Assembly (NCBI GenBank): GCA_011526165.1
Contig: WYAY01000183.1
Coordinates: forward strand, 1 to 35,084
Origin: Sulfuritalea sp.
GTDB taxonomy: Bacteria; Pseudomonadota; Gammaproteobacteria; Burkholderiales; Rhodocyclaceae
Direction of reading: 5' to 3'
DNA length: 35,084 bases
This document shows positions 1 to 35,084 of this stretch, piece after piece. Below the pieces are notes generated by a model. It was not told the DNA's origin. It ran no database searches and was given only the letters and a program-made list of their open reading frames with translations. The translations under genes were made by a program, and so were the position numbers. Numbering within the stretch: position 1 is the first letter of the stretch; the number at the start of each line of letters is the position of its first letter.

Positions 1-3000
1 ACGATGCGGATGTTGCCGCCGTCGCCGCCGTAGGCATTGGCCTGGATCACGCTGTTGTTCAGCACGGTGAAGACGGGGTCGATGTCGATGTTGCCGCCGT
101 TGCCGAAGCCACTGCCCACCGAAGTGGTGATGCGGCTGTCGGTAAGCTGCAGCAGATGGCCCACGCGGAGCGAAATGTTGCCGCCGTCGGCTTCGCTCGC
201 GCTGGTGGCAATCTCCGCGCCGCCGGCGAGAATCAGCGCGCTGTCGGCGGTGATGCCGATGTTGCCGGCCATGCCCGCCCCGGTCGATTCGGCATTGATG
301 CCGGTCGGCGTGCCGTCCGGCCGCCGGCCGGAGAGCAGGATGTTTCCGGCGTTGATGTACACGCTGCCGCCGTCGCCAGCATCCGGCCCCTGGCCGTAGC
401 TTGCGCTGCTGATGCGCGCGCCGTCTTCCAACCGGAGCGAACCGGCATAAATCGTCACGTCGCCGGCCCGGCCCGGCCCCTCGCTCTGGGTGCTGATCAT
501 GGTCGGGTTGCCGTCCGGACCGACCCCGGAGAGCAGCAGCGAACCGGCTAAGATGTCGATGCGGCCCCAGCCGCCCGCGCCCGGCATCCGGCCCAGCGAG
601 CCGCTGGCGATCAGGCCGCCGTCGCGCACTTCCAGACGCGGCGCCTCGATGACGATGTCGCCGGCGAAGGCTTCGCCCTCCGTGTTGGTGAAGATGCCGC
701 TGCGATCGACGGCGCCGTTCTCCCACCGGCGCGTGCCGAGGATGCGCAGGCTCTCGGCAGCCGTCACCTCGATGCGGCCCCACCCCCCCGCCGTTCCGCC
801 GCCGAAGGCGGTGGAACTGATGAAGCCTCCATCCGCCAGTTCGATGTTGCGACCTTCCACCGTGATGGTGCCCGCAGCACCCGGCCCGTTGCTGTCGGAC
901 GAGATGCCGCTGACACGACCGCTCGTCTCGTTGACGCCGGCCACCCGCACCTTCTCCCGTGCCACGATGCGGATGTCGCCACCGCCGCCGGCGCCGGCGG
1001 CGGCGCTGAACGTGCTGCTGGAAATCCCGCCGCCATCGCTCAGGGTCAGGCTGCCGGTGGCGAGTTCGATGCTGCCGGCCTGGCCCGGCCCGTAGGTTTC
1101 CGCCACGAAGGCGCTCGGATAGCCGCTTGTGCCGACGCCCGAAATGGTCGTGGCATTGGCGACATTGATGGAAACATAGCCGCCCGCCCCCGCACCGTCC
1201 ATCTTCCCGAAGGTCGAACTGCCGATCTGGCCGCCGTTGACGAGCGCCAGATCGCCGGCCTCGAACGAAATATAACCGGCCCAGCCCGGCCCGCTGGTGT
1301 TGCTCTTGATGCTGGTGTTCTGGCCATTTTCGCCGCTGCCGGCGATCGTCGCCCGGCCGGACACCGTCGCCGAGATGAAGCCGCCGCTGCCGGCAGCGTC
1401 CATGGTGCCGAAACTGCTGCTGCCGATCTGGCCGCCGGCGCTCATGTCGAGCTGGCCGAGGCCGAGGAAAATGAAGCCGGCATTGCCCGGTCCGGTGCTC
1501 TCGGTAAAGATGCCGCTCGATTCGCGCGCACCGCGGGCACCCACGCCGTCAATCGAGAGGCTGCCGGCATTGATGGACACGGTTCCGCCGCTGCCCGCAT
1601 CCTCGGACGTGGCGAAGGTCGAACTCATGATCTGGCCGCCTTCGGCCAGTTCCACGCGACCCGCCTCGATGTCGATGAAGCCGGCCCAGCCCGGACCATG
1701 CGTATTGGCGCGGATGATGCTGTTCTCTCCGCTCGGCCCGAGGCCGGCGACGCGCACGGTATCGGCGACGGCCAGGCGGATGAAGCCGCCGTCGCCTGCC
1801 CCCGCCCCCGCATACTCGGTCGAATTGCTGATGTTCCCGCCGTCCAGGACATGCACCTGCCCCGCCTCGATGCTGATGAAGCCGGCATTGCCGGCGCCCA
1901 GGCTGCTCGCCTGTATGGTGCTCCGCCTGCCGTTGGCGTTCTCTCCGGTCACCGTCAGCCGTCCCTGCACCTCCGCATAAATGCTGCCGCCCATGCCGGC
2001 GCCGGGCATGGTGCCGACGGTGGCGGCAGAGATGCTGCCGCCATCGGCAAGGGTCAGGTTCTCGGCCGAGACGGTAATGAAGCCGGCATCGCCGGTGGCC
2101 AGGCTCTCCGAAATCAGGGCACTCGGAAAACCCATGGCATCGGCGCCGGCGATGTGGATATCCCGCGCCAGCAGGCCCACCATGCCGCCATAGCCGGCGC
2201 CCGTGGCCAGGCTGCCGATCTGCGCCCCGTCGAACAATCCGACCTGGTTCGCCTGCACATTCACGTTGCCGGCATTGCCCCAGTTCTCGGCGAGGGCGTA
2301 CACCTGGCTGCCGTAGCCCCGGCTGTTTGTGCCATAGGCCAGGAAGGCCTCGTCCGCGTTCAGATAGATGCTGCCGCCCACCGGCGCGCTGCTGCGACTG
2401 AAGACGCGGCTGCCGCCGGCCAGGCTGATATTCCGCGCACCGAGGCGGATATCGCCGCCCGAACCGGACAGATACGCGACGGACTCCACCAGCGAATCGT
2501 CCACCATGTGGAGGTTGCCGCCGAGGGTGTTCATGTAAATGGGGCCGGCGGCCTGGCCCGAAAGATTGTACGAACCGACGCTGGAACGCTCCAGGACGAT
2601 CTCCCCGCCGACGATGCTGATCGACCCGGGCGCCACCCCGCCGGCCGGCAGCGTCTGCACCGAGCTATCGACGAGATGAAGCGTGTCCGCTGCGTTTATA
2701 TCCACCTTCCCGCCGTGGGCGGACAGCACCGCCCCGTCGAGCAGGATGTCGCGCGCCGCCAGGCCGAGGGTGGCATTGGCGCCGACGGACAGGTTCGCGC
2801 CGCGCACCTCGAGCGGCACGCCTGGGCCGAGAAAGCCGAATGCCGCCGGATCGGCCGAGGTCAGCGTGCTGGCGGCCGGGTCGATGCCGGCCGCAAAAAC
2901 GCCGCCGTCGGCGAGGGAAAGATGGCTGGCGGTGCTGAAACGCGCCGAACCGCCGACATCCAGCGTGGCGTTGGGGCCGAAGACGATGCCGGCCGGATTG

Positions 3001-3347
3001 AGGAAATACAGATTCGCGCCGGGAATCGTCGAGGCGATGCGTCCGTCGATGTCGGAACGGCTGCCGCCGGTGACCCGGCCGATGATGTTCGCCACCGTGG
3101 CCGGGCCGGAGAAGGTCGCCGATTCGGCCGCAGTCAGGTTGAACGACGCGAAGGAATGGAACAGGTTGCCGCCCACCTGCCGGCCGAGGTTTGCCCCGAT
3201 GGCGTAATTCGGCCCGGCCAACGCCCCGGCCGCTCCCAGCGAACCGTCCATCACAACGCCGCTCCGCGCCGGCACGGCGCCGGCGAAAAGCACGGCCAGC
3301 GCCACGCCGCACGCCGTCCTGCGGAGACTGACTTTTCTCGCCCTCAT
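1..3347 (-). CDS. TpsA-type filamentous haemagglutinin-like adhesin, C-terminus beyond window
   Basis: This is a large secreted exoprotein of the two-partner secretion family, probably a surface adhesin. The frame is open from the ATG at 3347 to the window edge (about 1,115 codons), so the C-terminus is missing. A signal peptide with a basic start and hydrophobic core covers about residues 1-27. The TPS domain follows, with the family motifs NLFHSF (61-66) and FLNPAG (115-120, then IVFGPN). After it come degenerate repeats of roughly 60-70 residues with a G-rich core, such as GPGxAGxIxIE, then LxxGGxIxSST. These fit a right-handed beta-helix stalk. The start lies 11 bases after the tpsB stop, so the pair should be cotranscribed and the protein exported through that TpsB. 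Haemagglutinin function is a family inference. The cargo end of the protein cannot be judged here. Confidence 0.9.
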   Translation of the reverse strand, partial: MRARKVSLRRTACGVALAVLFAGAVPARSGVVMDGSLGAAGALAGPNYAIGANLGRQVGGNLFHSFASFNLTAAESATFSGPATVANIIGRVTGGSRSDIDGRIASTIPGANLYFLNPAGIVFGPNATLDVGGSARFSTASHLSLADGGVFAAGIDPAASTLTSADPAAFGFLGPGVPLEVRGANLSVGANATLGLAARDILLDGAVLSAHGGKVDINAADTLHLVDSSVQTLPAGGVAPGSISIVGGEIVLERSSVGSYNLSGQAAGPIYMNTLGGNLHMVDDSLVESVAYLSGSGGDIRLGARNISLAGGSRVFSRSSAPVGGSIYLNADEAFLAYGTNSRGYGSQVYALAENWGNAGNVNVQANQVGLFDGAQIGSLATGAGYGGMVGLLARDIHIAGADAMGFPSALISESLATGDAGFITVSAENLTLADGGSISAATVGTMPGAGMGGSIYAEVQGRLTVTGENANGRRSTIQASSLGAGNAGFISIEAGQVHVLDGGNISNSTEYAGAGAGDGGFIRLAVADTVRVAGLGPSGENSIIRANTHGPGWAGFIDIEAGRVELAEGGQIMSSTFATSEDAGSGGTVSINAGSLSIDGVGARGARESSGIFTESTGPGNAGFIFLGLGQLDMSAGGQIGSSSFGTMDAAGSGGFISATVSGRATIAGSGENGQNTSIKSNTSGPGWAGYISFEAGDLALVNGGQIGSSTFGKMDGAGAGGYVSINVANATTISGVGTSGYPSAFVAETYGPGQAGSIELATGSLTLSDGGGISSSTFSAAAGAGGGGDIRIVAREKVRVAGVNETSGRVSGISSDSNGPGAAGTITVEGRNIELADGGFISSTAFGGGTAGGWGRIEVTAAESLRILGTRRWENGAVDRSGIFTNTEGEAFAGDIVIEAPRLEVRDGGLIASGSLGRMPGAGGWGRIDILAGSLLLSGVGPDGNPTMISTQSEGPGRAGDVTIYAGSLRLEDGARISSASYGQGPDAGDGGSVYINAGNILLSGRRPDGTPTGINAESTGAGMAGNIGITADSALILAGGAEIATSASEADGGNISLRVGHLLQLTDSRITTSVGSGFGNGGNIDIDPVFTVLNNSVIQANAYGGDGGNIRI
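3311..3337 (-). repeat. Copy of a short dispersed motif inside the tpsA signal-peptide codons
   Basis: On the minus strand this stretch reads GAAAAGTCAGTC, then TCCGCAGGACGGCGT. It matches the intergenic copy at 32907-32934 in all but about two of 26 positions, and the copy at 15493-15520 less well. Here it encodes residues 5-13 of the TpsA signal peptide. Its function is unknown. Confidence 0.45.
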
Positions 3348-3358
3348 GTCATCCCCCC

Positions 3359-5095
3359 TCAGAAATGCTTCTGCAGCACCAGGCGGAAATGGACGCCCCG
3401 GTCCTGGGCATCGTCTCCCGCCTGCATCGCCCGGCGGCGCAGGCCGGCCCAATACAGCTGCGCGTAACTGTCCGCGCTGATATCCCAGCGCACGCCGGGT
3501 CCCGCGCCCCACAGACGCTCCCCGGCGTCACCCGCGCCCTTGTCCTTGTCCCAGGCCCGCCCGGCGTCCGCGAAGAGGGCCAGCGACACCCTGCCATCCT
3601 CCGGCAACACGGACAGTCCCGGCAACGGCAGGCGCGCGACCGGGAAACGCCATTCTGCAGAAGCCGCCCAGCCGCGGTCGCGGATCAGCCGATTCTCGCG
3701 GAATCCGCGCACGCTGTCGGCGCCGCCGACGGCGAACTTCTCCAGCGGCAGCAAGGCCGAATCGGCAGCCTGGGCGTCCGCGCGCAGGACCAGCTGCGCG
3801 CCGGCCTCGCTCACCCGCCGTACCCACTGCGCCTGGAACAGCGCGGCGGTAAAGCGCGAATCCGGCGTGCCGTCGCGATTCACCGTGGAACCGAAGGCGT
3901 CCAGGCCGCGGCTCAGCACGGCGCGCGCGGAAAACACCTCGTCGCGCCCGCGCGCCAGCCATTCCGCCGACAGGCGCAGCGCGGCCACCTCGCTGCGGCC
4001 GTTGCGCACGCCCGGGGAAAAGGAGAACGGCACGCCGCCCAGCCGGGTTTCCGCCTCCCGCAGCGCCAGCGCCGCCCCCAGCGTCAGGCCGTGCCGCAGC
4101 GTGCGAAAGACGGGATGGCGCAGGCCGATCTCGGTGGTCTGCGAGCGGCTGTCGATGTCGAGGGCATCGAAGGGCGCCTCGATGACCGCCGCATTGTTGC
4201 GTTCGTGGCGCAGCGTCAGCGTGGTATCGGCGGCATTCAGCGGCAGCGAAGCCTGCAGCGCATGGTCGCCCAGCCCGCGCGTCCGGCCCAGGCGCAGCGA
4301 CCAGGCGTCGCCGCGGCCCAGCAGGTTGCGCACCGCGCCGAGCAGTTCCAGCCGCTCCGAGCCGACGCTCGGCGAACGATGGTTGGCGAAGGCGAGCCCC
4401 AGCGTATGGCGCGGCGCCTCGGTCACCGCCACCCGCAGCACGCTGCTGCCGGGGCGCTCGCCCGGCGCCAGTTCGGCATTCACGCGTTCGATCTGCGGGT
4501 TCTGCAGCAGCAACTGCATGCGCTCCTGCAGGGCGCCGACGTTGAGCGGCGGGCCGGCGCCTTGCATCAGCCGGGCGCCGATGAATTCCGGTTCGAAACG
4601 ATGCGCCCCGCCGACAATGACCTCGTCGAGCGTCCCCTCGACGATGCGGATGGAGACGACGCCATCCTGCACTGCCTGGTCGGGAACCAGCGCGCCGGAG
4701 TTCACATAACCCGCGGCGACATAGCGCCGGGTCAGCCGCAGGCGCAGTTCCTCCAGATCCTCGCTGCCGATCGGGCGGTTCAGAAAAGGCGCCGCCTCAG
4801 CCTCGAGTTCGGCGGCGGAAAACACGCTGCTGCCGGAGATCTCGAAGCGCCGTACCGTCAATTGCAGGCCGGACGAGAGTTTGTCCTGCTGGGTTTCCAG
4901 CGCCGCCGGATCGGGCAGTTCGAAGACCGGGCCGGCCGCCTCCCGCCCCAGGCGCGGCCGTTCCAGGCCGGAGGGGGCACCCAGCCGTTCGGGGGCGGTC
5001 AGCGCTTGTCCGAAGACGGCGGGGGACGCGAAAACGATCGGCAATGCCGCCCATGCCCGCTGCAGCAGCACTCGTCGAAAGGCGTCAACCCGCAT
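3359..5095 (-). CDS. TpsB outer-membrane transporter (ShlB/FhaC family)
   Basis: This is the outer-membrane beta-barrel that secretes and often activates its TpsA partner. The 578-residue product has a signal peptide (about 1-30, ending VFGQA). A ShlB-type POTRA region spans about 78-160 (VRRFEISGSSVFS through IRIVEGTLDEV), followed by a C-terminal barrel with the family motif VRGF at 462-465. It ends in a terminal Phe, typical of outer-membrane proteins. The frame is open upstream to 5185, but I chose the ATG at 5095. It has an AGGGGAA ribosome-binding site six bases away and gives a clean signal peptide. A candidate promoter lies just upstream. The order tpsB then tpsA, 11 bases apart, is a standard arrangement. 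The substrate is inferred from adjacency. Confidence 0.93.
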   Translation of the reverse strand: MRVDAFRRVLLQRAWAALPIVFASPAVFGQALTAPERLGAPSGLERPRLGREAAGPVFELPDPAALETQQDKLSSGLQLTVRRFEISGSSVFSAAELEAEAAPFLNRPIGSEDLEELRLRLTRRYVAAGYVNSGALVPDQAVQDGVVSIRIVEGTLDEVIVGGAHRFEPEFIGARLMQGAGPPLNVGALQERMQLLLQNPQIERVNAELAPGERPGSSVLRVAVTEAPRHTLGLAFANHRSPSVGSERLELLGAVRNLLGRGDAWSLRLGRTRGLGDHALQASLPLNAADTTLTLRHERNNAAVIEAPFDALDIDSRSQTTEIGLRHPVFRTLRHGLTLGAALALREAETRLGGVPFSFSPGVRNGRSEVAALRLSAEWLARGRDEVFSARAVLSRGLDAFGSTVNRDGTPDSRFTAALFQAQWVRRVSEAGAQLVLRADAQAADSALLPLEKFAVGGADSVRGFRENRLIRDRGWAASAEWRFPVARLPLPGLSVLPEDGRVSLALFADAGRAWDKDKGAGDAGERLWGAGPGVRWDISADSYAQLYWAGLRRRAMQAGDDAQDRGVHFRLVLQKHF

Positions 5096-5156
5096 GAGTT
5101 CCCCTATCCAGTTCCAGTTGCGACCGGTCCGCCAGAAACGCGCTTGGCGCCAGCCT

Positions 5157-5185
5157 ATGATGGATGCGTTTGGTGTCCCGTGCAA
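5157..5185 (-). promoter_or_regulatory. Candidate sigma-70 promoter for the tpsB-tpsA operon
   Basis: On the minus strand TTGCAC (5180-5185) and CATCAT (5157-5162) are separated by 17 bases and lie about 60 bases before the tpsB ATG. The -35 match is three of six and the -10 match four of six, so this is a weak prediction supported mainly by position in the 150-base gap. Confidence 0.35.
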
Positions 5186-5207
5186 GTCTCGCGGCCTGCG
5201 AATCGCT

Positions 5208-5230
5208 GCTGCGGCGCATCCTGCCGCAGC
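5208..5230. repeat. Perfect 8-bp inverted repeat between the TylF-like gene and tpsB
   Basis: GCTGCGGC (5208-5215) and GCCGCAGC (5223-5230) form an 8-bp stem with a 7-base loop. It lies 15 bases after the stop of the upstream minus-strand methyltransferase gene. No T-tract follows, so it could be a Rho-type 3' end structure or an operator rather than a classical terminator. Confidence 0.5.
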
Positions 5231-5245
5231 CTGGCGCGGCGCCGC

Positions 5246-6286
5246 TCAGGCGGGGCTATCCGTGCCGTCCGGCTTGCGCCAGTAAACGCCCACACCGTCG
5301 ATTTCATGCAAGTCCGCCACGATGGCGCCGGCCGTCATGAAATCGTGCACGGCCTGCCGGCACCCTTCCACGACATGGTAGTCGTCGATGATGACGAATC
5401 CGCCGGGAGACAGTTTGCCGTAAAGGCTCTCCAGGGCAATGATGGTCGACTCGTACATGTCGCCATCGAGCCGCAGCAGCGCCAGCCGCTCGACCGGTGC
5501 GCCGGGCAGGGTGTCCCTGAACCAGCCCTTCAGGAAACGGACTTGATCGTCAAGCAGGCCATATTTTTCGAAATTCCGCTTGACCTCCTCCAGGCCGACA
5601 GCGAGTTCCACAAAGGTATGGAAGGTATCGTTTGCATCGGCCGGAAACCGTCCTGCATCGGGCGGCGGCAATCCCTCGAAGGAATCGGCCAGCCAGACAC
5701 GCCGGTCATGGATGCCGAAGGCATTGAGCACCCCCCGCATGAGGATGCACGCACCGCCGCGCCAGACGCCCGTCTCGATGAAGTCGCCGGGAATCTCCTC
5801 CCTCAGCACCCGCTCGGCAAGTGTGCGTATGTTGGCCAGGCGCGCCCGGCCGATCATCGTGTGCGCCCGCGAGGGCCAGTCCCAGCCGTACTGCCGCAGC
5901 ACCGGATCGAAGGATTCCTGTCCCAGGGTATTCAGGGGCGGGTCTTCGTAAATGCTCCCGGTGAGGCAATCCTGCAAAAGGACCAGATAGCGGTCGATCA
6001 AGCGATAGCGGTCCTTCGCCAGCGCCTGAAGGCGGTTGGCCAGCTCCTGGTGGTTGTCGGCCAGGCTTTGGTGGTTGTCGGCCAGGCGCTGATGGTTGTC
6101 GGCCAGTTGGCGATGCGACGCCGCCAGTTTGTGGATCTGCTCAATGAGTTGGAGCCGCGCATCGGCAAGCATGCCGCGCTCGGCAACCGCCCGCGCCAGC
6201 TCCCGTCGATACCAGCGCGGCTTGCCAAGCAAAGGATCGACCGCGTCGAGCAGCCTGGTAGCCAAAGAATGCAACTTGCCGTTCAT
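5246..6286 (-). CDS. TylF/MycF-like O-methyltransferase with N-terminal coiled coil
   Basis: This is probably a SAM- and metal-dependent sugar O-methyltransferase of the macrocin O-methyltransferase family. The 346-residue product has the SAM-site motif ETGVWRGG (171-178), LADSFEGLP (199-207), and the acidic metal-site motifs LDGDMYES (273-280) and DDYH (301-304). The catalytic part starts near residue 110. The preceding 50 residues are a predicted coiled coil with heptads of the form LADNHQx. TylF enzymes are usually near 250 residues, so the N-terminal part is an addition. The ATG at 6286 was chosen although no strong ribosome-binding site is visible, because the frame further upstream only shadows the next gene. 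Its place after an acyltransferase and another methyltransferase suggests glycan decoration. The substrate is unknown. Confidence 0.85.
   Translation of the reverse strand: MNGKLHSLATRLLDAVDPLLGKPRWYRRELARAVAERGMLADARLQLIEQIHKLAASHRQLADNHQRLADNHQSLADNHQELANRLQALAKDRYRLIDRYLVLLQDCLTGSIYEDPPLNTLGQESFDPVLRQYGWDWPSRAHTMIGRARLANIRTLAERVLREEIPGDFIETGVWRGGACILMRGVLNAFGIHDRRVWLADSFEGLPPPDAGRFPADANDTFHTFVELAVGLEEVKRNFEKYGLLDDQVRFLKGWFRDTLPGAPVERLALLRLDGDMYESTIIALESLYGKLSPGGFVIIDDYHVVEGCRQAVHDFMTAGAIVADLHEIDGVGVYWRKPDGTDSPA
6051..6113 (-). repeat. Three tandem 21-bp units encoding coiled-coil heptads
   Basis: Units at 6051-6071, 6072-6092 and 6093-6113 each begin TGGTTGTCGGCCAG on the plus strand and encode seven residues (LADNHQ plus one variable residue) on the minus strand. 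The unit length equals one heptad, so changes in copy number keep both the frame and the coiled-coil register. Confidence 0.9.
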
Positions 6287-6389
6287 GCCAGCGGAAGCGG
6301 GGGCAGGGGGGTCGGACAATCCGGGGAGGGCATTATCCGTGATTTGCGTCTGGCTGTAACCCCCCCGCGCGAAAGCGCGCCCGGCCGGC

Positions 6390-7454
6390 CTACGTCCGCC
6401 CGGCCCGCCCGCCGACATAGTGGCTGTCGCGGCGCAGAAACGGCAGCTCGACCAGATGCCACATGCAGAAGGCCGCCGCCAGCGCCAGCGCAACCGCCGT
6501 CGCCAGGAACGCGAGCGGCTGCCCGCGCAGCCAGCCCTCCTGGACCAGCAGTTGGACGATCGGAAAATGCAGCACATACAGGCCGTAGGAAAAATCCCCG
6601 TAACGCGCCCAGTTGCCGGCGGACAGGAAAAGCCCGCAACACACCACCACGGTCGCCAGCGCAAACGGCTCGAGAACCGGCAACGGCACCGACCGGTCGG
6701 CAACCAGGATCAGCAGCGCGGGCAGGGCGAACCAGGCCGGGCGTCGCTCCAGCAAGGGCAGGTAATAGAAAAAGAAGGCGCCCGAAACGAAATACGACAT
6801 TTGCCCGGGAAGCTGCCGGGCAAGCTCCGCATAGAGTGCCCCGCCGCCGCGCGATGCCAGCGCCGACAGGATCCACTCGTAGGCCACCGACGCGACGTAT
6901 ATCGCCGCCAGCACCGCGAAGCGGCCGTGCCGGCGCGAAAGCCAGACGCAGACCGGCACCGCCAGATAGAACATCGCCTCGATTTTCAGGGTCCACAATG
7001 CGCCATTCACCGCGGCGACGGGATTGCCGGCAAAAACGCCGGGCAGCGTTGGCTGCAGGAAGTTCAGGAAGGCCAGGTTCGCCGCAACGTACTTCAGCCA
7101 GTCCGGCGAGAAGAAATAGTCCCGCGCCGCGAGCGAACTGAACGGGGCAAGCCCGACGGCGCACAGCAGGACGACGGCGCAATAGGCGGGATAGATGCGC
7201 CTGACGCGCTTGCCGGCATACTCCGCCAGCGTGCGGCTGCGCTCGAAGCTCATGAAGACGAGAAAGCCGCTGACGACGAAAAAGGCCTTCACCGCCACCG
7301 TCGAAGAGAGGACGCGATCGATCCAGGCCAATTCGGCGCGGCCGGACAGGTTGGCGACATGGACCAGGCAAACCGCTCCGGCGAACAGCAGGCGCAACAG
7401 GTCGAAGCTGTTGTCCTCGAGCCGACGGCTGGCGGGAACCGGCTGGATCGTCAT
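6390..7454 (-). CDS. Acyltransferase-3 family membrane protein (OafA-like)
   Basis: This is an integral inner-membrane acyltransferase, probably adding acetyl or another acyl group to a sugar. The 354-residue length and roughly ten hydrophobic segments fit the family. Recognisable elements are LVHVANLSG near residue 30 with the conserved His at 32, FFVVSGFLVF (58-67), KRVRRIYPAY (82-91) and a central KIEAMFYL. The C-terminus is a short basic tail with no SGNH hydrolase domain. The ATG at 7454 lies 21 bases after the preceding CmcI-like gene, and only a weak GGCGG precedes it. The position between two methyltransferase genes and close to a Wzm/Wzt exporter suggests modification of the exported glycan. 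The acceptor cannot be read from the sequence. Confidence 0.9.
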   Translation of the reverse strand: MTIQPVPASRRLEDNSFDLLRLLFAGAVCLVHVANLSGRAELAWIDRVLSSTVAVKAFFVVSGFLVFMSFERSRTLAEYAGKRVRRIYPAYCAVVLLCAVGLAPFSSLAARDYFFSPDWLKYVAANLAFLNFLQPTLPGVFAGNPVAAVNGALWTLKIEAMFYLAVPVCVWLSRRHGRFAVLAAIYVASVAYEWILSALASRGGGALYAELARQLPGQMSYFVSGAFFFYYLPLLERRPAWFALPALLILVADRSVPLPVLEPFALATVVVCCGLFLSAGNWARYGDFSYGLYVLHFPIVQLLVQEGWLRGQPLAFLATAVALALAAAFCMWHLVELPFLRRDSHYVGGRAGRT

Positions 7455-7475
7455 CCGCCGACGGCAAACCGGCTG

Positions 7476-8255
7476 TCAGCCGGTCGTGGGCAGACGCAGC
7501 AGCCATGCGTCCGGCCAATAAGTCAAGGTCTCGACGACATGCTCCTCGCCAAACAGCGCCCGGGGCCGCCGTATGGCGAACTCCGCATGGCGTGCCGCGA
7601 AATCGCGCGCCGCCTCGGCGGGATTGTCCTCGCGCCACTGCGGCAAGCCGTTCGGCGTATCGGCGAGAACGCCCATCACGCCGTCGGTCGCCACCATATA
7701 GCAGCCCTCCGCCACCAAATCCGCATACGCCTCCAGCTCCCGCAGCACATGCGCCCGGGAGTGATCGCTGTCGAGGAACACGAACGCCCTTTCGCCGGGC
7801 CGGATCAAACGGCGCACCGCCGCGACGGTGTCCTGGGCGGCGGAATCCCCCTCGATCAGCGTCACCAGGTCGGCGAACGGCCCCGCCTCCACCGCCCGCC
7901 TGACCTCGGCGGAAATCGTGATGTCGATGGAAATCACCCGGCCATGGCCGAGCAGGCGGCAGACCGAGGCGAAGAAGGCCGTGCTGCCGCCGCCATGCAC
8001 GCCGGTCTCCACGATGACGTCCGGACGCAGCGCAACCAGCACCTCCTGCAAGCGCAGCACATCCTCGGGAAACTGCATCATCTGCAGGCCGAACCAGGAA
8101 AACGAACGCCAGTGCATCTGGTTCCACTGCTGGCGCAGCCAGACATCCGACACGGCGCGAAAGCCTTCGCCCGAATACAGGGGAAATGTCCGCTCCGGCG
8201 CATCGGGCCGGCTGCACGTCACGGTGCCCGCTTCCGTATCGATGACGAGCTTCAT
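7476..8255 (-). CDS. CmcI/cephalosporin hydroxylase-like SAM methyltransferase
   Basis: The 259-residue product has the class I SAM-binding motif ETGVHGGGST (83-92), the second-strand acidic motif SIDI (109-112), LDSDHS (161-166) and a late Asp in ATDG (191). This pattern is typical of the CmcI/rhamnosyl O-methyltransferase family. Despite the family name, members found in polysaccharide loci are usually thought to be sugar O-methyltransferases. It starts at the ATG at 8255, 30 bases after the Wzt ATPase gene, without a strong ribosome-binding site. It may make a terminal methyl cap read by the C-terminal domain of the neighbouring ATPase. That link is inferred from context. Confidence 0.85.
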   Translation of the reverse strand: MKLVIDTEAGTVTCSRPDAPERTFPLYSGEGFRAVSDVWLRQQWNQMHWRSFSWFGLQMMQFPEDVLRLQEVLVALRPDVIVETGVHGGGSTAFFASVCRLLGHGRVISIDITISAEVRRAVEAGPFADLVTLIEGDSAAQDTVAAVRRLIRPGERAFVFLDSDHSRAHVLRELEAYADLVAEGCYMVATDGVMGVLADTPNGLPQWREDNPAEAARDFAARHAEFAIRRPRALFGEEHVVETLTYWPDAWLLRLPTTG

Positions 8256-8285
8256 GCCCGTTGCTGCCGCCCCGCGGCCCTCGTT

Positions 8286-9653
8286 CTATTCTTGCGCATC
8301 GCAACTTATCCTCTGAATGGCTATCTCGCTCATCGGCAAGCCGACCAGCCCGTAGCTTACCCTGCTGGCATGCGCCCGCACGATCAGGGCATCATGAATC
8401 CAGTGCTGCTGGACATGGCTCGCCTCGGTGCCGTCGGCCACGGCGGCGGTCACGCTGTAGTCGCCGACCGGCAGCAGCGGCAGGCGGAAGGCGAAGCGGG
8501 CGGCGAACGACCCGCCGGCGGCCACCGGAATGTCCTCCGCCCGGCAGGCGGCCAGGGTGTTCTCGGCGAACAGCACCTGGCCGAGGCGGTCCTTGAACTG
8601 GAACCCGACGATCGGATGCAGCAAGTCCTCGACCGCTTCGCAGCGGATTTCCAGCACGACATCCTCGCCGCCCGTGACGAAGGCCAGCGGCGCGCCCTGC
8701 AGGTCGAAAAAACGCACCTCGACGATGCGCGCGCCGCCGGCGCCGAAGCCGGAATTGTCCGGGCCGAAGCGGAAAATCTCCAGTTCTCCGCCCGCAGCCT
8801 GCGCGGGCGCGGCCGGCGCCCCGGCTGCCGGGCGCGATGGCGGGCGGACCGGCTCCGGCCGGCCGCGCTCCGGCGCCGCGCCGTGCAGGTCGGCCAGGTA
8901 ATGCTCCGTCACCTCCTTCGGCGTCCCCGCCATCTCCAGCCGCCCGTTGCGCAGCAGCAGGGCCCGGTCGCACAAGTTGTTGACCGCCCCGCTGTCATGG
9001 CTGCAGAACAACAGCGTGCCCCGCTCCATGAAGCCGCGCAGGAAGCGCATGCACTTCTGCACGAAATAGGCATCCCCCACCGACAGCGCCTCGTCGATGA
9101 CCAGGATGTCGGCATCCGCATGCGCGATCACCGCGAAAGCCAGGCGCACGTACATCCCGCTCGAATAAGTCTTCACCGGCTGCTCGATGAAATCGCCGAT
9201 GTCGGCGAAGGCGCGGATCGCCTCGAAGCGCTCGTCGACCTCCGCCCGGCTCAGGCCCAGCACCGCGCCGCTCATGTAAACATTCTCGCGGCCGGTGAAT
9301 TCCGGATTGAAGCCGGAGCCCAGCTCCAGCAGCGCGGCGACGCGCCCGTTCACGTCGACGCTGCCGCAGCTCGGATGCAAGGTGCCCGAGACGATCTGCA
9401 GCAGGGTCGACTTGCCCGAGCCGTTGCGGCCGACGATGCCGACCGTCTCGCCCGGCCGGATCTCGAAGGAGACATCCTGCAACGCCCAGAACTCCCGGTA
9501 ATAGCGGCGCGGCGGCAGGCCGGCGAGCCGCTGCAGGCGCGGCACGACGAACTGCTTCAGGCGATCGCGCGGCGACTCGTAGATCTGGTAGTGCTTGCCC
9601 AGCGCTTGCGCGCGGATGGCGCAGCCGCCCTCCGGCACGCCGCTAGAGGACAT
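8286..9653 (-). CDS. wzt: Polysaccharide ABC transporter ATP-binding protein with C-terminal glycan-binding domain (Wzt-like)
   Basis: This is the ATPase of a polysaccharide/O-antigen exporter. The 455-residue product has Walker A GRNGSGKST (75-83), signature YSSGM (163-167), Walker B ILVIDE (183-188) and the switch His in CSHD (219). The Ala/Pro-rich linker near 285-310 leads to a C-terminal domain of about 150 residues resembling Wzt C-terminal beta-sandwich domains. In characterised Wzt proteins this domain binds the modified end of the finished glycan. The frame is open to 9725, but the ATG at 9653 has a GGAAGGGG ribosome-binding site seven bases away. It overlaps the permease gene by 11 bases. 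The methyltransferases and acyltransferase that follow could make the terminal mark it reads. Confidence 0.93.
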   Translation of the reverse strand: MSSSGVPEGGCAIRAQALGKHYQIYESPRDRLKQFVVPRLQRLAGLPPRRYYREFWALQDVSFEIRPGETVGIVGRNGSGKSTLLQIVSGTLHPSCGSVDVNGRVAALLELGSGFNPEFTGRENVYMSGAVLGLSRAEVDERFEAIRAFADIGDFIEQPVKTYSSGMYVRLAFAVIAHADADILVIDEALSVGDAYFVQKCMRFLRGFMERGTLLFCSHDSGAVNNLCDRALLLRNGRLEMAGTPKEVTEHYLADLHGAAPERGRPEPVRPPSRPAAGAPAAPAQAAGGELEIFRFGPDNSGFGAGGARIVEVRFFDLQGAPLAFVTGGEDVVLEIRCEAVEDLLHPIVGFQFKDRLGQVLFAENTLAACRAEDIPVAAGGSFAARFAFRLPLLPVGDYSVTAAVADGTEASHVQQHWIHDALIVRAHASRVSYGLVGLPMSEIAIQRISCDAQE

Positions 9654-10470
9654 CGGCGAACCCCTTCCGCGTCTTCTGGAACCAGGCATAGCCGGCCCAG
9701 GCCACCGCCGCCGCCACGGCGGCATAGACGCCCAGCCCGGCCCAGTCCGGCGCCCGCCCCCAGATCAGCACCTCGCGCGCCTGCTCGATGATGAAGGTGA
9801 GCGGATTGGCCAGCAGCCAGGGGCGTACCGCCTCCGGCAGCGCCGTGATTGGATAGAACACCGGCGCCAGGAACAGCAGCACCGTCGTGACGAAGCCGAT
9901 GGTCTGACCGACGTCGCGCAGGAACACGCCGAGGGAGGCCAGCAGCCACGCCAGTCCCAGCACCAGCACCGCCAGCGGCAGCAGCACCAGCGGCGCATAG
10001 ACGGCCGTCCACGGCACGTGGCCGTTGGCCAGCGCGAGCCCGGCCAGCAGCACGGCCAGGCTGGCGACGGTGTGGAACAGCGCCGCGCCGAGGCTCGCCA
10101 GCGGCAGGACCTCCAGCGGGAACACCACCTTCTTGACGAAGTTCGCGTTGCCGAGGATCAAGCCGGGCGCGCGGTTCACCACCTCGGCGAACAGGCCATG
10201 CACGATCATCCCCACGAACAGCACCAGGGCGAACTGCACCCGGCTCTCCTCGCTGCCGCCCCAGCGCGCCCGGAAGGCGATCGAAAACACGAAGGTATAC
10301 ACGGCCAGCATGAGGATCGGATGCAGGAACGACCAGGCCAGGCCGAACAGCGAGCCGCGGTAGCGGCCGGCCACCTCCCGCCACGCCATCTGGCCGATCA
10401 GGCCGCGATGGCGCCACAGCCCTTCGCACAGGGCCAGAGGGGAAACGGAATGGGCGCGATACGGATTCAT
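9643..10470 (-). CDS. wzm: Polysaccharide ABC transporter permease (Wzm-like, ABC-2 type)
   Basis: This is the membrane subunit that pairs with the ATPase encoded immediately downstream to move a lipid-linked polysaccharide or teichoic-acid-like glycan across the inner membrane. The 275-residue product has about six hydrophobic segments. The N-terminal amphipathic region WREVAGRYRGSLFGLAWSF and the central GNANFVKKVVFPLEVLPL are typical of Wzm/KpsM/TagG permeases. The ATG at 10470 is the only reasonable start, with no strong ribosome-binding site. It lies 48 bases after gspE, an unusual upstream neighbour. Confidence 0.93.
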   Translation of the reverse strand: MNPYRAHSVSPLALCEGLWRHRGLIGQMAWREVAGRYRGSLFGLAWSFLHPILMLAVYTFVFSIAFRARWGGSEESRVQFALVLFVGMIVHGLFAEVVNRAPGLILGNANFVKKVVFPLEVLPLASLGAALFHTVASLAVLLAGLALANGHVPWTAVYAPLVLLPLAVLVLGLAWLLASLGVFLRDVGQTIGFVTTVLLFLAPVFYPITALPEAVRPWLLANPLTFIIEQAREVLIWGRAPDWAGLGVYAAVAAAVAWAGYAWFQKTRKGFADVL

Positions 10471-10518
10471 GCCGTGATGAAGGGACGGGCGGGCCGGGCG
10501 GGCGTCCGGACGACCGGC

Positions 10519-12249
10519 TCAGGCGGCATCGAGCACAGGCGGGGCGGCCTCGGCGAATCCGGTGATGGCGAACACCTCCTCCAGGCTGGTGATGCCGCGT
10601 GCCGCCTTGATCAGGCCGTCCTCGCGCAGCGAGCGGTAGCCCGGCCCGGCCGCATCGAGCAGGTCGCGCCACGACGGCGAAGCATGGGTCAGCGCCGCGC
10701 GCAGCGCCTCGTTGGCGCTCAGCAGCTCATAAATGGCGATGCGTCCGCGGTAGCCGGTCTGGCTGCAGCGCGCGCAGCCCTTCGGCTCGCGGAAGCGCGC
10801 CGCCTCCGGCGCGATGCCCAGCCGCGGCAGGATGCGCCTGGCCTCTTCCGGCACCAGCTCGGCATTCGCCAGCGGCGCCGCGCAGGCCTCGCACAGGCGC
10901 CGCACCAGGCGCTGCGCCACCACGCCGCGCACCGTCGCGCCCACCAGGAACGGCTCCACGCCCATGTCGGCCAGGCGCAGGAAGGCCGTCGCGCAATCGT
11001 TGGTGTGCAGGGTCGAGAACACGCGGTGGCCGGTGAGCGAGGCCTGCACCGCGATGCGCGCCGTCTCCACGTCGCGGATCTCGCCGATCATGATGGTGTC
11101 CGGATCGTGGCGCAGGATCGAGCGCAGCGCCGCCGGAAAGGTGAAGCCGATGTCCGGATGCACCTGGAACTGCGTCACCCCCGGCACCTGGTACTCGACC
11201 GGGTCCTCCACCGTCAGCACGCGCTCGTGGGCGATGTCGCAGTCCGCCAGCGTGGCATACAGGGTGGTGCTCTTGCCCGAGCCGGTCGGCCCCGTCACCA
11301 GCACGATGCCGTCGGGCTGGCTCATCCAGTTGCGGTACAGCGCCAGGTGGTCCGCCTCGATGCCGAGCGACTCCAGCGAGAAGCGCATGCCCTGCATGTT
11401 CGGCAGCAGCCGCAGCACCAGCGACTCGCCCTGCACGCCGGGGATCACCGAGACGCGCACGTCGGTGTCCACGCCGGCGGCGCGGCTCGAGAAGCGCCCG
11501 TCCTGCGGCAGGCGCCGCTCCGAGATGTCCAGCCCGGAAATCAGCTTGATGCGGCTCACCACCGCATCGAAGCGGTCGCGCGGGTACTGCTCCTTGCCGT
11601 GCAGCAGGCCGTCGATGCGATAGCGCACGACGAAACCGACCTCGTCCGGCTCGAAATGGATGTCCGAGGCGCGCATGTCGGTGGCGCGCGCCAGCACGCC
11701 GTTCACCAGCTCCACCACCGGCGCGTCCTCGGCCAGCTTGCGCAGGTCCTCGCTGCGGCCGCCCAGCCCCTGCGGGCGGTAGATCTGGTGCAGCATGCGC
11801 TCGAAATCGCGCGCCGCCACCAGCGCCAGGCGATAGCCGCCGTCCGGGCAGAGCACGGTGTCGAGATACTCGATCAGCGACGAATCCAGCACATCGCGCG
11901 TCGCCACCAGCAGCGTCTCGCCGCCCTCCGGCCGGCAGGCGAAAAAGGCCAGGCGGCTGGCCTGCGCCTGCGGGATGCCCGCCTGCTGATGGAACAGCAC
12001 CACCTCCGTCGCCAGGCCGGCCAGCGCCGCATCGCCCAGCAGCTCGACGCCGAGCTGCCAGGCCAGCGCGTCGAGCAGCGTCTGTTCGGAGATCAGGCCG
12101 AGCCGCAGCAGGATGGCGCCGAGCCGCTCGCCGTCGCTTTGCCGCTGGCGCGCCAGGGCCTCCTGCAGGGCGGGCTCGTCGAGGGAGCCGCGCTCCACCA
12201 GCAGCTGGCCGAGCAGCGGACGGGGGGCTTCGGATAAGGTCATCGGCAT
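10519..12249 (-). CDS. gspE: Type II secretion ATPase GspE, separated from the main gsp operon
   Basis: This is the cytoplasmic motor ATPase of type II secretion. The 576-residue product has an N-terminal N1E-like domain (about 1-150). It then has Walker A GPTGSGKST (320-328), the Asp box EDPVEYQ (348-354), Walker B IMIGEIRD (386-393) and the His-box stretch TGHRVFSTLHTND. A zinc site CxxC...CxxC (Cys 453, 456, 492, 495) is characteristic of GspE/PilB. It could in principle be PilB, but the gsp operon at 23139-32142 lacks its own ATPase and no pilus genes are nearby, so GspE is preferred. Two in-frame ATGs (12249, 12243) are possible, and neither has a clear ribosome-binding site. Its setting between methyltransferase and wzm genes is odd. 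Confidence 0.88.
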   Translation of the reverse strand: MPMTLSEAPRPLLGQLLVERGSLDEPALQEALARQRQSDGERLGAILLRLGLISEQTLLDALAWQLGVELLGDAALAGLATEVVLFHQQAGIPQAQASRLAFFACRPEGGETLLVATRDVLDSSLIEYLDTVLCPDGGYRLALVAARDFERMLHQIYRPQGLGGRSEDLRKLAEDAPVVELVNGVLARATDMRASDIHFEPDEVGFVVRYRIDGLLHGKEQYPRDRFDAVVSRIKLISGLDISERRLPQDGRFSSRAAGVDTDVRVSVIPGVQGESLVLRLLPNMQGMRFSLESLGIEADHLALYRNWMSQPDGIVLVTGPTGSGKSTTLYATLADCDIAHERVLTVEDPVEYQVPGVTQFQVHPDIGFTFPAALRSILRHDPDTIMIGEIRDVETARIAVQASLTGHRVFSTLHTNDCATAFLRLADMGVEPFLVGATVRGVVAQRLVRRLCEACAAPLANAELVPEEARRILPRLGIAPEAARFREPKGCARCSQTGYRGRIAIYELLSANEALRAALTHASPSWRDLLDAAGPGYRSLREDGLIKAARGITSLEEVFAITGFAEAAPPVLDAA

Positions 12250-12277
12250 CGGGGCGGCGGCGAATGGATGCGCGATT

Positions 12278-13516
12278 TTACTCCGGTCCGCCCGGCCTCG
12301 CGTAAGGATGCGCCGCCTGCCCGAAATCGACCAGCCGGCCGTCGTGCTCGATCAGCACCTGCCCGGCGCGGATGCCCTCGCGCGCCATCTCGGCGAGGAT
12401 GTCCGCCGCCCGCCACTGCGTCGGAATGATCAGCACATCGACCGGCGCCGCCTTCAGGGCATCGCGGAAGCGGATCGTCTGGCCGCTGCCCGGCACGCAG
12501 GTGCCCGCCTTGCTCGGATCGGAATCGACCACCAGCGGAAAGCGCCGCGCATCGGCGCCGAAGTGGTGGATGAACGCCGCCCCCTTGCCCGTGCCGCCCC
12601 AGATCGCCACCGACTTGCCGCTCGCCGCCAGCGCGTCGAGCTGCGCGGCGATCCCCCGCTGCGCCTGCGCCGCCGCGGCGGCGAAGGCATTGGCGCGCGC
12701 CGCGCGCCGCAGGCGCGACGCCGGCATGCCCAGCTCGACCAGCGCGTGCAGCACCTCGCCGTCGTAGCCGTGCTCGAGCGCCGCGACGCGGCCGCCGCGC
12801 CGCAGCAGGGTGCGGAACGATTCGCGCGTGAAATGCGAAGCGTGCTCGAAATAGAAATCCGCCAGCCGCCCCGTGGCGAACACCCGGTCGATGCACGGCA
12901 CCTCGGCGAACAGCAGGCAGGGCTTGCCGAGCGCCGCCGCCCCCCACGCCAGCCCCTCGATCAGCTCCGCCGGCCCGGTCAGGTGCTCCAGCACGTGGCG
13001 GATGATCACCGCGTCCGGTGCGAAGGCCGCCATGTCGGCGAGCGGCTCGAACAGGCGGGCGTGGAACTCGATGCCGCGGCCGTTCTCCGGCGTCGCGCTC
13101 GGGTCGAAGCCGGCGTAGCGCCCGCCGCCGCCCGCCTCGGCCAGGCCGCGCAGGAAATGTCCCTCGCCGCAGCCGATCTCCACCACCGTCGGCCGCGCCG
13201 GCAGCCGCGCCAGCAGCGCGTCGCGCGTCGCCGCCAGGTGGCCGCGCCAGATGCCGCCGGTGTTGAACATCCGGTTCGGCTTGTCGCCGTAGGGGATCGC
13301 CGCATAACTGAAGCGCCGGTTCCAGACATGGCTGCAGGCCGGGCACTGCACGAAGTCGAGCGGGTGGCGCGGCATCGCCCGCGCCGCCTCGGCCGTTTCC
13401 GGCCAGGCGATCGTCGCCAGCGGCTGTTCGCCGCCGTCGAAGAAGGGCGCGGCGTGCGTGGCATGGCAGACCGGGCAGGTCGCCGGAACGAGGGTGGGGG
13501 CAAGCGGTTTTTTCAT
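12278..13516 (-). CDS. SAM-dependent C-methyltransferase-like protein with N-terminal zinc motif
   Basis: The architecture matches the three-part NDP-sugar C-methyltransferase family (TylCIII/TcaB9-like). A zinc-binding region has CPVC (14-17) and CPAC (58-61). The SAM-binding core has EIGCGEG (113-119) and FEHASHF. A C-terminal domain contains AIWGGTGKGAAF near 304-315 and a VVDSDPSKAG strand. The length of 412 residues is normal for the family. It starts at an ATG with AAAGG upstream, 13 bases after the OGT-like gene, and is followed 28 bases later by gspE. It may make a branched deoxysugar or methylate another sugar carbon. Without the partner deoxysugar genes in the window the substrate remains open. 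Confidence 0.82.
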   Translation of the reverse strand: MKKPLAPTLVPATCPVCHATHAAPFFDGGEQPLATIAWPETAEAARAMPRHPLDFVQCPACSHVWNRRFSYAAIPYGDKPNRMFNTGGIWRGHLAATRDALLARLPARPTVVEIGCGEGHFLRGLAEAGGGGRYAGFDPSATPENGRGIEFHARLFEPLADMAAFAPDAVIIRHVLEHLTGPAELIEGLAWGAAALGKPCLLFAEVPCIDRVFATGRLADFYFEHASHFTRESFRTLLRRGGRVAALEHGYDGEVLHALVELGMPASRLRRAARANAFAAAAAQAQRGIAAQLDALAASGKSVAIWGGTGKGAAFIHHFGADARRFPLVVDSDPSKAGTCVPGSGQTIRFRDALKAAPVDVLIIPTQWRAADILAEMAREGIRAGQVLIEHDGRLVDFGQAAHPYARPGGPE

Positions 13517-13529
13517 GATTGAAAGGCCT

Positions 13530-15473
13530 TTAGAAATTCAATGCGGACGGCGGCGCCTCGCACGGAAGCGACGCGCTGCGCCAGCCTCGCGGCAGCCTGC
13601 CGCCCTGCGCGGCGGCGGCGACGGCGGCCAGCAGGAAAGCCTCGAACTCGCGCACGGCCGGCGCGTCGCGGAACAGGGCGCGGCCCGCCGCCTCGCGCAG
13701 GCGACGGCGCAGCCCCTCGCGCAGCCCGGCGTCCCGGCCCAGCCGCAGGGCCTGTGCCACGTAATCCGCGGCGCTCGCGGCGATCGGCGCGTCCTCGATG
13801 CCCATCTGGCGGTACGCCGCCGCGACGACCCGGCCCCGGGCGAACCTGCCGGGCCAGGTGACGATCGGCGTGCCGGCCAGCATGGCCTCGTACATGGAGT
13901 TGCCGCTGCCGAAGTGCAGCGGATCGAGCAGCACGTCGGCGCAGCGCAGCAGCGCCAGGAAATCCTCCCGCCCCATGCGCGGCAGGAAAACGGTGCGCGC
14001 GTTGATCGCCTCGAATGACCTGCTCCAGCGCCGCCGCAGCAGCGCCTCCTGGCCGGGATGCCTGCCGCCGATGATAACCAGCACGCCGCCCGCATCGGCC
14101 GCCAGGATGTCCGCCAGCACCGCGTCGAAATCGGGATGGAACTTGAACAAGGTCTGCGGACAGGCATAGACCGTCGCCGCCTCCGCCAGCCCGAAACGGG
14201 CGCGCGACGCGCCCCCCTGCGGCAGATCGACCGGCTCGTAATGGCAGGGCAGCCGGCCCAGGCGGACCAGCCGCTCCGAATACAGATCGTCGGCGTCCGG
14301 CCCTTCGATGCCCTCGCAGGACAGGAAATAGTCGAGCGTGTCCACCCCGGTCGTGTCCGGATGGCCCCACGAAGTCAGCTGCACCGGCGCCAGCCGCGCG
14401 AACGACAGGAAATAGGCCGGCGGACAATCCCCGATGTCGGTATAGAACAGCACGTCGAGCGCCTCCGCCGCGACCGCTTCCTGCATCCTCGGCACGTCGG
14501 CCGGCAGGCTCAGCGTGCGGTCCGCCATGGCGTCGATGCGGGCGCGGCCGGCGTCCCGCTTCGCCTGGGCGGTGTGGATCACGACGACTTCGAAGCGCGA
14601 CCGGTCCAGCCGCGCGATCAGACCCTCGTACAGCTGGCCGATCGAATGCTCCCGGAAGAATTCCGACAGGAAGCCGACGCGAACCCGCCTGCCCTGCGCC
14701 GGTGGCGCGGTCCGGCCGCGCAGGTGCGGCGCCGTGAAGGTGAGCGACGGCACCCTGGCGCGGAACATCCCGGCCAGCCGCTCCAGCAGCGGACGGTTGT
14801 CCGCGTTGTGGTAGGCCAGGTAGAACGACGTCAGCGCGCCGTAGGGCGGGCGGCGCGACGCCGAAGCGGCGGACAGCCCGGCCAGATTGTCCGCATAGCG
14901 CCGCCGCCAGCGGACGGTCTGCTCCGCGCTCTCGGCCAGCATCGGCAGCAGGAAGGCGTGCGCCACCGCGTACTCGAAATTGTCCGGCGCGCGTTCCGCC
15001 GCCGCTCCGAAGGCCTCCGCCGCGGCATCGTTCTCGCCGACATTCCACAAGGCGATGCCCAGGTTGTAATACGCCATCGCGGAAGCCGGCTTCAGTTCCA
15101 GGCCCTGCCGGTAATGCCCGATCGCCGCATCGAAGCGGCCCAGCTCGGCCAGCGCATTGGCCAGGTTGACGTGGGCCTCGGCGCAGGCCGGGTCCAGCGC
15201 CAGGGCGCGCCGATAGCAGGCCAGCGCCTCCTGCAGCCTGCCGCTGCGCCGCAGGAAGATGCCCAGGTTGTTGTGCCCGTCCGCCTGCCCGGGCGCCGCC
15301 TCGACCGCCTTGCGGAACAGCGCCTCCGCCTCGTCCAGCCGCCCCTCGATGAACAGGGCGTGGGCGCGCTGGGCGAAGGTCTGCGGGGCGGCAACCTTGT
15401 CGTCGCTGGGCATGGTCTGGCTGGTTTTCAAGGTGGAGCGCCCAGGGGAAGCGAGGCGATTCGACCCCGGCAT
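13530..15473 (-). CDS. TPR-containing OGT-like protein glycosyltransferase (paralogue B)
   Basis: This is a probable cytoplasmic glycosyltransferase of the SPINDLY/O-GlcNAc transferase group (GT41-like). TPR units occupy about residues 36-165. The GT-B catalytic part begins near RVGFLSE (265-271) and includes LYEG, a WGHP stretch, [14 protein letters not shown] and [10 protein letters not shown]. The last motifs take the place of the nucleotide-binding loop seen as GGTTSLEAL in the classical enzyme at 18655. It is clearly paralogous to the gene at 16577, which shares these motifs. The start at 15473 is preceded by AAAGGG 12 bases away. An internal ATG at 15413 would remove 20 low-complexity residues and is equally possible. 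The acceptor protein is unknown. Nearby exported proteins are candidates. Confidence 0.85.
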   Translation of the reverse strand: MPGSNRLASPGRSTLKTSQTMPSDDKVAAPQTFAQRAHALFIEGRLDEAEALFRKAVEAAPGQADGHNNLGIFLRRSGRLQEALACYRRALALDPACAEAHVNLANALAELGRFDAAIGHYRQGLELKPASAMAYYNLGIALWNVGENDAAAEAFGAAAERAPDNFEYAVAHAFLLPMLAESAEQTVRWRRRYADNLAGLSAASASRRPPYGALTSFYLAYHNADNRPLLERLAGMFRARVPSLTFTAPHLRGRTAPPAQGRRVRVGFLSEFFREHSIGQLYEGLIARLDRSRFEVVVIHTAQAKRDAGRARIDAMADRTLSLPADVPRMQEAVAAEALDVLFYTDIGDCPPAYFLSFARLAPVQLTSWGHPDTTGVDTLDYFLSCEGIEGPDADDLYSERLVRLGRLPCHYEPVDLPQGGASRARFGLAEAATVYACPQTLFKFHPDFDAVLADILAADAGGVLVIIGGRHPGQEALLRRRWSRSFEAINARTVFLPRMGREDFLALLRCADVLLDPLHFGSGNSMYEAMLAGTPIVTWPGRFARGRVVAAAYRQMGIEDAPIAASAADYVAQALRLGRDAGLREGLRRRLREAAGRALFRDAPAVREFEAFLLAAVAAAAQGGRLPRGWRSASLPCEAPPSALNF

Positions 15474-15492
15474 GATCGTTGAAGGCCCTTTG

Positions 15493-15520
15493 CAAAAGTC
15501 AGTCGCTGCGGCACGGCGGC
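15493..15520 (+). repeat. Short dispersed intergenic motif, copy 2
   Basis: On the plus strand this reads CAAAAGTCAGTC, then GCTGCGGCACGGCGGC. It differs from the copy at 32907-32934 at three of 28 positions. One of the changes, C to T in the left arm of a 5-bp inverted repeat, keeps pairing through a G-T wobble. The copy sits 20 bases upstream of the OGT-like gene start at 15473. Confidence 0.5.
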
Positions 15521-15547
15521 ACGCTCACTGGACGACCATCCCCCCAT

Positions 15548-15568
15548 CCCCCTTCCCGAGGAAGGGGG
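15548..15568. repeat. Perfect 9-bp palindrome in the gap between UDP-xylose synthase and OGT-like genes
   Basis: CCCCCTTCC (15548-15556) and GGAAGGGGG (15560-15568) form a 9-bp stem with a 3-base loop, flanked by more C- and G-runs. The look is that of a repetitive extragenic palindrome. No T-tract follows on either strand. Confidence 0.6.
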
Positions 15569-15610
15569 TGAGAGGGGGTCGCAGGCTGCGCCCGCTCCGT
15601 GTTGTTGGCT

Positions 15611-15641
15611 GCGCCCCCTTGGGACGGCCCGGCGGGGGCGC
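15611..15641 (-). terminator. Hairpin directly after the UDP-xylose synthase stop codon
   Basis: GCGCCCCC and GGGGGCGC (15611-15618 and 15634-15641) form a perfect 8-bp stem around a 15-base loop, starting at the base after the stop codon. There is no T-tract, so transcription may continue. It may instead protect the 3' end or belong to the same extragenic repeat as the palindrome at 15548. Confidence 0.4.
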
Positions 15642-16576
<935 letters not shown>

Positions 16577-16580
<4 letters not shown>

Positions 16581-18658
16581 GTCGTCGCTTTCGTGTTCTC
16601 GTCCGGCGGCATCCAGCCGCTCGGCAGTTTATCGCCCCGGCGCGCCGCCGCCACGGCCGCCTCGAAAAATTTTTCCAGCTCGCGCACCGCGCCGAGGTCG
16701 CCGAACAGGGCCGGGGCGCGTTCCCGCAGCTCCGCGCGCAGGGCGGCGCGCCTTGCCGCATCCCGGCCCAGCACCAGCGCCAGCGGCGCATAGCCGTCCA
16801 GCGTCGCCGCCACCGGCGCGTCCGCCACGCCCATCTGCCGGTAGGCGGCGGCGACGATGCGGCCGCGCGCGAAACGCCCCGGCCAGGTCACGATCGGCGT
16901 GCCGTAGACCATCGCCTCGTAGAGCGTGTTGCCGCTGCCGAAATGCGGCGGATCGAGCAGCACGTCGATGTGCGCCATGAGCGCCATGAAGCCGTCGAGC
17001 GGCAGCCGCGGCAGGAACAGCACGCGCTCGTTGAGGATCGGCGCCGACTTCGCCCAGCGCGCGCGCAGCCGCGCCGACGGCTCGGGCTGCGCGCCCTCCA
17101 GCAGCACGATGCGCCCGTCGGGATCGCCCGCGGCGATGGCCGCCAGCACGGCATCGAAGTCCGGGTGGAACTTGAACAGCGACTGCGGGCAGCCGTACAG
17201 CGTCGCCCCCTCCGGCAAACCCATCGAACGGCGGTCCGGAATGCGCGTCGGCGCCAGCAGCGGCACGTAATGGCAGGGCAGGCGCCGCAGGCGGATCAGG
17301 CGCTCGCTGTAGTGCGCCTCGGCGCCCGGCGGCTCGATGGCGTCGGCCGAGACGAAATAGTCCAGCGTGTCGATGCCGCTGGTGATCGGATGCCCCCAGC
17401 CCACCGCCTGCACCGGCGCCAGGCGCGCGTGCGCCAGCAGCCACGACGTCGGCGTCATGCCGATGTCGGTGTAGAACAGCACGTCCAGCCCCTCCGCCGC
17501 GACCGCCGCCTGCATGCCCGGCAGGTCGTCCGGCAGCGTCAGCGCGCGGTCCGCCGCCGCGCTCAGCGGCTGGCGGCTCCACCAGGGCGCCCAGCGCATG
17601 GCGTGGATGGCCACCACCTCGAAGCGCGCCCGGTCGAGCCGGCGCAGGAAACCCTCGTACAGCTTGGACAGCGTGTGGCCGGCGACGAAGCATTCCGAGA
17701 GGAAGCCGACGCGGATGCGCCCGTCCGCCGCCCGCCCGGCGGCATCGCCCGCGGCGACGCAATTCAGCGCCGGCACGCGCCGCCGCACCAGGCGGCTCAG
17801 CCTTTCCAGCAGCGCGCGGTCGTCCTCGTTGTGGTAGGCCAGGTAGAAGATGTTCGGGATGTTGTCGGGCGGCGGCGCCGCCGCCAAGGCCGCCTCCGCC
17901 TCCAGCCGCGCCAGCCCCGTCTCGAAGCGGCGGCGCCACGCGCGCATCTCGTCGCGGTCGACCGGCGTCGTCGGCAGCGCCAGCGCATGCGCCAGCTCGA
18001 ACTCGACATTGCCGGGCTGCAGGCGGCTGGCCTCGCCGAGGGCGGCCAGCGCGTCCGCCTCCCGCCCCATCAGGGACAGCACCTTGCCGCGGTTGTAATG
18101 CACCTCGGCCGACGCCGGGGCCAGCGCCAGGGCGCCCTCGAGGCGGGCCAGCGCCTCGTCGTAGCGATGGGCGTCGCGCAGCGCCAGGCCATGGGCGACC
18201 AGCGCATTGACATCCTGCGGCAGCCGCCGCACCGCCTCCCCCCAGGCCGCCAGCGCGTCCCGCCCCTGCGCCCGCAGCGCCAGCGCCAGCGTCTTCCACG
18301 CCGCCGCAAACTCCGCGTCGGCCTCCAGCAGCGCGCGCGCGCCGGATTCCGCCTGCGCGAACTGCTTCGCCTCGAGCAGCAACTGCAGGGCATGGGCGGC
18401 GGTGCGGCGGTATTCCGGCCGCCCCGGCATGCCGGCGAGGGCGCGCGCCAGATGCGGCAGCGCCGCCGCCGCCTGGCCGCGCTGCAGCGCCAGCGCGCCG
18501 AGGTTGTGGCTGGCCGCGACGAGGCCGGGCTGCGCCCGCAGCAGGTCGCGGTAGAGGCTTTCCGCCTCGTCGAGGCGGCCGGCCTGGTGCAGGCCGACGG
18601 CGCGCTGCAGGAGCGCCTCCGCCTGCGCCGCCGCCTTGCCGCTTTTCTTCGCGCTCAT
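16577..18658 (-). CDS. TPR-containing OGT-like protein glycosyltransferase (paralogue A)
   Basis: The 693-residue product is a probable cytoplasmic GT41-like glycosyltransferase. TPR-type helices cover about residues 10-225. The catalytic region has RVGFLSE (316-322), [10 protein letters not shown] (419-428), FKFHPDFD (495-502), HFGSGN (572-577) and [10 protein letters not shown] (591-600). It shares these, and the FYLAYHN and [10 protein letters not shown] stretches, with the gene at 13530, so the two come from a duplication. The ATG at 18658 overlaps the stop of the preceding OGT-like gene (ATGA) and its own stop overlaps the UDP-xylose synthase ATG. The open frame continues to 21001, but that part only shadows the upstream gene. 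Donor and acceptor are unknown. Confidence 0.87.
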
Positions 18659-20994
18659 TGCCGCGCGCACCAATCCCGCCACATGCCGCGCCAGGCCGCG
18701 GCGAGGTGGCCGGCGAAGCGCGGCGCGTCGCACAAGGGCGAAGCCAGCAGTTGCGGCCGCAGCGCGGCGCGCAGCGCCGCCAGCGCCGGCAGGTCGCCGG
18801 CCAGGGCGACGGCGCGGCGCAGGTAATCCTCGTCGTCCCGCGCCACCCACTCCGCCAGCCCGGCCGTGTTGAGGATGCTCTCGCCGACATGGCCGACGAA
18901 GCGCGGACTGCGCCGCGTCAGCACCGGCACGCCCATCCACAGCGCCTCCAGGCTGGTGGTGCCGCCCGGATAGGGAAACGGATCGAGCGCGATGTCCACC
19001 CGACGGTAGGCCGCCAGCAGCTCGGCGCGCGGCAGGCGGCCCTCCAGCAGCAGCCGCTCGGCGGCGATGCCGTGCGCGGCGAAGCGCGCGCGCACGCGCG
19101 CGCGCAGCGCCTCGTCGTCGAGCTGCGGCGTCTTCAGGAACAGGCGCGCCTGCGGCAGCGCCTGCAGCAGGCGCCCCCACAGCGCCACCACCTCGTCGTT
19201 CAGCTTGGCCAGGTTGTTGAAGCTGCCGAAGGTCAGCCGCCCCTCGGCCAGCGCCGGCAGCGGCCCCGCCTCGAGCGCAAAGGGCGGCGGCGTGAAGCAC
19301 AGATAGCTGTCGGGCAGGCGCCAGGGCCGCTCGACGAAATGGCCTTCCTCCTCCGCCGGCAGCACCCAGCGGTCGCCGATCACGTAATCCATCTGCGCCA
19401 GGCCGGTCGTCGCGAAGTAGCCCAGCCAGCTCGCCTGCAGCGGCGCCGGCTTGCGCGCGAACAGCGGCAGGCGATGGCCGCCGGTATGGCCGGACAGGTC
19501 GACCAGCAGGTCGATCCCGTCGGCGCGGATGCGCGCCTCGGCGGCGGCATCGTCGAGCGCGGCGATCGGGCGCCACAGGTCGAACTGCCGCTTCAGCCGC
19601 TGCGTCGTCTCGTCCTCGACGCGGTTGTGCGAATAGGCGAACAGCTCCAGCTCCGCCCGCGGCAGCGCCGCCAGCGTGCTCTCGAGGAAGAAGCTCACCG
19701 GATGCCCGCGGAAATCGGCCGACACCAGGCCGACGCGCAGGCGCTTCTCCGGCTGCGCCCGGCCGCGCCAGTCCGGCGCCGCACGCTGCGCCAGCCGCGC
19801 CAGCCGCGCGCCGTAGGCGCGCGACTCCTGCAGCAGGTCGATCGCGGAGTCCTCCGTCAGGTAGCCGTTGGCGATCATCAGCAGGTTGCCGTGCGCCTCG
19901 TGGAAATCCGGCTTCAGCACCAGCGCCTGCCGGTAGCACGCCACCGCCGCCGCCGGGTCGCCGGACAGATACAGGGCGTTGCCCAGGTCGCAATGGGCCG
20001 CCGGCTCGTCCGGGCGCGTCGCCAGGGCGCGCCGGTAGCAGTCCTCCGCCTCGCCGCACCAGCCCAGGTCGAGCAGGGCGCGGCCGAGGTTCTTCAGGGC
20101 GTCGAAATAATCCGGCCGCAGCGCCACCGCGCGGCGGAAGCATGCCACGGCGGCTTCCGGCTGCGCCGCCTCGTACAGCATGACGCCGACGTTGATGTGG
20201 CCGTCGGCGAAATCCGGCTGCGCCGCGACCGAGGCGCGGAAGCTGGCCAGCGCCGCCTCGGCGTGGCCGAGCTCCTTGAGGACGATGCCGAGGTTGAGAT
20301 GGGCCTCGGCGAAGGCCGGGCGCAGCGCGATGGCGCGGCGCAGGCCGTCCTCCGCCTCGGCCCAGCGGCCCTCGCGCATGCGCTCGCGCGCCAGGGCGAA
20401 GTGCGCCTCGGCATCCTGCGGCAGCAGCGCCGCCGCCCTTTCCGCCTCCGCGCCCGCCTCGCGCCCCTGCGACAGCCGCGCCGCCGCCAGCGCCTTCCAG
20501 GCGAAGCCGCTGGCCGGATAGGCGGCGACCAGCTGGCGCGCCAGGATCTCCGCCTCGTGATGGCGGCCGGCGGCGTAGGCCGCCAGCAGCGCCTGCGCCG
20601 CCTCGGCCGGCGGCTCGCGCCGCAGCACGGCGTTCTGCTCCGCCCGCCCCACCCGCTCGCGCAGCGCGGCGGCGGCCGGCAGGTCGCGCACCGGCGCGGC
20701 CTGCAGGGCCAGCAGGGCGGCCTGCGATTCGCCGCATTGCAGCAGGGCCTCGGCCAGGGTCAGCCGGTATTCGCCGCGTTCCGGCTGGGCGGCGACCGCC
20801 GCCTCGAGCAGGCGGCGCCCCTGCACCGCCTCGCCGCCCTGCAGGGCGACGGCGCCGAGGTTGTGCAGCGCCGCCGGATGGCCCGGCTGCGCCGCCAGGA
20901 TCTCCTGGTAGATGCGCGCGGCCTCGTTCAGGTGGCCGGCGCGCTGCAACGCGACGGCCTGGGCCAGGGCGGCGTCCAGATTCAGTTCGACCAT
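18655..20994 (-). CDS. TPR O-GlcNAc transferase-like protein (SPINDLY/OGT family)
   Basis: The 779-residue product is a classical bacterial OGT-like protein. A long TPR superhelix covers about residues 5-375. A GT41 catalytic region follows, with LVSADFRGHPVSFFLE (423-438, His431 at the place of the human OGT active-site His), DLSGHTGGHR (499-508), LGYFATTG, FGSFNNLAKLND (589-600, Lys597 at the UDP-contacting Lys) and DPFPYPGGTTSLEALWMG (671-688). It should glycosylate Ser/Thr residues of proteins in the cytoplasm with a UDP-sugar, by family analogy. The ATG at 20994 has no obvious ribosome-binding site. It lies only 18 bases after the T-tract of a strong terminator, which leaves no room for a promoter of its own. 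Confidence 0.9.
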   Translation of the reverse strand: MVELNLDAALAQAVALQRAGHLNEAARIYQEILAAQPGHPAALHNLGAVALQGGEAVQGRRLLEAAVAAQPERGEYRLTLAEALLQCGESQAALLALQAAPVRDLPAAAALRERVGRAEQNAVLRREPPAEAAQALLAAYAAGRHHEAEILARQLVAAYPASGFAWKALAAARLSQGREAGAEAERAAALLPQDAEAHFALARERMREGRWAEAEDGLRRAIALRPAFAEAHLNLGIVLKELGHAEAALASFRASVAAQPDFADGHINVGVMLYEAAQPEAAVACFRRAVALRPDYFDALKNLGRALLDLGWCGEAEDCYRRALATRPDEPAAHCDLGNALYLSGDPAAAVACYRQALVLKPDFHEAHGNLLMIANGYLTEDSAIDLLQESRAYGARLARLAQRAAPDWRGRAQPEKRLRVGLVSADFRGHPVSFFLESTLAALPRAELELFAYSHNRVEDETTQRLKRQFDLWRPIAALDDAAAEARIRADGIDLLVDLSGHTGGHRLPLFARKPAPLQASWLGYFATTGLAQMDYVIGDRWVLPAEEEGHFVERPWRLPDSYLCFTPPPFALEAGPLPALAEGRLTFGSFNNLAKLNDEVVALWGRLLQALPQARLFLKTPQLDDEALRARVRARFAAHGIAAERLLLEGRLPRAELLAAYRRVDIALDPFPYPGGTTSLEALWMGVPVLTRRSPRFVGHVGESILNTAGLAEWVARDDEDYLRRAVALAGDLPALAALRAALRPQLLASPLCDAPRFAGHLAAAWRGMWRDWCARQ

Positions 20995-21012
20995 GGGGCA
21001 AATCCGATCGTT

Positions 21013-21046
21013 AAAAAAAAAAACCGGGGGGCTTGCGCCCCCCGGT
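21013..21046 (-). terminator. Strong intrinsic terminator of the surface-protein gene
   Basis: ACCGGGGGGC (21023-21032) and GCCCCCCGGT (21037-21046) form a perfect 10-bp stem with a 4-base loop. On the minus strand a run of ten T follows at 21022-21013. It lies about 40 bases after the stop codon of the gene at 21085-22872 and just ahead of the OGT-like gene start. Confidence 0.92.
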
Positions 21047-21084
21047 GTTGCTGCAGGTGATGCTAACAGCCAGTGCGCAGCCGA

Positions 21085-22872
21085 TTACCGGCCGTTGATG
21101 CCCAGGAAGGCATCCTGCGACTGGTACTGGCCTTCGTTGACCGGCGCGCGGTCGGTGTTGCCCTCGAAGTCAACCGCTTGCGTGCTGGAAGCTTCGATGA
21201 AGTTCTGGCTCGCCGGGTTGTAGAGGTAGTTCTGCACGCGCAGCGTCGAACCCGCGTTCGAGGTGATGCGCAGGCGCGAACCGCCGCGGGCCAGGTCCTG
21301 CGACACGGCCGGGCCGTTCAGGCCGACCGCGGTGGCGGGCGCGTTGACCAGCAGCGCATCGACAGCCGCCGAGGTCAGGTTCAGCACGGCCAGCGGCGCG
21401 AGGTCGGTCAGCTTGCCCCAGGCGCCGTAGGTGCCGTCGGCATGGATCATCTGGCCCCAGACGTCGATGGTGCGCACTTCGCTGTTGTTGATCAGGCGAA
21501 TCACGCTCATCCAGCCGGTGTTGGCGGTCTGCTGGCTGTTGGCGTAGTTGCGCACGTCGATCTTGACGCCGCCGCCGAGCGAGTAGAGGTTGCCGTTACA
21601 GATGTTGTTCTGCTCGTTCAGGTTGACACCGGCATTCGCCTTGTCCACCAGCGCCACGGCCGAGAAGGCCGACAGCGGGATCGGGGTGCCGATGCCGGCG
21701 ACGCCGTAGCAGACGTGCACCGGGCCGGTACCCGTCGCGCCGAAGGCGCCGTTGACCTGGGCGGTGCCGATCGACAGGGTGATCGGGCCGGCCGCGTTCC
21801 CGGCGACGATAGCCGTGGCCGCACCGCCGCCGCTGACGACGGCGGTGGCGCAACCAACGCCGGTGTCGAGCCACAGCGTGCCGCCCACCACGAAGCCGTT
21901 GGTGGCGCTCACGGTGACATCGACCTTCTCGACTTCGACGTAGCCGTTATTCACGGCGGCCACACCGACGTTGCTCAGGCCGGGGACGGCGTTGAGCAGG
22001 TACTGGTTGGTCAGGTTGCTGTCGTAGCCGGTGGCGTTCTGCACCAGGGTGACCGTGCCGAGGTTGGCGATCGTCGTCGAGACGAAGGACGTGCCCGCCG
22101 TGCCGGTGAATTGCAGGTTGGCGGCGCTGACGTTGACCTTGGCGTTGCCGGTCGAGGTGGCGATGGCCGGACGGACGTTGGTCGGGAAGTTGATGATACC
22201 GGCGCGGTTGGTGGCGCCGCCGCGGGTATGTTCGTCGCCGATGCCGTTGGTGGTTTCCACCGCGATGGCGGCCGGGTTGGCCAGCAGCTTGAAGTGGCGG
22301 AAATTGACGAACAGGTTCTTGTTGTCCGTGCAGACGCCGCGCGTGTTGTAGTCGTTGACGATGTCGCCGACCACGGTGTAGAGGTTGTTGATCGTCGCAC
22401 CGGTGGTGGCGCCGGCGGCGTTCAGGGTGATGATCGGCTGGTCGAGCAGCGAGTCGGTCCACGCGCCGGCCGGGGCGACCGGCACGGTGAACGTCGCCCA
22501 CAGCGTGGTGCCGTCGGCCGAGATGCCCTGGCTGGTGATCGTGAAGTCGGTGCCGCCGACGCCCGGGACACCGGCGTCGGTGCCGGCGGTCGGGGTGATC
22601 GTGAAGGCGTCCGCGCTCGGCAGGCCGACCCAGAGGGCGCCGCCTTCGAGGATGAACTGCACCTGGAACTCCTGCGCCTGCACGGTGGCGTCGATGTCGC
22701 CGGCGAAGCGGTAGGAGATGACCGGGGAAACGATCGTCTGCGTGTTGGTCGTGATGACCTCGCGCGCGACGTTGGTGGAAGAGGCGGTGATCTGCCCGGC
22801 TTGCACGGTGCCGACTGCGGCAGCTCCAGCAAACGCCCCCAGGATCAGGCGGGTAAGAAGTTTTTGTTTCAT
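21085..22872 (-). CDS. Exported surface/S-layer-like protein of unknown family
   Basis: I do not recognise the family. The 595-residue product has a clear Sec signal peptide (basic MKQKLLTR, hydrophobic core, likely cleavage after VQA at residue 25). The mature part is long, rich in Thr, Ala, Asn, Gly and Val, poor in Lys, and has only four visible Cys. The composition and beta-rich look resemble surface-layer or other secreted structural proteins. The ATG at 22872 has AAAGGGAA eight bases upstream; the open frame extends to 22980 but without such a site. It has its own candidate promoter and a very strong terminator, which suggests high expression as a single-gene unit. It lies between the gsp operon and three protein glycosyltransferase genes, so it may be a type II secretion substrate and a glycoprotein. 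Both ideas are inference. Confidence 0.8.
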   Translation of the reverse strand: MKQKLLTRLILGAFAGAAAVGTVQAGQITASSTNVAREVITTNTQTIVSPVISYRFAGDIDATVQAQEFQVQFILEGGALWVGLPSADAFTITPTAGTDAGVPGVGGTDFTITSQGISADGTTLWATFTVPVAPAGAWTDSLLDQPIITLNAAGATTGATINNLYTVVGDIVNDYNTRGVCTDNKNLFVNFRHFKLLANPAAIAVETTNGIGDEHTRGGATNRAGIINFPTNVRPAIATSTGNAKVNVSAANLQFTGTAGTSFVSTTIANLGTVTLVQNATGYDSNLTNQYLLNAVPGLSNVGVAAVNNGYVEVEKVDVTVSATNGFVVGGTLWLDTGVGCATAVVSGGGAATAIVAGNAAGPITLSIGTAQVNGAFGATGTGPVHVCYGVAGIGTPIPLSAFSAVALVDKANAGVNLNEQNNICNGNLYSLGGGVKIDVRNYANSQQTANTGWMSVIRLINNSEVRTIDVWGQMIHADGTYGAWGKLTDLAPLAVLNLTSAAVDALLVNAPATAVGLNGPAVSQDLARGGSRLRITSNAGSTLRVQNYLYNPASQNFIEASSTQAVDFEGNTDRAPVNEGQYQSQDAFLGINGR

Positions 22873-22992
22873 GTGATAGTTCCCTTTCGCGATTGAGAAT
22901 AATCCTAAGGCTGTTGATGCATTTGTCACCGGCCGCTTGTGGCTGCCCTGTTCCGCTTGCACCGCTGCATGCCGCAGCAACCTCTACTTTAC

Positions 22993-23021
22993 ATTAACAC
23001 AGCATTGCTAATATACAACAA
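22993..23021 (-). promoter_or_regulatory. Candidate sigma-70 promoter for the surface-protein gene
   Basis: Within an A+T-rich island on the minus strand, TTGTTG (23016-23021) and GTTAAT (22993-22998) are spaced by 17 bases. This predicts a leader of about 110 bases before the ATG at 22872. The A+T content stands out strongly from the surroundings. The hexamer matches are moderate, and TATATT nearby could serve as an alternative -10. Confidence 0.4.
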
Positions 23022-23026
23022 AGATT

Positions 23027-23081
23027 AAAAAAAAACAGTGCCGTCGTACTCGATTTCTTGGCGCCGCGACAGGCGGTACTG
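23027..23081 (-). terminator. Possible terminator of the gsp operon
   Basis: On the minus strand CAGTACCG (23081-23074) can pair with CGGCACTG (23043-23036), with one mismatch in eight, around a 30-base loop. A run of nine T follows (23035-23027). It lies about 60 bases after the gspD stop. The long loop makes the call tentative. Confidence 0.4.
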
Positions 23082-23138
23082 ATGGCGCTCTCAGAGTCTT
23101 GTCCGATATATGTGGTGTTCGGGCTCCTCCATCCTGGT

Positions 23139-25688
23139 TCATCGTGCCGGTGGGCGCGGGTTGCCGCCTCGCACCGCCTCTAGCAACTCTTGTTTTAGCT
23201 TCTCGTCCGTGACTGCCTTGCCCTGGGGTTCGGGTGCGCTGGTTGCGCCCGGCGCCGCTGCAGCAGGCGGTTTGGCTTTTTCTTGCGCGGAATCTACCCC
23301 ATTGGACGGCGTTTTGGGAAGGGCTGCGGCACCGGACGGCACGGCTGCGGCAGGGGAGTGTTGCGCCGGCGCAACACTTTGCTGTTTGGGGTCCTTTTCC
23401 GGCAGCACATAGGGCTGGGAAACCACTGGGCGGGAAGGCTGCGGCGGCACTGCGGCTTGCGGCGCGGCGGGCGGCGGGCCGCCCGCCGGCGGCGCCGGCG
23501 GCGACTGCGGCGACTGCGGCGACACGGGCAACTCGGGCGACGACACAGGCGATGCGGCTTCCGGCGCCGGCGTGCCCCTGTCGAGCGGCGCCGGCAGCGC
23601 GCGCGCCCACTGGAACTGGTTGCGGAAAGTGTCGGTGATGGCGCGCGCGTCGAAGTCGTCCTCGATGACGAAGGGCGTCAGCAGCACCACCAGCTCGGTG
23701 CGCTCGCTGTTGTCGCTCATGCCGGTGCTGAAGATCGGGCCGACCAGCGGAATGTCCTTGAGGAACGGGATGCCGGAGTTGCCCTTGGTGCGCTGCTCCT
23801 GCATGAGGCCGCCGAGCAGCACGGTGCCGCCGTCGCTCACCGAGAGCTTGGTGTCGACCTTGCGCGTGAGGATGATCGGCGAGGAGTTGACGCCGGTCTC
23901 GTTGGCCTGGGCGGCGCTCACCTCCTGGATGACGTCGAGGTCGATGCGGCCGCCGGCGTGGATCACCGGCTTCACCTTGAGGATGACGCCGGTGTTGCGG
24001 TACTGGATGGTCTGCAGGATGCCGGAGCTGCCGACGATGGTGCCGGTGTTGGCGTTGGAAATCTGGCTGGTGAGGATGGGCACCTCCTGGCCGACCTGGA
24101 TGATCGCCTGCTCGCCGTTGCGCGCCATGACGCTGGGATTGGAGAGGATGCGGATCTTGTTGGTGCTGGCGAGCGCCGTGAGCAGGCCGCGCGGGTCGCC
24201 GAGGATGCTCGCCACGGCGATGCGGAAGCTGCCGGCGGCGGCGGACGGCGGGGTGCCGGGCGCGAAGGTGCCCATGTTCACGCGGTAGCCGTTGCGCATG
24301 AACTCGCTGACGATCCACTGGAAGCCGAGCTGCTCGGTGTCGGTGAGGCGCACCTCGGCGACGGTGGCCATCACCAGCGCGCTGCGCGCCGGGCGGTCGA
24401 GCTCCTGCAGCAGGCCGTGCCACTGCTGGTATTCGGCGCGCGAGGCCTGGATGATGAGGGCATTGCGGGCGGCGCTCACCACCACCTTGCCGCCGCCGCG
24501 CGTGACGCCGCCGCCCCCGCTGCCGGCGCCGCCGGCAGCGCCTGCCGCGCCGGCGGCGGGGGCCGCCGGCGCGGCGCCCATCACCTCGGAGAGCGTCTTG
24601 GCAAGGTCGGCGGCGTCGGTGTTGCGCACGTAGTAGGTGATGAAGTTGCCGGCCATGCCGCGCGTATGCGTCGGCTGGTCGAGCTCGCGCACCCAGCGCA
24701 GGGCGTGGTTGAGCGTCTGCTCGTTGGAAGCGAAGACGATGACGGAGTTCACCGGCGGCACGGCAAGCACGAGCAGCGGGGTGCTGGCGCCGGGCTGCTG
24801 GGCGACGGCGTAGCCTTCCGCCTGCAGGATCTCGGTCAGGCGCTTGCCCATCTCGTCGGCCGACCAGTACACGGGCACGATGCGCGCCGAGACGCGGCCG
24901 CGCATGGCCGGCTGGTCGAGGATCTGGATCACCTCGAGCGCGGCGTTCACCGTGTCGTTCTGCCCGCCGAGCAGGATGGCGTTGCGCGGGACATCTTCCT
25001 GGGCGGTGAGGCGCCCGCCGGGGAACAGCGTGCGCAGCCAGTTGACGGTCTGGGCGGCGTTGGTGTGCTCGAGCTCGGCGAGGTAGAACACCGGCCGCAG
25101 CGCGGCGGGCACCTCGGGCAGGGCGCGGCCGCGGCGGATCTCGGGCAGGTAGCCGCTCTCGGCCTTGTCCGGCACGAAGCGCACCATCCCGGAGAATTCG
25201 TTGATGGCGACGCCGTAGGAGCGCAGCACGCCGCGCGCCGCCTCGAACAGCTGTTCCTCGGTCTGCGGCTTGCCGGTGCGCAGGCTGACCATGTCGTTGC
25301 GCGTCTGCACCTGCGGGTCGATGGAGACGTTGCGCTTGAGGATGTGCACGAACACCGTCTCGATGAACTGCGGCAGGGGCTGGTTCTGCAGGTCGATCGT
25401 GGCGTTCACCGGCACGCCCTCGGCCGGCGCGGCGGCCGGCGCGCGGCGCGCGTCGGTGCGCGCCGCGTCCGGCGGCTGCGGCGTGCGGTAGAAGGCGGGC
25501 GCGGTCGGCGCGGCGGCGGCGGCGGTTTCGGCGGGCTTCTGCTCGCGCGCCGGCTTGGCGATCGGCTGGGGGATCAGCGGCTTGTCGGGCAGCAGACCGC
25601 AGCCGGCGGCGAGCAGCGGCAGCGCGAGGGCCAGCGCCCGCCACGGCGCGGCGGCAAAAATGAAGTCGAGATTTCTCATGTCGCGCAT
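23139..25688 (-). CDS. gspD: Type II secretion secretin GspD, lipoprotein type with long Pro/Ala-rich tail
   Basis: This is the outer-membrane channel of type II secretion. The 849-residue product starts with a lipoprotein signal (LAAGC, lipidated Cys30), so it may reach the outer membrane without a separate pilotin. N0-N3 type domains fill about 95-435, interrupted near 372-402 by an Ala/Gly-rich insertion. The secretin domain (about 440-676) contains RILSNPSVMARNGEQA, VGQEVPILTS and the signature around VPLVGPIF-like IPLVGPIFSTG. It ends in a Pro/Ala/Gln-rich tail of about 145 residues. I chose the ATG at 25688, right after the upstream stop (TAGAATG), with GGAAT just before it. ATGs at 25700 and 25679 are alternatives. 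It is the last gene of the gsp operon. Confidence 0.92.
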   Translation of the reverse strand: MRDMRNLDFIFAAAPWRALALALPLLAAGCGLLPDKPLIPQPIAKPAREQKPAETAAAAAPTAPAFYRTPQPPDAARTDARRAPAAAPAEGVPVNATIDLQNQPLPQFIETVFVHILKRNVSIDPQVQTRNDMVSLRTGKPQTEEQLFEAARGVLRSYGVAINEFSGMVRFVPDKAESGYLPEIRRGRALPEVPAALRPVFYLAELEHTNAAQTVNWLRTLFPGGRLTAQEDVPRNAILLGGQNDTVNAALEVIQILDQPAMRGRVSARIVPVYWSADEMGKRLTEILQAEGYAVAQQPGASTPLLVLAVPPVNSVIVFASNEQTLNHALRWVRELDQPTHTRGMAGNFITYYVRNTDAADLAKTLSEVMGAAPAAPAAGAAGAAGGAGSGGGGVTRGGGKVVVSAARNALIIQASRAEYQQWHGLLQELDRPARSALVMATVAEVRLTDTEQLGFQWIVSEFMRNGYRVNMGTFAPGTPPSAAAGSFRIAVASILGDPRGLLTALASTNKIRILSNPSVMARNGEQAIIQVGQEVPILTSQISNANTGTIVGSSGILQTIQYRNTGVILKVKPVIHAGGRIDLDVIQEVSAAQANETGVNSSPIILTRKVDTKLSVSDGGTVLLGGLMQEQRTKGNSGIPFLKDIPLVGPIFSTGMSDNSERTELVVLLTPFVIEDDFDARAITDTFRNQFQWARALPAPLDRGTPAPEAASPVSSPELPVSPQSPQSPPAPPAGGPPPAAPQAAVPPQPSRPVVSQPYVLPEKDPKQQSVAPAQHSPAAAVPSGAAALPKTPSNGVDSAQEKAKPPAAAAPGATSAPEPQGKAVTDEKLKQELLEAVRGGNPRPPAR

Positions 25689-25689
25689 T

Positions 25690-26157
25690 CTATTCCACAT
25701 ACGTCCTGATTTCCCGCTGGTTGCCTTCGGCGTCGCTGACGACGACGATGTCGCGCCTGACCTTGAGCAGCTTGCCGCCGTCGGGCAGGGCTTCGCCCTC
25801 CTTGACCGGCTGCGGCTTGTCCTTGCCGACCTGGATGACGGCCAGATATTCGCCGTTGCGCTCGACGGCGGCGAGCAGGCGCCACTCTATCTGCTTCGCC
25901 AATTCCTCGGCCTTCTTCGGCGGCGGCAGCGGCTTGCCGTCGCGCTGCACGCCCCACATCGCGGTCTTCTCCAGCCGCTCGCGCGCGGCTGCAAGGTCGG
26001 CCGGCGCGAAGCGGATGTCCGCGCGCGGCAGCGATGCCGGGCGGCGGGCGCCGACCAGCGCCGCCGGCGGCTCGAGGCCGATCCAGACCAGCGTTGCGGC
26101 GGCGAGCCAGGTCAGCCCGACCAGCAAGGCCATGCGCAGCAGCCAGAGCCGGCTCAC
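25690..26157 (-). CDS. gspC: GspC-like inner-membrane protein (HR domain)
   Basis: The 155-residue product has one N-terminal transmembrane segment (about 7-27). A periplasmic domain with the pattern WRLLAAVERNGEYLAVI, then EGEALPDGGKLLKVRRDIVVV resembles the HR domain of GspC or the PilP fold that docks on the secretin. It is much shorter than classical GspC (about 270-300 residues) and lacks a PDZ or coiled-coil end. The start is GTG at 26157, overlapping the upstream stop (GTGA), with a good GGAGG ribosome-binding site seven bases away. Direct adjacency to gspD supports the role. Confidence 0.75.
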   Translation of the reverse strand: MSRLWLLRMALLVGLTWLAAATLVWIGLEPPAALVGARRPASLPRADIRFAPADLAAARERLEKTAMWGVQRDGKPLPPPKKAEELAKQIEWRLLAAVERNGEYLAVIQVGKDKPQPVKEGEALPDGGKLLKVRRDIVVVSDAEGNQREIRTYVE

Positions 26158-26771
26158 GGCCGCGCCTCCGGAGCGGCGCGCGGTTCCACGCGCGCCAGCA
26201 CGCGCACCGTCATTTCGATGCGGCGGTCGCGCCGGCTGGCATTGAGCGCCTCGACGGCGGCGAGCGCCTCGCCGCCTTCGATGGCCGCCAGGGTCCGTTC
26301 GAGGGCGTCCGGCGTGAAGGCGTAGCCGAGGACGGCGCGCAGTTCGTGCACGGCGCCCAGTTCGGCGGCGGGAGCCTTGTCGGCGGCCAGCAGCGGCTTG
26401 GCGGGGGAGAGCGTCAGCGTCGGGTTGGCGACGCCGGCCTGCTTGGCGATGCCGCCGAGCCAGTCCTTCAGGCGCGCCTGGCCGATGGCTTCCGAAGGGA
26501 CCCGCCACAGGCGGGCGTCGAGTTCGCGGCGCGCCTCGGCCAGGCCGGCGAGGGCCTGGCGCAGTTCGGCTTCGTCGCGCGACTGGGCGCGCAGGCTGCG
26601 CAGTTCGCCGCGCAGGTCCTGCAGCTGCCGCTCGCGGGCGGCGAGCCGGTCGCTCCAGCGCAGGCCGCCTTCCGCCGCGGCGATGACGACGAAGGCCAGC
26701 AGCGCCAGCTGCAGCCGGCGGCTGCCGCGCAGTTCGCGCCATGTCGTGCCGATCAGGTCGCGCGGATTCAT
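26154..26771 (-). CDS. gspM: GspM-like type II secretion protein
   Basis: The 205-residue product has a short cytoplasmic start, one membrane segment at about 19-35, a heptad-rich helix (about 40-90), and a small periplasmic alpha/beta region ending in IEMTVRVLARV. This is the GspM/PilO layout. It follows the GspL-like gene with an ATGA overlap and precedes the GspC-like gene with a GTGA overlap. The sequence is only weakly family-specific, so the name rests on architecture and operon position. Confidence 0.7.
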   Translation of the reverse strand: MNPRDLIGTTWRELRGSRRLQLALLAFVVIAAAEGGLRWSDRLAARERQLQDLRGELRSLRAQSRDEAELRQALAGLAEARRELDARLWRVPSEAIGQARLKDWLGGIAKQAGVANPTLTLSPAKPLLAADKAPAAELGAVHELRAVLGYAFTPDALERTLAAIEGGEALAAVEALNASRRDRRIEMTVRVLARVEPRAAPEARP

Positions 26772-27871
26772 TTCGGGTTCAAGGCCTGCGCGGAGCCGGG
26801 CGGCGGCGCCAGGCTGGCCTGGATGCCGACCGTGCCGCGCGGCGTGTCCGGCATCAGGCGAATCCCGCCGAACATGGGCAGCTTTTCCAGTTCGGCGAGG
26901 AAGTCGCCGAGGCTGAAGCCGTCGGCCGGCACGGAGAAGAGAAGGCGCAGGCGACCGCCGCGGTATTCCCATTCGAGCAGGCTGATCCTGAAGGGGTCGT
27001 CGACCAGTCCGGAGCCGGCGATGGCCCGCATGAGGTCGAGTTGCAGCATGGCCGGCCGGGTGCGGTCGAGCGCGGCCAGGTAGCCGCCCGCTTCGGTCAG
27101 TTCCTTGTGCAGGGCCAGCGTGGCGGCATTCTCGCTGCGGATGCGGGCGATTTCGGCCTGCTCGTCGGCGATCAGGCGGCCGAGCTTGAGTTCGTAGAGC
27201 CCGCCGGCGATCAGCGCCGCGCCGAGCAGCGCGACCAGCGCGGCAAGCGCCCAGGCCTGCAGCGGCACGGGTTCGATGAGGCGGGTGGACAGCTTCCAGC
27301 CGGCGGCCGGGCGCTCGAGCGAGGGCAGCGCCTGCGCCGCCGCCGGCCGCGGATGGCCGGCCGGCTCCAGGCCGACGTCGCGCACGAACGCCGCCCAGGC
27401 GGCATCGTCTGGCATGGCGCGGAACCAGCGGGTGCGGCGGATGGCGCCGCCGCGCAGGGCGACGGCCTCGCAGCCTTCGTCGCAGGACACCAGGTGCAGG
27501 CCCTCGCCCGGCGCCGCGCGCAGCAGGGGCTCGGGCCACGGCGCGATGCCATTGACGCTGTCGCCGCCGCCGCGCAGGGCCGCGCGGAAGGCGTCCGCAT
27601 CGGCTTCGTCCCAGTACCATACCTGGGCCATCCCTTCATGCAGGCGGCAGGCGAAGCCGACGCGCGCGAGCCCGGTGAGCTGCATGAGCTGCAGGCGCAG
27701 CGAGGCCATCAGGTGGCGCCGCGGGATGTTGCGGACGTCGAGCGCGGCATGGTGGCAGAGGCGCCGCGGGATGCGCGCGGCGGCGCGCCGCCAGTCGAGC
27801 AGGCTGCGCAGCCCGCCCCATTGTCGGGCAGGCGCGGCGCGGCCGGCGGTGGGCGAAAGGGCGCTACTCAA
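26768..27871 (-). CDS. gspL: GspL/PilN-like type II secretion protein, TTG start
   Basis: The 367-residue product has a cytoplasmic N-terminal part of about 195 residues. A membrane segment follows at about 203-225 (AWALAALVALLGAALIAGGL), then a helix and a periplasmic PilN/GspL-type domain. The N-terminal part is shorter than the actin-like domain of classical GspL and lacks motifs I can identify. GspL normally links the GspE ATPase to the membrane platform, so this one should contact the GspE encoded at 10519. The frame closes upstream with a TGA before any ATG. I chose TTG at 27871, preceded by GCAGGA at about ten bases. An internal ATG at 27709 is an alternative. Confidence 0.68.
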   Translation of the reverse strand: MSSALSPTAGRAAPARQWGGLRSLLDWRRAAARIPRRLCHHAALDVRNIPRRHLMASLRLQLMQLTGLARVGFACRLHEGMAQVWYWDEADADAFRAALRGGGDSVNGIAPWPEPLLRAAPGEGLHLVSCDEGCEAVALRGGAIRRTRWFRAMPDDAAWAAFVRDVGLEPAGHPRPAAAQALPSLERPAAGWKLSTRLIEPVPLQAWALAALVALLGAALIAGGLYELKLGRLIADEQAEIARIRSENAATLALHKELTEAGGYLAALDRTRPAMLQLDLMRAIAGSGLVDDPFRISLLEWEYRGGRLRLLFSVPADGFSLGDFLAELEKLPMFGGIRLMPDTPRGTVGIQASLAPPPGSAQALNPK

Positions 27872-27897
27872 TTGGAATGGGTCCTGCGGTCATCGCG

Positions 27898-28947
27898 TCA
27901 AAACGGCAATTGTAGCTGTTCTTTCACTGCGAAGTCGCGCAAGGCGCCGGCCAGGGGCAGCCCGGCGAGGGCGGCCGCCTCCTTGTCGTCGAGCGGCGCA
28001 AGGGCGACGCGGTAGGCGTACTGGATCCGCCAGGGCGACTTGGCGCCGATCGGCGTGTGTTCGACGGCCAGGCGATAGCCCCAGTTGGCGCCGGCCGGGC
28101 GCAGCGTGACGATGACGGTTTCGCCGGGAAACGGGCTGACCAGGGCGGCGGCGCCGAAGGGGTCGCCGATGGCTCCGCTGAAGGCGAGGCGCGAGATGTC
28201 GGGAATCTCGCCGCTGCGGCGGCTGCGCACCAGGCTCTGGGCGATTTCCGGCGTCAGGCTGCCCTGCGCCGCCAGGGCGCGCCAGCCGGCCGTGTTGGGA
28301 TTGAAGCTGCCGCGCGGGTAGGTGTGAACTTCCTCGCTCACCGGGTCTTCCTGCCAGAGCGCCTCCTGTTCGCCCCACCCCAGCACGCGGCCCAGTTCGT
28401 TGGGCGCGAGCAGGTTGGCGTTGCGCGGCGTGTCGCCCTTGCCGGCGGCGAGGTAGTCCTCCGCCTCGGCGCCGCTGATGCGGCGCAGGTTGTCGCCGTC
28501 GCGGTAGTCGAGCAGCGTGTCGGTCAGGCGGGCGATGTCCGGCGGCGCGAGGCCATAGGTGGCGAGAAATCGCTCGATGCGGTCGCGGCCGCTGCCGATG
28601 AGGCCGAAGACGTTGATGCCGAACAGGCCGCGCGCATCCTGCAGGCTGACGAGCGCACCCTCGCCGGCACGGTAGTAGCGGCCGTCGAGCCGCACCGCGT
28701 GCTCGCCGGACCCCAGCCCGTCGCGCGTGCGCGGCACGGTGGAGAGCAGGAAAAGCACCCGCGCGCGCGCGTCTTCCAGCGCCAGTTCGTCGGCGACGCG
28801 GCGCTGCTCGGCCTGGGCCAGCTTGAGCGCGAGGGTCATGCGCTCGCCGATGTAGGTGGCGCCGACCAGCATCATGGCCAGCACGGCGATGTTCAGCGCC
28901 AGGATGTAGCCGCCCTGGCTGCGCGGCAACGCGGGCTGGCGCTTCAT
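27898..28947 (-). CDS. gspK: Minor pseudopilin GspK
   Basis: GspK caps the type II pseudopilus tip with GspI and GspJ. The 349-residue product has a prepilin-like leader (MKRQPALPRSQGG, cut before Tyr14) and a hydrophobic helix that lacks the Glu at mature position 5, as is normal for GspK. A large alpha-rich domain with FGINVFGLIG and SFNPNTAGWRALAAQG, typical of the family, follows. Its ATG overlaps the gspJ stop (ATGA). The longer open frame upstream only shadows gspJ. Confidence 0.88.
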   Translation of the reverse strand: MKRQPALPRSQGGYILALNIAVLAMMLVGATYIGERMTLALKLAQAEQRRVADELALEDARARVLFLLSTVPRTRDGLGSGEHAVRLDGRYYRAGEGALVSLQDARGLFGINVFGLIGSGRDRIERFLATYGLAPPDIARLTDTLLDYRDGDNLRRISGAEAEDYLAAGKGDTPRNANLLAPNELGRVLGWGEQEALWQEDPVSEEVHTYPRGSFNPNTAGWRALAAQGSLTPEIAQSLVRSRRSGEIPDISRLAFSGAIGDPFGAAALVSPFPGETVIVTLRPAGANWGYRLAVEHTPIGAKSPWRIQYAYRVALAPLDDKEAAALAGLPLAGALRDFAVKEQLQLPF

Positions 28948-29600
28948 CTTGGCAGTTCCACGCCGAAGGGATTGCCCCGCGGCTTGGGCGGCAGCCAGGG
29001 GTCGGCGCCAGGCGCGGTGAGCCAGACGGTTTCGCCGCCGCCGGCGTGCTTGACCACCAGCTTGACGAGGCGCGGCAGCGTTTCGGGCTCGGCCCGGCTG
29101 GGCGGCCAGTCCTGCCGTTCCTCGCCGGCGTCGTCGACATAGCGGAACTGGACGTCGTCGGCATTCCAGGCGGCCACCGTCCGGGCCGCGGCGCCGTCGC
29201 GCTCCTCGCGGTACTCGAGGTGGTGCATGGCGCCGGCCTGGCGCCTGAGGCTGAAGCTGATCCGCTCCGGCGCGGGCAGGCGGCGCGGCTTCAGCGGTGT
29301 CGTCGTCTCGCAGCGGATCGTCGCCGTGCTCCCGGCAAAGGCGGACGGGGTGTTGGCCTCGGCCGGCAGGCAGCCGCGCAGCGCTTCGACAAACCATGTC
29401 CTGGCGCGCAGGGCCAGCTCGCGTTCGACCACTTCGCTGCGCAGGGCGTCCTGGACCCGGAAAACATAGTAGAGGGCGCCGACGAGCACCGCCACCAGCA
29501 GGCTGGTGATGACGAGGGCGACGATGACTTCCAGCAGCGTGAAGCCGCGCTGCGGATGCGGCCCGCGCCGGTTCTCAGTTGAACGGCGTGCGGCTTTCAC
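28944..29600 (-). CDS. gspJ: Minor pseudopilin GspJ
   Basis: The 218-residue product has a prepilin signal cut at Gly19/Phe20 (QRG, then FTLLEVIVAL) with the conserved mature Glu5, followed by a periplasmic domain. The start is GTG at 29600 with AGGAAGG a few bases upstream, inside the last 26 bases of gspI. GspJ joins GspI and GspK at the pseudopilus tip. The assignment as GspJ rather than another minor pseudopilin rests on size and order. Confidence 0.85.
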   Translation of the reverse strand: MKAARRSTENRRGPHPQRGFTLLEVIVALVITSLLVAVLVGALYYVFRVQDALRSEVVERELALRARTWFVEALRGCLPAEANTPSAFAGSTATIRCETTTPLKPRRLPAPERISFSLRRQAGAMHHLEYREERDGAAARTVAAWNADDVQFRYVDDAGEERQDWPPSRAEPETLPRLVKLVVKHAGGGETVWLTAPGADPWLPPKPRGNPFGVELPR

Positions 29601-30021
29601 GTGCCTTCCTGTAACCGACCGCGGTCATCCGTTCCGTGAACCAGGGCGAACCTTCGCCGGTGCGGTAGACCGTTATCTTGATTTCGTAGAGCGCCAGGTC
29701 GTAGAGCCCGGTGCCGGCCGGGTAGCCCGCCTGGGTGACGGCATCGGCCGCCGGCGCGGCATCCCAGACGATGCGCCGGTTGCCGATGACGGTTTCTCCC
29801 GACGGCCGCGCCATCGGATTGAGGCCGCGCGACCATTCGACGAGGTCGCGGCGGGCTTCCTGTTCGGCGTAGAAGCCTTGCATGCGCTGCAGGGCTTCGA
29901 GGTTCTGCTGCACCCAGCCGAGGAGGACGAAGCCGACGCTGGAGAGCAGCACCAGCGCGACGAGCGCTTCGAGCACGCCGAAGCCGGCATCGCGCCTATT
30001 GAGTGATCGGGGCAATCTCAC
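29575..30021 (-). CDS. gspI: Minor pseudopilin GspI
   Basis: The 148-residue product has a leader ending DAG and a mature start FGVLEALVALVLL with Glu5, typical of GspI. The GTG start at 30021 lies within the last 26 bases of gspH and has no evident ribosome-binding site, so translation probably depends on coupling. GspI nucleates the tip complex. Size and order support the call. Confidence 0.85.
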   Translation of the reverse strand: MRLPRSLNRRDAGFGVLEALVALVLLSSVGFVLLGWVQQNLEALQRMQGFYAEQEARRDLVEWSRGLNPMARPSGETVIGNRRIVWDAAPAADAVTQAGYPAGTGLYDLALYEIKITVYRTGEGSPWFTERMTAVGYRKARESRTPFN

Positions 30022-30439
30022 AGTTCAGTTCGGCAACCTTGTAGCGGCGCGGCGCTTCCTCTTCCCCGTCGCCGCCGGGCGGCGTGAGGGTGATCTGCGT
30101 GGCGGAGCAGGCGCCATTCGCCGCCACCAGCCAGGGCGGCTCGAATTGTATGGTCCAGCCTTCCGGCAGGAAGATCACCGGCAGGCCGTCGCCCAGTTCG
30201 GCCCGCAGGTCTTTCGGCAACGTCAGATTCTGCCCGGCCAGGCGGGCGCGGCGCGGCAGCTGGTGCAGCTGGTCCTCGATTTCCTGGGCGCGCGACTGGC
30301 GTTCCAGGCGCTCGATCTGGATGCCGAAGCGCGGTCCGACCAGGCCGGCCATCAGGCCGATGATGAACAGGACGAACAGCATCTCCAGCAGCGTGAAGCC
30401 GGCCGACTCGTGGGCGCTCGCCGGATTGCGTGTCGCCAC
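29996..30439 (-). CDS. gspH: Minor pseudopilin GspH
   Basis: The 147-residue product has a prepilin signal cut at Gly14/Phe15 (ESAG, then FTLLEMLFVLFIIGL), Glu at mature position 5, and a small domain with paired Cys (residues in GACSA and LNCEI). It begins with GTG at 30439, six bases after the gspG stop, without a strong ribosome-binding site. GspH links the tip complex to the GspG shaft. Confidence 0.85.
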   Translation of the reverse strand: MATRNPASAHESAGFTLLEMLFVLFIIGLMAGLVGPRFGIQIERLERQSRAQEIEDQLHQLPRRARLAGQNLTLPKDLRAELGDGLPVIFLPEGWTIQFEPPWLVAANGACSATQITLTPPGGDGEEEAPRRYKVAELNCEIAPITQ

Positions 30440-30445
30440 GCCCGC

Positions 30446-30943
30446 TCAGGATGCGCCGGTGCCGCCGTCGGGCGCCGGGGCGTCGCGGCCGATGTCCTGC
30501 GCATCGCCCACGCCGCCCGGCTTGCCGTCGGCGCCGTAGGAATAGATGACGAAGCGCTTGCCGGCGGAGGAATCGCCCGGTTCGTACAGGTAGGGATTGC
30601 CCCAGGGATCGGGCGGCACGGCTTCCTCGAGATAGGGGCCTTTCCATTTCTGCCGGAGGGCAGGGTCGCTCGGCGGCTCGACGAGCAGCTTCAGTCCCTG
30701 CTCGGCGGTCGGATAGACGTGGATGTCGAGCCGCATGGTTTCGACCGCGCCGCGCAGCAGCTTGATCTGCGCCGTGGCGGTCTGCACGCGGGCGGTGTCC
30801 ACCTTGCTGAAGAGGCGCGGACCGACCATGCTGACCAGCAGGCCGATGATCATCATGACGACGAGCATCTCCAGCAGGGTGAAGCCGGCGGCGCGGCGGC
30901 GCGCCGCGCCGCCGTCGTTGTTGCGGCATGTCTGTGTTTTCAT
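30446..30943 (-). CDS. gspG: Major pseudopilin GspG
   Basis: This is the main subunit of the type II pseudopilus. The 165-residue product has a leader cut at Gly20/Phe21 (RRAAG, then FTLLEMLVVMMIIGLL) with Glu5. The family features LVEPPSDPALRQKW, GPYLEEAVPPDPWGNPY and the calcium-loop region YSYGADGKPGG follow. A Pro/Gly/Ser tail of about a dozen residues extends past the usual end. The ATG overlaps the gspF stop (ATGA). Confidence 0.95.
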   Translation of the reverse strand: MKTQTCRNNDGGAARRRAAGFTLLEMLVVMMIIGLLVSMVGPRLFSKVDTARVQTATAQIKLLRGAVETMRLDIHVYPTAEQGLKLLVEPPSDPALRQKWKGPYLEEAVPPDPWGNPYLYEPGDSSAGKRFVIYSYGADGKPGGVGDAQDIGRDAPAPDGGTGAS

Positions 30944-32142
30944 AGTTTGATCTCGGTAAGGCTGGCCATCGCCAGCACGACGCCAACCATGATTATCGCA
31001 AGAACCAGGCCGATCACGAGAATGCTGATCGGTTCGATGAGGGCGACGACGCGGCGCTGCAGCTGGCGATGTCGCTCGACGGCGTAAGCGGCGACGTGGC
31101 CGAGCATGCCGCCGAGTTCGCCGGAGTGCTCGCCGACCTTGACCATGGTCAGGGACGACCCTTCCAGCAGCCGCCGCTCCTCGAGCGCGGCGGAAAGGCG
31201 CTTGCCGAGCCGGACGTCGTCGCCGACGCTGCGCAGGCGGGCGGCATTGTTCTCCAGGCGGACGGCGCCGGCGGACAGCTCGATGGCGAGGAGTATCGGC
31301 ACCCTGCTTTGCACCAGCACGGCCAGGGTCGACACCCAGCGGGTCAGTTCGGTGCTGGCCAGCCAGGCCGAGAAGACCGGGAAGCGGGCCAGCCCGGCGA
31401 CGATCCGCGCCCGCGTGCCGGGCCGGCGCAGGACGAGGACGGCCAGCGCGACGGCCGCCGCGGTACCCACCAGCAGCAGGGGCCAGTGGCCGCTCACGAA
31501 GAGTCCGCTGCGGATGACCCATTCGGAGATCCACGGCAGGTTGTCCATGCGCCCGCGCAGTATGCCGGCGAAGCGCGGCACGACGAAGGAGAAGATGAAC
31601 AGGATGGCGCCGATGCCGGTGAGGATCAGGATCGCCGGGTAAATCAATGCCTCGCGCGCCTGCCCCTGCATGCGTTCCTCGAATTCGAGCTGCTCGGCGC
31701 AACGCGCCAGGGCGCCGCCCAGGTCGCCGGTGGCTTCGCCGGCGCGCGCCAGGGCGCCGACGTATTCGGGCAGTTCGAGCCCGGTCTTGTTCAGCGCCAC
31801 CGAGAATTCATCGCCGGCGTGAACCGCGGCAATCATCACCGAGAGGGTCTGGCGTATGCCGGCATGCGTGGTGGCCTCGCGCAGGGTGGCCAGCGCCTCG
31901 GACATGCCGACGCCGGAACCGAGCAGCGTCGCCAGTTCGCGGATCAGCGCCACCACGTCGCTTTGCCGGATGCTCTGCCGGCCTTTCGTTTCCAGGCCCG
32001 GGCGGGCGCTTTTTTCGCTCAGCTCGACCGGCGTATAGCCGCGCTCGTAGAGCGCCCGCAGGGCATCGCCCTCGGTTTGCGCTTCGAGCTCGCCGCGCTG
32101 CGTGAAGCCGGCGCCATCGAGCGCCTTGTAGGCAAATAGCAT
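30940..32142 (-). CDS. gspF: Type II secretion platform protein GspF
   Basis: This is the inner-membrane platform protein that contacts GspE and GspL. The 400-residue product has the two repeated cytoplasmic T2SSF domains (about 65-185 and 270-390), each with a GE...GxLGG/ELGGML-type motif (AGEATGDLGGAL, GEHSGELGGML), and three membrane segments. It opens the ten-gene gsp operon. The ATG at 32142 has only a distant GGAG. Length and motifs are typical of the family. Confidence 0.95.
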   Translation of the reverse strand: MLFAYKALDGAGFTQRGELEAQTEGDALRALYERGYTPVELSEKSARPGLETKGRQSIRQSDVVALIRELATLLGSGVGMSEALATLREATTHAGIRQTLSVMIAAVHAGDEFSVALNKTGLELPEYVGALARAGEATGDLGGALARCAEQLEFEERMQGQAREALIYPAILILTGIGAILFIFSFVVPRFAGILRGRMDNLPWISEWVIRSGLFVSGHWPLLLVGTAAAVALAVLVLRRPGTRARIVAGLARFPVFSAWLASTELTRWVSTLAVLVQSRVPILLAIELSAGAVRLENNAARLRSVGDDVRLGKRLSAALEERRLLEGSSLTMVKVGEHSGELGGMLGHVAAYAVERHRQLQRRVVALIEPISILVIGLVLAIIMVGVVLAMASLTEIKL

Positions 32143-32208
32143 TATCGGTTCGTCTCCGGGCGCCCCGCACGGGGCACGCGGAGCATGGCTAGCGATGAAC
32201 GGGGTGGT

Positions 32209-32214
32209 ATTATA
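32209..32214 (-). promoter_or_regulatory. Candidate -10 element for the gsp operon in a divergent intergenic region
   Basis: TATAAT reads on the minus strand, 67 bases before the gspF ATG. The same bases read TATTAT on the plus strand, 70 bases before the Sel1-repeat gene, so one site could serve both directions. No good -35 hexamer is visible at 16-18 bases on either side. A 14-base palindrome at 32162-32175 lies between this site and gspF. Confidence 0.35.
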
Positions 32215-32284
32215 GCGGCCTTCGATCGGGCGTCCCGCCGCCCGTCGTCCAGTCTGTCAGCCCGTTCAGCCAGGAGCACCTCAC

Positions 32285-32893
32285 GTGATCATGCGCAATT
32301 TCTTCGCCGCCCTCTTCCTTTCGTTCGCCTCGCTGACCGCCCTCGCCGGCAACCTCGAGACCGGACTCGACCATTACCAGCAAGGCCGCCACGCCGAGGC
32401 GCTGGCCTCCTTCCGGCTGGCCGCCGCAGAGGATAACGTCAAGGCCTTCTTCCTGCTCGGCGCCATGCATGAGAACGGCGAGGGCACCAAACAGGATTAT
32501 TCGGAGGCCCTGAAGTGGTATCGCAAGGCCGCCGAGCGCGGCGATACGTCCGCCCAGGCCAACATCGGCACCCTCTTCGAGAAGGGACAGGGCGTGCCGA
32601 AGAGCGCCGCCGCCGCGGCCGACTGGTATCGCAAGGCGGCCGAGGCCGGCAACCTTTCCGCGCAGGTCAACCTCGGGGTGCTTTACTTCAACGGCCACGG
32701 CGTCGAGCGGGATCCGGTCGAAGCCTACAAGTGGCTGTACCTGGCGGATATGGGCGGCTTGCCGGTGGCCCGGGAGAAACGCGAGTTCGTCGAGGCCCAC
32801 CTGAAGCCGGAACAGCTCGCCGAGGCCAAGCAGCGCAGCGCGGCCTGGATCGAGGCGTGGACCAAGCGCGCGGCAGGCAGTCGGGCCAACTGA
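32285..32893 (+). CDS. Secreted Sel1-like repeat protein
   Basis: The 202-residue product has a Sec signal peptide (about 1-21, ending ALAG) and at least three Sel1-like repeats between residues 50 and 155. Examples are AFFLLGAMHENGEG, then EALKWYRKAAERGD; AQANIGTLFEKGQG; and AQVNLGVLYFNGHG. Such repeats form alpha-solenoids for protein binding, usually periplasmic when a signal peptide is present. The GTG at 32285 has AGGAG eight bases upstream; an ATG two codons later is slightly far from it. It is the only convincing plus-strand gene here. A role with the divergent gsp operon is possible but unproven. Confidence 0.88.
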   Translation: MIMRNFFAALFLSFASLTALAGNLETGLDHYQQGRHAEALASFRLAAAEDNVKAFFLLGAMHENGEGTKQDYSEALKWYRKAAERGDTSAQANIGTLFEKGQGVPKSAAAAADWYRKAAEAGNLSAQVNLGVLYFNGHGVERDPVEAYKWLYLADMGGLPVAREKREFVEAHLKPEQLAEAKQRSAAWIEAWTKRAAGSRAN

Positions 32894-32906
32894 GCCGCCG
32901 CTTCGC

Positions 32907-32934
32907 CAAAAGTCAGTCGCCGCAGGACGGCGGC
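32907..32934 (+). repeat. Short dispersed intergenic motif, copy 3
   Basis: CAAAAGTCAGTC, then GCCGCAGGACGGCGGC, lies in the 57-base gap between convergent genes, 14 bases after the Sel1-repeat stop. CGCCG and CGGCG can form a 5-bp stem with a 5-base loop. Related copies are at 15493-15520 and, inverted, at 3311-3337. Confidence 0.5.
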
Positions 32935-32950
32935 CGTGTCCCTGCGCCGC

Positions 32951-34639
32951 TCAGAGCAGGCCGTACGGGTAGCCGGGTTCGATCTGCGCCTGCAATTCGC
33001 CAAGGTGCTTCTCGAAGCGGCGCCAGCGGCCGATGGAACTGGAGTAGGCGGGCTGGCGCACCTGGCCCAGGCTGGCGGTCTTGACGGTGCGCGGGGTGGC
33101 GTGGAAATCGAGGCAGCGCGCATCCCACGGCAATCCGATAAAGTCGAGCATGCGCCGCGTGCCGCCTTCCAGGTCGCTCACCAGGTTTTCGTAGGACACG
33201 TGCAGCACGCTCCCCGCCGGCAGGACATCGTCCCAGTAGCGCATCAGCGCCGCATAGCGGTTGTAGTAGCGGGCGATCTCGCCGAGGTTGTAGGCGAAGG
33301 CGATCGGGCTGGAGAACAGCTGGCCGTAGATCGACCAGCAGGTGTCCAGCGGATCGCGCATGACGTGGATGATCTTCGCGTTGGGTAGAGCGCGCCGGAT
33401 CGCACCGAGGTAGAAGAAGTTCATCGGCAGTTTGTCGACGATGCGCGGCGCGGCGGCGTCGTGCCGCCTGAGCGTCTGCAGATAGTCTGCGCCGATCGCG
33501 CGCCACGCCACGTCGTCGAGGCCCGTCGCCGCCGCAACGGACAGGTTCACGCCGGCGCGGTTCAGCGCCCGTTCGAAATCGAGCAGTTCGCCGGCGCCGT
33601 GCACCATGGGGTGGCTGGCCACGACCTGCTCGACGAGCGTGGTGCCTGAGCGGGGCATGCCGACCACGAAAACCGGGGTGGCGTCCTGCTGCCCGCCGTC
33701 CGCTGCCAGCGCCTCGCGCGTGTGTCCGCCCGTGGCGCGCTCGAACATGCCCAGCTGGGCGGCCTCGTCATAGGCCGTACGGCTGCGCTTGAGGCGGTTG
33801 CCTTCGGCATAGGCCGCGAAGGCGCTGTCGTACTGGCCCAAGTCCTCGCGCAGCTTGCCGAGAACGAACCACAGGATCATGCGCTGTTCCGGCGGAATGC
33901 GTTCGGCCTGCCGCCCGTATTGCTCCAGCAAGGCGACGTGGGGGTCTTCGGCCGTATATTTCTTCAGGGCCGACAGATTCTTGTGCGCCTCGAAAAAGGC
34001 CGGCTGGATGGCGATCGCGGCTTCGAGGTATTTGCGCGCCTCCTCTATGCGTCCCTGTTCGCCGAGCATGGTGCCGGCGTTGCAGTGCGCCTGGGCGTGT
34101 TTCGGATTGAGCCGGGCGGCACGCAGGTAGGCTTCCAGCGCACCGGCATCGTCGCCCGTGATGCCCAGCACGGCGCCGAGGTTGTTCCAGGCCCGGTCGT
34201 GCGACGGGTCGAGCTCGATCACGCGGCGGTAACACGCCGCTTCGCGCGCCCTGTCTCCCTTGCTGGCCCAGACGATGCCCAGATTGAAGTGCGCCGCGCT
34301 GTCATTGGGCGCCAGGGCGACGGCCTGTTCGCCGATCCTGATCGCATCGTCCAACTGCCCCATCCTCCTGTACAACTCGCACAGGTTGCGGCGATAGGAT
34401 ATGGCGCCGTCCTGCAGCAGGATCGCCCGGGAGACCAGCGCCACGCCCTCGGTGCGCCGGCCCTTCGCGAAAACGACAAGGCCGAGCGTATGCAGTGCGG
34501 GTGCGGAATGGGGCGCCTGAGCGAGGATCTGGCGGCAGATCCGCTCGGCTTCGTCGAGCCGACCCTGGCTCATCGCGGCGTCGGCGAGCCTCAGCTGGCG
34601 TTCCGAGCCGGCGTTCATGGTGGGCTGCTTGTTGCTCAC
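32951..34639 (-). CDS. TPR-sulfotransferase
   Basis: This is probably a PAPS-dependent sulfotransferase fused to a TPR array. The 562-residue product has TPR units across about residues 12-240. A sulfotransferase domain follows, with the 5'-phosphosulfate loop [15 protein letters not shown] (324-338), a later [11 protein letters not shown] (the 3'-phosphate-binding region) and [12 protein letters not shown]. The GTG start at 34639 overlaps the APS kinase stop (GTGA). An ATG at 34618 is the alternative, and neither has a strong ribosome-binding site. Coupling to a PAPS-making enzyme supports the sulfate-transfer role. The acceptor (protein tyrosine, glycan or lipid) is not visible, but TPRs suggest a protein partner. 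Confidence 0.88.
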
Positions 34640-35084
34640 GCGCCGCCCCGCCCAGGCATCAGCCTGGGCTCCAGGATGGCGAGGACCTTGCGGACGCAAT
34701 CTTCGATGCCTTCGCGGTCGGTATCCACCGCCAGGTCGGGATTGGCGGGGGCCTCGTAGGGCGCCGACACGCCCGTGAACTGCGTCACGATGCCGGCGCG
34801 TGCCTTGGCGTAAAGGCCCTTGACGTCACGGCTTTCGCAGACTTCGACAGGACAGCGGCAATACACTTCGAGGAAATCGCTCTCGCCGACGATGCGGCGG
34901 GCTTTTTCCCGGTCGGCGCTGAAAGGGGAAATGAAGGCCGTCAGGACGACGACGCCGGCTTCGACGAAAAGCTTGGCGACTTCGCCGATGCGCCGGATGT
35001 TTTCATGGCGATCGGCCTCGGAAAAGCCCAGATCGCCGCAGAGACCGTGCCGCATGTTGTCGCCGTCGAGAACGATGGTGCGGC
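34636..35084 (-). CDS. cysC: Adenylylsulfate kinase (APS kinase), N-terminus beyond window
   Basis: This enzyme phosphorylates adenosine 5'-phosphosulfate to PAPS, the sulfate donor. The visible 149 residues start inside the protein at [21 protein letters not shown] and continue with the family motifs [41 protein letters not shown] and [11 protein letters not shown]. The P-loop should lie just outside the window. It could be a separate CysC or the end of a CysN/CysC fusion. It is translationally coupled to the TPR-sulfotransferase gene. Confidence 0.92.

What the first reader, a model, noticed from the sequence alone, without database searches (positions are those of the whole stretch)
13530..22872. 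Candidate surface-protein glycosylation system: exported protein followed by three OGT-like enzymes and a UDP-xylose synthase
An exported protein of unknown family (21085-22872) is followed by one classical and two divergent TPR glycosyltransferases, with UDP-glucuronate decarboxylase overlapping the second one by an ATGA. OGT/HMW1C-type enzymes act on proteins in the cytoplasm and are sometimes encoded beside their exported clients. The surface protein is rich in Thr, Ser and Asn. I infer a dedicated glycosylation unit, possibly using UDP-xylose rather than UDP-GlcNAc.
Basis: partly seen in the sequence, partly recalled or inferred. Interest (0 to 1): 0.75.

Follow-up and report, generated by a model that had tools for sequence, protein, structure and literature searches.

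The report
S-layer-type secretion locus with OGT module
A bacterium of the Rhodocyclaceae carries what looks like a dedicated export machine for a coat-like surface protein, into which a set of sugar-attaching enzymes resembling the human O-GlcNAc transferase has been inserted; whether those enzymes decorate the coat protein is plausible but untested.

Summary
In detail: on the minus strand an exported protein (SURF, 21085-22872) is followed by a SPINDLY/OGT-like enzyme, a divergent TPR-GT41 enzyme, a UDP-glucuronate decarboxylase (UXS) overlapping it by ATGA, and a second divergent TPR-GT41 enzyme. SURF homologues have gsp genes nearby in 27 of 30 loci, and a terminator-like hairpin follows in 16 of 16 testable loci. 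This matches published NpdA S-layer loci, although no named NpdA sequence could be compared. GT41 genes lie near SURF in only 3 of 30 loci, all in the window's own family. All three have an OGT1 orthologue and UXS; one of the other two (G136) also has the OGT2/3 orthologue and the C-methyltransferase, at another position. So the module is an accessory that stays with the locus. SURF is not richer in Ser/Thr/Asn than homologues without GT41 neighbours. Best reading: S-layer-type secretion with an accessory, probably protein-modifying, GT41 module. Acceptor and xylose donor are inferred.

The parts
21085..22872 (-). SURF: exported S-layer-type protein, 595 aa, 25-residue signal peptide read by eye; NpdA-like by context
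   Evidence: no Pfam/NCBIfam/PDB family; model mostly beta but low confidence (pLDDT 57.7)
21013..21046 (-). terminator-like hairpin after SURF (10-pair stem, T-run)
   Evidence: a hairpin plus T-run after SURF in 16 of 16 testable loci, no shuffled control
18655..20994 (-). OGT1: TPR + GT41, SPINDLY/OGT type
   Evidence: PDB best SPINDLY 7y4i 397 bits; clade with G003 and G136 enzymes
16577..18658 (-). OGT2: divergent TPR + GT41
   Evidence: model TPR superhelix + GT-B-like part, best folds SPY/OGT
15642..16580 (-). UXS: UDP-glucuronate decarboxylase (UDP-xylose synthase) by sequence
   Evidence: human UXS1 436 bits, next other enzyme 136 bits; 78% identical copy in G136, 98% over first 45 aa in G003
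13530..15473 (-). OGT3: divergent TPR + GT41, sister of OGT2
12278..13516 (-). C-methyltransferase of the NDP-sugar type (Methyltransf_23 and _14 above cut-off, _13 below)
   Evidence: 70% identical copy beside UXS in G136
10519..12249 (-). gspE-type ATPase with MshE-like c-di-GMP motif
23139..25700 (-). gspD secretin
   Evidence: GspD model 331 bits, cut-off 351
30940..32142 (-). gspF
   Evidence: 256 bits, cut-off 424
30446..30943 (-). gspG major pseudopilin
   Evidence: T2SSG 111 bits
27898..30439 (-). gspH, I, J, K minor pseudopilins
   Evidence: N_methyl; T2SSJ below cut-off; T2SSK; gspI by position only
25690..27709 (-). gspL-, gspM-, gspC-like genes
   Evidence: T2SSC weak (23 bits, cut-off 27); L and M by position only
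9643..10470 (-). Wzm, ABC-2 polysaccharide export permease
8286..9653 (-). Wzt, ATPase with Wzt_C domain
   Evidence: Wzt_C 113 bits
5246..8255 (-). glycan-modifying genes: CmcI-type O-methyltransferase, acyltransferase, TylF-type methyltransferase
32951..34618 (-). TPR-sulfotransferase upstream of the gsp genes

Best explanation
This is a dedicated type II secretion locus for an S-layer-type surface protein of the kind described as NpdA. The protein crosses the inner membrane by Sec and the outer membrane by the T2SS, and coats a cell whose polysaccharide is exported by the adjacent Wzm/Wzt. In this Rhodocyclaceae lineage a module of two kinds of TPR-GT41 enzyme, UXS and a C-methyltransferase is added. 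Its most likely job is to attach short sugars to Ser/Thr of the surface protein, or of other exported proteins, in the cytoplasm before export. Shown: gene order, families, conserved linkage, hairpin after SURF. Inferred: that it forms an S-layer, that the module acts on protein, that SURF is the acceptor, that the donor is UDP-xylose or a derivative.
For: SURF homologues have gsp genes nearby in 27 of 30 loci; gspE follows SURF within 108-308 bases in 10 of the 30, and at 141 bases in L034. A terminator-like hairpin follows SURF in 16 of 16 testable loci, as expected for a very abundant protein. The same arrangement (12 gsp genes upstream, 25-aa signal peptide, no conserved domain, S-layer shown by deletion and cryo-EM) is published for NpdA (PMC10765051; abstract and sections 5, 23, 24, 32 read). 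Wzm and Wzt both found in 10 of the 13 SURF loci with at least 10 kb on each side, against 0 of 40 arbitrary 19.9-kb windows and 3 of 46 GT41-centred windows. Module linkage: OGT1 of window, G003 and G136 form a clade (support 0.970); OGT2+OGT3 are sisters (0.919) with the G136 enzyme next (0.997) in a tree of 23 enzymes; UXS and C-methyltransferase beside them in G136 (78% and 70% identity); UXS after OGT1 in G003. OGT2 has a TPR superhelix; its nearest folds are the protein O-glycosyltransferases SPY and OGT.
Against: No named NpdA sequence was compared. GT41 is absent from the fetched flank of 27 of 30 homologues, among them one (G245) of the four in the window's own family. SURF shows no Ser/Thr/Asn or sequon enrichment over homologues without GT41. 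The hairpin separates SURF from the module. The module could serve the Wzm/Wzt glycan or the two-partner protein at 1-5185. The SURF model is poor (pLDDT 57.7; no fold match at E up to 0.001).
Confidence: 0.5

Rival explanations
1. The GT41/UXS/C-methyltransferase genes build or decorate the polysaccharide that Wzm/Wzt exports, and SURF is an unglycosylated S-layer protein that merely binds that polysaccharide.
For: Wzm, Wzt and three further glycan-modifying genes follow; no other glycosyltransferase was recognised among the window genes scanned; assembly of the Delftia S-layer protein needed LPS (PMC3110197, passages); in A. salmonicida a T2SS/vapA cluster lies between wzm and wzt of the O-antigen locus (PMC4483657, passages); SURF composition is not special.
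Against: Wzm/Wzt is found with SURF in 10 loci without GT41 or UXS. The GT41 enzymes of the papers listed (OGT, SPINDLY, HMW1C) act on proteins, and OGT1-3 carry TPRs.
Confidence: 0.3
2. The enzymes glycosylate the two-partner adhesin encoded at the window's start, as HMW1C does for HMW1, or flagellin or other exported proteins, not SURF.
For: FhaC/TpsA pair at 1-5185; OGT2 and OGT3 match the NCBIfam N-glucosyltransferase model at 58 and 62 bits; one class of HMW1C-like genes lies beside tpsA/tpsB (PMC3983070, passages); FlmG, a soluble O-glycosyltransferase, modifies flagellin in the cytoplasm (PMC7591256, passages).
Against: The TPS pair is separated from OGT3 by seven genes and gave no tblastn hit in the other SURF loci searched. 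OGT2 resembles OGT/SPY more than NGT. The NGT score is far below its cut-off of 1000. Flagellin genes were not looked for.
Confidence: 0.13
3. The module is a passive cargo: genes of a polysaccharide or island cluster that happen to be inserted between SURF and gspE, an insertion-prone gap.
For: In G837 the same SURF-gspE gap holds 6.8 kb of unrelated genes including toxin-antitoxin-like ones, by eye. OGT2-like matches are common in this order: 171 of 199 genomes at E up to 0.001, some on the TPRs only.
Against: Orthologous OGT1, OGT2/3, UXS and C-methyltransferase recur with SURF in a second genus at another position; 0 of 40 arbitrary windows held a GT41 catalytic domain.
Confidence: 0.07

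Closest known systems
NpdA S-layer protein and its gsp cluster (Delftia, Paracidovorax; PMC10765051, PMC3110197)
   Same: 25-aa signal peptide, no conserved domain, gsp cluster beside it, reported across Betaproteobacteria including Rhodocyclales
   Different: mature SURF 58 kDa against 52.4 kDa in P. citrulli; a GT41/UXS/C-methyltransferase insert between SURF and gspE is not mentioned in the sections read; sequence identity to NpdA untested
Aeromonas salmonicida VapA A-layer locus (PMC4483657, passages)
   Same: T2SS genes, surface protein, Wzm/Wzt and a sulfotransferase gene in one region
   Different: no GT41 or UXS module in the passages read; VapA not compared by sequence
OGT / SPINDLY (CAZy GT41)
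   Same: TPR superhelix plus GT41 domain
   Different: neighbours an exported protein and UXS; OGT2/3 are a divergent subgroup; donor and acceptor unknown
HMW1C-type N-glucosyltransferases
   Same: cytoplasmic GT41-related enzyme encoded near an exported protein
   Different: OGT2/3 have TPRs and fit OGT/SPY better; the nearest exported protein here is a T2SS, not a two-partner, protein
FlmG flagellin glycosyltransferase (PMC7591256, passages)
   Same: modular soluble O-glycosyltransferase acting on an exported protein in the cytoplasm
   Different: different client and sugar; not compared by sequence

Membership tests
NpdA S-layer protein | sequence orthology to a named NpdA | not testable with these tools
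NpdA S-layer protein | gsp gene cluster beside the gene | tested here: met
   window and 27 of 30 loci, window included
NpdA S-layer protein | 25-residue signal peptide, no conserved domain | tested here: met
   signal peptide by eye only; no Pfam or NCBIfam hit
NpdA S-layer protein | forms an S-layer | not testable with these tools
   needs cryo-EM and deletion
GT41 (OGT/SPY type) | Glyco_transf_41 domain above cut-off with N-terminal TPRs | tested here: met
   OGT1 160, OGT2 53, OGT3 63 bits against 25; OGT2 model
GT41 (OGT/SPY type) | transfers a sugar to protein Ser/Thr | not testable with these tools
   needs enzyme assay
HMW1C/NGT N-glucosyltransferase | NCBIfam NF049992 above cut-off | tested here: not met
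   OGT3 62 and OGT2 58 bits against 1000
UDP-glucuronate decarboxylase (UXS) | full-length match to UXS clearly above other SDR enzymes | tested here: met
   436 bits to human UXS1 over 4-310, next other enzyme 136 bits
T2SS | GspD, E, F, G and K recognised | tested here: met
   GspD, E and F score below the NCBIfam equivalog cut-offs, so a divergent T2SS

The most novel reading that the evidence does not exclude
A T2SS-exported S-layer protein is O-glycosylated in the cytoplasm by three OGT/SPINDLY-type enzymes using UDP-xylose or a C-methylated pentose derived from it, before Sec and T2SS export; a further client class for soluble cytoplasmic protein glycosyltransferases beside adhesins and flagellins.
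Probability: 0.15. Interest if true: 0.75.

Novelty: new variant of a known kind. Interest (0 to 1): 0.45.

Why it matters
If the module acts on the surface protein, it would give an S-layer glycosylation route that needs no lipid-linked oligosaccharide or oligosaccharyltransferase. It would also give bacterial OGT homologues, which look common in this order (171 of 199 genomes match OGT2, some on TPRs only), a testable client. Even without glycosylation, the frequent pairing of this surface-protein family with Wzm/Wzt (10 of 13 loci with long flanks) suggests that coat protein and anchoring polysaccharide are inherited together.

Tried and rejected
Composition as evidence of glycosylation: rejected, window SURF lies at the low end for Ser+Thr and mid-range for Ser+Thr+Asn. 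A fold for SURF: model too poor, Foldseek gave nothing at E up to 0.001. PDB sequence search: nothing. Plasmid collection: no match. GT41 near T2SS as a general rule: 4 of 46 GT41-centred windows against 0 of 40 arbitrary windows, suggestive only; UXS near GT41: 2 of 46 against 0 of 40, too few (3 of 49 GT41 windows were left out there as too short). Literature on S-layers with OGT-type enzymes: searches (0 papers; 190 papers, 20 listed; 47 papers, 15 listed; 1; 1) showed no title on that pairing; only listings were seen and the library lacks most subscription journals.

Limits of the counts. Rows dropped before the 30 SURF loci: weak fragments G478 and G250, three partial copies in G782:C43, a second partial hit in G968. 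L039/G627, L034/G891 and L035/G856 are counted once each. G892 is counted on its profile hit although tblastn did not find it. Flanks differ: many loci have 10 kb or less on a side, so a module as far away as in G136 (about 9-17 kb) could be missed there; among six non-module loci with at least 14 kb on both sides (G245, G185, G636, G712, G627, G760) none had GT41. The 40 control windows were placed by me at set coordinates in 14 genomes, only two of them with SURF, and are shorter (19.9 kb) than the long-flank SURF stretches (21-40 kb); its Wzm/Wzt score limits were looser for Wzm and stricter for Wzt than. The 25 tree sequences and the 23 are a choice among many GT41 matches, some trimmed to the matched part. 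The genome searches score only a few candidates per genome, so absences there are weak. My gspC reference was in a wrong frame and is used for no count.
Full report
The window is a whole contig of a draft genome (G000:C163, 2.97 Mb in 255 contigs, 85% complete). A genus-mate, G003, matches the named record JADLGU010000098 'Rhodocyclaceae bacterium'. The genes discussed lie on the minus strand. Their order is: TPR-sulfotransferase; gspF, G, H, I, J, K and L-, M-, C-like genes; gspD; SURF; OGT1; OGT2; UXS; OGT3; C-methyltransferase; gspE; Wzm; Wzt; a CmcI-type methyltransferase; an acyltransferase; a TylF-type methyltransferase; and a two-partner secretion pair that runs off the contig.

The five genes of the finding are confirmed. 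OGT1 is a SPINDLY/OGT-type GT41 (PDB best SPINDLY, 397 bits). OGT2 and OGT3 are divergent TPR-GT41 enzymes about 51% identical to each other over 601 residues. The OGT2 model (three sequences, pLDDT 69.5) has a confident TPR superhelix (about residues 10-220) and a less certain catalytic part; its nearest folds are SPY and OGT. The HMW1C/NGT model matches far below its cut-off. UXS is unmistakable (human UXS1, 436 bits). Junctions are tight (two ATGA overlaps; 13 and 28 bases) except for 168 bases between UXS and OGT3 and 90 bases with a strong terminator-like hairpin between SURF and OGT1.

Identity to SURF runs from 29% to 61%. They are sparse: 5 of 395 genomes of the window's family at E up to 0.01, the window's own included and one of them a short weak fragment; among 15 other genomes of the genus only G003 has it; 12 of 150 and 13 of 299 overlapping samples of another large family. 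The search scores only a few candidates per genome, so these are lower bounds. Of 30 loci, 27 have gsp genes nearby; the exceptions are G762, G782b and G863, the last at a contig end. A hairpin plus T-run follows SURF in 16 of 16 loci with enough downstream sequence; a seventeenth (L071) had too little; no shuffled control was run for this. This is the picture of the NpdA S-layer genes (PMC10765051; abstract and sections 5, 23, 24, 32 read), for which S-layer formation was shown by deletion and cryo-EM in P. citrulli. I could not compare SURF with a named NpdA, so 'NpdA-like' is by context.

Wzm and Wzt were both found in 12 of 30 loci, and in 10 of the 13 with at least 10 kb on each side, against 0 of 40 arbitrary windows and 3 of 46 GT41-centred windows; the SURF stretches are longer (21-40 kb) than the control windows (19.9 kb). 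This fits the LPS-dependent assembly of the Delftia protein (PMC3110197, passages) and the A. salmonicida arrangement, where T2SS genes and vapA lie between wzm and wzt, with a sulfotransferase gene after wzt (PMC4483657, passages).

GT41 genes lie near SURF in 3 of 30 loci: window, G003 and G136, that is three of the four SURF loci in the window's own family and none of 26 elsewhere. In G003 the order is gspD-SURF-OGT1-UXS, then the contig ends. In G136 SURF is followed directly by gspE, Wzm and Wzt, and the module (an OGT2/3 orthologue, OGT1, UXS, C-methyltransferase) lies about 9-17 kb further. A FastTree tree of 23 enzymes puts the three OGT1s together (0.970), and OGT2 with OGT3 (0.919) next to the G136 enzyme (0.997). 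In one search, among 199 genomes searched with OGT2, the only genome besides the window's own with a match below 1e-100 is G136, which also carries SURF. The module therefore stays with the SURF locus across two genera and a rearrangement, but SURF does not need it elsewhere.

Against a simple reading: SURF of the module-bearing genomes is not enriched in Ser, Thr, Asn or N-x-S/T (S+T 16.8-18.3% against 16.7-23.1% in 16 others; sequons 5-9 against 4-13). The hairpin makes SURF probably a separate transcript. The sugar-modifying genes beyond gspE and the neighbouring Wzm/Wzt make polysaccharide synthesis a serious alternative. UDP-glucuronate could be made in this genome (two NDP-sugar dehydrogenases over cut-off), so UDP-xylose supply is possible, not shown.

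Similar company was seen elsewhere with exported-looking proteins unrelated to SURF by blastp: two GT41 genes with gsp genes, such a protein and Wzm/Wzt in G075 and G056, and GT41 near gsp genes in G186 and G151. Of 46 GT41-centred windows 4 had T2SS genes, against 0 of 40 arbitrary ones. That is a lead, not a result.

It is a new variant of the T2SS/S-layer locus with an accessory, lineage-specific GT41/UXS/C-methyltransferase module. Protein glycosylation, with SURF as the first candidate acceptor, is the most likely use of the module, at moderate confidence.

Noticed in passing
window 1-5185: Two-partner secretion pair: FhaC/ShlB (3359-5185) and a TpsA with a TPS domain that runs off the contig; a possible alternative client for the GT41 enzymes.
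   Followed up: partly
window 10519-12249: gspE carries an MshE-type c-di-GMP-binding motif above its cut-off (53.9 against 38 bits), so secretion of the surface protein may be under c-di-GMP control.
   Followed up: no
window 32951-34618: TPR-sulfotransferase upstream of the gsp genes; a sulfotransferase gene also lies in the A. salmonicida A-layer region.
   Followed up: no
L118 (G075), L050 (G056), L049 (G186), L099 (G151): GT41 genes near T2SS genes; in the first three also near a protein that looks exported (by eye) and is unrelated to SURF by blastp; Wzm/Wzt too in G075 and G056.
   Followed up: partly
L116 (G185), L117 (G023): UXS (about 70% identical) next to GT41 genes, without SURF beside them; in G185 the two reading frames overlap.
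   Followed up: no
L137 (G837) 2485-9294: The SURF-gspE gap holds 6.8 kb of unrelated genes, toxin-antitoxin-like by eye: the gap may be an insertion hot spot.
   Followed up: no
G782:C43 59930-62878: Three partial SURF-like copies (about 250 residues of the N-terminal part) close together, besides two full-length copies elsewhere in that genome.
   Followed up: no
L117 1-7908: A 2636-aa open frame whose first 150 residues are short degenerate repeats, on the same stretch as GT41 genes in G023.
   Followed up: no
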